From assembly GCA_028554795.2 (NCBI GenBank), contig CM068838.1:126053928-126117927 (forward strand): a stretch of 64,000 nt of DNA, given 5' to 3'. Numbering within the stretch: position 1 is the first letter of the stretch; each line of letters opens with the position of its first letter. Made by a program: the position numbers and the translations under genes. Of this stretch, positions 1 to 64,000 are shown piece after piece. The notes beneath the pieces were generated by a model. The model saw only the letters and a program-made list of their open reading frames with translations. It made no database searches and was not told the DNA's origin. Source of the stretch: Sinohyriopsis cumingii. Its lineage: Eukaryota; Mollusca; Bivalvia; Unionida; Unionidae.

Positions 1-890
1 GATCTTGACGATGTATAATTTCAGTTCAGAATGAAATCATTTAATGAAGTTTCATGTAATGAAAAGTGAAAGGGATACCCTCTCACGTCTAAATAAGGAT
101 CGATCGTATTCTCTATTAGATTTCACCTTAAACATTGTATGCATATCGAAAGCAGGCTATTCAAAGAATATTCAACCGAGACTTTGATTTTATAGAGATA
201 TGCAAACAAAGCCTTATATTTTTTACAGCAGTTCTGACAATGGCTGGAATATTAAATCATGAATAGCGTTTAATAATTAGTTATTGATGATTATTTGTAT
301 GATTAATGATTTCTATCTTGATGACATGGAAGATGATAGTGGTGGTACATCGGCATGTTGAGGAAGAAATGGCAGACAATGAAACTCACAATCATATTTT
401 ATGTCAGTGAATGTAAAATAATTCATCAATAGAAAGTAAAACAACTCCTTGAACATAAGCATGAAGGGTACTTTTCACAAATAATATGTTAACTACTAAT
501 TTGATTCCATCTGGGGAAAAACTAGATTAAGGAAAAATGTACAAAGCAACGTATGCAATGTTCCCTTTCGACAAATATTTGTTTGTTTCCAAAACGAGGC
601 CCAATGAGGTTTACCGCTATTACTTATTTTATCAACATCAGTTCAAAAAAACGCAATGACCTCTGTCTACTCTTCATGTCAAAGTTCCTATTTCCAATAA
701 TTCCTCTCATACTGACACGTGATGTAATGTAGTAATGACTTCATACACTTGATTCAAACGATTCAAGGCCGTTATATGTCACTCAAAGTGATCCGAAATC
801 TTTTGCCTGTAATCTTAAACCTCTTCTTGTAAAGGATGTTTTTTGTATGGACCTGTTGTTAACGGAAATGTCTCGGTTACTGTCGATAAG
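1..890. other. AT-rich stretch without recognisable gene
   Basis: No open frame with protein-like composition, no recognisable repeat family and no RNA gene was seen here on either strand. It is probably intergenic or intronic. Confidence 0.5.
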
Positions 891-1020
891 TTTGACTGTC
901 ACTGTAACTGACTGTAGCTGGCCTGTTTTCTGTCTCTGAGTTAGACGGTCACTGTAACTGGATATAGCTGGCTTATGTTCTGTCTCTAGGTTAGACGATC
1001 ACTGTATAGCTGGCTGTAAC
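891..1020. repeat. 50-bp tandem repeat, 2.6 copies
   Basis: Units start at 891, 941 and 991. Each begins with a variant of TTAGACGGTCACTGTAACTG and ends with TCTGTCTCTGAG. The third unit is cut short and lacks about 9 bases of its middle. The units differ by several substitutions, so the array is not recent. Confidence 0.85.
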
Positions 1021-2401
1021 GGCATGAAAGAGGCTTATATAAAGACCCTGAAAAATGCATGTTTTCTTTTATAAGTTAAAAACATTAAAAGTCAAAGGTA
1101 TTATTGTATTACCCGTCTTTATTAAGTAGTGCACTATTAGAGCCTTTTCAAATGATTACTGTCTAAATTCTTATTCATTGTATGCACTCTGATGAATGAT
1201 AAACAATACAGCTTTTGAGGCATACCTCCCATAATAATTGTTAATGATATGGGTATAAAGCTGATTTTACTTGGAAAAACAACGCAGTTAAATTTGCTGT
1301 TACAACTAAAGTGTTCGATTTTTAAAAAAATATTTCTTTACATGTGGCCGCTATTATTATATTACCTGTTATAAAACGCTCCATGAATCAAAACAATATT
1401 CACATTTGTCGTAGGCAGAGAACGCATATTTATTGTTTTATGTATCTGATTTAATTGCAAAGTACTGTAGAATGCTTGGTTTTCAACGCAGATCCAACGG
1501 TGTTGTAATTTTGCATAAAATATCTCACTAGCTACGTGACAATAATACAAATGAATTTTACTGTCATGTTCTCTGTGTGACGTAGGTAATCAATATCTGT
1601 AAAAGTGCGTCCGACGTGAAAGGCTTCTCAGAGAATGATGAAATGAGGACGACATTGTGTGCGCAGTCACAAAACCAACAGGTTAGGCTCCAAAATACAG
1701 GTATACACGTTTTGCATACGGTAGGAGGTAGATGATGCAAATTTAGATTCAGAACGGAGGAGTCATTCCTTTTTGATGATTTCATTCAGTACATTAATGA
1801 AGGAGGACTCACAGTAAGCGATTATTGCAGTTGGTTAGTTGTTGAAGTTCTATAGCTGTATTTGCCCAATATTCCGATATCATATGCTACGGACCATATC
1901 AAAATTGTTTTTGTCAACGGATCAATAAAGTGTCTTGAACTCCTTTGTTTGTTAACATGATCTTTGGTGGGCGTTATTTTAGAATCCATAGGTTTTTAGA
2001 AAAGAGAGTGATGGGTCTTTGCTCTTTTTTGGCGGATCTCAATACGATCTGGACGAAATGATGTGTAATGTTCAATAATTATTAAGTTCACATTTTATGT
2101 TGTTGAACTCTTTCTTCGGGATCCTTGAAACCTAATTGGATAAAAGAACTTTGTATATGTATTTTTTGCTTTTGATGAAACTCTAGTCTTATTAACATGA
2201 ACAAAATGGAAGTTTGTATGATAGCAGAACCATCTCCTAGCATAGATTCTCAGTTCCCAGAGAATATGCTTCCTATCAATAAAGGTTGTTTGTTAACTGG
2301 GAAAAGAGCCTTATCCCGTGTTATCCATTTCTAATGACCAGAATAATAATGTGAGCATTGTGAATTCTGGAAGTAGTGATTTGTATTTCCAGAATTTCAA
2401 T
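1021..2401. other. Unannotated AT-rich DNA
   Basis: Only short open frames occur (for example minus-strand frames at 1362-1550 and 1564-1785), with no domain-like content, splice context or similarity I recognise. Nothing can be supported as a gene. Confidence 0.5.
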
Positions 2402-2492
2402 TTAACAGTTACGACGCCCAGTTTCCAAGCCAAGACGTCCAACTTAAGAATCATGATGTCAACTTCAGAGTCATGACGTCCATCTTAAGAGG
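2402..2492. repeat. 20-21 bp minisatellite
   Basis: About 4.5 diverged copies of a unit resembling AACTTAAGAATCATGATGTC. Boundaries fall near 2420, 2441, 2461 and 2482. Successive units alternate GACGTC and GATGTC cores. Confidence 0.8.
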
Positions 2493-4496
2493 TATGGCAT
2501 ATCTTTTCAAAAAATTTCTTATCAGCTTAAAATAGTCCTAAAATTATTGTTCGGTTTTGCTTCTCACCACCTTCTACTTTAGTTTCTTTAATAGTTAATC
2601 AAATTATGTTCAAATTATTAGAAACATTTGTTTATTTGCATGCCTTAAACAAGTCTGTGACATCAATGTATGTTTGATAAACGTACAAATATCTTACATA
2701 CAATTTTGAGAATAACTTCTGAAATCAAATGCATAATGCATTATTGGATTAACAATATCGTTAAATGGCGTTAACATATGCAGCATGATCTGAATTTACA
2801 GGCAAAATGTTTCAATGATTTTCGTTTATTAGTTTCTTTGCATGGATTAACGGGAATTAGTAAGTACTGGGAAGCAAGATTCGAAAGTACGTTTATCTTT
2901 TACAATTCTAATTCATTTTCAGGTTTGAAAATAAATAAGGTTCAGAACAATCCTGACAAGCACCATTTAATAATAAATGCGTGTAAGTGATATCTCTGAA
3001 AATCAGTTTTTATTCTGAATTTAAATCGGGATAGACAGTAGGATAGTATATAATACACTATTATCAGTGATAGTTTCATTATTTATATTTTGTTACCAAT
3101 GATAAATATAAGTCTACTAGTATAGGATTGGTGAAAGACACTTCTTTGAGAAAGATATCAAATTTGACACAACTTTAAAAGGTGCTAAAGGAATTCTGTG
3201 ATCTAGTTTATCATAAGGTTTTGTAAGAAAAACAATACTTGACACAAAATAAATTATATTATAAACTCAACTGTCTCCGTGTCATAAGAAAAGATAAACA
3301 ATTTGGATTTCGATATTTTTATGAGAAATCTAATTAATTGGTAGTATATCTATGAATAATCATGAATCATACATTTCCAACAGAAAGACAGAATAATGCG
3401 TTACGAAAGTTGTTCAAATAGAGGTATATACTATTTTTACTGTAGGTTCCAAAACTAAACAATTTCAATTAAAAATGATAAAATATAAATGTAGGAACAT
3501 TTCCAAATGTGTAAACTGAAATAATTTCAACGATTATTCTAAAACCTTTTATGCAGGTTTGATAAAAGGTGGGAACATATACAGTCTGCTCGTATTTGTT
3601 CAGTTTTAAACTTGGGTTAAAAGTCATTTCAACTATATAACAATTTATTCCCATTTAGCCATTTATCAATCATTTATTACTTGTTGAATATAGTGAATTC
3701 GTAATGATTTTATGTTACATTCTATATTTATTTTGTCTAGACCACATGCTTAAAACAATTTTAGCAAGTACCTCTTACTATAAAGTCCGAGATAAAGGTG
3801 AACGTATTTCTGTTTAATAAAATCATATAGTGTTTTGATAGAACTAGTATTGTGGCAGTAACCCATATTTTATCACATGCTAGCAAATTAATACTATTAA
3901 ATGTTGGATACTACAGGTAATTTCCTGGGTTTTCAAATAAGAAAAAGGTATTTTGAAATTGTTAAAATGTTTATTCCAGTGATCATTGTTGGTTTAACTA
4001 AGACAGAAAAGAACGTCTATTACATGTTGTCTATCTATTTACGAATTACAGAATGGGTGATCATTACAACGTTTCCATTAACCTAGTAAATTTCCGTAAG
4101 AATTTGCTAAAATTTGTTTTCGTCTCAAACTCTTTTTCATATTGATCTGACCAGAATTAACACTTTTCAACTGAGTTTATCTGTAGAACAGAAACACCGT
4201 GCATCCACGTTAAGGAAGATCTTACAGGTCTCCATAGCACCTGACACTTGGAGATCAACCATTTATGTCTCAAAGCTTATTTTAACAGCGAACGATTCAT
4301 ATACTGAAATGTGTATAATTGGACACAGTATAAACCTCAATGTACTCTTCTTAAAACTAGGGAGGATTCTGAGCATAATTATTAACTCTAACCCAAGAGT
4401 ATATATCACTATAAAAAATGCAATACATTTAATGAAAAGACAAAGCAAAGTTTTGTTTTCCATGAATGTAAAGTTTACTCTAACAATAAATAAATA
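2493..4496. other. Unannotated AT-rich DNA
   Basis: The longest open frame is 4114-4497 (plus, 127 codons), with an opposite-strand frame of similar length overlapping it. Its composition is what AT-rich random sequence gives, and no motif, signal peptide or splice context supports it. No repeat family was recognised. Confidence 0.45.
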
Positions 4497-4555
<59 letters not shown>

Positions 4556-4556
4556 C
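4497..4556. repeat. (AT)n/(GT)n microsatellite
   Basis: A short (AT)n run passes directly into (GT)n with a few interruptions. Confidence 0.95.
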
Positions 4557-4594
4557 GTGTACATGGGTTTGTGTGCGTGTGTTTGTGATTTGGA

Positions 4595-4835
4595 ATTTTA
4601 CCGTAGCTCTAACAATGTTTCAGTCATATCGCTACTATGTCTGCAGTGTAGCAGTTTTCTAGTAATGTCTAGCACTGGGGCATCATTTCGCAGACACGTA
4701 GCGTGATGTCCCACCCAGTCACATTATCCTGACACCATGCCGACCAGTCATAATACTAACATCGTAGTGTTGAGCGCCACGCGAGGAAGCTGTTAGTACC
4801 ATTTTCTAGGTCTTTGGTATTGATTGATTGCAATA
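4595..4835 (-). mobile_element. SINE, reverse orientation, 5' truncated
   Basis: The reverse complement aligns with the element at 14325-14600 over about 230 bases. Shared blocks include AAAATGGTAC, a GGTCGGC..GTGTCA block, AATGTGACTGGGTGG, GATGCC, and the stretch leading to a tail at TGTTAGAGCTACGGTAA. This copy lacks the B-box-bearing tRNA-like head. The long shared core resembles the conserved central domains known from cephalopod SINE superfamilies, but the exact family cannot be named from the sequence alone. Confidence 0.75.
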
Positions 4836-5094
4836 ATTGTTTGACACAGCGAACGTTGGTCATGATTATTGATTTTACTTTAAGAAAACATTTGGAAACA
4901 CATTTTAACCTTGAATGGTTCTAAAAGAGAGATCATTTATGAATTTGCTAGGACAAAAACCATACATCCTAGGCACCTTATTGTGTGTTAGTTTCTACAT
5001 ACTGTTTGTGATTAATACAATATTCATTTCTATCTTAATGTCAGTCTTTGTGTTAATTAGTTAATTAATAATTGTTATTACAAAATACCCATTG

Positions 5095-5260
5095 ACAATT
5101 TTGAGATTATTGGGAATTCATTCAAGGATATTATGGATGATGCCGTTGTGATACATCAAGACAATCGGTGCATCAAATATTCAAGATCTGAATTTATTCG
5201 AAAGACTCTATACTGTTGGACTTGTGACAGAACTGTTAGGATTATTTAGGTTTTAATGCA
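5095..5260 (+). repeat. Dispersed repeat, copy 1
   Basis: Shares a colinear series of blocks with 10345-10540: ATACATCAAGAC, GTACATCAA/GTGCATCAA, ATTCGAAAGAC, TTGGACTTGTGA, AGAAC and TTAGGAT. A third partial copy of the TTTGGACTTGTGACAGGACA block lies near 24140. The copies are diverged and I see no coding capacity. Confidence 0.6.
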
Positions 5261-5749
5261 CAACGCTATAAGTTCCTATTAAATTCTCATTTTATCAATG
5301 AAACAGTGACATTATCTGTTGAATGCAGCATAACTTGATGTCTATGCTTGTTATGTTACTTAACATAAGACTATAGATTCGAAAGAAAATTGGAAGATCT
5401 GAATTTCTTTGCAATATTTCAGAGACAATGAAGTTGCTGTTGAAATGTAATTTGACTTTATTTAGGAATTTCCATTGTCTAGAGTTTCAATTCACATATT
5501 TGAAAAATATTTATAGAAATCAACAAGGTTTAAAAATTTCATCTAAGTGGAGAAACTTATTTTAAATTCTACCTAAAGAGGATTAGAGTCCTTGAAAAAG
5601 AAGAAGACGCTCGATTTTCGCAAACATTATGATCTTTCAGTGGCTAACACTTCCTTAGGGAAGCAAGAGCCAAATAATTGTTTTGGGTTCCTTTATTAGT
5701 AGAAAACATGTCGCTAATAAAGTTGATTTGGGTTTGATTAGTAAGTGTG
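5261..5749. other. Unannotated DNA next to the LTR-element relic
   Basis: No gene seen. The downstream part may already belong to the relic element that begins around 5750, but the left edge cannot be fixed because no left LTR was recognised. Confidence 0.4.
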
Positions 5750-5988
5750 TATCTGATTTTAAAAGAAAATTAAAATAATTGCAGCTAAGCAAATACTATG
5801 GAAATCGAGGTAAGAAAACTTTGGTTTGCGCCAGAAATGATGGAAGTCCAAAATGAGAGAGAAAGAGAGGTAAGATAAATAGAGATTAAAATGCAAATGC
5901 AAAGAGAAAAAGAAGAGGGAAATACAAGTCCAGAGAGAGGTAAGGGTGAGGTAGAGATAAAAAGAAGAGAGGGAAGAAATACACATGC

Positions 5989-6306
<318 letters not shown>

Positions 6307-6439
6307 CAAATGCTGGAAGAAGAATGAAAACTGCTGAAATAGTTAGAAGAAAGAGAAGATAGGCACATTGAATTGAAAGATGTGGAACACATTTACATTT
6401 TTACATACAAGTTTAGGTTTTACAGTTACCAGAAATATT

Positions 6440-6880
6440 AGGTTAGTACTCCTTTTTAAAAAATGAATTAGATCTACACTTTCCTAATTTTGAGAAAATT
6501 GCTGTTAACTTGAAATGGACAAGAGAGCAACATATTTTGTTATTACAAAGGCAAAGCTTGTGATGTCTACAATTCACTATCGGTATAACAAAGTGCTAAA
6601 TATGATGTGATTAAGAGAAGTATTTTAAAGGGTTATAAGTTGGTACCGGAGTCATATTGACAATGGTTTTGGAATGCAGTAAAGAAACTGGACAAACCAT
6701 GTCGAGTATGCAATGGAAAACATTTTGATTGATGGTGCTCATCCTAGAATGTTGATTAACACTACTATAACCTCATATATTGAAGAGTTAAGGAATAACC
6801 GCCATAGCGAGGTCAAGACATAACGTGACGAACAAAAGGTGGAAACTTCGGAAGTTGTTGCTGTTACGATTCTGTAGTCT
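6440..6880 (+). pseudogene. Relic gag: SCAN-like capsid region
   Basis: Short blocks typical of the SCAN-related capsid of Gmr1-like Gypsy elements are visible in order across the plus strand: a block around DVYNSL, one around YDVIK, and one around LVPESY followed by an aromatic-rich helix. SCAN domains of vertebrates are held to derive from such capsids. The fossil is broken many times and is not expressed in any form I can support. Confidence 0.65.
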
Positions 6881-7599
6881 TAACCTAATTAACAGAAAAG
6901 AGCGGAAATTGCAAAGTTTTGTAAAATTCAACAAATTAAGAACGTACAGTATTGTGAATTAAATCTCAAAGGTCCTTAAAGTTCTGTGCCAAGTTCAAAT
7001 GAAGAGAGTTCTAAGTAAATTCCAGTGGTGTTCCAAATAAGCTTCAACATTGAAATTGTTGATGCGCTTGTGGTCTCGAATATATTAATATGCCAGGGGC
7101 CTGGAACGTGATGTTATTTTGAGTATTACAATAATAGAATCCTTGTTTGATTTCAGAATAATTCCAAATTAATATTTTAATCCAAGAATATTTTTATGTA
7201 CTCTGTAATTCAAGTGATTGCTTTAAATAATTAAATCCACCCGAATAAAAGAACTGAATACAAAATTAACAATAATCCTGCTTCAGATGTTAGGGCAAGA
7301 ATGAGTAATGTTTCGGGTAAAAGCATTATTTAATAACATAAAACACAATAATGGAACCTAGATGTGGGTCAAACGTTCATTTCTGGAACAGTGTAAGTTG
7401 TTAATAATACCATGTTTATTACTAAAATTATTATAAAGAAAACGACAAAGATTTGGTTAGGGAATCAGTTCAAGACTCATTAGGTGGACAGTTAAAAGTA
7501 GTTAAAAAAATCTTCTTTCAACCGAAAAATCAGAAATTAATATTTTTGGCAATATATCTGACTTCAATTATAAATTGTCAAAGGCTTTTAAAGTAGCAA

Positions 7600-7880
7600 T
7601 AACTAATCAGTCAAAAATGAAATTAATAAATGAAAAAATATACAAAAGAAAGGAGTTTTCAGCCTGGTAATATAATTCCGGGTCTCTTGACCGACCTCAA
7701 AATCCTCTTCTGGATAAGTATTGTGGTTCGTATGCAGCTGAATAAAAAGTAAATGAATTACGTTACATAATTAACACTGGTAGGATGAAAAATAAATAAC
7801 TTTCCATATACATTTGTTAAAGGAGTATGTTGATAGAGAGAACCCTGTAAATCATTCAATTAATGTATTTGTACCTGCCA
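7600..7880 (+). pseudogene. Relic integrase C-terminal region
   Basis: Blocks resemble the end of a Gypsy integrase: a Lys/Arg-rich stretch leading to FQPG, then KVNELRYIINT-like and KEYVDRENPVNHSINV-like blocks. These match the small barrel that follows the integrase core in this element group. It is broken several times. The integrase core itself was not recognised upstream. Confidence 0.6.
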
Positions 7881-8090
7881 CACACAACGACGATGTCAAT
7901 GACGAATTGCAATCTGACTGGTGACTTTGATTTGACCACTCCTTGGAATTCAGATATATTATGCAATCTTGGCACTAAACATTCTACGGCCACAATAGTG
8001 AACTAAAACAACTTGAATATAAGCACTTGGTTCTAGATGTTCCAACACGAACAAATACAATCTAAAATGAAGTTGAAATTACATTGGTCA

Positions 8091-9439
8091 ACAATATTTT
8101 AGAAGTTGTCTGATTCAGAGATAAAATGTGATATTTATCATAGATTTGAATATGCTAAATACAAATATGACAATTAAAACAACTATTTGGCTACTGTTTT
8201 CAAGATATTTAAGTTTTAAAATTGTATGTCTATGTATATTGTGTAAAAGGTAGCGTTTTAATCATAAATTGTAAGCCTATGTCTTTGCATATATTTTATG
8301 GTTGATTTACATGATAATATTTCATCTGTCCCGTTTATGTAAAACTTTAACAACAGCAATAGGGTTTTATAAATAAAATTTATTATGAAACAAAAGGCAA
8401 AAAACTATTATGTATCTATAAGTTCATAATTTGGTCCTTATTTATTGAGGAGATGAGAGAAAATATGGGTCATGTGATATTGATGGTTCAAGACTAGAAG
8501 TTCCATCCTCTTCCTCGTCTGACTCAAGTGAGAATGATTCCAGTGCATCAGGAACCGGCAGTCCTTCTCAGTGGGGGACTGGGCGCATAGCTGATGGATA
8601 ATGCACAGTCCACTTTTTCTTTGACACACCTTTCTCAACTGGCGGCACCATACAGACGCAACAATTGGTAATATGGTCTGGTGGCTCTCTCAAAATCAGT
8701 GGCACTGCAAAAGGCATAGATTGTTTTTTCCTGTTGAACCACTGGTAAAGATTTGTTGTACAAGTGTTGCAGCACATCTCTGGGGCCCACTACTTGTCCT
8801 GATCTCCAATTTTACAGCCAAAATAAAGATGATAGGCTTTCTTAACTATAGTGCTTATACTGCGCTTTTGTGATTCAAAAGTCACTTCACCACAAACATA
8901 GCAGAAGTTATCTTCATTGTTCACACATGTACGAGGCATCTCTGCTCACTTTGACTAAATATAAATGTGTCCCTTTGCAAAATCAAACACTGACAAATAA
9001 CAGTGCACGACACTGTATGATTTCTAAAGCTGATATGGGGCAATTTGTTCAGCAGAGTGATTTAGTTATGATTGCATCATTCATGACTGCTAGGAACAAC
9101 GTTATGCGATTCATATTATGTATGACGCAATACCAGTTTCAGATTGCATCATTCATTGTTTTGCCTATAAAGCATGTGCTGTTCAAAACCAGTTATATAT
9201 TTGTTCATTGGTCCAGTCAAATATGTATTTTAGTCATTTCTTGTTTAAAACGAGATCCCATCTCTTTATAACTTACTTATCCTCTGCCATTCCCATGTCA
9301 AGGGTAGTATATACTGCCCCAGTATCATATATTTAAAACTAGAGCCAATCAACAAGTTTAAGCATCAGTTTCGTTCTCAGTGACCCAGAATTAGTAAAGG
9401 TAGACTACATTTATTTCAAAATATTTTGCTGTAGACCAG
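8091..9439. mobile_element. Insertion of unknown type splitting the LTR-element relic
   Basis: The reverse-transcriptase similarity of the relic stops near 8090 (after a VPTRTN block) and resumes near 9440 (at a STPKKQH block) in the same orientation. About 1.35 kb of foreign DNA lies between. It contains the minus-strand Cys-rich gene fragment at 8442-8939. No terminal repeats or clear target duplications could be seen by eye, so the exact ends are uncertain. Confidence 0.5.
8442..8939 (-). pseudogene. Broken Cys-rich N-terminal fragment of a multi-copy invertebrate family
   Basis: From an ATG at 8939 the minus strand reads MPRTCVNNEDNFCYVCGEV, then blocks KKAYHLYFG, KIGDQDK, MCCNTC, MPFAVP and REPPDH, then CCVCMVPP, RPVPH, GLPVP, and an acidic Glu/Asp stretch ending near 8445. 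The paired Cys blocks suggest a zinc-binding head. I recall this N-terminal pattern from many uncharacterised, repetitive genes of arthropods, cnidarians and molluscs, but its function is not known to me. The fragment is broken at least twice and then ends, so it is almost certainly a dead copy carried by the insertion in which it lies. Confidence 0.65.
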
Positions 9440-9925
9440 TGTTACAGATTCTACACCTAAGAAACAGCATTGTCACAAGACGAATCATCTGTAGGAGGAA
9501 CATTTCTGAAAATAATCATTAATTGCAGGAGAATGATATCATAAAACCAACTAATAGTAACTGGATTTCACCATGTATTTTTGTGCCGAAACCAGATCAT
9601 ATTTTTCGTATGCGTACTGACTAAAGAACAAATACTCCTTGTCATAAAATACAGTCTCATGTTAAATGCATCGACGACCGCACGCACAAAATTGGAAATG
9701 CAAAATTTGTCATCACTTTCGACCTTTTGAAAAAAATTGGCAAATGAAACACACCAAAAAAGGAAAATTAATTAAAGCATTTTCAGCACCAGATGGATTC
9801 TCTCAATATGAAATTAATTTTCTTATGTATGAAAAATGGAGTTTGCTGTTGCAGGAATACAATATTTACATGATGCCAATCAATGAAAAAAATAATCTGA
9901 TTACATATGTCGTGCATAAAAGTAA
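9440..9925 (+). pseudogene. Relic reverse transcriptase of the Gypsy-type element
   Basis: Ordered blocks characteristic of a Gypsy reverse transcriptase are visible: STPKKQH, SPCIFVPKPD, IGNAKFV followed by FDLLKK, then SAPDG and QYE. This is the fingers-to-palm region before the catalytic aspartates, and it is broken several times. It continues the element whose earlier part ends near 8090. Confidence 0.65.
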
Positions 9926-9989
9926 TATATTGTGTTATGTGTATTTTTATTATTCATAATATATCCTTCTATGTAGGGTAATACCTTTA

Positions 9990-10256
9990 TTAAGATAGGA
10001 AAAGAAAGCTTTTTTTTGGTATAATTTTTTCTTTATTTACGAGGGAGTTGTTATGTATATATAAGATAATTTTTGTAAGATGTTTTGATAATCTTTTATC
10101 GTTACAAGGTTCTAGAAAGAGGATTTGTTTTTCAAGTTGATGAATAAAGGACTCAGCAATCTGGTCATGGTATTTTTGTCTTAATTTTTTTATATATGAT
10201 TTATAATTTAAAAACATAATGATTCCTATCTTTAGATCAGTCATTTGTGGAAACAA
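9990..10256 (-). CDS. Unassigned 88-codon open frame
   Basis: An ATG-initiated frame rich in Lys, Ile and Gln, with an amphipathic central part around YHDQIAESFIHQLEKQ. No domain or family was recognised and no splice or promoter context supports it. It may be a chance frame in AT-rich DNA or the tail of a decayed element next to the relic on its left. Confidence 0.2.
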   Translation of the reverse strand: MFPQMTDLKIGIIMFLNYKSYIKKLRQKYHDQIAESFIHQLEKQILFLEPCNDKRLSKHLTKIILYIHNNSLVNKEKIIPKKSFLFLS

Positions 10257-10344
10257 TTTTATTTGTGTTCGGATATAATTTGAGAGAAATTGTTTATTCA
10301 GTTGTTCGTTTTAATTACAAAGTAATCCTTTTGTACTAAAACAC

Positions 10345-10540
10345 CTTTTGGGGAATTTTGTGAATCCAGTGAAGTACATTCTGGATTATATCATTGAGAT
10401 ACATCAAGACTATTAGTACATCAAGGTATGAAATTCTATTGGTACATCATCACACTCAAAATTGGAATTCATTCGAAAGACACTACACTTTTGGACTTGT
10501 GATAGAACGTTTAGGATAATTTGGAATGTAACTTCCAGTT
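10345..10540 (+). repeat. Dispersed repeat, copy 2
   Basis: Colinear with 5095-5260. It shares GATACATCAAGACTAT, TACATCAAG, ATTCGAAAGACACTACAC, TTTTGGACTTGTGATAGAAC and TTAGGAT. It is non-coding as far as can be seen. Confidence 0.6.
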
Positions 10541-11640
10541 CTCTAAAGTCCTGTTAACAATTCTTTTTATAACTTAAAACTTGAAATTATTATGTAAATT
10601 TTACACAACGTCTAGGTGTATCTTTTTCTGTTACCCAGTTTCAAACAATGGAGTCGTAATAACATAATTTACTTGCGATAATGTTCTATAGAATCTTCTA
10701 ATCTAAATTCAATACAAAATTGGTCTCAAATTATGCATTTTTGTCACCTTTTGTCGATAATTACACACGAATATAATATATGAAAGCTTTTGCGAATTAG
10801 AGAATTTATATGACAAATTAAATTTTATGATTTCTTAAGTATGTCTCCAATTGAATTAAGAAAGATTTTGTAGAATTTCCTGAGTTTGGCTGGACCTGGT
10901 AATTTATTTTGTATCATATTTATTGTCTACCAAACTTATTCCTTGATCATAGGACCAATCAGGAGATACTATCGCCTTCGGACAGTTGTTGTAAGTCTTT
11001 CAAAGTTGTGTCAAATAGACTCCTGTCAATTCACTCGTATACATTTCAGAATAAAATTCATCTAAACATTACAATATCTGTATAAGACATGTAAATTATA
11101 TTGCTAACTTCACTTTCACCAATGCTTTTCTGCTTTTTTCTAATCGGAGGTTTCTCATTATCATCTAACCATTTTGCATTGACTTTGACACAGTGATTCG
11201 TAATAATACTGAATTAGTATTTACGTAAATAATAAGCCCCATCAGACAGAGACTTCACAGACATAGAATATATCGTCAAGATTATGGTGTAGGTATATTC
11301 GCATATATTTAACTACACACTATAGATGCTATATAGGTATGTTATATCACTGATTGTTTGGAATCATAATGTGTTTTGATTAATTCTTGTAATTGAAATT
11401 ATCAAAACGATGTGATGGGATATCACATTTATTTCATTTTGAATGCAGTATGGAGAATGTGATTTCAGTCGAATTGACAGTACAATTTAGTTTTGGAAAC
11501 AATGACATAGGTTGTGTCATTTGGATTTGCAGAGATAACTAATAAAATACATTTTGAGGAAATTCTAGATGCATAAATGTAAGTATATTTATTGGCATTC
11601 TTATAACGATATAAAGTAGAGCTATGTTTATGCCCTTTTA
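10541..11640. other. Unannotated AT-rich DNA
   Basis: No gene, recognisable repeat or RNA was seen. Open frames are short and lack protein-like features. Confidence 0.45.
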
Positions 11641-14320
11641 CTTGCAGGCTATCTGTTAGAGGGGCCCAATCTGTGACCTTTAGGGTTATATTACTAGCCT
11701 AACATTTTATCAAAATAGTTTAACGGGGAAAATTGCAAAGAAGCCGCTGTGCGGCAGTCCATTTAGCCAGCGGAACTAATACTGTATCGTTGTCTTAGCG
11801 TGTTGGTACGATGCGTTAGTGACTTACCAAAACCTTCAGTTGCATTTTTCCTCGAATTTAATGTTTTGACTGACTTGTAAATTGGTAAGTCTCTGATAGA
11901 TATGCGATAACCATGGGCCTCAATTTGCTTTTCTATGATATTATTATAGACCTTAGAGAGCACCGGTCATATTATGAACCATTTTATTTGCGAAAAGTTA
12001 AAAATATTTCTCTGAAATAACTGTTTAAATGATAAGAATCGTATTTGCAATTATTGCGTCTTTCACGTTTGTTGTTGACATTACGTTCTCTCAGTTGCTT
12101 GTTTGAATGTTTCATTTGTGACTCAGTGAACTCGTCCACATCGTTAACTTTATTAGTTCTACTTTAAATGGTTGAAACAGCGTATTTAATTCATACATAA
12201 AGAAATCTAATCAACCAAAAGGCAAAAGCGTCTACTACATGAGTGTACATGGTTTGCTTACAAAGCAGTTCCTAATACACATTACTATTTTTAGACACAA
12301 GTGGCGTGCAGTATAAAGACTGCAGTATGGAAAATACGGAACGATTCTGACGATGTTAGATCAATGAATCTGATACCAGCGATTATCCTAAAGAACATTC
12401 ACAGTTTAGTATCATCAATAAAATATTTGGTGGTAAGTTTAAAGACAAATGTTCGAGTAAATCAAAGATTATATGGGACTGCGACCTAAAACATATTAAA
12501 GCGTGGTTGGAAGAAACGCCTCTTAAAGTAAGAAATAGAGCGAAAGGTGTTACACGGGTTTTTGTGCGAAATTATCTCTGGCACGACATGTAGCTGGAAT
12601 GTCGTCGAGACCGAGGTGAATTCGTTCACACGGCAAATATGATACTTTGTCCATCGCATGGATGTTTACCGATGCACTAAAGTGAGTTTTAATGCCAAGC
12701 GTTGGGTACTGCATGATATTGTCACCTCCTATGCTTTTGGATATTATGCCATTGTGAATCAACTTACGATTGACATGTCAACTAGAGCATCAAGGCGTTA
12801 ACACCAATCTTGATGGCATTTTTTGTTGTTGCTGCTGGAACGACTTGCACAAATGCTCGGCTGAGAGGCATAACTGCTTTTTCATTAATAGGTCCCACAC
12901 GGCAATGTGTTGATTCTCTTAGAGTATCAATTCGTTCTGAAAGCGTAAATAAATAGACGACCATACTGGGTCATTTGCATGAAGTTGATCATATTCTAAC
13001 TCTCGAGGTGCATACAGATACTGACAAACATGTCTGCTAGTGGTGGTAACGATTAAGTGTAGCAGATTTTTGTCGAATCACATTAGATGGTTTTAATCCA
13101 CTCGTGCTTGTGACCTCATTTTTAGTGCTGCCTTGACTAATAAAGGTCGTGCAACTCAAACGTCTGATCTTGACATTCTGGATATTATTGCCAAATTGAA
13201 AGAACCTGGCTGAGATCACTGAAAACGGGGTAATCAGAGACAGCTGCTTATCGGTTGCGTTTTTCAAAAACCATGTTGACATATCTAATATTGCAATATG
13301 ACAAAACATGCATACAAATAGCAAATGTCCCATCACCTCCGCGATTCGTAAGTTCATTAACGGGATACTTAAGACTGTTGACCTGCAAAGAAGAGGAAAT
13401 AAATGATGTCAACAAGTCAATGACGGAATTCATTTTGATAAAGTAAATCATTTTGATAAACCTAAATCTTTTATCTTAACAGCGCGCGTTTCTTGATCGT
13501 ATTTATTTGTTATAGCTGGTTGTAATAGCAGATGGAGTCAAATTTCAGCAATTCTAAATAGGCAGCACGCTAACTGAGTAATAATGCGTAACAAACCCGA
13601 AACCGGTATTCCAAAATCTTTCGTATGTAGAAGATCATTGTCATTTGAAACTGAAGATGAAATTCAGTTTGAAGAATTTCACATCTTTCCATACGACTAC
13701 GCAACCGTCTTTGGCATTTCTCTTTAAGATTTGATTTTATCATTGTCCATACGATTTGGATTCTGTGTTGATGAGGTTGCGGAATTTACTGACGACGTGT
13801 TAGACCAACTAAAATCGGATACGAAGTTGATGATAAGTTTGTCGACGATGTTCTGCGTCAGGCTTGTGTATGCACTCAAATATAAGATGCTAAGCATCAA
13901 ATATACATTGAGGGTTGCAACCACGCTAACGTGCCAATACAAGCTGAGGTCAGCTTGAATTATCGCATTATCACGTTCAAATGTTCTATTGATGGATGCA
14001 CCACTAAATGCGAAACACTCTGGGGGCATTGTTCCTACATTGGTGAAGTGGATTTCACCAATGTTTCAACACCGGGCTTGCTGCTGCATCAACTGTTGGC
14101 CATGGTGTGGCTGGAATCACAGCAACGACAATCGGAATTATCGTCTCTAGTGGTGCTATCAAATTAATTACGATACGATGACGTTCATAAATATGTGTCT
14201 ATTCAGAGCTGCTTTCAGCGGCACGAAACAGTCTCAACACAATTAGTAAACTATATTCGGTGCATATCGAGGATAAAATAATTAGCATGGCAGAGTTCGA
14301 CACAGTGCTGGAGGAAATGT
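11641..14320 (+). pseudogene. Decayed coding block of unknown identity
   Basis: This stretch has a higher GC content than its surroundings. Protein-like segments can be read on the plus strand from about 12300 onward, spread over all three frames: a segment around VRNRAKGV, one around VLHDIVTSYAFGYYAIVN, one around RLRGITAFSLIGPTRQ, one around ATQTSDLDILDIIAKL, one around FETEDEIQFEEF, and finally a Gly/Ala-rich membrane-like helix (about 14075-14165) followed by an acidic helix ending near 14320. I could not assign a family. The last part resembles small proteins that recur in repetitive loci of bivalves and cephalopods and may belong to a virus-like element. It is broken many times and should be treated as a fossil. 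Confidence 0.4.
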
Positions 14321-14324
14321 AAAT

Positions 14325-14600
14325 TCCCTTCGAATGCGGAAGGTCGCGTGTTTGAACCATGGCCGAGTCACACCAAATACTTATTAAAATGGTACTTGAA
14401 GTTACCTAGTTTGGCGCCCAGCAATAAGAAATTAGTGTTAGGACCGGTCGGCCCAGTGTCAAGATAGTGTGACTAGGTGGAACATGATGCCACATGTTTG
14501 CATCAAGATGCCCTAGTGGTAGACGTAATCTGAAACACTGCCGGCATCGGAGCGATATGTTTCAAATTATTAATAGTTACGTTAAAAATAAATAAAACAC
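14325..14600 (+). mobile_element. SINE with tRNA-like B-box remnant
   Basis: A B-box-like GGTCGCGTGTTTGAACC lies at the left end, followed by a core shared with the reverse-strand copy at 4595-4835 (TAAAATGGTAC, GGCGCCCAGCAA, GGACCGGTCGGCCCAGTGTC, GTGTGACTAGGTGG, GATGCC). A short A-rich tail with AAATAAATAAA follows. The A-box side of the tRNA-like head is missing or merged with the decayed coding block to its left. The family name is not certain. The organisation is that of cephalopod tRNA-derived SINEs with a conserved centre. Confidence 0.75.
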
Positions 14601-15109
14601 AAACACAAACTATAGTTTACACATGTATTAACTATGGAATTATAAGGAATCGATTGACCACGTTACACACTTCAGTATTTTGTCGACTGTCCGAATAAAC
14701 AAACCGAGACCATCCAACAGGGACATTTTCTCTGATAAGTGATTATTGCGATTGATCAAGGGCAACAACTTACTCTTTAGCTGTTTCAAAGATAGAAAAG
14801 ATTTATCTAACTTGAGGGGATTTGTCTCATTCTTATATCGTGTTGTTCTTTTTTAGTTTAGTAAATTAGATTGAAGTAAGAATATTGAAAATTAGAGTCA
14901 TGAAATTGTATCTTTGGGAAGACGGAATTTGTTCAAACATTTAAACACAAAAAGTTGTTTTAAGTTCTACATTTGAGCTAAATTGTGTAAAAAATTAGGT
15001 GCCTGGCCAAGTGGTATTGACTTCAAGATAGAGATAAAATCGGTTCGCTCAGGGTCTAGTCTTATTTTAGTTGGGTACAATGGCATTTCTAAATTATTGC
15101 AAAAGAAAC
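14601..15109. other. Unannotated AT-rich DNA
   Basis: Nothing recognisable. Confidence 0.4.
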
Positions 15110-15440
15110 CTGAAATCTGGAATAAAAAATTAATCTGGATTCTTGTAATCTGACTTACCCAGAATTGACCAATCAAATCCAAATTGACATGGATAATTTA
15201 TATTAGTAAAATAGGGACAAAGTCAGAATTGTTGTTTATACTATTTGAAGAATAATTAATTTACAATATTTATAATATTAATTTAAAAGTACGGTAGGCC
15301 TTTGTGAGACCATTATCAATCAGTACAGTCTAATGTAAAAACAAATAAAATCAAACATTGTCTATCAAGCCTGAGTTTATAAAAAATGTATGGCTCGGGT
15401 TTTAGCACCATGGCAGGCTCATTTGAAGTTCTGATCAGCG
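15110..15440 (+). repeat. Left part of duplication copy A
   Basis: Aligns over about 320 bases with 51485-51800, beginning at AGAAACCTCAAATCTGGAAT in copy B and its counterpart here. Shared blocks include TCTGGCTTACTCAGAATTGA, TTATATTAGTAAAATAGGGA, TTGTTTTTAT and TTTAGCAACATGGCA. It has the same order and orientation relative to the main duplicated block at 16060-22130 versus 55825-63780, so it is probably part of one ancient duplication. Confidence 0.7.
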
Positions 15441-15700
15441 GATCATTAAATAAAATTTAAACAAATGAGGAAGCTAGGGTGCATGTTGTCAACGGAACAA
15501 GGGATTTGTGAATGGATTCGTCTAAAGCTTGAACTCTTATTGCAGATTGATATGTTCATGTTTAACCATAATATAAGAATGGATATTACCAACTAAATGT
15601 GAGATTCTCGTTAGCGCTAGTAACCTAGAATGGACGGTGATAATGTAAGGAACTTTCCTTTACTGTTGTAGTACATTAGTTTGTTAAAGTTTTCTTCCAG

Positions 15701-16060
<360 letters not shown>

Positions 16061-17764
16061 TTACGCACACACTTACACACAAAAGCCAAGAAAAGAGTAC
16101 AATATTGCATAAAACATAAAATTCAACTAAACAAATTGGGTGAAATGTGAAGGTCTCTGCAAAGAATAAGCCTTGCCTGCTTCGCGTGCACATTACATTG
16201 TTAGAAAACTTGGCATAGCTAATATAGGTAGAAAAAGTCCTTATAACCTATTGCTTATTAAGGGTGTTAACGTAAGCAATAATTGTGAATGCACACATGA
16301 AATTGCATGATCATGCCACAATGGTTGGGAAATTGAGCTAAAGCAACAGTATCCGGCTTTGCTTCCCTACGAAATAATGATTATTATTTATAGTCACATA
16401 CATTGACGTCAATGAATGTAGATATTCGTGTCTCAGAATACATATAGAGGCATCATGTGACCATATTGATCATAGTCATATTTTCTATACATCAAGAATT
16501 TCCTCCGTATATTAAACATGACCTTTCTTAATGCGACAGTAATCACTAGTCATGATTTTGTCATCTTTCCCTATATAATGTCCGATGCACATTATGATTG
16601 AAGAAGGACGTCTTGGAGTAAATAGAATCAGTCTATTAGAAAAATATGATTGATAGCTTCCTTTCAGAGCATGCAGCGTGCTTTTAAATGGCAACTTCTA
16701 CGTTACCCCGCCCATCTTTGATATTATCAATTAAATTAAATATGTGTGACGTATACAATGATTTTGTGTTGCCCATAATATACTCTTATCTGGCACTGTA
16801 TCATTGCTTTGCCTTGAAGAAGAGTGAGAGAGACAGTGAAGTATTGTCGGGAATATTATATTAATTACATCTATATGAAGTATACGTTAGTTTTTTTGAT
16901 AAGTCATCTTCACAATTTACTATCTTGAGATTGTCCATCTTCCGGTCATGTCATTTTAAGCCAGTTTGAAAGCGTTGAGCTCCGTTGTACATGTTGCACT
17001 GTCTGCTATGAGTGTTGCACAGTCTATATGTGGACAAACGTAGACATCGTAAGGGATATATAGAAGAAGCCCAAGGTATCCAACCTAATTTAGAGCACGA
17101 GAGGCCAGCGCAAACATAACGTAATGACAGTAAACAATACATCCAAAGTACATGCGTGCGCGCGTGAAAACATATGCACCAGTCCCATGGCGGTTCGATC
17201 GCACATGGGCATGACAAATACATAAAAGAAGGAAGATGACATCTTAAAGGAGGTGAAGTACAACCTCTGTGGGAGGGCAGACCAGTTTTATCTCTCCAAC
17301 TATGGTAGAGGTTCATGTGATAATGGCTGATTTACGAACCTGCATATGCTTGATATACCATCCTCCCATTAAAGGGATGCTGCGTAAAACCAACTGCTGA
17401 TGTTACAGCACAAGATAACCTAAGGAAGGGTGGGATGGGGCACTGTATATACCAATGCCTCACACGCAATATATATGCACAGCAATGAGAAAAGAAATAA
17501 GCCTTCTAAATACTGGACATTGAGAATAACAACCAACACATTTTAGGAAAAAGCCGAAAATCAAAAACAAAAATATCAAAAGACACGAGTGACATTTATC
17601 GTAAAAAGAAATGACAGGCAAAAAGGTTTTTATTTATTAATATGTACATTGCCATATGATATTATAGCCCACTTTCAAGAAGTGAATTCAAACTATTAAA
17701 GGATAACTTGCAATCTAAAAATGTCCACACATAAAAACAGAGTACCATAATAAGATATTATTAA

Positions 17765-18020
17765 CGGGTTCTGGAGGATAGCCGTGTAGTCGGTCACCCT
17801 GTTTTATCTACCATTGGGGTCTCACCTCTGTCCACGTGTATTCGAATCTTAAGCTTGGCCAGTGTGGGCATGAGAGAAAGCTTGCTAGCTGTTTTCTTGG
17901 GTCGATGTTACTTGCCGTGGTGGTCCATTTTTCTTCTTCGACCAAATATCCCGGCAACTGTAAATAGAATATGATGTGCTGATGTGCTCAACCATGTTGC
18001 TAAACCCAAAGCAGGAATAT
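17765..18020 (+). mobile_element. Possible tRNA-derived SINE (copy A)
   Basis: An A-box-like TAGCCGTGTAGTCGG is followed about 60 bases later by a B-box-like GTATTCGAATC. A non-tRNA body follows and ends near CAACCATGTTGCTAAACCCA. Its counterpart in copy B is at about 57950-58180. Because both copies lie in the duplication, this need not be two separate insertions. No clear tail or target duplication was seen, so the call is tentative. Confidence 0.4.
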
Positions 18021-18225
18021 ACTGTTGCACGTATTCATGAAATACAATACATTTCTTTTCATACACTTACTACATAACCCTGCCTTCCATTACAACACAT
18101 GGCATATTGCAAATCGCGTCCATGCTAAAAAGAAACTAAATACATCGGATATACGAAAACAAGTGCGTTTCACTTAATGTTTTAAGCCATCTGCGAGAAC
18201 ATACGATATTAATCTGCATTTGATA

Positions 18226-18303
18226 TGAGCTCAGCCACGATCCAGGTTGAAACCTACTTGCTGCGGAACACTAATATATGATACCGGGTTTGAAATAAGG
18301 GTA
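18226..18303 (+). pseudogene. Decayed single galaxin-like repeat
   Basis: The plus frame starting at 18229 reads AQPRSRLKPTCCGT, then a YD pair and an F at the spacing found in the galaxin-like exon at 32888-33288 (IQPLSGLKPSCCGT, YD, F). Over the 66 bases from CAG at 18232 about 47 match, including a near-perfect run TTGAAACCT.CTTGCTGCGGAACA. The Cys pair expected before and the pair after are lost. An in-frame stop precedes the segment. It lies in duplication copy A at a place where copy B has different DNA. It is best read as a fossil exon of a second galaxin-like gene on the same strand. A retro- or DNA-mediated fragment copy is the alternative. Confidence 0.7.
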
Positions 18304-18839
18304 TTTGCGTCATTCGCTTTTTATATATGTATCATTTACTTTATGTTTTTGTTTCTTTATTTCCATCGATAAGATATCTAGATTTTCTTCTAACTTGAAA
18401 GCGATTATTGATGTGTCATTCGTGACGTATAAAGATAGTTCTATCAAATGAATGAAGAGTATAAGGAAAATAAATAACACCAGTTTTCTTTCAAAGGCAG
18501 CATAAAAGAAAGTGCAAATGAATTATCTATAGGATAAACAATATCAGGGCTGAGAGAGCAAATAAAGAAAATATATAATAGAACCATGATCGTCTTAAAA
18601 GTCGTAACAAGAACTTACAATTTCGAAAACAATCTCTTTAATGCCTTATTTCCTTATATACAAAGTAACATATATTTCATAGAGCAAAATATTTTCTGTT
18701 GCATTCTCTTTGACAAATTTAAAGTGATAAAAGCATGACATGTGATATATCTCTACCAAATGAGAATAATTACAAATATATAAGGATGGATGGTCAAAAA
18801 TATGTTTATATTTAATTTCTCTGTGTTGGATTGTTTATG

Positions 18840-20150
18840 AATTACATTCCAAAAAGACATCAACGTGTCTGGACAGAAACAAAACAAACTAAAACTATTA
18901 TATCCTGATTGTATTTGTATTTACATGTAGGTTAGGAAGGTAATACGCTCATAGGAGTTAAATGATAACATCCGTATCATTTAACATGATTTGTTCAATG
19001 CTGCAGTACTAAAGCTGATTGTCTCTTCATCACGTATTTGTTAAATTTAACAAGACTTACTTCCAAGGGTTGGTCTAAATCACTTTCTGTACGTTTTATT
19101 TATATGCCGAAATCTGTAGACTTTTTGTCAATAAATAGACAGTCGTAAATAAATAAATACATTTGAAAGAAACCGTGCTATTGAATTTTAAGTAATTACT
19201 CAATAGAGGTCATTACAAGCTTTGGGTAATATTTGCATTTCACATGTACATTTCACATGTACATTCCTGGACAAAATTAAGGTCATGTCTTGAAAAGGGT
19301 GATAGTTCCTGAATCTATTCTTGACATATATATGAAGTTATTCATATTGTCTAAAAATGTTTATGCTTTAGAAATTTGATTTGTGCAAAACGGCACAGTT
19401 AGGAAACTCCATGCGTAGTAATCCATGGACATGTATGGACAGAAAGAAACAAATTATTATACTCTGATTGCCTTTGCATTTACATGTAGGCATATAAGGT
19501 GACACGATCATAGGAAATAAATGATAATATCCTTATAATTTAACATGCTTTGTTCAATGCTTCTGTGCTCTGTCTCTTCATTATGTATTTGATGAATTTA
19601 ACAAGAATCACTTCCAAGGGTTGGTTCAAATCACTTTCTGTAAGTTTTATTTCTGTGCAGAAATCTGTACACGTTTTGTAAAAAAGTAAATAAATTTGAT
19701 AGACACTAAACCTTTGAGGTTTATGTAATCACTTAGTAACGCTTATACCGTAGAGTTTATTACAAGCGTTTGGTAGTAATGACATTTTCACATGTACCTA
19801 CCTGGACATAATCAAAATCATAACTTGAAAAAGGGCGATAGTTCCTGAATCTATTCTTAATATATCTTAAGTTATTCATATTTTCTAATAAGAATGATTA
19901 GGTTGCAGAAATTTGATTTGTGCAAAATTGCACGATTAGGAAACTCTATGCAGAATAATCCATGCAAAGGTTTGGACTGAGAGAAGAGATTATGTTATTT
20001 TCCTCAGCGAGTTTTCAGCTTCTCTACGATTGTTAAAAAGTTATATGTGTTGAATAAGTTAGGCTGATAAATGATGCAATGGAGAACGTAATTGCATAAC
20101 AGTTCAATAGAGTCCAGATGACACTGATCTCTTCCATCACAATAACACAT
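18840..20150 (+). repeat. Local tandem repeat, period about 540-560 bp, 2.3 copies
   Basis: The blocks GGACAGAAA..TTATATCCTGATTG, TTTACATGTAGG, CAAGGGTTGG and TTCACATGTAC..CCTGGACA recur at a spacing of about 560 bases. GTTCCTGAATCTATTCTT occurs at 19305 and 19841 (spacing 536). The corresponding region of copy B (about 59080-60080) has the same units with an internal deletion. No open frame spans the unit. Confidence 0.8.
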
Positions 20151-20654
20151 ACAGTTGTATCTCCAGACTGCACGGTCCTTACTAGAACAGTACGTTGTCC
20201 TACATCAGTTTCTATTATTTTCTGACGTTAGTGGTGGTGGTGGTGGTAAGTAATATCAACAAATTATATGACAGTTGCAGAATAGAAGTTGTTGGTCAAG
20301 TCAGGACCTTATTAGAAGTTAGTGTCATTCTTTAAGATCGCAATGATCAGTGTGTGAACCCTTCTGTATTTATGGTACTATAGGCTTTCTATCTGATGGA
20401 TGAAGATGTAAGATAATGCATAAATACTTTGAAGCGTTAATGAGTGCACGGGATTTGGCGGTTTGTATCGGATTGTTGTAATAATCTAGTAAACAAACAG
20501 ATGTTAAAAATCTTTTATGGATGCTATATTTCCAGGTAGCTAGAGACACGCGCCTTTTACTTTCATGCACATTTGCCAAGATATATTCTATATCATTAAA
20601 TAAATGTTAATATCTTCTAACCTTATGCTTTTACTTTCTTTTAATTTGTTTTAG

Positions 20655-20873
20655 GTATTTGAGGGAGAATGTGCCCGTCTCTGCGCACCACCTCTGGTTG
20701 AGCACCGATATAGGCCCCTCCGGCCTAACAGTGGTCATGAATATCCTTTAAGACGCCATCATTTATCTCCATATATCCTTATTTTATATTTGTCATCTCT
20801 ACCATCGACGCACCCATGTGTCCATAGGTGCGTATCAATAATGCCATTGTGTGCACATGTACGCCAAGAAATT
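20655..20873 (+). pseudogene. Candidate exon A of unidentified two-copy gene (copy A)
   Basis: A strong 3' splice site (pyrimidine-rich CTTTTACTTTCTTTTAATTTGTTTTAG) precedes an open stretch of 73 codons starting VFEGECARLCAPPLVE, then HRYRPLRPNSGHEYPLRR. It is markedly richer in GC than its flanks. Copy B keeps the same frame for 55 codons with changes at only a minority of positions in the first 33. A donor-like AG/GTGCGT lies at 20826-20833, but its phase does not join cleanly to the next candidate exon, so the exon end is uncertain. Family unknown. Because later parts of copy A carry stops, this is probably a dead copy. Confidence 0.45.
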
Positions 20874-21079
20874 TGATATCTCTTTTTAAGCAAGGTTTTA
20901 TTATTCTTGAGAAGATCTTACGTTTTGCTTGACTAATGTGTGTTTATTTTATCTGGGTTTTGATTAGTTTACATTTATTTGATTCTTAGTGTGGCTTTCA
21001 TGAAGTGTCTATATTAGCTGTGGTTTTGGTATTGTTGCATTTTGTTTTGTTAAGTAGAATGATATTTATTTTTGTATAG

Positions 21080-21379
21080 GTGAAGTTTAAGTTTGCTTTC
21101 TTGGAGAAGTTGTTGCATTTAAATGTTGGTTCTCATAATGGATGCGATCCTTTAGTATTCAATGTCGGTCGAAATGATGTTGAATATGTTTAACATTTAT
21201 GCTTAGATGAAGATAGAATAAGACGAATGGTGTGTTACTCGTGAAGTTGCAGTTGCACATGTAACCACGATGTCTTAGTGACAATCATATTTATACGCAC
21301 ACCTTTAAGTATTCTAGGTGTCATGAATGTCGTGTCTAAAGAGCCGTCACACATCTTTATGAGCGAAATATTAGAGACA

Positions 21380-21431
<52 letters not shown>

Positions 21432-21914
21432 TTGAAAATGTATGGTTTTCGCCTGGACGACATTGCTATATCCAGTATAGATTTATATATTTATATAAAT
21501 ATGTAATTGCATTTAATAAGGCAAACGTTAGTAACTTGGATTTCAAACACGAATTCGAATCGTCTCAGTTTCCACCCACGTTCGTACTAAATGACCCTTT
21601 TTTTGCAAGCCTCCATTTTCAAGACATATAAACATTTAAACAGGTGACATACATTTCTGACTGAGCAAAAGAATTGGAAGATTTGTATGCTACAATTAGT
21701 TTTCGCCGAAGAGACTACTGTCTCGATATTATCATCTTTTAGAAATGTATTAGAATGGCAATCATTTTGAGAATATGGCTGGGAGTCGGCTGATAGAGCA
21801 GAAATATTGATTTCGTACGGACGTGGGCCACGGTTTACTTGTGAAAAGTAATTGCCGGGTTATACAAATAGCTGCTGGTATTCTTCTTTTTGGCATGAGA
21901 ATGCATCAATAAAG
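21080..21914 (+). pseudogene. Terminal exons of unidentified gene (copy A), decayed
   Basis: A 3' splice site TTTTTGTATAG at 21069-21079 leads into VKFKFAFLEKLLHLN. The similarity to copy B runs to 21914, where the last codons HQ-stop overlap an AATAAA poly(A) signal (21908-21913). Several in-frame stops are present, for example TAA at the codon after VEYV and TGA in the ISD..AKELEDLY segment. A (GA)n tract of about 42 bases has expanded inside the region homologous to LETLRKR. No family was recognised. Confidence 0.5.
21385..21427. repeat. (GA)n microsatellite inside decayed exon
   Basis: About 21 GA units. In copy B the same place holds only AAGAAAGAGATGATG (near 63070), so the expansion is specific to copy A. 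Confidence 0.95.
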
Positions 21915-22130
21915 TTTCAGTCTTCAAACTACCGGTGAAATACGATAAATGTAAGAATGCTTGACTAGATAACAATCACACAACTTTTGACTATCTGTCT
22001 CGTAAATGCTAATAGGGAAGATGTTGAATATGACCCGAATAAATACTGAAAGTACTTTGGTACAGTTCCATGTAGACATTTATATACAGGAACTGCCTTC
22101 TGAAAATCTGCTATTTCATAGATTGTAAAC

Positions 22131-25100
22131 CATTGTACTTCTCTCCCTGCATGTTTGCTATCCAGCTGGGCAGGATTCCTTTCTTCCCTTTTTCTTGAGT
22201 TTTTATGCATGCGTGACCTATGCTCTTAAGGTATGGTGATGGTGTTAAGAAGTAATTGTTAAGCCTCCTTGAAGTACATGGTCCTATGTGTATTCACATT
22301 TGTTTATGATGGGCTTTACCTAAGTCACACTTGTGATAGACAGAGGGAGACACTGGACATATTTGTTATTATGCTAAAGTTTGGAACTATACTTTGTGCC
22401 TTAAAGCAATGTTGTTCGGAACGTTTTATCATACAACGTGTTTTCTATAATGTTTAAGAGATCTGATGTTTGTTTTTGCTTGTGGTATTTCCGAAGAGTG
22501 TTTACTCTTAAAGTGCATGAAAATTACATATGTTCTCGTTCATATGATTAGAGATATACATCGAATCACTAATAACATAGCTATATGTTTACCTGAGCAT
22601 CTCTAGAGTCTAAATGAGAACTTTAAGGATCTATACTGAAGTACCGAGATGTACATACACAGCGACGTTAGCGATATAAACTAGTTGGTTGTCCCAATGG
22701 CTAACGTGAATTGTTTGTATTCAGGCCTGTAAATGTACTATAAAATCAGATCAACGTTAATGCAAAGATTTCATTTTCTTTAGTTTCATTAAAAAAGTTT
22801 TAATTTTTACAATATACAGCTTTTTAATATGTGGCTATGATGAAAATGCAGGTCCAAAGGCTAATTGGTTTATTTGAATGTTAAAGAGATTAAGTTGTTT
22901 TGTATATAGCAATTTACTCCATGACCTCTTCGTGCTCATGATTTGGTATTTGAATTTGTAAAGTGCGTGACTCGTTCAGTAATAAAATCCTGCATTGACG
23001 CAAGCACTCGCAGATACATTTTTTTAAAGCAATTATTATACAGATCCATGTCTAAATAACTATAAATACCCTAGAGTAGAGATAATTAATTCGTATATTT
23101 ATATTTCTTCAAGCAGATACATCAAGACGAAAACAGGGTGATCAACTATTTGGAAGAGAAAACGTGGACACAACTGTGTAAGTATAATAAGATAATCATA
23201 TTTTCTGAACTTTATTTGAGTTATGTTGTCTTTATTATAAGCAACATGTGATAATATCAATACAAAACACACAATTCTCTTTCGTGAAAAGAAAAAAGGA
23301 GTCAAAAGACGTCTGATATAATTGTATCACATTCTGTTCTTTACGAGTTAGCCAGTTTGTGCTGGGTTTTGAAACCGTCTTTGAAAAGGCATGCCTTATG
23401 TGAAAAAGATATTTTGTTTATCGAGTAAAGTGAACTGTAAGCCAGTTTCGGGTTTATTGTTATAGACTAAACAATTATAACTTTGTTAATGTCAACATAT
23501 GTCCATTATGTGAATCTATATAAAATTAAGCAAACATAATTTTAACTGGAACAGACGAGGATTTGGTGTAGTCTCTAAATCTAATCCATCAAATTTGTTT
23601 AATTATTTCGTTAGTGAATTTGCAATCACGTTTCGATACGTCATTTTTTAAATTGTTCTAGGAAGCACGCTTTACGTTTGGTGATATCTTTCCTGATCAC
23701 ATATGTACAACCGTGGACATATCTTCTGGATTTGCAAATGACTGGTATATCCGCCTATTTGTCATATTTACCTAGACGGGTCGTGATATCGTTTTGGGCG
23801 ATGTCTATTTGAACTTTAATTTTCTTAAACGCGACAACATATTTGTGCACTGTTCTGGTGTTGTTTTCGGTTGTCTCTGTAGCCCACGCCGTACATTTTG
23901 ATTTTATCAGATGCTTTTAAAATTCTCATTTACATCTCTGTGGTATTTGATGGATTCTTGTATTTGTTTGAGATCCCAGTATCTATTTTATGCATTTCCT
24001 TCCAACCTGTCATTTGCTACTAATGGACAGAATTGTTCCCCTCCTTCCTTGGTTATCACTGTTCTCATATTTTCTTAGCCTGTGTAGAAATATAATACAC
24101 ATTGTATATATTTGGATTTGTGATACTTGTAATATACGTTTTATACTTTTGGACTTGTGACAGGACATTTAGTTCTCAATATTGTAAGAGTTGCGTTTAA
24201 ATTGTCACCTTAAAAGGAAGAGAAAGAAATTGTTTGTTGATTTTGTTAAAGCTTCGATGAGTTCTGTTACATAGTTTAATAACCTTGTTCGTAACGCATT
24301 TTTTGTTCTCTTAAGCGTCTTTGAAACTATGCTAAATGTATTCTCTCCTACATAGCTACATGCAGGTAAGGCAAGACGATAAACAAATAGTTGCAATTCG
24401 GACGAAACCTTTATCAGCTGACAGGCAATTAGTAATTTGGAGCCACTGCCAGGAAACTGAAAGTTTTGTTTTCATACGTTAAGCAATGTTCAACTTACTT
24501 AAGCACACACCACGTTATATGATACCTAAATGTATTGATGCACAAAAGCCATTCTGAAAAACCTGTCATTAATACTCTAGGGTAACAAGTATTTGTATTT
24601 CATTTAGTTTGCCCTGTACACGTTATTTGAAATTGTTGAAATCATTTTTTATGATGTATGGACTATAAATATGTATGCACTTATCTAGTAATTGTACACG
24701 TTAGCATGTGGAAACTACTATTTTTCTTACAGTTTGATGTTTACAAATCTGATACTACCCTCCATCTTTTTGTATGTGTGACAAAACTGATATCATACTC
24801 TGACCGCATTTTGTGTGTTCATTCCATACATGTTCATGTTTCGTATTTTTCAGTAATTGCTGCAACTTCTGGTTCATAATCTTATACGGGAGCTTTTCTA
24901 GACTTTACATCTAAATGTACGATTTCTTATATTGTTTTATTTTCTACTGTCTTCACACTTTGATTTTACTTTTTCTTACACTTACTAATTTTTAAACGTC
25001 AAGTCAGCTTCCCTTGTATCTGACTTTGATCTTACTTTGATCTTACTGTAGTAAGACTCTCCGCAATATTGGTCTGTGTACTAGATCACCATAAAGTGTA

Positions 25101-25960
25101 TTAGCAAAATTCTTGATTTTATACGATAAACTGCATTATTGTTCAACGCCATTAATGAGGTTTTTTTTTGTTTTACAAAATATGCCTTATGGAAATGCTT
25201 TTTGGATTCAGCATGCAAATATAATGAAAGTATTATAAACGTTCATAACTTCGATATTTGAAGCAATACATATTGCTACACTGAACTGGCGAGGGTTATT
25301 GGATCACAAGATGAGAAGTATCATTTTCTTGAGAAGAATGTATTCATTAGACTTTATTCAATACACGAACTTCATTGAAAAGTGGGGACTCTTTATACAG
25401 GGTACATGAAAATACGAATGTGTCTTAAGTTCATGTTCTACCAATTGATATGGTGTAGTTATACTACTAAATAAAAATGTCCAGGTCAATGTATATTCAA
25501 TTAAAGAGAATACTACTGGTAATTATCTGATTATTGATAGAACCATTGTCAATTATCGGCTTAAACGTATCAATATTTCTAGATAAAAGAGCAAATTATA
25601 GTCTTTTTGAGATAGTTATAAGATAAATTGCACTTTAAAAACATTTGTCTTTAATTGGTGTAGGAAATCGCATCATTTTATGTATCCAAATTTATATAAT
25701 TGTAAGTATAGTGTACATATCCCAAATACCAAACAAATCTCTTTTAATCATATTCAAAGAACACAGTTTAGCAGATCTATGGAGGCAACCTAATATAGTT
25801 TAACATAAATCTTTTAACAGATGATCTCTTAATTGGATATGAAAATATACAAATGTTGTAATATTTGTAATTTGGCGAATTACTGAGTGACTTTAAGATT
25901 TAAAATTAATCTACTGAATGGTTAATATAACACACATCGTCTTGATATGGCCGTCTTTAA
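22131..25960. other. Unannotated DNA, 3.8 kb
   Basis: Starts just beyond the clear end of duplication copy A. Many short open frames occur on both strands, but none has domain-like content or convincing splice context. A partial copy of the dispersed repeat (TTTGGACTTGTGACAGGACA) lies near 24140. No RNA gene seen. Confidence 0.4.
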
Positions 25961-25967
25961 TTGGTAT

Positions 25968-26105
<138 letters not shown>

Positions 26106-26326
26106 AAGAACACCGAAACATAAAATGTGCCACCAGTTTCGCTTTATTGCTTCATGAGACTGAATTCTAACTGAATTCATTACCATCGTTGACGTCTTTA
26201 AATACATTCTGTTTCTAAGTGATCAATGATATAAAGAACATGATATAAACAAGATGACGTCAGATCTTACATTGTTAAAATATGTAGTTGTTTTAATCTT
26301 TAAGGAATTGTTGACATGGAATAATA

Positions 26327-26476
26327 GAATCTATGTTGTGGTTTGCACCGAGACAAGGATATCCAAGTCTAGTGGTTATATTATTTGTCTCTCCTCCATT
26401 CTTGCTGAGAAGGAGAAATATAATGTAACCCTGCGACTGGGATTTGCTTGTCTCGGTGCATAACCCAACGTAGAAT
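26327..26476. mobile_element. Foldback (inverted-repeat) element or MITE
   Basis: Two arms of about 67-69 bases (26327-26395 and 26410-26476) are inverted copies with roughly 75-80 percent pairing, separated by a 14-base loop. The best-paired core is GCACCGAGACAAG in each arm. The two strands therefore encode near-identical short peptides (CTETR.. and CTETS..), which is how the palindrome shows itself. No obvious target duplication was seen. It could be a small non-autonomous DNA transposon or a hairpin-forming non-coding unit. Confidence 0.75.
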
Positions 26477-28342
26477 TTCTTCTCACCCAATAAGTTTCTT
26501 TAAAGTAAAAAAAGTCTCACCTGCGCATAACACATTTCTGGCTGTTACAAAGTTTTCAGTAGTTGTTGAGAGAGTTCGGAATTTTGAGGCCAGTGATGTT
26601 TATAGCCTGAGTGTCTGGAACATTGTTTTCTATTATGTGTGACATATATATTTTCTCACGCTCAATTTTGTAATGCGTTTAGAAACCAAATCTGGCAAGT
26701 TTTTGTTTCATAGCCAATTTGTTTCATTAGTTAAGCTTTCGGACACCAAATGGTGCACGAAAAAACATTTCTCATTTTGCCCTGGTACATGCACGTAAGT
26801 TACGGGGCCAAGGTAAAATGGATGGTCAGGGTTACACATGGATATTTGTTCATAAAACATTTGTAGATAGTTACCGGACATCTTTCTGGAAAGTCAGCCT
26901 TAGCGGACATCCTTGGTTTTCATTTCTTGTCCTTTTTTAATGTCATCCCCTGTCCTTAGTCTTCCTCTGTCTCTCGTTAAGCTCTAAATATTCTAGTTTA
27001 ACTTCGCAATCTTGCTTTATAGATATGTCTCCCCACCTCATATTTCTATGTTCTTCTCCCCGTTACTGTTCCTCAAAGTGCAAAGTATTATTAAATTATA
27101 AAGTGTTCAGGAAACTTGATCGTGTGCTGGGGACAAAAAGCCAGAATTTATACAGTTTGTTCTGTCATCATAATTTACGGCATCACCAGTTCTTGGGTTT
27201 GTTTCCTTTTCCTTTCTTCTACAGATCTTTATGTTTACCTTTTAGGGCATCTCTTGCTTGATAATATTCAGGGCCATAAATCAAACCGCAATTGATCTGT
27301 TTCGCCTATGATGTCGTTTTAAACATCCCATCATACCTATAGTAAATACGAACTAACTATAAAAAGTATTGTACCTCGGGTAACAAATCTCTCTCTCTCT
27401 ATCTCTCTGTTTATTTTATCATTTTTCATTTGTCATCCATGTTGGGGAGGGCCTAAATTGCTTTGTCAATCAAGTTCTTTAATTTATACGGTAATTTACC
27501 TTTTAAAACTATTAAAAATGGCTATGCTCATTACATAATATTTTTTATGGTAATTAGTTATTCCTTCTTGCACTCATTCAAAAATTCATTTATGTTTTTA
27601 CAATTTGAAAGCATATCAATTGCGCAATGCGTCATTTTATTTGCATATAAATTATTAATTAAATTCAAATGAGTATTATCGGTCAATATTTAAGCCCTTT
27701 GTCAATGTTGTCGGCTCGTATTTACTTCCATCATTCTCAGGAATTAAAGGGAAAAATCTTGAGAGATTGCTGTTCGGGGCAGGTCTCCGCACTTCATGTA
27801 TAGGGAGCGTCTCGTTGATTTTCTCAAGACAGTATTTTTGTAGTTTTACATGTACAAATGTCTTGCGTCTGGTATTCATATTTTCATGCTCTAAAAAAAA
27901 TTGTGACAAACTGTTCGTCTACTTCTGCAAATCTGCTCTATTTAGCGTTTCAGTGCTTTTTATTTCCACTCCTGATTTTGTTGCTTACACCGATGAAATA
28001 TAAGTTACGTGAGTTCTTGAGTCACGTGACTAGGAATACGAATGGCTAAATCAAGGTCAAATGTCAGCAACGACGTACCTTCGTCTCGTCTGTCAGCGAT
28101 TAATGGTCGAACGAATGATATAATTGCAATTCCTTAGAAAACAAATCATGTTCCTGTCGAGTTCATGGAGATATATATCGAATGAATGGTCGTTCAAATT
28201 TGCTGGGCCGGCTAGTAAGAGGCTTCCCAATGCCGACACCAAATTCGAATTGTGCGACAGGGAATAGACTATGAACCTACACCCCAACATAAATATCCAA
28301 ATATAAAAAATGGGGTGACAAGGATCAGAGAAAACTGTGACT

Positions 28343-28345
<3 letters not shown>
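26477..28345. other. Unannotated DNA, 1.9 kb
   Basis: Contains a short (TC)n run near 27395 and T-rich open frames (for example plus 27463-27672) without recognisable features. Confidence 0.4.

Positions 28346-28399
<54 letters not shown>
28346..28399. repeat. (TA)n microsatellite
   Basis: About 27 TA units. Confidence 0.97.
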
Positions 28400-28403
<4 letters not shown>

Positions 28404-28848
28404 AATTTTGGATATACCGTATGAAGACGGCGAGTCAAATAGGTTTCCCTTTAACATTCGTTTCACCTAAGAATCAGCTATATCAAAGTATGCAAAATGT
28501 CTTTGAAATGTACGCCAGCATGAGATGAAAAAGGTTGATCGATATTATTTTTGTATGTCTCAGGTATGATGGTTATGAGTTTGGATATTTGTTGACTGGT
28601 TTGTCTAAAATATCGGATGTCATATTTTTTGCATGTGATGAAATAAATAACATTTTTATGTTGCACAATTAGTATGAGAATATATTTGAAATGTTTTTTT
28701 CGTATTATTACTACTGAAAGAAGTAATTCTAATGAAAGAACAATGCGAACATGTGTCTTTTGCGTTTAGTTGATGATCCCTTGTTACATGATGTTTTATC
28801 TAATTTAGAATTAATTAGGAACTCTGTAAGAATGTATGTCCTGTTATA
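28400..28848. other. Unannotated AT-rich DNA
   Basis: Between two microsatellites. It holds only short open frames on both strands, with no protein-like features and no repeat I recognise. Confidence 0.4.
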
Positions 28849-28890
28849 TAAATAAATAAATAAATAAATATATATATATATACACACACA
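28849..28890. repeat. (TAAA)n(TA)n(CA)n compound microsatellite
   Basis: Five TAAA-type units, then TA units, then CA units. Confidence 0.95.
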
Positions 28891-31580
28891 CTTGTATTCG
28901 TCTTCCTTACACTTGATATTATCTTTAAGACAGTTTGCAAACGCATTGATCTCTTTCAATATATTGTTATATTTGTTTAATCATTATAACATGTGTAGGA
29001 CATCACGAAGTTGCCTTTTTGTTCTTTTGGAAATGAAATGGTAGGCAAATTCAATCTTAAATATTTATCAGTTTCCAACAGCGAATTGTACTGACTTTAA
29101 TAGGCGTATGTTCGAGAATATGCGATCTTAACTGATCACATCTGTAATGCTTTAGCGAAATATACGCTTTCTGAACGCAGATAGAATAGTGTTTCTGTTA
29201 TCCGGTTCTAGCGCTACGTACGCATAACCAAAACAACAAGAAAATACATTTTGTAATAAAATAACTTCACTGGCCCGAGTACTTTCTTCAGGCATTGTCA
29301 AGTTTATATAAAACAAATATAAGATTAAAATGAATATATCTGCTTGTGAGCATATGTATAGCATACAATTTGTACTCAAAGGCTCGCGTCCACATTTACC
29401 GAGGCTGATATAATTATGCACAGTTTTTGTACGGTAAGATATCTTTAACAATGTGTTTGCTGAATTGTTTCTATTTGGTTTGAGTACTCATACTCCAATA
29501 TTTTTGAACAGAAACATAATATTGGTATCACCATAACATCAGATATTTTAAAGAAATATCTGACTTTTAATTTTCCAAATATTTGTTGATACTTAAAATT
29601 CAAGATACTGCTTTCAACAATTGTGACGCCAACATATTTGTCTATCTCATGCATGACGTGAAAAGGAACCCTACCTATTCTATGGAATAAGACAGTTTCA
29701 ATCTGTTTTTTTCTGTAATATCAAAACTAATAATTTCCTTTAAAATCACAATCTTGAAGGACAATTATGTTTTTGTGTTCTTGCTAGATCAATATCATTA
29801 ATGTCTCGATATAAATTGTATCTGTGGTACTAAAGGTAAAGTGTTAACACTATTAGCCACATCATCTGCACTTTATACTGCAAATATCTCTGGTATATTC
29901 TCTAAGATAAAAGTAGCACTATTACAATTAGTTCGTAAATTTTTAAAAATAAATCATCAAAAAAGAAACGAAAATGGAAGTGGGTGTAGAACATATAATT
30001 GTCTTGTTTGCACATTGCCAATAAAGTAATTGTTTAGTCCATTTGGTGTTTAAATATAGTTATTTAAAAAAGAAAACACACTTTTAAAACCATTTGAAAA
30101 ATTAATAAACAGCAAAATCTACAACCATATTAACAAATATACCTCTAACAGTTACACGCAAACTGAATATATTATCACAAGTACTGTAGTTTTTATGAAG
30201 ACAGCGGGCGACTCATTTTTCATATTGCTTTCAGCCCGTCTATTCAATGGTGTATTCAAAATAGTTGATAATATTTGCATAGTTCATATATTAGGTAGAT
30301 TCCCTTGTAATTGCCCGGATCGTTCATAGTCAAATTAAGTGCATAATGTAGTACAGTGTAGTACTGAAATACAATGCTGTGATGTTATTGTAATGATTTT
30401 ATCTGGTCCATAGAGTCCTTCTCTTAAAACTATTTTTTTAATGGTGTGTTGTTATGTTTAATATGGTCTGAATAGTACAAACATACTATATGTAAGTTAC
30501 TCTATTTTGTAAGTTGTACCTAAAGCGCATGTCACATTTGACCCAATAGCCTGATGCAGACTAACTCTTCCTTCATCTTTTATTATGTTGCTGTCTTGTA
30601 CAGGAAATAAGTGCGTCCCTTTTTTCATCTGGTATTAGTAGAAACTTAGAATGTTCTGTGTTGTAACGTATCGGCCATCTTTATAACTCCGACTATTTAT
30701 CAAGCATTTATGTCCATATATTTTAATATATTGTAAGACCATTAATAAGACTTAAATACTTCCAATCTGCATAACTTCAATTATGATTAGGAATTATGTC
30801 AAATTTATTAAGATTCTCTTTTATTTATATGATATAGTATGTTCGTAGGATGAAAGAAGTGACCATCAGGGGCAAAGTGTTGCGCCTTCAGGCTATACTT
30901 TCGAATTTTAGAAATATACATGAAACATTGAGTTTACAAAGTCAGGTATAAACAGGTCAAATCAAGATCATGAAAATATTATACAACCTTATATTGCTTT
31001 AATGCTGTCCAATTTAACTGATGTTACCACGATTTTATTTCACACTCACTCTACATCACTTAAAGCAATCACCACTATCAAATTCTAATGTATAACTATT
31101 ACAGTATTTCATGGGTTGCATTAAGTTCATCGTTTGCTTTGCAGTACATCTTTATATCTTCTAATCCAGCTACTATTGTGTTGTTAGATGCATACAAAAT
31201 TGTCATTGTGGAAGCATAAGACGCAAGAATTGTTAGTGTTTAAGTCTGAAATCCATGATATATTTATAAAAGGTATACATTATGATTTATTATTCTATAT
31301 TGTTTCGTTAAGAAACGGGTCAAGGAATGTGTCCAGGGATTGTTAATAACAAAGATTAGATGATGGGACTTTTTTGTAAACCAGGAGTTAAGGTCACAAA
31401 TAGGCATTTGAGAGATTTATGAGACTTTTGCGTTAATATCAATCTAATTCATCTAGGGGTTATCAGTTGGTATTTACAATTATGAAAGAAGTACAGGGCA
31501 GTATGCCTGCAACAATTAATGAAGAAAATATCTGGGTCAGAAAGTCAAAAACATTATGAAGAAACAGTTTCAATTTAAAA
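28891..31580. other. Unannotated DNA, 2.7 kb
   Basis: No gene or known repeat recognised. Minus-strand frames at 29152-29451 and 29445-29654 lack protein-like features. Confidence 0.4.
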
Positions 31581-31757
31581 GTTGCCTAAATGCACGATAC
31601 TGTCGTTTGTGTTAATTTAAGTTTCCTAAATACACGATATGTTCGTTTGGTGTTAATTTAACGTTCCTAAATATACAATACGGCCTTCTGGTGTTAATTC
31701 AAGTTTCCTACATACACTGTGTGGCATTTTGGTGTAAATGCAAGTTTTATACAGACC
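31581..31757. repeat. 41-bp minisatellite, about 4.3 copies
   Basis: Units start at 31581, 31621, 31663, 31703 and 31744. Each begins GTTTCCTAAATACACGATA and ends TGGTGTTAATTTAA, with 40-42 bases per unit and substitutions between units. Confidence 0.85.
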
Positions 31758-32163
31758 CAATTGAATCTTTTGGGTTTAGTTTCAGTTTACTAATTAGACA
31801 AAAGAATGTAGTCATCTCCAAGAATGGGATCTAGAAGCGGTATTAGCTGACGGGTTTATTCGATCACTATTTACTGTTTCATATGACAGTTCTCCATAGA
31901 ATATCAATGCAAATTAAACTAAAATGACACAAGCAAGTCGGATGATGAGGTAATATATACATCAAACGGTGATTTAGTGCGAGCAAGCCAGGTGTGATAG
32001 CTCAGATGGAGAATCGTTCATGCGGCTCATATGCGGTATGTGTTAAAAACACTGAACATGAATAGTGATCTTGATCTTTTGTTAAGATTCACAATTCGAC
32101 TTTGTACTAAGGTTGAAGATCAAATTATGCCAATTTCAAAGAATTGGGTCATTCAAACATTAC

Positions 32164-32310
32164 ATGGATTATTTCTTTTTAGTTTCAGTAATATTCATCA
32201 AGGGTTTAGCTTACTCATATGAGCAGAATCGAAGGAATGTTGAAATCCAGCCTACTAGTTCTGTGTTGCCTTTTGTCATGGATTACACCAATAGTGTGTC
32301 AAAGTGGGTA
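32164..32310 (+). CDS. Possible signal-peptide exon upstream of galaxin-like exon
   Basis: ATG at 32164 starts MDYFFLVSVIFIKGLAYSYE, a hydrophobic N-terminus that would make a passable signal peptide, followed by about 30 polar residues. It lies about 580 bases upstream of the galaxin-like exon on the same strand. The exon at 32888 needs a donor leaving one base of a split codon, but no good donor in that phase is visible here. GTAACA at 32308 would leave phase 0. The real first exon may therefore be elsewhere, and this is a hint only. Confidence 0.25.
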
Positions 32311-32887
32311 ACAATGAGTTATTTATTGTGGTTTTGAATATTATTATAAATAGTGCTTTTGAGTTCCAGATCTCCAGTTTAATTGCTAGGCCAAACAATT
32401 TTTATATATGCACAAAATTTAAGCAGCAAAGTCGAATATATATAATTTGATGTTCTGTCTGATTACTTACATTTAAGAAGTCATTTCAAGTTACCGTATG
32501 CTCAATTGGCATTCATGATTATTAGAAACAATTATTTATAATGTCGTTTTTCGATAATAATACTTACTCCCTACGTTTACACTGGTAATCTGAACTAAAG
32601 GATTTATGATTGTAATTGGTCGAACAGATAATTCAACTTGTTAGGTGTCATGTTATGACGTATCCATTTAAAAAGTGAAAGTTCATTTTTCCCAACGAGC
32701 TTTGTGATAAAGCAATAAGAAACACGTTTCCTTTGAAACCTTGTTATTTGGTTAGTATAATATTAGCGAGAAAAAAGTGTATATTTGGATCTAGGTAATT
32801 ATTATGATATGTAATGAGTTGACATAAAAATTGTAATTCATTAATATTGTACAAAACATAATATTTACATAAAATCTATATTTAAAG

Positions 32888-33288
32888 GTGTTTGCGGGCT
32901 TACCCAATACAATCCTACATTTAGTATGTGCTGCAGCGGAGTGGTTCAGCCAAAATCAGGTTTGCGACCTTCTTGCTGTGGAACAAAAGGTTATGACGCA
33001 GCATTCTACATGTGCTGCTCGGGAACTATCCAGCCTCTATCAGGTTTGAAACCTTCTTGCTGCCGAACAAGAGGATATGACGCAGCATTCTACATGTGCT
33101 GCTCGGGAACTATCCAGCCTCTATCAGGATTGAAACCTTCTTGCTGCGGAACAAAAGGATATGACGCAGCATTCTACATGTGCTGCTCTGGAAATATCCA
33201 GCCACTTTCAGGATTGCAACCTTCTTGTTGTGGAACAATAGGATACGATGCGGCTTTCAGAAAGTGCTGCAATGGTATATTGTGCTAA
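32888..33288 (+). CDS. Galaxin-like terminal exon (Cys-Cys repeat protein)
   Basis: The open frame starts after the acceptor-like AG at 32886-32887 (the only AG between the upstream in-frame stop at 32842 and the first Cys), giving a phase-1 exon beginning VCGLTQYNPTFS. Four 28-residue repeats follow (84 bases each, starting 32926, 33010, 33094, 33178), with pattern MCCSG-x2-QP-x-SGL-x-PSCC-x2-x-GYDAAF, then a closing KCCNGILC-stop: 20 Cys in all. Paired Cys with a YD between pairs is the hallmark of galaxins, first known from coral skeleton matrix. In the squid Euprymna galaxin relatives are secreted and antimicrobial in the light organ. A secreted, disulfide-rich protein is inferred, and biomineral, eggshell, mucus or antimicrobial roles cannot be told apart here. 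The ATG at 32926 is internal to a repeat and unlikely to be the true start. The 5' exons are not identified with confidence. Confidence 0.8.
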
Positions 33289-33390
33289 GTGGCACTACCA
33301 ACGTATTTTTGTAATGTTCGTTTTCTTCTGTTAACGAAATGTAATAAAAAACACCATCTTTCAATAAAGCTACTTAACATGGCTAAAGAA
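33289..33390 (+). promoter_or_regulatory. 3' UTR with two poly(A) signals
   Basis: After the stop of the galaxin-like exon, AATAAA occurs at 33343-33348 and 33363-33368. This spacing is what a short 3' UTR of a terminal exon would show and supports the exon being part of a real transcript. Confidence 0.65.
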
Positions 33391-34840
33391 ACATACATCT
33401 TTTTAATTGACACCCATTCCTTTATCTATTTGCACTTTTCATATTAATTTCTTCAAATGTTGCTTGTTCCATCATTGTGACAAGTTTCATGTCGTTTGAG
33501 TTATGATCGCAGAGCAAATGAGTTTAGTCGTTCTTAAGTTTGTACGTTACAAATTGTGTGCCCTAAGACTTTGTACGTTTTAATGTACGAATTAAATCGT
33601 TGTTGTCGTCGAATCTTTATTTATCTCTTTGGGTGAAATGTATCGATGTGCCATTTCGTGCAAGTGCCAATTACTCCTAGGATTCATCTTGTTTTAGAGG
33701 ACGGTCTGTTATGAAGACGTAGAGTATTAAAAATAAATAAAAAGAGGTTATTTCTAAAGGCCATCTTGAAAAGATACAATATATCGCAAAAATATGTTAA
33801 ACATATTAAAATATATAATAAAACAGCAAAGGAAGATGCCGTTTTTGCATCTTTTCTGAAATGCTAATAAAAGAACATTTCAAATCTGTGCGGTCTCTCT
33901 TGCGATATTTTATACTCATTTATCAAATTAATTGTCATATTTTCCAATGGCTTCTATTTAAAGGAATATGTATCAAAAGATTCTTTGTATCTAAATGAAT
34001 TTCTTATGGACCATCAAGAAGATCATTTTGCAATGGTAACCAAATTCTGCTTAAGATGAAATGAAAACAAACAAAAACCAAAAGCAAAGAAGAAAAAGAT
34101 ATACTTTGGTTATTTTTCATATTGATACAAGTCTTCTGTATTTAAAACAAAACACAAAGACATAATCCATTGAGGCAAATCTTAACAGTGATGGTTCAGT
34201 TTCGGGGGAGTTTTTGCAGGCAATAAAGCATAAATAGTGGCACTTTCGATTCGTTTGAGTATCTGTTCTCCGGATATGATGGATTAGGCCACTACTTGTA
34301 TTCTGGGTGCTTAATGTTAGACATTTTCCCCGCATTAACATTGTTGCCACTAAAGGGGGAAAAGGAAAGCTGAACGTTATCTTGGTAGTTTGGGATTCTA
34401 TGGCAAGTTTACTTTCAGGTGTGTATGGGACCTTGCGGGAATATGATACTGAAAAAATCCATAGTTTGTGTTTACAGCGCATAAGAACATGCGAGAATTA
34501 ACATTTTGGACCACTATTGGACATTTTGGGAATTTACCATTATCTGATGATATTTCTTTATCGCATGAAGTCCTACTTCAAGAAGTGAGATAACATTTAA
34601 TGGCGGATGTAATGACATAATGTAGGTTCAATCACAAAGCCCACCCATTTTAGAATATACTACTGCTTTGTGGCTGTGCTGATCCTGGTCTCATTTAAAA
34701 TGTTGTCAGTCATCTCGACGCATTATTCTTTATGTACATTGACTAGAACTAAACATGGTTAGATGAGGCCGCTCAATGATGCACCTTTGTGTAATTATCA
34801 GCATATTTCGAACTCTTCCGTCTGGTATTTTGTAACGTTG
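33391..34840. other. Unannotated DNA
   Basis: A minus-strand frame at 34117-34482 (121 codons) is open but has no recognisable domain, and its mirror frame on the plus strand is also partly open. Nothing else stands out. Confidence 0.4.
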
Positions 34841-35122
34841 TTAGACCTGATCCCCATCATTGCCAGTGAAGAATTCCCGTATTTTTCCTTCTCTGTTATG
34901 AACCATGGTTACATTATGCAATAAAGCATTTGTAGAGAAACGATTGCAGACAATGCAGAATGAATCGAGTGCGACGAGGTTATCATAGAGCCGTTTTCCT
35001 CCGAATGCAATTTTACAACCGAATTTAAAGCGTTGTGGCAGTCGTATTATATTACCCAGAGGATGTAAGCCGCTTTGAAGATTAAAGTAATATAGGTGAA
35101 GGAAGACTATACGGTATGGCAA
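34841..35122 (-). CDS. Unassigned 93-codon open frame
   Basis: The frame is GC-richer than its flanks and fairly protein-like in composition: QSGLHPLGNIIRLPQRF, then FGCKIAFGGKRLYDNL, then two Cys around FCIVCNRF. No family was recognised and no splice sites could be assigned. It could be an exon, a relic fragment or chance. Confidence 0.25.
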   Translation of the reverse strand: MPYRIVFLHLYYFNLQSGLHPLGNIIRLPQRFKFGCKIAFGGKRLYDNLVALDSFCIVCNRFSTNALLHNVTMVHNREGKIREFFTGNDGDQV

Positions 35123-35139
35123 ATTTAAAATGAGATGAT

Positions 35140-36375
35140 GGGGTTAACATGAGGAAATCTGTGGATTCTTGACAAAAGCAGTCTAAAATATGTATGTAGC
35201 TAGAATAAAATTCGTAACAAAATAAGCTTGAATTTCGTAAAGAATAAACACATATAGTATTGTCCGAATTTCAACATTGGAACGGAATGCAGCGGAGACT
35301 AACAAATCAGGATAATTTTAATTTTCGTAAAGTACTAAAAATGTAAAATATTGCAAACCCAGTTCAAGCATAAAAAATTGAACAAGTTAATTGTTATGTC
35401 TACTGGATTGACTTGGACCAAAAGCTGTTTTTACATAAATTTAAAAACCTAGTTGTTTTTAGTGGTGAGAAAATTGTAATCGAATTATTTAATTAAAATG
35501 ATGAGAAAAAAGTAATACTAAAATTCGAAAGGTCAAACCAGATGGAGAAACTATTAAAATCAGCAACAAAATAAGATATTGCAAAAGTAAAGTTAAATCT
35601 TCTAAAAAAGCATCAACTGTAAAATAAAATAAATGATACAATTTTAAAACAATGTGGTTGAATATTCAAAAATAACTCTTAAAACATCCCAAGTTAGGAT
35701 ATAATAGTAAGCATTTGTGAAGAAATACAATGGAAATATAATTAAAGACGTTTTGGAAAATGAGAAACAGAAGCAGAAGAAAGAAAATGAAACATTTTTA
35801 AATAAAATAAAATAAATGTAAATAATTATCAGTATATTAATATGCAAGAAAACTCGCTAAAATATCAAATAATGAAATCATTTGAAAAATTATTTGATGG
35901 AATGCGAAGTCGTAATATAAAAATATTTCGATAATGTAATTATGAAGAAACATTTGACGCTTTTAAGGATTGTACAAAGACAACAAAATTGGAATACAAA
36001 AAGAAGATAACATCAATTTATAAGCTTGAAGTTAAAAATAAATGAAACAGATGAAACACAAGTGAACAAAGAATTTAAACAAAACGATTAAAAACGAAAA
36101 ATACTTTGAAAAATCTGACAGATTAAAAGCAAATAATTTAAAATAATCAATGTTAGTCGTGCGTTATAAAGGAATCATAAATCAAAATTGTCAAGGGATC
36201 TAAGAGAATTACAGAATATTATATGTTCTGAATCTTGTGACGGTATCGCACTTATAATATATAAATATATCAACAAACTTTAAAAGAAAACAAAAATATA
36301 TAAATAAAGCTGTAAAAATAGCATTAATATTTTTAGAAAATAAAAATAAAAAACCCAATTAGAAAAAATTTGAGT
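35140..36375 (+). other. A-rich, strand-asymmetric island
   Basis: For about 1.2 kb the plus strand is dominated by A with comparatively few T, unlike the rest of the window, where A and T are balanced. Lys/Asn/Glu/Ile-rich short frames are scattered through all plus frames (for example around LEYKKKITSIYKLEV near 35985) with many stops. This looks like a decayed A-rich coding strand or A-rich retro-sequence, but no family was recognised. Confidence 0.45.
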
Positions 36376-38530
36376 TGCCTATACTTTCTGCAATACACAT
36401 GTGCTTTCTGAGGTCACCTATCTTGAACTATATTTGATATCACCATTCTTTCTCATTCTTTTTATTGTTTGTTTCCTATTTTTCTCTACTTCAGTTATTG
36501 TTGACGTACAAAAGCTCGTCTCTCACTTCTCTAGCTTTCCTTTCGGATTCTAATTAGTGAAGTGGTATATTGGCAATTGCAATGATGTAAGAATAGCTTA
36601 ACTAAAGTACAGGAAGAACCGATAATTACAGAAAGTCTAAAGCAAATGGAATCAATTCTCCGGGACAGACGATACTATCGTTTGACGGATAATGGCAACA
36701 GCGTGGCTCGGTAGATTCACTAGGGGTATCACAAACACCTGCTGGACAAGAAAATAATGTTTTTCTTTGTTTTATGAATATAATGCAGCCTGTCTAGGTT
36801 TTCGCCGAAGGAAGTCTATTTCAAGAGATCGGCAATATTGATAATACTTCTGTAATAATGTTTCATGTTGGTTCATAATGTACAAATCTTTACAGTAACG
36901 TTGTTACAATCTGATCAAAATATATATGAAATCAAGCACTAAATAATGCTACACTTAATAAATTGTCTCTTGCAAGTTAGGAAAAGACTTCTTTTGAAAC
37001 GTGCAACTATAGTAAGAAAAGTATGAATATGTCACACAACCTGCAATACCGTATTTCAACTAATTTTATATTTGTTTTTGTTTTCCTCGCGACTTGATAT
37101 TAAAATTAAATATGTGTCTGTTAAGATTTTTTGACAGGTAATTTGTATCTTTGCTGCAATTAGTACATGTTACAGAACGTATTAAAATTATTACATGCTT
37201 ATATAAGTTTATTGTACATTTATATAATTTGTTTGAGCTCTTTAAATATATTTTAATAGTCCTAAGTGTTTAATCACATATCAGTTCCGTGTTAGACTTA
37301 GAATTTGACCTTAGTAATAATGTTTGCCATTTGAACCAAAATATCCTCGATCTTATGAGCCTTTCCTAAATGTTCGGAATTTCATCACCACTTTCAATGT
37401 AGACCGGATAAATCTATTAGTAGATTTGCTTTATTAATGAAGACTATGTCATTTTCACATCATATGCAACAACTCGTTTCTATTTGGAGACACTATGCTA
37501 AAAGCACACCTCTGTCAGCATAATGATCTACTGATTTGATTGTGAATACTCCGTGAGCCTTCATACAATTTGTAACTGAATATCTACTTCATTCACCCCT
37601 CTATCACCTATATGACAAATGTATCTGATCGTAAATTCTAGTGAGCTTTCTGAGAACGAAATTATGCCCTTTTATCCCAGCATCTAGTCCAAATACGCTG
37701 AATATCACTGCATAATTCATTCATAACACATTTTGTTTACACATGTTAAGTATTTGGAATTTAATCTTCATCCTCCTTAAGTTCTTGTTTTCCCCAGGTT
37801 GATTGCAAAGGAGTTTGCAGCATTTTCGTTTCTGAAGTGTTCATCTTGTTTTTGTTAAGCAGAGTTATTGCAAAATATTTTACTACTAAATCTGTACAGT
37901 TGAACCCCACAAAAAACCGAACCGAAACCAAAGAAAACAATAGCAAGAGTAAAACAACAAAAGCACATATGCATTAGATTCATCTTGTTTATGAGGTATA
38001 TTTGCTTGTCACGTGCACATAGAGATTCGACATATCTTGAGGCGAGAAAGGCAATAGTGACACTATGTTGAAATTATAACCCTTCTATGAAAGTACAAGA
38101 AAAATATAATTGCAATTATAGTTGACTATACTTGACTTGCCATTTTTAACCAAATGACACAAAACTAATTTGCGGAATGGCATACATCATTTTTTCTACA
38201 CACAATAATTCTAATGTCAAACTGATTACGAACGATATGAAGTAGTGTCACCTTATTTTGAGTAATAAAAAATGACAACAAAATGTTCTCATTAAAAAAT
38301 CACATATTTTACATTCTATGAGAAAGAGACTGAGAAACTCTGGCACATTAAATATACTGCTATAGATTGTGGTAGATGCTGTTATGCGTCTCATTTAAGA
38401 TAACCCTCTGATTGATGTGTTGAAATGAAGTGCAGGCGGTGTCTTCAATATAAATTTACAAACAAATTTGAAAAAGGAAAAGACAGTTGAGTTCGATGTC
38501 GACCATATACAAACTTTGCAAACGCAGTAA
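36376..38530. other. Unannotated DNA, 2.2 kb
   Basis: No gene or repeat recognised. Confidence 0.4.
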
Positions 38531-38784
38531 GAAACAAAAAGTATGATTACAAGCAACATTGATATTTTGTCACAGAGAATGTGGAAAATAAAAGTCTTCT
38601 CAATGCGGTCACATACGAAAATCGAAAAGATGAAGCTGATGACAATATAAAAGTAACTTGTGAATTTGACCCCCAAAATCAGTATTGCATAATAAATAAA
38701 TGGATCAGGTAAAATATATGCAGTACGAAACAAAATGTATGACTACAAGCAAAAGTGATATTATGGAACAGAGAATATGGAAAG

Positions 38785-41700
38785 TGATGATGATGATGTT
38801 CGTCCATCGGTGTCGATGAGGACCATTTAATGTCATCGATTCACTGGGGGTGTATCCGGAGATAGCTGATCAGTCCGATCCGGGCCCGGAAAAGTGTGTT
38901 GGAGTGGGGACATGGATGTGCAGGTTGCTGGCCGGGAGTTGCGGAACTGATTTTAATGGATTTGCGCAGATCACTTTTTTTTAGCTGCGTCCACCAGTCT
39001 TTTCTGCTCAAAGGCTTCCGCACCAGCGTTGACTTGACTGCGTCAAGCAGATCGGTTAACAGCGACACTCTCCCAGGTATCACGATCAATGCCTAGGTTC
39101 TTCAGCGAAGCCTTGATGGTGTCCTTGTATCTCTTTTTTTTTGACCACCGTGAGATCTTTTGCCTTGTTGTAGCTCTCCATAAAAGACCTTCTTAGGTGG
39201 GCGTTCTACCGGCATGCGGACAACATGGCCAGCCCATGGAAGTTGTGCCTTGCACAGCATGGTGTGGATGCTTGTCATGCCGGCCTTAGTGAGCACCTCT
39301 GTGTTTGGTACCTTGTCCTGCCATCTGATTTTCAGTAGTTTCCTTGGGGAGCTCATATGGAAGTGGTTCAGTTTTTTAAGATGTGGCTATACACAGTCCA
39401 TGTCTTACAAGCATAGAGGAGGGTGGGGAGAACAACCGCTGCGTAGACTTTTAGTTTGGTGACAAGCTTGATGCCTCTCCTATTCCAGATATTTAAGCGG
39501 AGTCTACCAAATGCTATGCTAGCTTTGGCAATCATATTGTTGACCTCATCGTCTATGTGGACTGCATGCGAGAGGGTGCTGCCGAGGTATGTGAACCTGT
39601 CTACAGTTTTGAGCTTATTGCCATTGACAGTGATGGATGGTTCCATGTAATCTTCTCCAGGAGCTGGCTGATGCAGAACCTCGGTCTTGCTGGTAGATAT
39701 GCTGAGTCCGAAGTTGGAGCACGCTTTGGAAAAAAGTTCCATAATCTGTTGCATGCCTGCCTCCGTGCTGGGGTTGAGGGCATAGTCATCTGCAAACAGC
39801 AGGTCGCGAATGTTCTCAACTTGGACTTTGGTTTTGGCTTGGAGCCTCCTCAGGTTGAACAACTTCCCATCCAGACGGTATATGAGACCTACTCCAACAT
39901 CGCTGTCATTGAAAGCATCCATCAACATTGCGGAGAACATGAGGCTGAAGAGAGTGGGGGCTAAGACGCATCCTTGTTTCACACCATTCGTAACTACAAA
40001 GGGTTTGGAATAGTTAACCTGGTCCTGGACTCTGGCAAGCATGCCATCATGAAACTGTCTCACCATTTCAATGAAGACTTCTGGACATCCAAATTTGGGC
40101 ATGATCTTTTAAAGGCCTTCCCGGCTGACAATGTCGAATGCCTTAGTCAGGTCCACGAAGGTGGTGTATAGCTGGACATTTTGTTCAAGACATTTTTCTT
40201 GCAACTGCCTGGCAGCAAAGATCATGTTGATGATGCCTCAAACCTTTCTGAAGCCACACTGGGTTTCTGGCACTAGGCCATGATCAAAGTGTTCTGTGAG
40301 TCTGTTCAGCAGTATCCTGGCGATGACCTTGCCAGCGATGCAAAGTAGAGAGATTCCTCTATGGTAATCGCAGGACTGGCGATTGCCTTTGCGTTTGTAA
40401 AGGTGGACGATTGATGCATCGTTGAATTCCTGGGGTATGCGTTTTATCTTCCACATGCCACAGAACATCTCTTTTAGTCTTCTCACTAAGTTAGACCCAC
40501 TAGACTTGTAGATATCAGTTGGGATGGAGTCTGCTCCTGGAGCTTTTCCACTAGACAGGAGCGCAATGTCCTTATGAGTTTCCAGCACTGTTGGAGGGTC
40601 AGCCAACATATCGTTGATCTCCACCTGTGGTAGACGGTTGATTGCTTCATCGTTCATGGAAGAGGGTCTGTTGAGGATACCATCAGAGTGTTCCGCCCAG
40701 CGATCCTGTATCTTCTCCTTCTCGGTTTTGAGAGTGCTGCCATCGGAGCTCGAGTGTGGGGCTGTGCCTGCTGTTACTGGGCCATACACGTCACGAAGAG
40801 CACTATAGAAATTCTTCATGTCGTGTCTGTCGGCAAAGGATTGGATATCATCAGCCTTTCGATTCAGCCATGTGTCCTGCATCTCGCGTAGTTTCTTCTG
40901 CACAGCTTAGCGGACTCTGCTGAAGGCATCTTTCTTTGCAGCAGACTTGGGATCGATGTTGTATGCACGATGGAGATGATGCTTCTCCTCTAGCACTGAC
41001 TGTATTTCTTCACAGTTCTCGTCAAACTAGTCTTGGTGCTTTCGGGCAGTGACGCCAAGGGCTTCAGATGCAGTGGAGTACAACAGATGTTTGAAGGCCA
41101 TCCATCATTTCTCTACGTCGTTGGTATCAGAGTCTGTGGATTCTAGCTGGCTTGTCAGAGCTTCAGACAGAGCTTGCTCATTGTTGCAGACTTTCAGTCT
41201 GGAGACGTTGAGTCGTTTAGGGACTTTAATTCCTTGTGGACGTCTGGGAGGTTTAATTTTTATATTCATCTTGGATATCAGTAGCCTGTGGTCTGTCCAG
41301 CAGTCAGCACCACACATGGCCTTGGTCACACGGACATCCTGCCTGTCATTCCTACGAACTAAGATGTAGTCGTTCTGATGCCAATGCTTAGACCGTGGGC
41401 GCATACAAGTTGTTTTATTGCGGTTAGGCAGATGGAAGATGGTGTTTGTGACCAGGAGATCAAATGTTGCGCACATTTTCAAGAGCAGATGTCCATTACT
41501 GTTGCAGTTGCCAATTCCATGTCTACCAATAACTCCCTTCCACAAGATGTGGTCCGCGCCAACTCTGGCGTTAAATTCACCAAGAATGATCAGCTTGTCT
41601 GACTTTGGTACCGAAGCAATCAGAGTTTCCAGATCCTGGTAGAACTTGTCTTTGGCTTCCTCCGAGTAGGTCATGATTGGTGCATAAGCACTAATGAGTG

Positions 41701-42656
41701 TGGCTTTCTTTTTTCCATGTAAGGGTAGCTTCAGCATTATAAACCGGTCATTAATTCCCTTTGGTAAGATGGAGAGCTTATTCAACAAACTTGACTTGAC
41801 AGCGAATCCAACTCCAGACTCCCGACGTTCCTCGGTGCCACGTCCACTCCAGGAAAAGGTGTAACCAGCTTTATATTCAGTCAGTTGGCGCTCGTAGGCC
41901 AAGAGAGTTTCACTTAGGGCTGCTATCTCTATCTTGTAGCGAGCAAGTTCTGTTGCAATCAGGGCAGTTCTTCTCTCTTGTCTGTCAGCCTCTGTACGAT
42001 CCAATAGAGTGCGTATGTTCCACGCACCAAGAGTGAGTGAAATTGTTTGGGTTTTCTTTGTGTTTCGACCGCATGAATGGGATTCCCTCCAGCCGCGGTA
42101 AGCTGGTCGGGGTAAATAAAGCAGGCAATTTTTTTAGGGCACCTTTTCTAGCCCCATCCTCAGGCTATGGAGGTAAGCAGCGCTATCCTGAAGAGGTCTG
42201 CTTAGTCGCTCAGACGGTTGCCGAAATCCATTTCTGCTTCAGATCAGTGGAAGACGACCATATGGCCTAAGCCGCCTGCGTGCAGGGCCGCCTCTACGGC
42301 TGTCAGTGTATCCACACCTGCCGCGTCGTAGCTCGACCAGCGCCTCAGGACTTGGGTACGGGTGATAGCATAAATGACTTACGCGTGAGTTGGATTAAAG
42401 TGAGGAAGAGTTGCGCTGCGTCAGCCTCACTCTCTCGTCCAGGCTCCACTTTATCCAGTTGCAAGACGTAGTCAAGACGGCTGGAATGGAGACTGGATGC
42501 AGTGGATGACCAAGGCGTCCTACGTGGCTTGCCGTGCTCTTAGCGTTCCACATCGCTTTTTTGGGTCCGCTTTTCTGCCCGTTGACCACATGGTGGTTCC
42601 TCCGCGCAGTCCGCCGGTTCCAGTCTTCACATGCAATGGGTGACAATCCCTGACTG
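38785..42656 (-). mobile_element. RTE-clade LINE, nearly full length, broken
   Basis: A minus-strand element of about 3.87 kb inserted in a tandem repeat unit. The sequence TGGAAAG flanks both ends (38778-38784 and 42657-42663) as the probable target duplication. From 5' to 3' it has a GC-rich leader, an apurinic-type endonuclease, a reverse transcriptase, a C-terminal zinc-finger-like CPHS..F..RIGLISYLRIH segment, and a 3' tail of (ATC)n repeats at 38785-38797, as RTE elements have. The endonuclease matches the type from which the CFDP2 gene of ruminants arose (BovB/RTE). The length and tail fit an element that is complete at both ends but no longer able to move. Confidence 0.9.
38840..42120 (-). 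pseudogene. RTE LINE endonuclease-reverse transcriptase ORF, broken
   Basis: Endonuclease region (about 42060-41200) reads LGAWNIRTL, SETLLAY, SGVGFAVKS, ISAYAP, LGEFNARVG, YILVRRND and DHRLLIS. The usual ETR and GDFNA residues are changed (R to L, D to E). Reverse-transcriptase blocks follow: SGKAPGADSIP, FNDASIVHLYKRKG, ISLLCIAGKVIARILLNR, CGFRK, TTFVDLTKAFD, VKQGCVLAPTLFSLMF, and FADD at 39785-39796 (followed by Y where related copies have C). YLGSTL and the C-terminal thumb come after. In-frame stops lie at 40238-40240 and 40109-40111, and a one-base loss in the A run near 39375 shifts the frame before NHFH. The true start is upstream of the TTG at 42002-42004, since the frame stays open leftward through LTLGAWNIRT. 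Confidence 0.85.
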
Positions 42657-42830
42657 TGGAAAGTAAACGTCTTCTCAATGCGGTCACATCATAAAACCGT
42701 AAACATGAAATTGATTACAATACAAAGTACCTTTTGAAATTGACGCCCCACCGAAACAAAATCGATGTTGCATAATAAATAAATGGATCAGGTAAAATAT
42801 ATGTTACAAGCCAAATCATGAATTATTATC

Positions 42831-45449
42831 TTTAATTCAGTAACAGGGACTTTCATTGTAATATGTGCTAAATAAATAATAGACAATATTGAGTAATATA
42901 GCACAGTACAATTCACGAAGCTATTTTGCATCTCTGCATTGTCAAACTATTGAGTGATACATGGCGCATGAGAGATTTGCTACAGTTATAGACTAGTATG
43001 CAAAGCGATGAATTCTGACAAGAGGTTGAGAGAGAATGTTATAATCAAAATAGGGGAAACTTCAGTAGTAAAGTAGAGAAACCCAAACAGAAAGCATTTG
43101 GATCTCATATGGGGAATATGAAAGAAAGATAAAGGTTAAGAGTATCAAACAACAAAGGTGCAGAATATAAATTAGAGAGAACATCAGAATATACCGAATT
43201 GATGCAAACGTTAACAAGATAGGTATAAAGACTCGTACATTATGTTTTTAGAAATGTAAAGCCATTTGCGAAGGAAATCAGCAGCACTAGGTACTTGCTC
43301 AGCTATTTCAGTGTATACCTTTCTCCCTGAGGATTTGACATAGAACACTTAAATTCTAGAAAACGGGTATAGAGAAATAAGTTAACAAATTACTATACAT
43401 AAAGTTTAACATCTATCAAGATGAAATTAAAATTCGATATAATGTGAATTACTCTTTAACACGGCACTGTATCTCAGTATGAATATACATCAGATAGGGG
43501 CTTGTATTGAATTTACGATAACCTCTGGACATGAACATTGATAAATTATACAATATTTGCTATGAATAGGGAATGTTGGAAACAGAGGTAGGTTTGCCCT
43601 AGTCATTTCACCTTCTCAATCGGGTTTATATCCATAAGCTACAAGTAATGTATTACATTGTATCATACTGGGAATACAAACTTTGAATGGCTTTCACTGA
43701 CCGTCCTAAACCTCCATCTATAACTCCGGCTCAATACTGTGGTTTTACAACCTAGTTCTGCTACAAACGTACTTTAAAGTAAAGTCCAACTGTGGAATGA
43801 CTACGCCTAAAATGTCAATGAGAGTCTTCCCTTGTTGCGACTAGCCTTTTACTCTGTTTATTTAGGTTTTGATCATTTCTCTCAAGCGTGGATACTAATG
43901 GTTTTGAAAAACATTTCATTGCACACAGAAGGTGCACTGGAAATAGGCATTGAGTAAAAACAAACGTCGTCTCGACAGACACAGTGTAGCCCAGAATGAA
44001 TTTCCAGCAAGACATTTTATGATGTCATTGTAAGCATTATCTCTGTCGCGAACTGTATGTTTGTTTTTGTCTGTTTGTCGATTGCAGTCTAAGTGCAACA
44101 TTTGTTTCGTATTTCATTTCCCATGGTTGTGTATTTGATGACTTTGTTTAGGAAAAATAAAGTCGAACTCTTTTTTGCTTATAACATTAATAGTTTACGT
44201 GTCAGATATGAGACTGCGATTATGCCGAGCTCTATTTCGGCCATGACGAGGATTTCATCATGCTTTGTAAATATATATTAGCCTGTTGGTAAACGTCCCA
44301 GCTACATAAAGAATTCTACAGCTTAAAGTCGTGACATCAAGAATATTCGTAATGAGGGCATCAATGATTATTCACAATATTCAACCGGTGACGATGACAC
44401 AGCTGGTAGTTTCTCTGTCTGGCGGCCTTTATTGTGCACTTGTACCATTTACTGCTTAATAGCTTCCATGAGTTAGGAACTTTGATTATCACTAATACAT
44501 TTTATGGCAAACATTATGTGTGTCTTGGATTGTGACACTATAATTCCTCTATATGATGCATGATATGAAAATTTAAATCGTCTGGGGAGCTGGTTGGTTT
44601 GTAGGCCCACACCTTTAACCGAATGTTTGTATTTTCAAGGTCCCCAAATAAAAGGCTGATTGTTTACTGATATCATAATTATTATTAAATATTATTATAC
44701 TTAAAGCCCGAAGTACTGTTCCTATTAGCCCGCTCCGATGCTGTTTGGCCTTTTTCCCCAATAAAGCGATGATGTAGAGCTGGTCTTGTATTAAGTAGAA
44801 CTGCTGTATTTGTTGCTGCTGAAAAGAATTATAGAGGGATTTATGTTCTCTACAAATACTTTACCAGTGCAAGGCAAGATTAAATCTTTGTTGTTTCATA
44901 AGCATTCTTTCTACTGTTGAACTGATTCTGTATGTGGCACCTATTCAATAACACCATATAAGAAGACATAACGGTGGTTAGCGAACGTGGTAGGCTGCAT
45001 GAAATTCACGTTTCAAAGCAAGCTATAGAGGCATATATCAAAAACACAATGCGGAGACTTACAGTCTCAATACGCATCTTTGTTTAAGCCTGGTACCTGG
45101 TTAGAGACGAATGATTAAGTATCTGTATTATGCTGTTCGATTGAGTCTTGTACATTTTGGATTAAGTTGCGGTTCAACGACATTGCGCCACCCACTTTTA
45201 AGACACTCGAGTCATTGCCAGTGTTCATATGTGAATTGACATTTAACACAGGCAAACTGACGTCACAAAGTACACTAGCGCATACTTAGAGGATAGCTCA
45301 AACGCGTTTGCATCACAGTTAAGAAGAGAGTCTCGCTGTGTTTAAAAGTTCAAGTCATTGTATTAGCCAGCGATAATCTTCATATAAAATATGTATCAAT
45401 GGTTCATGGATGCCACAGTGACATAGTTTATCGTAGGCGATTGTAAGCG
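42831..45449. other. Unannotated DNA, 2.6 kb
   Basis: Short open frames only; no repeat family recognised. Confidence 0.4.
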
Positions 45450-45731
45450 TTGCTCTGTAGGACTCAGACACATATAAATGAGTTGCAACAGGGTACTGTT
45501 TTGTCCGTTATGCATAGGTATAGTTGTTTTTTTGTCAGACAGAAGCGGATATATCACAATGGGAATGAAATGACTCTAGATGTGCCAGTTCTGGAGAAAG
45601 AAGTTATAGGTTGGAGCAGTACCCGTGATTCTGGCCCAACCGATTACCGCTTTGTAGTTCACAGTCGTTCCAGAAACGGTAGTCTGCATTTGCGATCGTA
45701 TCGATGCTGTAATTCCTACATGGAAAGGTAA
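45450..45731 (+). CDS. Unassigned open frame
   Basis: About 93 codons, GC-richer than the surroundings, with a segment NEMTLDVPVLEKEVIGWSS and a basic, Cys-containing end (RSRNGSLHLRSYRCCNSY). No family or splice context was recognised. It could be an exon of an unseen gene or a relic. Confidence 0.2.
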   Translation: MLCRTQTHINELQQGTVLSVMHRYSCFFVRQKRIYHNGNEMTLDVPVLEKEVIGWSSTRDSGPTDYRFVVHSRSRNGSLHLRSYRCCNSYMER

Positions 45732-47140
45732 TTAGTTATCTGCGTTCCACTCGCGACCAAGGTAACCTTAAAACTTGTTGCCAAAGGTTTCCGTAATATT
45801 GTACGTCCAGGCTCTAACTAAATCTCCTGAATCGCTAGGCGCCTATTTGAATCGATGTTCTTAAACTGTTCTAGAGTCAGGCACAAATTAAAAGATTAGT
45901 GATTACAACATACATTGTATCAAGATGATTCCACCAAAGTTATATTCGACACGATAAACGGTATTGGTGGTGTCTTAGACTACCATGACTGTACAATAGC
46001 AAAGTATTAAATCAAATATTTATTAATTCAAAGGTGTTTGGAAAGAGAATTTAGCGGTTTAATCTATAATTACGAAATCTGCAAATACAAAGAATTAGAA
46101 TATTGCTTTACCATTCATTTTCTTGGTCAAAATGAGTTGAACTGTGCAACCACATTCTGAAGCAGGTACGGCCCCTCATGACATCAAAGACCACATAGCA
46201 AACATTTGACAATGCTACTGACATGACCGCCTTCACAACGATGTGTGAAGCTCTTCATGCGAATTAACATTCCGGCTTGCGCCAGAAAGTTGTTCCTCGC
46301 TTTAGAATTGCAATCAATGTATGCTGTTCTCCATTCCACGAAACAACATTTCCTGACACATATGAAATATTAGTTGATACGAATTGAGATGAGACCATAA
46401 TCGCACTGCTGAATGTAGAAAATGTATGAACTGTATTCATGTTGGCTGTGTCGCAAGAGTTTGAATATCATTGCAAGGAAAGCACTTAGGCATGTTGGTG
46501 GTGAATCCCTAGTGGTAGTTCCGATGAGATCCACACTAATAAGGACCTAACTATATATCAGTTGTGCCATTTTCTATCAAATACTGCAAGATGCAATCTC
46601 CAGGACAAGAAGACATTCATATATCGAAACATAACTACAAACATTATTCCACTATTCATGTAGAAAAGTTACAGGATGTTTGATATTTATGATGGCATCT
46701 AAGAGTGGCAGAAAAACACAATTATTCAAATACAGTTTCTATAGTAAACACGATGTAAACTGATATTTCTTTTATGCTATTTCCGTTAAAGAAGGCGTCA
46801 ACATTTTATTTCTTTTTTTCATATTTTATTAGCTCATTTCCACACCAAGACGGTTCAGACTTTCATCCAACTGAGTTATTTTGTTTATTATATTTGGCTT
46901 TATGATCGATAACTGTAGTTTTAACCATTTCCTTTGGTAAATAGGTTTCTCCGCTTCCATCACCTCCGATACTATAGTCTCCTTTGCAATGGTTTAGAAC
47001 TTGTAACTAGACATAATGTTAGTAGGCTGTGTTTCTAAAGAAAGAAACATGAACCCCAAATTGTGCACAACTTGTTAACATATGTGCAAGCAGAAGACGT
47101 AAACGTGACCCATTTCATACCCTTCGTTGAGCGCCCGTGG
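45732..47140. other. Unannotated DNA
   Basis: Nothing recognisable as a gene. A GC-richer stretch at about 46140-46400 might be decayed coding DNA, but no frame is convincing. Confidence 0.35.
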
Positions 47141-47149
47141 GCTTAAAGT

Positions 47150-48330
47150 TAGGCGCAGAGATACTCGAAGCAATGAAATAGATACACTATATTAATTTTT
47201 GAACATTTTAAACTTTACCGTGAGAAATTATTTAATCACGTGTACATATATTAGCATCATGATTGAGGACAAATATAATATTTCACAAATATTCTCTTTA
47301 TTTTCATTAACAAGCACTGAAAATGTGTTTCCATTTCTTAAAACGTCGTGTATGGTAAAAGGGAGATAACTGAATGATAAACATTATATGTGGTATTTTA
47401 TTTTGCCCAATATCTCGTCTATGTAATATATATTAATTCATAAGACACATATTAGCCTGCATGCAAATAAATTATTATATTATAAATTTATGAGAACCGA
47501 AAATGTAGGCTTCGGTATGTAGTGCAGACCTTAAGAGTGTCTTTTGTTGTCTGAGATACGAATGCTATCTTATATCACATATTTAAGGATGTAAGCAATA
47601 CCGGTATGTGGAGCACATCCTTCCGTAAACATTCAAATATGATCACATGATAGTTTAGATTCTAACGATGGGATGCAAAGACAAATGAGAATGGGAAGTT
47701 TTATGACCGAACTGTAGATATATATGTGTAGGCAGTGCCCCATGGGTCAAGGGATAGGTTGAAGTTACCTGTATTATATTCCCATCTGAAATATAGGGTG
47801 AATAATTAAGATTATAAAGATACAAATATTTTATATTTGTCCTACACTGAAATTAAGAATAATGGGCATACAGTTAGGAGCAGAGATACTGAAAGCAATG
47901 AAAAAGAAATACTATATCAATTTTTGAACATTTTAAAGTTTACAGTGAGAAATTATTTAATCAAGTGTACTTATATTAGCATCATGATGGAGAAGAAATA
48001 TAATATTTCACAAATATTATCTTTATTTTCATTGACAAGCACTGCAATTGTGTTTCCATTTCTTGAAACGTCGTGTATGGTAAAAGGGAGATAACATCAA
48101 TCATAAGGCTCGTATTAGCCAGCATGCAAATACATTATTACATTATAAATTAACGAGAACCGAACATGTAGGCTTCTGTATGTAGTGCAGACCTTTAAGG
48201 TGTCTTTTATTCTGTAAGATAAGAATGCTGTCGTATATCACATATTTCAGGATGTAAACTATACCGTAAACATGCAAATATGATCACATGATCGTTTTGA
48301 TTCTAACGATGTGATACACAGTTTGAAAAA
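47150..48330 (+). repeat. Tandem duplication, period about 725 bp
   Basis: Unit 1 begins near 47152 (GGCGCAGAGATACTCGAAGC) and unit 2 near 47877 (GGAGCAGAGATACTGAAAGC). They run in parallel through TTTTTGAACATTTTAAA, TTAGCATCATGAT, TTTCACAAATATT and CGTCGTGTATGGTAAAAGGG to the GATCACATGAT stretch near 47643 and 48283. Unit 2 is shorter because of internal deletions. The open frame 47837-48094 lies in unit 2 only and is not conserved in unit 1. Confidence 0.85.
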
Positions 48331-48679
48331 CAGTGTTGACTTGAATGGGAATAATGGGCTATATGTAGTTAATGCGGGTATCACTCTAAAATGTTTGACC
48401 TTATTTGGAAATTTCAAAATAAAAATTGGACAGAAATGAATAGAATAATAGAAAGTCAAAAGTAGGCTATAAATAGGCTTTTACAAAAGGGAATGCTGAA
48501 TAATTTATCGAAATAAATTGCATTACGAATTTCAAGGCAACAAAATGTACAAAAATATAGTTTGCGGCCGTACATGAACCAGGACCAAACCATACACGGA
48601 TCGAGAGATTTCCCAACAAGAACTTCGTACACTGCACCTGATTTATTACATTTTATTGACACAGTGGGAGCTATTTAGA
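48331..48679. other. Unannotated DNA left of the truncated LINE
   Basis: No gene, repeat or RNA recognised. Confidence 0.4.
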
Positions 48680-51040
48680 CAGTCCTTCGCTGCACAAGTA
48701 GGTCATGTCGGTTGATGTTAACGCCATAGTTGGCGCGGAAAACATCTCATGGGAGGGAGATATGGGAAGACATGGTACTGGCAACTGCAAGAACAATGGA
48801 CATCTGTTCTTGAGGGAGTGCGCAACATACGATCTCCTGATCACAAACACGGTCTTCCGCCTTCCTAACCGTAATAAAACATCTTGGATGTACCGTCGGT
48901 CTAAGCACTGTTATCTGATCGACTACATCTTAGTCCGTGGGAATGACATGTAGGATGTTCGGGTGACCAAGGCCATGTGTGTTGCTGAATGCTGGACAGA
49001 ACACAGGCTACTGATTTACACGATGAATCTTAGAATTCGACCGCCCAACGTCTCCAAGCTGAAACACTGTGCAAGCTCTGTCGGAAGGTCTGTCACGCCA
49101 GCTGGTAGTCACAGACACTGATACCAACGACGTAGAGAAATGCTGGGCGGCCGTCAAACATCTGGTGTACTCTGCTGCATCTGAAACAGTACTGCGCGAA
49201 AGCAACAAGACTGATATGAGGAGAACCGTGCAGAAATACAGTCCAGGCTCGAGGAGAAGCATCGTGTCCATCCATCGTGCGAACAGCATCGACCTAAAGT
49301 AATCTGCAAAGAAAGATGCATACAGCAGAGTCTGCCAAGCTGTACAGAAGAAACTTAGCGAGATGCAGGAAACATGGCTGCGCCGAAATGCTGATGATAT
49401 TCAGTCCTTTGCCGACAGACACGACATGGATAATTTCTATAGTGCTCTTCGTGATGTTTATGGCCCAGTAACATCAGGCACAGCACCACTCTTGAGTACA
49501 GATGGCAGCACTCTTATAACTGAGAAGGAGAATATACTGAATCGCTGGAGGAACAATTTGACGGTGTCCTCAACAGACTCCATTCCATCAACGATCAAGC
49601 GAAGAGGTAGAGATCAACGAGTGTTTGGCTGGCCATCCAGTCCTGGAAACTCACAAGGCCATTGAGCTCCTGTCTAGTGGGAAAGTCCCAGGAGCCGACT
49701 CCATCCCAGCTGAGATCTGCAAGTTTGGTGTTCTAAATTAGTGGATAGACTAACATAGATGTACTGTGGGATGAGGAAGGAGAAACGCATACCACAGGAA
49801 TTCAAAGATGCATCCATCATCCACATTTACAAACGCAAAGGCAATCGCCAATCCCGCGACAATCCAGCGACAACCATGGCCAAGTCTGGATATCTAGAAG
49901 TCTTCATTGAAATGGTGAGGCATTTTCATGACGGCTTCCTTGTTAGAGTGCAGGAACTATTCCGTACCCTTTGCAGTCATGAATGGTGTGAATCAAGGAT
50001 GCGTATTAGCCCACTTTCTCTTCAGCCTCATGTTCTCCGAAATGTTGATGGATGCTTTCAAGGACAGTGATGTGGGATTACGTCTCCAATACCGTCTGGA
50101 TGGGAAGTTGTTTAACATGAGAAGGCTTCAAACCAAATCCAACGTCCAAGTTGAGATCATTCATGATCTCTTGTTTGCAGATGACTGTGCCCTAAACCCC
50201 AGCACGGAGGCAACAGAGTCTCGACTTTTTGTTCCACAGCATGCACCAACTACACCATTACGACTGAGGTTCTGCATCAGCCAGCTCCCGGGGAGGTTTA
50301 CATGGAACCATTCATCTCTGTCAATGGCCAAAAGCTCAAAAAGGGTCACATTCCTGGGCAGCACCTTCTCACCAGAAGTCCGCACAGACATTGACGTCAA
50401 AACGAGGAATGCCAAAGCCAGCGTAGTATTTGGAAGACTCCGCTCAAACGTCAGTGATAGGAGAGGCATCAACCTTGCCACCAAACTAAACGTCTACGCA
50501 GCGGTTGTTCTCCCCACCCTCCACTATATTTGCAAGATCTGGAATGTGTATAGCCACATCTTAAAAAAACTGAACCACTTCCATATGAACTCCCTAAGAA
50601 AACTAATGAAAATCAGATGCCAGGACAAGGTATCGAACACAGAAGTGCTCACTTAGACTGGCATGACAAGCATCCACACCATGCTCTGTTAAAAACAATT
50701 TCGATAGGCTGGCAATAATGTCCTCATGCTGTTAGAAAGTCTAATTACGAAGGCAAGAGATCTCCCGGTGGTTAAAAAGAGGTACAAGGACACACTCAAG
50801 GACTATTAAGAACTTAGGCATTGAACCTGAAAGCTGGGATAATGTTGCTGTTGATCGAACTACTAGGCGTAGTGAAGTTAATGCCGGTGCAGCAGCTTTT
50901 CAGGAGAAAAGACTGGTGGACGCAGCTAAGAAACGTGATCTGCGCAAATCAACTCACAGTCATCAACCTGTACATCCATTTCCCCATTGCAACAGACTCT
51001 TCCGATCTCGGATCGGACTGATCAGCCATCTCAGGACCCA
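48680..51040 (+). mobile_element. RTE-clade LINE, 5' truncated, broken
   Basis: Plus-strand element of the same family as 38785-42656. It begins inside the endonuclease (just before the DVNAIVGAENISW segment, equivalent to GDFNARVGADHTSW) and runs to a zinc-finger-like PHCNRLFRSRIGLISHLRT near 51040. It lacks the (ATC)n tail seen on the other copy, so its 3' end is also shortened. 5' truncation is the normal result of target-primed reverse transcription that stops early. Confidence 0.85.
48705..51030 (+). pseudogene. RTE LINE protein remnant, broken with internal deletion
   Basis: Blocks in order: VFRLPNRNKTSWM, DYILVRGND, then the linker FADRHDMDNFYSALRDVYGPV, SSGKVPGADSIP, FKDASIIHIYKRKGNRQS, FIEMVRHFHDG, VNQGCVLAHFLFSLMFSEML, FADD (50174-50185), VVLPTLHYICKIW and the C-terminal thumb. 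Relative to the minus-strand copy, about 350 bases between KGNRQS and the FIEMVR block are missing. This removes the first reverse-transcriptase palm motif with its catalytic Asp. There are several frameshifts and stops, for example TAG at 48951-48953. Confidence 0.8.
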
Positions 51041-51480
51041 GCTGTTAAAATAAACAACTCATTTAATCACAAATGTGGGGACACATTAAATATTCTTCAG
51101 GAAAATTAACTAGAACTTTCCCCAAGTGGTGGACACAAACACAACTTGCTTGTGTAAGTTGTTCGCCCATGCTGTAGGCTTATTACATTTGGATACATTA
51201 CATTTTTTCCCTTGGGTTTTACAGTAAAAATCAGCTCTCGTTAGTTTTATATTTTGGTCTTATCCCGATTCTGCAATGGAAGGTGCAAGCAAGTGACAGA
51301 TGTGCAACAAGAGGACATTTATCCATATCCTGTTGTTTTGTCACTTCAGAATTTGTGCATCATATTGACAATGTTATTGAAAACAATTCTAAAGAGTTTT
51401 TGTTGTATCAAATACATTAAAATACGCACAACCTGGAGTCTTTGCGTCTTAAGTTCATAACAAGGACATCTACATTTCAA
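51041..51480. other. Unannotated DNA between the LINE and duplication copy B
   Basis: A plus-strand frame at 51254-51460 is open but has no recognisable feature. No repeat family was seen. Confidence 0.4.
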
Positions 51481-51484
51481 CAAA

Positions 51485-51800
51485 AGAAACCTCAAATCTG
51501 GAATGAAAATTCATCTGGAGTCTTGCGATCTGGCTTACTCAGAATTGAACAATCAAATCTGAATTGATATGGATATGTTATATTAGTAAAATAGGGACCA
51601 TGTCAAAATTGTTGTTTTTATGATTCAAGAATCACTAATATACAATGTTTATAATACTAATTTAAAAGTATCGTAAGCCTTTGAGAGACTCTTATCATTA
51701 AGTGCAGAGTAATGCAAAGAAAGAAATAAAACAAAAAATGATTAGCATAAGTCAATAAAAAATGTAATGAACAAGTTTTAGCAACATGGCATTGAAAGTA
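51485..51800 (+). repeat. Left part of duplication copy B
   Basis: Counterpart of 15110-15440 in the same order and orientation relative to the main duplicated block. Confidence 0.7.
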
Positions 51801-52051
51801 ACTTGATCTTACCACAGGGTAACGAAAGTGTATTTGATCATGAACAAATGACTAAAACACCCTTGTTTTGTTATATGCAAACCTTTGTCAATTGTCATAC
51901 CACTAATTCAATCGGTTTCAGAGCTATAGCTAGCAAAGAACTGCATGCTTCCTTGATCCGAGGCACTGTACTTTAAGAATGGACGAAAATAGACGCTTTA
52001 CTTTTGATCTGTATGTTTACTAGATGTCAATCTTCAATTTGCTTATTTCAG

Positions 52052-52489
52052 TTATCGTTGAAACGAGTATTTATTTGGATGATTGTTTATATAATTACAC
52101 CCTGAATCCATGTTGTCTTTAAAAAAAATATGTGCATTGTCGCTTGTATAGTTTTTACACTGGATGCTAGTTTGGTCATACACGAGTTCGAGTCTAATAA
52201 TTAGTAAGATATAGAGATACAACAAACTGAAATTCGAAACATGACAGGCTATTAGATATCTCATCACTTGAAACCAATACCACTTAGGATTTGGCCCGAT
52301 CCAGATCATATGTTTCGATACTGCAGACATAGTTATCTTTTCATACCTTGTTAAAATATGTGACCATATGGTGGCAATCGTGATTGCTTCCAAAGTCAAG
52401 GGCAAATCTCTTATCTCAGGGGGATGATTCCGGTCATTTATTGGATGTACATATGCATATAGCTCCTCATCTTCATCAAATATATACAT
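52052..52489 (-). CDS. Unassigned 145-codon open frame, candidate exon
   Basis: One of the longest plausible host-like frames in the window. ATG at 52489 starts MYIFDEDEELYAYVHPIND, then HPPEIRDLPLTLEAITIATI, WSHILTRYEKITMS and GPNPKWYWFQVMRYL. The first 85 residues look protein-like. The last 45 (after HVSNF) look like intron read-through, and a splice donor may lie before them. The frame also stays open upstream of the ATG. No family was recognised. It lies in the part of duplication copy B that has no counterpart in copy A. Confidence 0.35.
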   Translation of the reverse strand: MYIFDEDEELYAYVHPINDRNHPPEIRDLPLTLEAITIATIWSHILTRYEKITMSAVSKHMIWIGPNPKWYWFQVMRYLIACHVSNFSLLYLYILLIIRLELVYDQTSIQCKNYTSDNAHIFFKDNMDSGCNYINNHPNKYSFQR

Positions 52490-52988
52490 GATTGTTTTGT
52501 GGAGATATTCATAGTTTCCAAGCTGCGAACCAGGATAAACTTATCAATCTCATTTAAACAACCAATGGTCTGTGCTGAGTATGTGTCTAAGTTTGCTTCA
52601 TGCGATTCAAATCTATCTATATTTATAGTCTGTGGATCTTAACAGTTTCCAGGTTATGATCCAGAAGCAAGTCCCTTTCCCCAGGAGTTATACTGGACAT
52701 ATTTCCGACTTCATCATATGCCCTTCAAATCTCTATATGGCTATGTATTGGGGATCTTACACGTTTTTTTAACTGTGACATCGGGGCATCATCACCACCG
52801 TACTCTTCTCTTAGACAAGACCAAATACATAATGTAACTCTAACAATTGTTACATATGTTACATGACTGACCTTGATGATGACACTGACAACTATTAGAT
52901 AGCATTTATAAACTATTACGATTCAATGAAAATCTATCCCCAGCCTCTGGTAACACCAAGTGTAGAATTAACAACTTTAAACCCTTAA
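52490..52988. other. Unannotated DNA
   Basis: A plus-strand stretch at about 52640-52760 stays open (around FPGYDPEASPFPQELY) but is too short to call. Nothing else was seen. Confidence 0.35.
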
Positions 52989-54510
52989 CAATAATAATAA
53001 TGAGGACTTTGTATCGCGCCTAATCTGTAAAAGCTCTAAGCGCTTTAAAATATTAGATAACATCTAATACATAAATAAACATATATAATGATATGATTAA
53101 AAAAATACAAAACACCATGAAATTAAAAAACATAAAAAACAAACTGAAAATATTTAAGGTAGGGGTCATTATTAGGTTTTTAAGTTAGTTCTTGCGGTCG
53201 AAATAGTGTGTTTTAAGAGCACTCTTGAATGGGAACACTGTTTCTTTGTGCCTATGTTCCGTGGGCAATTCATTCCACGTTGCAGGGCCATGGTTTGCAA
53301 AAGAAAGTTGTCCATATGACTTCGTTTTCGTAGTGGGGATAATGAGTATAAGATTGTCAGAAGATGAGCGTAAGTATCTTGATGGTGTGTACACATGGGT
53401 GAGGTCGGATAGGTATGTTGGACCGGAGTCCGTCAGCGAAACGTAGCACAGAGAACAAATTTTGTGTTTGATTCTGGTTCGAATGGATAGCCAGTGTATG
53501 GTACAGAGCAGCGGCGACGTGTGCTGTGATCGTGGTACTCTAAGTATGATCCGAGCAGCTGTGTTTTTAACTTTTTGAAGTTTATGAAGTAGATATTGAG
53601 ATGAACCATACATAACTGAGTTACAATTTTCCATTATTGAAATTACTAATGAACATATAACTGTTTTAGTGGCATCAACTGAAATATATTTGCGAATGGA
53701 TCTGATGCTTCTCAGCTCAAGATATGCAGCTTTGCATATGCTCATGACATATTGGTGCAACGTGAGAGTACTGTCCAGAGTGACACCTAGGTGTCGTACA
53801 GCCTGTGTGAATTTAATGTTGGTGTTACTGATATTTATTGTTTGAGGTAAAGGATGTAACTGAGAAAGTCTTTTTGTTATGATTTGAATGGCCTCAGTTT
53901 TATCATCATTCATCTGCATCTTGTTACATGTCATGCATGATTTCACATCAGAAAGTCAACTCTCTACACCTTGGATGGTTACATCAACTTCAGTTGGGTG
54001 GCTAGATTTATATATTTGGGTGTCGTACTATTGGTGAGACATTGTATCATGATCTATGACACTTGAGAGCGGCTGAGAGTACATAATGAAGAGAACAGGT
54101 CCACGTACAGACCCCAGTGGAACACCACAACATAGATTAACTGGGCTGGAGTGTATTATATTTGCAGACACAATTTGTATCCTGTTGACAAACTAGGACT
54201 TGAACCAGAGTAAGGCTGTATCATGAATGCGAGATACATGCTGGAGACGATGAAGTAATATATCATGGTCTATTGTGTTAAATGCTGCAGACAACTCAAG
54301 GAGGGTGAGTGATCGAATCTTTCCACTATCCAAAGCAGAGAGAATATCATTAACTACATTTAGAAGAGTAGTTTCAGTATGTTGGCAAGGGCGATATGCA
54401 GATTGGACATGGCTAAAAAGACTGTTTGAATTCATATACGATACAAGCTGGGATAGAACAACCTTTTCTATGATTTTTATTTGAGAAAACAAATTCATAG
54501 GAATGGTTGT
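52989..54510 (-). mobile_element. L2/CR1-type LINE fragment, broken
   Basis: The minus strand carries the 3' two-thirds of a reverse transcriptase and the long conserved tail region of L2/CR1-group elements (NTAARIILR, TSPLLCTIHWL, RTRIKHKI, SRYLRSS, GPATWNELP, FPFKSALKTHYF). The 3' untranslated end has the diagnostic GCGCTTAGAG and GGCGCGATACAAA blocks and finishes in (ATT)n at 52989-53001. The 5' end is truncated within the reverse transcriptase near 54510. Confidence 0.85.
53185..54498 (-). pseudogene. L2/CR1-type reverse transcriptase remnant
   Basis: The first block (54498-54193) holds IIEKVVLSQL, QSAYRPCQHTETTLL and LLELSAAFNTIDHDILLHRL. This is the palm motif with the catalytic Asp of the usual LLDLSAAFD pattern changed to Glu. 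The second block (53946-53185) is the domain after the palm. Between them the catalytic ADD box is corrupted (a stop followed by YDTQIY near 54020), and further stops separate the blocks. The copy is dead. Confidence 0.8.
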
Positions 54511-55824
54511 TCTATCATAGCGTGCATCTCATCTTATTTCAAACAGTCTGCATATCTATTGAATACTCCCAATCAGATCTCAATTTTTCAAGTCTAAAAG
54601 TGATACAATTAATCTTAATTTTTGAGGAGTTATTTAAATATTATTACTGTCAAAGATGATTATGAAACAATCTGAAAATCGGTCAATACTTCGAGAATAA
54701 TCTATGATTGATCGCCAACGTACACCTTTAATAAAACAGCTTGGTCGTAAAACAAAATTATATATTATAATCAATACCTACTTAAACTTAAATATCTAAT
54801 AGCTTCATTCATGGACTGTATATTTATTTAAACTTCAATAGTATATATACATTACAGAAACATAAAAAACCTAAATTCTAGCTGAAAGATTATTTTCATT
54901 TTACCCGATTAATATAATATTGGAAATTTGTCTTCAAATTTACCATGAAATTGATATTGCTATTTTCCGTAAGTTGGAGAAGGACTTGTCTGAGGTATGA
55001 GCAGGTAGTGAATGGGAAAAGAGAAATAGAAAATGACAGACATGCTCATTATTATAGTAGTAGCAGTAGTTAGTAGTTTAACCGTTAGCAAAAGGCTTTT
55101 AATGTTCACGTTTCATAATTGAAACTCTGAATGGATATTCAATGGCATTTATAATATGCAAATTCCTCAGAATGTTAGGTCTTCAAAGTTAACCTAAGTT
55201 GGGTAGAGAAAAACTATAAATCTTCGCATTAGGTGGTACATTTTAAAGATATATTGTTTTGATTTATATTAAATATTTGGACAATAATACCTATTTACAT
55301 GCAAACATTGAGTCAATGCATACATTTCCTCCTTCCGAGAACACAGATATAAATGTATTTTCAAAGTAAACTTTCATTAGAAACACTGTAGCTAAATTAC
55401 AGATCCGATGAACGTGGAAAAGATACACAGAATCCAGCGCCGTAACAGCTATACTTCGATCACTATTAGGATCATGATTGTCCAATTAAAAAATATAATT
55501 TGGGTCCAGTTATATGACCGTCACTGCCAGGCCTCTGTGATGATAGCTGGAATAGATCTCTTAAACAGTGGGTTGAAAGGTTCTTTATGTGTTATAATGC
55601 TTGCAATAGACAAGTAAGACCCCGTTTCAGTTAATGAATAAGGAGTATAAAGTAAAATAAAATAATTTATAATGACGACCTCATGATTGTGTGTCAGTTC
55701 TTACAATATACAAAGACGAACTTGTTAGTAATACGACTGAATTGTGGTTTAAAAGTGAGATTATTTACGTTCCAACGATTTTATAATAATAATACACACC
55801 CATATCTTATAATCATTTACGCTC
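54511..55824. other. Unannotated DNA, 1.3 kb
   Basis: Short (TAG)n-like run near 55060. No gene recognised. Confidence 0.4.
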
Positions 55825-56185
55825 ACCCACACACTTACATACAAATATCAAGAGAAGAGTGAAATATTGTGTAAAATAAATTTCAACCAAATAAATTGTG
55901 TAAAATGAAAAGGTCTATGCATAGAATAAGCCAACAAGGAATTATGTTGAATGACGTATCGCCTGCTTTGCATGTTTATTACAGTGTTAGAACACTTGGC
56001 ATTGCTAATATAGGTAAAAGAGTATATCATTACAACCTCTTGCTTATTAGGGTGTTAACGTAAGCAATATCCGTAAATGCACACATGTAATTTCATGACC
56101 ATGTTACAAGGGTTAGGAAACTGAGCTAAAACAACAGTCTTTCTTTGCCTACGAAATAATGATCGATAATATGCGTGTGTTCGTA

Positions 56186-56187
<2 letters not shown>

Positions 56188-56222
<35 letters not shown>
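56188..56222. repeat. (GA)n microsatellite
   Basis: About 17 GA units, in a segment absent from copy A. Confidence 0.95.
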
Positions 56223-56224
<2 letters not shown>

Positions 56225-57949
56225 AGAATAGTATTATAGCGTAAACGTTTACTAGATAAGACATCGAATTGCCTTCAAAACCCAATACACTCGACTGACC
56301 TGTTTTATTCAATGAACCAAACATTTCCTCTTTGAATAATGCATCATTGTGCATTAAAGTGATTTTATTCGCATCGATGACAGCAGTAAACAATGTTTAT
56401 TATCACAGAAATTAATGTGAATGCATTTAGATGTCTGCATGATATTCGCGTCTCGGAATACATATAGTGGCATCATGTGACCATATTGCTCATTGTCATA
56501 TTTTCTGTACATGGAGAATTTTCTCCATATGTTAAACATGACCTCTCTTAACTCGAAAGTAATTATAAGCAGTGATTCTGCCAACATTTTGAATCTGCTT
56601 TAAATAACAAATTCAATGTAAATATTGTTTTTGACAGTGCTCCTGGAATCGTCCTTCTTAATGTTAGTTGCTAACATCAGTGATGAAGATTTGCATGAAT
56701 CTATTTTGAGCTTTCCTTATAAAATATCCGATGCACTTTATACTTAAAGAAGGACGTCCATGGAGAAAATAGAATCAGTCTATTAGAAGAGAATGATTTA
56801 TAGTTTCCTTTCAGAGCAAGCAGCGTGATTTTAAACGGTAGCTTCCATCTTTCCCCCGCCCATCTATGATATTGTGAATTAAATGAAATAGCGTGACGTA
56901 TGCACTGATTCTTTGTTGTCCATACATTACTCTCGTCTAGCATTGTATCATTGCTTTGCCTTTGAGAAAAGTGAGAAAGACAGTCTACAACTACATAAAC
57001 TATGAAGAAAGCTAATATAATAAGGCACTTTAGTGTTTTCGATAAGCCAGCTTCACATTTTACGTTCTTGAGAAGGTCCATCTTTCTGTCATGTCATTTA
57101 AGGCCATATTTTTCCATGGATTGGAAGCGTTGAGCTGCGTTGTATATGTTGTACTGTCTGTTATGAGACTTGCTCAGTCTACATGTGCAATTATATATAC
57201 ATAGTAAGGAATGTATATAAGAAACCCAAACTATCCAACCTACTTTAGTGCACGAGAGACTACCATAAACAGAACATCATAGGAGTAAACAATATATTCA
57301 AAATACATGCGTGTGCGCGTGAAAACATATGCACTAGGCTCATGGTTGTTTGAGCACACATGTGCTGGTCATAGAAACAAAATAAGGACGTTGACATCTT
57401 ATATAAGCTGAAATACAACCTCTGTTCGAGGGCAGACCAGTTTTATATCTCCCACTATGGCCGAGGTTCATGTGATAAGGTTTGATTTATGAACCTTCAT
57501 ATTCTTGAAATACCGTTCTACCAATATAGGGATGCTGCGTAAAACAAAGCGTGTACCTGTACTATTTTACCTACTTTGGTACCAACTGCTGATGTTACAG
57601 CACAAGATAACCTAAAGAAGGGTGAGATGTGGGACGGTATCTTCCCATGCTATAGGCAAGAAATGCGAAAAGAAAGAAATAGAAAAGTATGCCTTCTAAA
57701 TGCTCGACATTAAGAATACCAACCTACACATTTCAAGAAAAAGCCCTGAATTAAAAATTTAAACATCAAAATACACAAATGACCTTTATCTTAAAAGAAG
57801 AAATAACAAGAAAATTATCTGTATCAAAAGATACATTGCCAACACGACATTGCCCTATTTGAGAAAACGAATTCAAACTATTTAAGGAAAACTTTCTAGC
57901 TAAACCAATCCACTCACAGAAACAGAGTACCCCAATAAGATACTATTCG

Positions 57950-58180
57950 AAGGCATTCTTTTTTATACCTACACTTGAGATGTCACCTTTGTCACTGTGT
58001 ATTCGATTATTGGGCCTGTTCCAGTGTGGGTATGTGAGAAAGCTTTCTAGCTGCATTCGTGGGAGATGCTACTTGTCGTGGTTGTCCATATTTCTTCTTC
58101 GACCAAATAGGCTGGCTGCTGTATAAAGACTATGATGTGCTGAAGCATGGAGTTAAACCCAAAACAGGAATATACTGCTA
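57950..58180 (+). mobile_element. Possible tRNA-derived SINE (copy B)
   Basis: Counterpart of 17765-18020. The GTATTCGATTAT block replaces the B-box-like sequence, and the A-box-like side is degenerate. The end is close to GTTAAACCCAAAACAGG. It was inherited through the duplication. Confidence 0.35.
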
Positions 58181-59079
58181 ACAACTCTTAGGCATGCAAA
58201 ATTAGAAGAGGACTAAACTCCTCTACAAGAAAGGGACGTAGATGTTACAGGAGCTATACTATCAGGCGCCACGTGCGATATAAAAGTCTGGAAAAGGGCC
58301 TTATAAATAGAGACAGTCCATAAATAAAAGCACAATAAAAACTAAAGGGGAATAACAAGAAGACATAAGATACAAATTGCACTTTTTACATGGAAACTGT
58401 TGTAAGCACACACTATAATGCAATACCAGCACTAAGACCGGTTTTCCTGCTATTAATAGATGAAATGCACAAGGGAACACTGGATTTCGATATACCCGAA
58501 ACCATCATACCACAAACATAAATAACATCTGACAAGTTTACTTGGATAATAAGTTAGATATCAACCACACCTTAATGAACAGAGATCAACCAAAACGTTT
58601 TTGTCTCTTTATCTATTTGGATAAGATATCTAGATTTCCTTTTAACTTGAAAGCGATTATTGGTGTGTCATTCGTGAGGTATAAAGATAGTTCTATGAAA
58701 GAAATGAAAAGTATAAAGAAAAGAAATAACACCAGTTTTCTTTCTAGGACAGCAAAAACGAAAGTGTAAATGAAATATCCATAGGATAAACAATATGAGG
58801 GATGAGAGAGCAAATAAAAAAATGTGTATAGAACCATGAGCGTCTTAAAAGTCGTAACTAAAACTTACATTATAATCAAATAATCTATGTAATACCCTAT
58901 TTCGTTATATACCAAGCAACATATATTTTATCGAGCAAAATATTTTCTGTTGCATTCCTTTTGATAATTTTAAAGTGATAAAAGCACGACATGTGACCCG
59001 TCTCTACGAATTGATAATAATTACAAATATAAAAAAATGGATGGTCATATATAATTTTATATTTAATTTGTTTTTGTTG

Positions 59080-60080
59080 GATTGTCTAGGAGTTACATTC
59101 CAAAAAGAAACCACAATGTCTGGATATAAAGAAGACAAACTATTATATCCTGATTGCATTTGCATTTACATGTAGGCATAAAAGGTAACACGCTCATACG
59201 AGTTACCTGATAGTATCCTTATCATTTAGCATGCTTTGTCCAATGTTACTGTACTTAGACTGATTGTCTCTTCATTATATTTTAGATGAATTTAACAATA
59301 GTAATTTCTAAGGGTTGGTTCAAATCACTTTCCGTACGTTTTATTTCTATGCCGAAATAAGTAGACATTTTGTGAACGAATAAACAGTCGTAAAAAAATA
59401 ATAAATTCGATAGAAACCGTGCCTTTGAGTTCTAAGTAATTGCTCAATAGAGGTATTTACAAGCTTTTGACAATATTTGAATTTCACATGTACATTTCAC
59501 ATGTACATACCTGGGCAAAACTAATATCATGTCTTGAAAATTCTGATAGTTCTTGAATCTGTTCTTGACATATATAAAGTTATTCATATTGTCCATAAAT
59601 GTTTATCTTTTAAAATTTCGATTTGTGCAAAACGGTACAATTAGGAAACTCAATGCACACTAATCCATATAAATGTGTGGACATATATGTGAGACTATGC
59701 TATTTTCCTCCGCCAGTTTTCAGCTTCTCTACGTTTGTCAAAACATTATATATAATTAATAGGTCATGCTGATAGATGATGCAATGGTGAAAGTAATTGT
59801 ATAACAGTTCAATAGAGTCCAGATGACACTGATATCTACCATCACAATACCATATAGAGGTAATTACAAGCTTTTAGGTAATACTTGCATTTCACATGCA
59901 CATTTCATATGTACCTACCTGGACAAAGTTAAAGTCATGTCTTGAAAAGGGCGAAAGTTCCTGAATCTATTCTTGACATATATTAAGTTACTAATATTGT
60001 CTAAAAATGTTTAGGTTTTAGAACGGCACAATTAAGAACTTGACGCAGAATAATCAATGAAACATTTGTGTACAGAGATG
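59080..60080 (+). repeat. Local ~550-bp repeat units in copy B
   Basis: Same units as 18840-20150. GTTC(C/T)TGAATCT.TTCTTGACATAT occurs at 59548 and 59957, a spacing of about 409 because of an internal deletion relative to copy A. Confidence 0.75.
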
Positions 60081-60132
60081 TGAGACTATGCTTAAGTTGT
60101 TCTACATCAGTTTTCATTATATTCAGACAATT

Positions 60133-60152
60133 GTGGTGGTGGTGGTGGTGGT
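60133..60152. repeat. (GTG)n microsatellite
   Basis: Short GTG run, matched by one at about 20228-20245 in copy A. Confidence 0.9.
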
Positions 60153-60479
60153 AAGTAATATCAGCAAATTCTATAACAGTTGCAGACTATAAGTTGCTGG
60201 TGAAGTCAGGACCTTAGGCTTTCTATCATGAAGATGTATGATCATACATAACTACTTTGAAGGGTTAATGAGTGCACAAGATTTGGTGTTTGTATCGGAT
60301 TGTTGTATCAATTTGGTAAACAAACAGATGGTAAAAATCTGTTATGGATGCATTTTTTCCAGGTGGCTAGAGACACGTGCCATTTACTTTCATGCACAAC
60401 TGCCAATATATATTCTATATTATTAAATAAATGTATATATCTTGTAGCCTTATGATTTTGCTTTCATCTAATTTATTTT

Positions 60480-60484
60480 AGGTA
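60480..60484. repeat. Target-site duplication, left copy (AGGTA)
   Basis: AGGTA borders the solo LTR on the left and recurs at 61559-61563. Copy A has a single AGGTA at the equivalent place (20653-20657). Confidence 0.85.
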
Positions 60485-61558
60485 TGTGAAGTGTCGAATT
60501 TTGAATTACAGAAAATTTAAAGATTGAATGCATTAAGATTTAAATGTTATCGCATTTAAGCCAGAAAATGTCCTTGTGAAGGGTCATTTCGACCTTTCTT
60601 CGTACATCTCCCCCATGTCAGTGTAAATTTGAAAGGGACAGCCTTCCAGCTTAGTGAAATTGACCGGGGTATTTTAACACGGTCTTTAGGAAGTAAATAT
60701 TTGAGCTACCAATCCTAACCACTTGGTAGGAATCTTTGTCTACTTATCATTTCTTCAAAGGGAAATTTTCATGCACTGTCCTTCACAGATTCGGAGCTGT
60801 CTAAATCTGACGAAAGGAATGTTTCTTTTTGGGAAAAATTAGTGGCCGCTTCCTACGATTGTGCAGAATAAATTAGGTCGTACACATTAGAGCAACCAGA
60901 CTTTAAAGTGACGACCCTATTCGCAATTATTTATTCTGGAAATTTTCTAGAAGAGGAAACTTAGTCTTGACACCGGGTAAGCATAAAGAGATTAGTGTTT
61001 TCCTCGTGAAAAAAGGAAGGCATCAGGTGATCGTCGTGTAAAAAGAAAGAATGTTTAGTGCTAGGACTCAGAAATTCTGAAAGAAAACAGCGGAAAGCTA
61101 TCTGAGAAAGAGATGAGACAGTCTAGATACAGGAGTACGAGGAAAGAAAGAAGGACGAGGTCAGAATTAAAGGATCAGGAAGTCCATGAGGAGGAAAAGC
61201 ATAGAGCTTAGGACGGATGAACTAGGAGACGCTGATATACGGTCAGACAGGAAGGTGATGCAAATCGGTCGTGGACATTGTGCTCTTTTCACCTCTCGTT
61301 ATGATGAAGATGAAATAAATCCAAATTAGACACACCTGTTAAATTCTACTGAAATAATCTAACTTGAATAGGAATGGCCGTTATTAATTTGTTCGGATAA
61401 AATTTGTTATTTTCTTTTCAAAGAGGGCACGTACTCTTTTATTTCTTTCCAGTATTCTCGCTCGGTGCTCTGCTGAAATTCCATTCTTCTTTCACTCCTC
61501 TAGATAACGCCAGCTAAATCCAATTAACCACCCCTCTTACTAAGAGGGCGACGTTACA
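60485..61558. mobile_element. Solo LTR of an LTR retrotransposon
   Basis: A 1074-bp segment begins TGTGAAG and ends GTTACA, with TG..CA termini, and is flanked by a perfect 5-bp duplication AGGTA. It is absent from the paralogous site in copy A, which shows the empty target. There are no internal coding sequences, so it is the product of recombination between the two LTRs of a former element. Family (Gypsy, BEL or other) not assigned. It is younger than the segmental duplication. Confidence 0.85.
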
Positions 61559-61560
61559 AG

Positions 61561-61725
61561 GTATTTGAGGGAGAATGTGCCATTCTCTGCACACCACCTC
61601 AGGTTGAGGATAGATATAGGCCCCTCCAGCCTTACAGTGGTCATGAATATCCTTTAAGACGCCATCTTTTATCTGCACATATTCTTATTTTATTTTTTCC
61701 ATGTCTGACCATCGACACACTCATG
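61561..61725 (+). pseudogene. Candidate exon A of unidentified gene (copy B)
   Basis: Starts VFEGECAILCTPPQVE, then DRYRPLQPYSGHEYPLRR, and stays open for 55 codons (TGA at 61726). The original acceptor AG (60480-60481) is now 1.07 kb upstream because the solo LTR entered three bases into the exon. The target duplication recreates AG/GTA directly before this exon, but without the pyrimidine tract. Family unknown. Confidence 0.4.
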
Positions 61726-61973
61726 TGACCATATGTGCGTATCAAATACACCTTTGCGTGCATTTGTACGCCAAGAAATTGTATATCTATTATTAGGAAA
61801 TGTTTTATCATTTTGATAAGATTTTACGATTCGTTCGACTAGTGTGTGTTTATCTATTTTATCTGGGTTTTGATTAGTTTACATTTGTTTGATTTTTATT
61901 GTGGCTTTCAAGTAGTTTCTATATGTATTGTGTATTGGTATTGTTGCCGTTCATTTGTAAAATGAAATGATAT

Positions 61974-62733
61974 CGCATCTCGCACAGACGTGATTGAAAA
62001 CATTTGTACTAATCTGTTTTCTTAGAAAGTGGAATAAAAGTTTGTTTAATGCATACGTTATAAAACACAGAGCTTTTGTTTTATGCCCAAGGTTAGGCGC
62101 AAACTGAAATTGATGTTTGTGAAGACCTGATTCAAACTACGTAATCTCAACGGCCGTGTAATTGTTGGGTTATTGTTTTGTTACCCGTTTGGGTAATTTT
62201 GCGCAAATTGTTGGGTTCTTGCGTCGATCTAAACACATTTTTTAAAATTTGATTGCTTCATTTTATCGGTAGATTTGACATAGATATTTATTCCAGATAT
62301 TCATTTTTCATCTAACTGGTAAAAAACGATGTTCAGCTTTCATCATTGAAGCAATTTTGGGCTCTATCATATATTCATTTGAGCTTATTTATTTTTATTT
62401 TGTTCGACATTTTTTTATACGTTTTCACTCTCTTCCAATCTCTGCATCTCGACGTCGCTATGTTCCCTTGATTTCTTGTGCGATTATGCTGTTATCCGTT
62501 TCTTTCTGCGCTTATTGAATGTTGTATCCTGTCATAATTCACGTTTACCTTTGTCTTTCTCTTGTGATGATTTAAATCACTTGTCTTATTTTGGAAATTG
62601 CTGGCTGTAGTCTCGAATCATCTTCTTTGTACATCAAACATTGGACTAAAGGAATTGTATGACAGAAAAACCCATCCAGAAATATCCTCATTTCTTGAGA
62701 AGATTTTGTCTAATTATTCCCAGATTATAAGTT
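61974..62733. other. 760-bp insertion with ATGATAT flanks
   Basis: ATGATAT lies at 61967-61973 and again at 62734-62740, while copy A has it once (about 21057-21063) with directly matching flanks on both sides. It is therefore probably an insertion in copy B rather than a deletion in copy A. No terminal inverted repeats or tail were recognised. A plus-strand open frame at 62598-62807 (around LKELYDRKTHPEISSFLEKIL) lies mostly inside it, and its identity is unknown. Confidence 0.55.
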
Positions 62734-62764
62734 ATGATATTTTCTTAATCTCTTTGTTGTATAG

Positions 62765-63559
62765 GTTAAGTATAAGTTTGCATTGTTGGAGCAGTTGTTG
62801 CATTTAAATATTGATTCTAATAATGGAAGCGATGCTTTAGTATCCAATGTGGATCGAAAGTATGTTGAATATGTTGAACATTGCTTTTTAGATAAAGACA
62901 TAATAAGAGAAAAGGTGTGCTACTCGAGAAATTGCAGTTGCACATATAACCATGATTTCTCCTCAGTGGCAATCATATTTATAGTCACACCTCTATGTAT
63001 TTTAGGTTTCATAAATGTCTTGTCTAAAGAACCTTCACACATCTTTATGAGCTAAATATTGGAGACATTAAGAAAGAGATGATGTAAAAATGTTTGGCTT
63101 TCGCCTGGACAGAGATTGTTATATCCGGTATAGATTTATATATTTATATAACTATGTAGTTGCATTTGATAAGACAAACGTTCGTATCTTGCATTTAAAA
63201 CATGAACTCGAATCGTCTCAGTTCCCACGAACATTCTTACTAAATGATCCATTTTGGCCAAACCTACTTTTTGAAGATCTGTAAACAGGTGAGATCTATT
63301 TCTGATTTAGCAAAAGAATTGGAAGATTTGTATAACACAATTAGTTTTCGCCGAACAGACTACCGTCTAGACATTGTGTACACTTTAGAAACTGGTTCAA
63401 ATGGCAATCATTTTGAGAATAAGGATGGGAATCGGCTGATACAGCAGAAATATTCATTTCGTATGGACGTGGGCCAAGGTTTTCTTGTGAACAGTAATTG
63501 CTGGGTTATACAAATAGCTGCTGGTATTCTTCATTTTTGCACGGGAAATCATCAATAAA
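62765..63559 (+). pseudogene. Terminal exons of unidentified gene (copy B)
   Basis: An acceptor TTGTTGTATAG (to 62764) leads into VKYKFALLEQLLHLNIDSNN, which stays open to the TAA at 63053-63055. Copy A has GAA (Glu) at that codon. A second open stretch (63090-63284) starts MFGFRLDRDCYIRYRF. A third (to 63558) runs through ISDLAKELEDLYNTISF, KYSFRMDVGQGF and WVIQIAAGILHF and ends HQ-stop, where the stop codon is part of an AATAAA signal (63554-63559). The three stretches lie in different frames, so either small introns or frameshifts separate them. No family, signal peptide or enzyme motif was recognised. Copy B is the better-preserved of the two copies. Confidence 0.5.
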
Positions 63560-63780
63560 GCTTCAGTCTTCAAAATACCGGTGAAATGTGATAAACGTAA
63601 CAATTCTTGACTTGATAACAATCACACAAATTTTGACTATTTCTGTCTCGTAAATTCTAATGGGGAAGATGTTGAATATGACCCGAATAAATACTGAAGA
63701 TACTTTGGTACAATTCCATGTAGACATTTATATACAGGAAGTGCCTTGTGAAAATCTGCTCTTTCATATATTGTAAACCA

Positions 63781-64000
63781 TTTTAATTTTTTTGAATCGT
63801 CTTTCCTTGCAATGATATATATATAAATAAATTTTATTGAAGAAATACAGAATAAAACGTGCAGAATGGGTGATAGTTAATAAAGCAAATACATATTTTC
63901 GTCACTGAACCAATCTGTCTTATTATCCATAAAGAAAGGAAATGATCTGCGATTGAAAAGAACACAATCATCTTTGTATGGACATAATTTCAGATGTGGG
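63781..64000. other. Window edge, no gene seen
   Basis: Similarity to copy A fades after about 63780 (ATTGTAAACCATT in both). The remainder is AT-rich without recognisable content. Confidence 0.4.

What the first reader, a model, noticed from the sequence alone, without database searches (positions are those of the whole stretch)
32888..33288. Galaxin-like Cys-Cys repeat exon in a cephalopod-like genome
Four and a half 28-residue units with paired cysteines, a YD between pairs and 20 Cys in about 133 residues match the galaxin pattern. It has a plausible phase-1 acceptor and two poly(A) signals. Galaxins are known from coral skeletons and from squid symbiotic organs, where they act on bacteria. 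This is the best-supported host gene in the window.
Basis: partly seen in the sequence, partly recalled or inferred. Interest (0 to 1): 0.75.

Follow-up and report, generated by a model that had tools for sequence, protein, structure and literature searches.

The report
Galaxin-like shell-protein gene in a mussel
This is a real gene for a small secreted, cysteine-rich galaxin-like protein, probably in a freshwater mussel rather than a squid relative; it is one of a row of duplicated copies and most likely helps build the shell, as a published relative in the pearl mussel does.

Summary
Window 32888-33288 (+) encodes 132 complete residues with 20 Cys and matches Pfam Galaxin_repeat at E 7.2e-31. 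The nearest named protein, from the freshwater mussel Sinanodonta woodiana (Unionidae), has nearly the same leader, so the host is most likely a unionid-type bivalve, not a cephalopod. The window copy is the first of eight tandem copies found over about 220 kb: five have an open exon 2, three have in-frame stops. Exon 2 shows purifying selection in three of five pairwise comparisons clearly. AlphaFold2 gives a confident chain of beta-hairpins (pLDDT 93.9), the shape published for galaxins (PMC12419799). All nine di-cysteines have the spacing printed for cysrichin, a galaxin-like shell-matrix protein of Hyriopsis cumingii (PMC10045328). Most likely: a disulfide-linked shell-matrix protein. A defence role, as for squid EsGal1, stays open. 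New member of a known kind. No expression data were available.

The parts
32237..32303 (+). Exon 1, coding: 22 codons plus one base (phase 1); leader MLKSSLLVLCCLLSWITPIVCQ. An ATG at 32219 would add six residues but is found only in this copy
   Evidence: Leader of Sinanodonta P0001 hits 32237-32305 at 91% and the same place at 84% in the genome search; ATG shared with copies B, C, E, F, not D or H. Signal peptide judged by eye; no predictor was run
32304..32887 (+). Intron (proposed): donor GTGGGT, acceptor TTTAAAG
   Evidence: Of four donor/acceptor choices tried this one gives an unbroken 161-aa (from 32219) or 155-aa (from 32237) protein with all repeats. Donor use is inferred; no transcript
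32888..33288 (+). Exon 2: galaxin repeats, 132 complete residues, 20 Cys, stop TAA
   Evidence: PF24748 E 7.2e-31
33343..33368 (+). Two AATAAA poly(A) signals (33343, 33363)
18181..18297 (+). Decayed fragment of a galaxin exon
   Evidence: tblastn E 1e-4 with an in-frame stop; blastn 50 nt at 80%, E 1e-6
15100..22140 (+). Flanking part of the tandem duplication unit, upstream of the window copy
   Evidence: Collinear blastn pieces with 51481-63788, 74-88% identity
51481..63788 (+). Second copy of that flank, upstream of gene copy B, which lies beyond the window
   Evidence: copy B at C15:126129028

Best explanation
A two-exon gene of a unionid-type freshwater mussel encodes a small secreted galaxin-like protein related to Hyriopsis cumingii cysrichin. 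After removal of the leader, about 133 residues fold as a chain of short beta-hairpins. Each di-cysteine would bond to its neighbours, its first Cys to the preceding hairpin and its second to the following one, so that the 20 Cys form a ladder closed by the single Cys at each end. Mantle epithelium would secrete it into the shell-forming space, where this stiff, slightly basic rod joins the organic framework and affects how calcium carbonate crystals grow. Shown here: reading frame, family, tandem copies, constraint, a confident model. Taken from a relative: mantle expression and shell role. Inferred: host group, splice donor, disulfide pairing, function in this species.
For: PF24748 match. 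Leader shared with Sinanodonta P0001. Constraint on exon 2: A-F dN 0.125, dS 0.714, P 2e-9; A-E P 6e-9; A-C P 2e-4. Model pLDDT 93.9 with regular hairpins, as described for galaxins and calcarins in PMC12419799 (passages), including a single Cys before and after the di-Cys series. From positions printed for cysrichin, my own arithmetic puts nine of nine di-Cys pairs exactly two residues after those of the 161-aa window model, with five residues after the last pair in both. Cysrichin is expressed in mantle and less in gill, its knock-down disturbs nacre and prisms, and its peptide induces vaterite. Calculated pI 8.48 here, 8.15 for cysrichin.
Against: No expression, proteome or assay data for this gene. 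Against the printed cysrichin 20-mer the window copy matches 14 of 20 at best, less than copies E, F, H, L007 and L029 (15 of 20), so it need not be the orthologue. Three of five cysrichin primers show no match above shuffles in the window copy. Copies B, D and G are broken, so the window copy could be failing too, though its frame is open. Galaxin-like proteins also occur in animals without skeletons.
Confidence: 0.6

Rival explanations
1. The protein is a secreted mucosal or haemocyte defence protein that acts on bacteria, as EsGal1 does in the bobtail squid; birth and decay of copies would reflect pressure from microbes.
For: EsGal1 had activity against Gram-positive bacteria and influenced Vibrio fischeri growth (passages of PMC5216023); galaxin is listed among antimicrobials of squid mucus (passages of PMC8547416); galaxin transcripts are correlated with modulated lncRNAs in infected Mytilus gills (passages of PMC7772429). 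The protein is cationic and Cys-rich, and copy number turns over.
Against: The relative in the same family Unionidae with functional data is a shell protein. Replacement changes are held down, not raised, in A-E, A-F and A-C.
Confidence: 0.25
2. The window copy is a silent or dying duplicate: its upstream splice donor is not used, and the working genes of the array are others (C, E, F or H).
For: The GT at 32308, aligned with the GT of E and F, gives only a 41-aa product. Three of eight copies have in-frame stops. No transcript was available.
Against: Exon 2 is open with all 20 Cys. On the A lineage 7 synonymous and 5 replacement changes were counted against 3 and 12 on the stop-bearing B lineage, 8 sites unresolved. 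The GT at 32304 keeps the frame and scores higher than 32308 with a matrix recalled from memory.
Confidence: 0.12
3. An unrelated Cys-rich shell protein such as lustrin or pearlin that only resembles galaxin.
For: Di-Cys motifs also occur in N14, lustrin A and pearlin (said in PMC10045328).
Against: PF24748 at 107.3 bits, next family at E 0.43; the CC/YD spacing recurs in the aligned homologues.
Confidence: 0.01

Closest known systems
Cysrichin of Hyriopsis (Sinohyriopsis) cumingii (PMC10045328; GenBank MN829946 as cited there)
   Same: Length (163 v 161 aa), leader plus galaxin units, nine of nine di-Cys pairs in the same register, Cys content, basic pI
   Different: Printed 20-residue unit matches at most 14 of 20 here; full cysrichin sequence not available here; orthologue or paralogue undecided
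Sinanodonta woodiana hypothetical protein ACJMK2_009014 (P0001)
   Same: Leader nearly identical; 74% identity over 67% of the query
   Different: One unit fewer, different C-terminus; not encoded identically in this genome (best pieces 61-73% except short ones)
Coral galaxins (Galaxea, Acropora)
   Same: Secreted, about 30-aa repeats with two di-Cys motifs (PMC2726143 passages); predicted hairpin chain
   Different: Coral proteins are longer (338 aa in Acropora), moderately acidic (pI 4.52) with a dibasic processing site; window protein is basic. Coral sequences were not aligned here except Porites P0012 in A3
EsGal1 of Euprymna scolopes
   Same: A mollusc galaxin (passages only)
   Different: Sequence not compared here; its known role is antimicrobial and symbiotic

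Membership tests
Galaxin-repeat proteins (Pfam PF24748) | Profile match above the curated cut-off | tested here: met
   107.3 bits against 28; also met by copies C, E, F, H, L007 and L029
Galaxin-repeat proteins (Pfam PF24748) | Two di-Cys motifs per unit of about 28-30 residues, single Cys before and after the series | tested here: met
   Cys positions; published description
Galaxin-repeat proteins (Pfam PF24748) | Chain of beta-hairpins | tested here: met
   Model pLDDT 93.9, pTM 0.74; disulfide distances not measured; of five models two were at 69.0 and 43.6
Galaxin-repeat proteins (Pfam PF24748) | Signal peptide | tested here: inconclusive
   Hydrophobic leader exon found and shared with P0001; no predictor run, splice not shown
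Cysrichin | Nine di-Cys pairs at the printed spacing, total length about 163 aa | tested here: met
   Own arithmetic: nine of nine
Cysrichin | Orthology by full sequence | tested here: inconclusive
   Two of five primers match unit 1 at 18 of 20 and 18 of 21 bases, three do not; 20-mer 14 of 20; genome query with printed peptides did not complete
Shell-matrix proteins | Mantle expression and presence in shell | not testable with these tools
   No transcripts or proteomes of the source species
EsGal1-like antimicrobial galaxins | Activity on bacteria, expression in symbiotic organ | not testable with these tools
   None here

The most novel reading that the evidence does not exclude
The locus is a birth-and-death array in which a mussel lineage tunes a disulfide-rod shell protein by repeat number: open copies with 3.5, 4.5 and 6.5 units in the array and a relative on C4 with a 955-aa open frame of such repeats (about 33 units). 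Within the array, copies A-D are one base longer at the end of exon 1, which puts the donor aligned with that of E and F out of frame, and A, C and D have a GT four bases upstream that restores it. Rod length would then be a heritable dial for shell microstructure or crystal form.
Probability: 0.2. Interest if true: 0.5.

Novelty: new member of a known kind. Interest (0 to 1): 0.3.

Why it matters
It places the galaxin family, best known from corals, in a mussel genome as a tandem array of at least eight copies plus a very long relative on another chromosome. Clustered galaxin genes are already described in the coral Acropora millepora (PMC12419799 passages); in the library listings for galaxin with Unionida, freshwater mussel, tandem duplication or gene family I saw no title on such an array in freshwater mussels, which is a weak negative. 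The copies differ in repeat number, so they allow a direct test of how the length of a disulfide-linked matrix protein affects nacre, prisms and vaterite, which bears on pearl quality.

Tried and rejected
Cephalopod origin: rejected on the named best hit and shared leader. Source species Sinanodonta woodiana: P0001 is not encoded identically. Retrotransposon frame as species marker: useless, named hits among the 120 listed of 1786 come from flatworms, shrimps, fish, sea urchins and others. First ATG (32219) as the start: kept as an alternative only, since the aligned copies lack it. Donor 32308 with acceptor 32888: 41 aa; with acceptor 32925 it gives 150 aa that lack the first Cys segment, a variant I did not exclude. 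A short exon between exons 1 and 2: considered, not searched for. E/F donor: the aligned GTAGCA scores poorly (-5.89); a GTGAGT six bases further on, seen by eye, is also phase 1, so which one E and F use is open and the one-base-insertion story is less certain for it. Solved structures: no significant sequence match (16 listed, best E 0.07) and no fold match at E <= 0.001 in PDB or viral models. Rfam and tRNA: no hits in the window. Concerted evolution of repeats: only partial; between A and C the first units are 90.5% and the last units 97.6% identical, while units within A average 81.3%. Cysrichin qPCR-F primer as support for exon 1: no match. Exon 1 for L007 (about 1.5 kb upstream searched) and for copy G: not found.

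Full report
What is there. The stop-to-stop frame 32845-33288 (+) is 147 aa. After an AG acceptor ending at 32887 it holds two bases of a split codon, 132 residues and a TAA. The 132 residues have 20 cysteines: nine di-Cys pairs and one single Cys near each end. The repeat is 84 nt (TRF score 470). Pfam Galaxin_repeat matches profile positions 3-131 of 131, E 7.2e-31. Two AATAAA signals follow at 33343 and 33363.

Exon 1. Upstream, 32219-32305 reads MSRIEGMLKSSLLVLCCLLSWITPIVCQS. The best database hit, P0001 of Sinanodonta woodiana, begins MYKFSLLVLCCLLSWITPIVCQST and then enters the repeats. That leader hits the window at 32237-32305 with 91% identity, and P0001 residues 1-25 hit the same place at 84% in the genome search. 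The ATG at 32237 is shared by copies B, C, E and F; D has TTG there and H starts elsewhere; the ATG at 32219 is only in the window copy. Donor 32304 (CAAA|GTGGGT) with acceptor 32888 gives an unbroken protein of 161 aa from 32219, or 155 aa from 32237; donor 32308 gives 41 aa with that acceptor, or 150 aa with a later AG at 32925 that drops the first Cys segment. In E and F the aligned GT, and in H and the C4 relative the apparent donor, are in phase 1 (my reading of sequences). A-D are one base longer in this stretch; A, C and D have a GT four bases upstream that keeps the frame, B does not. Use of that GT is inferred. A donor score with matrix values recalled from memory gives 2.42 for 32304 and -0.40 for 32308 (97th and 87th percentile of 3767 GT sites in the window); the same matrix rates the aligned donor of E at -5.89 and of H at -0.86, so it does not support all the phase-1 sites.

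Host. Sinanodonta woodiana is a freshwater mussel, Unionidae, as is Hyriopsis cumingii. The single-sequence search returned 3 proteins at E <= 0.01; the alignment search returned 33 at E <= 1e-5, with organism names shown for five: Sinanodonta woodiana, Gigantopelta aegis, Porites lobata, Desmophyllum pertusum and Biomphalaria glabrata. P0001 is not encoded identically there, so the species is probably another unionid-type bivalve; I could not name it. The host statement rests mainly on this one leader match.

Tandem array. The genome search with the window frame gave 56 match pieces, 150 of 345 candidates being scored, so counts are lower bounds. On C15 eight copies follow one another on the + strand, exon-2 matches starting at 126086.8 (window, A), 126129.0 (B), 126161.6 (C), 126194.1 (D), 126249.4 (E), 126270.1 (F), 126283.2 (G) and 126306.0 kb (H). 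By translation A, C, E, F and H have an open exon 2 (5 of 8); B, D and G carry in-frame stops (3 of 8). C has 6.5 units, A, E and F 4.5, H 3.5. A leader-like match for H lies about 4.7 kb upstream of its exon 2; none was found for G. A further open exon 2 lies at C15:130460 kb (L007; no leader found in about 1.5 kb upstream). A relative on C4 (L029) has a 955-aa open frame of galaxin repeats (993.9 bits) and a leader-like exon ending in A|GTAAGT; its frame ends before the usual C-terminus, and one search shows a match running past that TAA, so it may be cut short. More distant matches on C2, C4, C11, C15 and single ones elsewhere were not studied. In the window, 15100-22140 recurs at 51481-63788 in collinear pieces of 74-88% identity; each lies upstream of a galaxin copy, so I read it as flank of the duplicated unit. 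A decayed galaxin fragment lies at 18181-18297.

Selection. Exon 2, dN and dS: A-F 0.125, 0.714; A-E 0.132, 0.717; A-C (C without two units) 0.061, 0.242; A-B (stop skipped) 0.072, 0.167; E-F 0.020, 0.056. Counts against a neutral expectation: P 2.2e-9 (A-F), 5.9e-9 (A-E), 2e-4 (A-C), 0.025 (A-B), 0.09 (E-F, not significant). Polarised by E and F, the A lineage has 7 synonymous and 5 replacement changes, the B lineage 3 and 12; 8 sites unresolved. The window copy thus looks constrained. Gene conversion between copies could bias these figures.

Structure. AlphaFold2 on a 21-sequence alignment gives pLDDT 93.9, pTM 0.74 and sixteen four-residue strands in regular hairpins; the five models scored 93.9, 93.7, 83.2, 69.0 and 43.6. 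PMC12419799 (passages) describes for galaxins and sponge calcarins hairpins in which the first Cys of a pair bonds to the second Cys of the preceding hairpin, with a single Cys before and after the series. The window protein has this layout, which would give ten bonds using all 20 Cys (inference; I had no coordinates to measure). No solved structure matches by sequence (best E 0.07) or by fold (none at E <= 0.001).

Function. Cysrichin of Hyriopsis cumingii (PMC10045328: outline, part 1 of 5 of the text, sections 3.1 and 4, and figures and tables seen) has 163 aa. Its printed motif positions put nine of nine di-Cys pairs two residues after those of the 161-aa window model, with five residues after the last pair in both (own arithmetic). 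It is expressed strongly in mantle and less in gill; knock-down disturbs nacre and prisms; the peptide induces vaterite. Of five of its primers tested, two match unit 1 of the window copy at 18 of 20 and 18 of 21 bases; three do not exceed shuffles clearly. Its printed 20-residue unit matches the window copy at 14 of 20 and several other copies at 15 of 20. The window gene is a close relative, orthologue or paralogue undecided; a shell-matrix role is the best guess. The squid parallel (EsGal1; PMC5216023 and PMC8547416 passages) and galaxin in infected Mytilus gills (PMC7772429 passages) keep a defence role open.

Verdict. A real gene, rightly recognised as galaxin-like, wrongly placed in a cephalopod. 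It is a new member of a known kind; the tandem array and the variation in repeat number are its more interesting part.

Noticed in passing
window 38855-42133 (-) and 48718-51036 (+): Two inverted copies (about 78% identical) of a non-LTR retrotransposon: endonuclease/phosphatase domain (41105-42130) and reverse transcriptase (39371-40108) are recognised in the first copy; frames are broken into pieces.
   Followed up: partly
window 53185-54528 (-): Pieces of a second retroelement; a weak reverse transcriptase match (28.5 bits, just under the 29.6 cut-off) at 54196-54528.
   Followed up: no
window 47138-48321: Direct duplication with starts about 0.7 kb apart, pieces 79-90% identical.
   Followed up: no
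L029 (C4:92174500-92183000), 4755-7622: A 955-aa open frame of galaxin repeats, PF24748 at 993.9 bits, with a leader-like exon at 906-981; possibly cut short by a stop at its end.
   Followed up: partly
L013 3663-4226 (array copy C): Sub-threshold match to PF10645 Carb_bind (21.3 bits, cut-off 25); the window copy shows it at E 0.43 only.
   Followed up: no
G000 C2:141.52 Mb, C4:139.88 Mb, C11:70.87 Mb, C15:77.37 Mb: Further, more distant galaxin-like repeat frames, one open for 951 aa or more.
   Followed up: no
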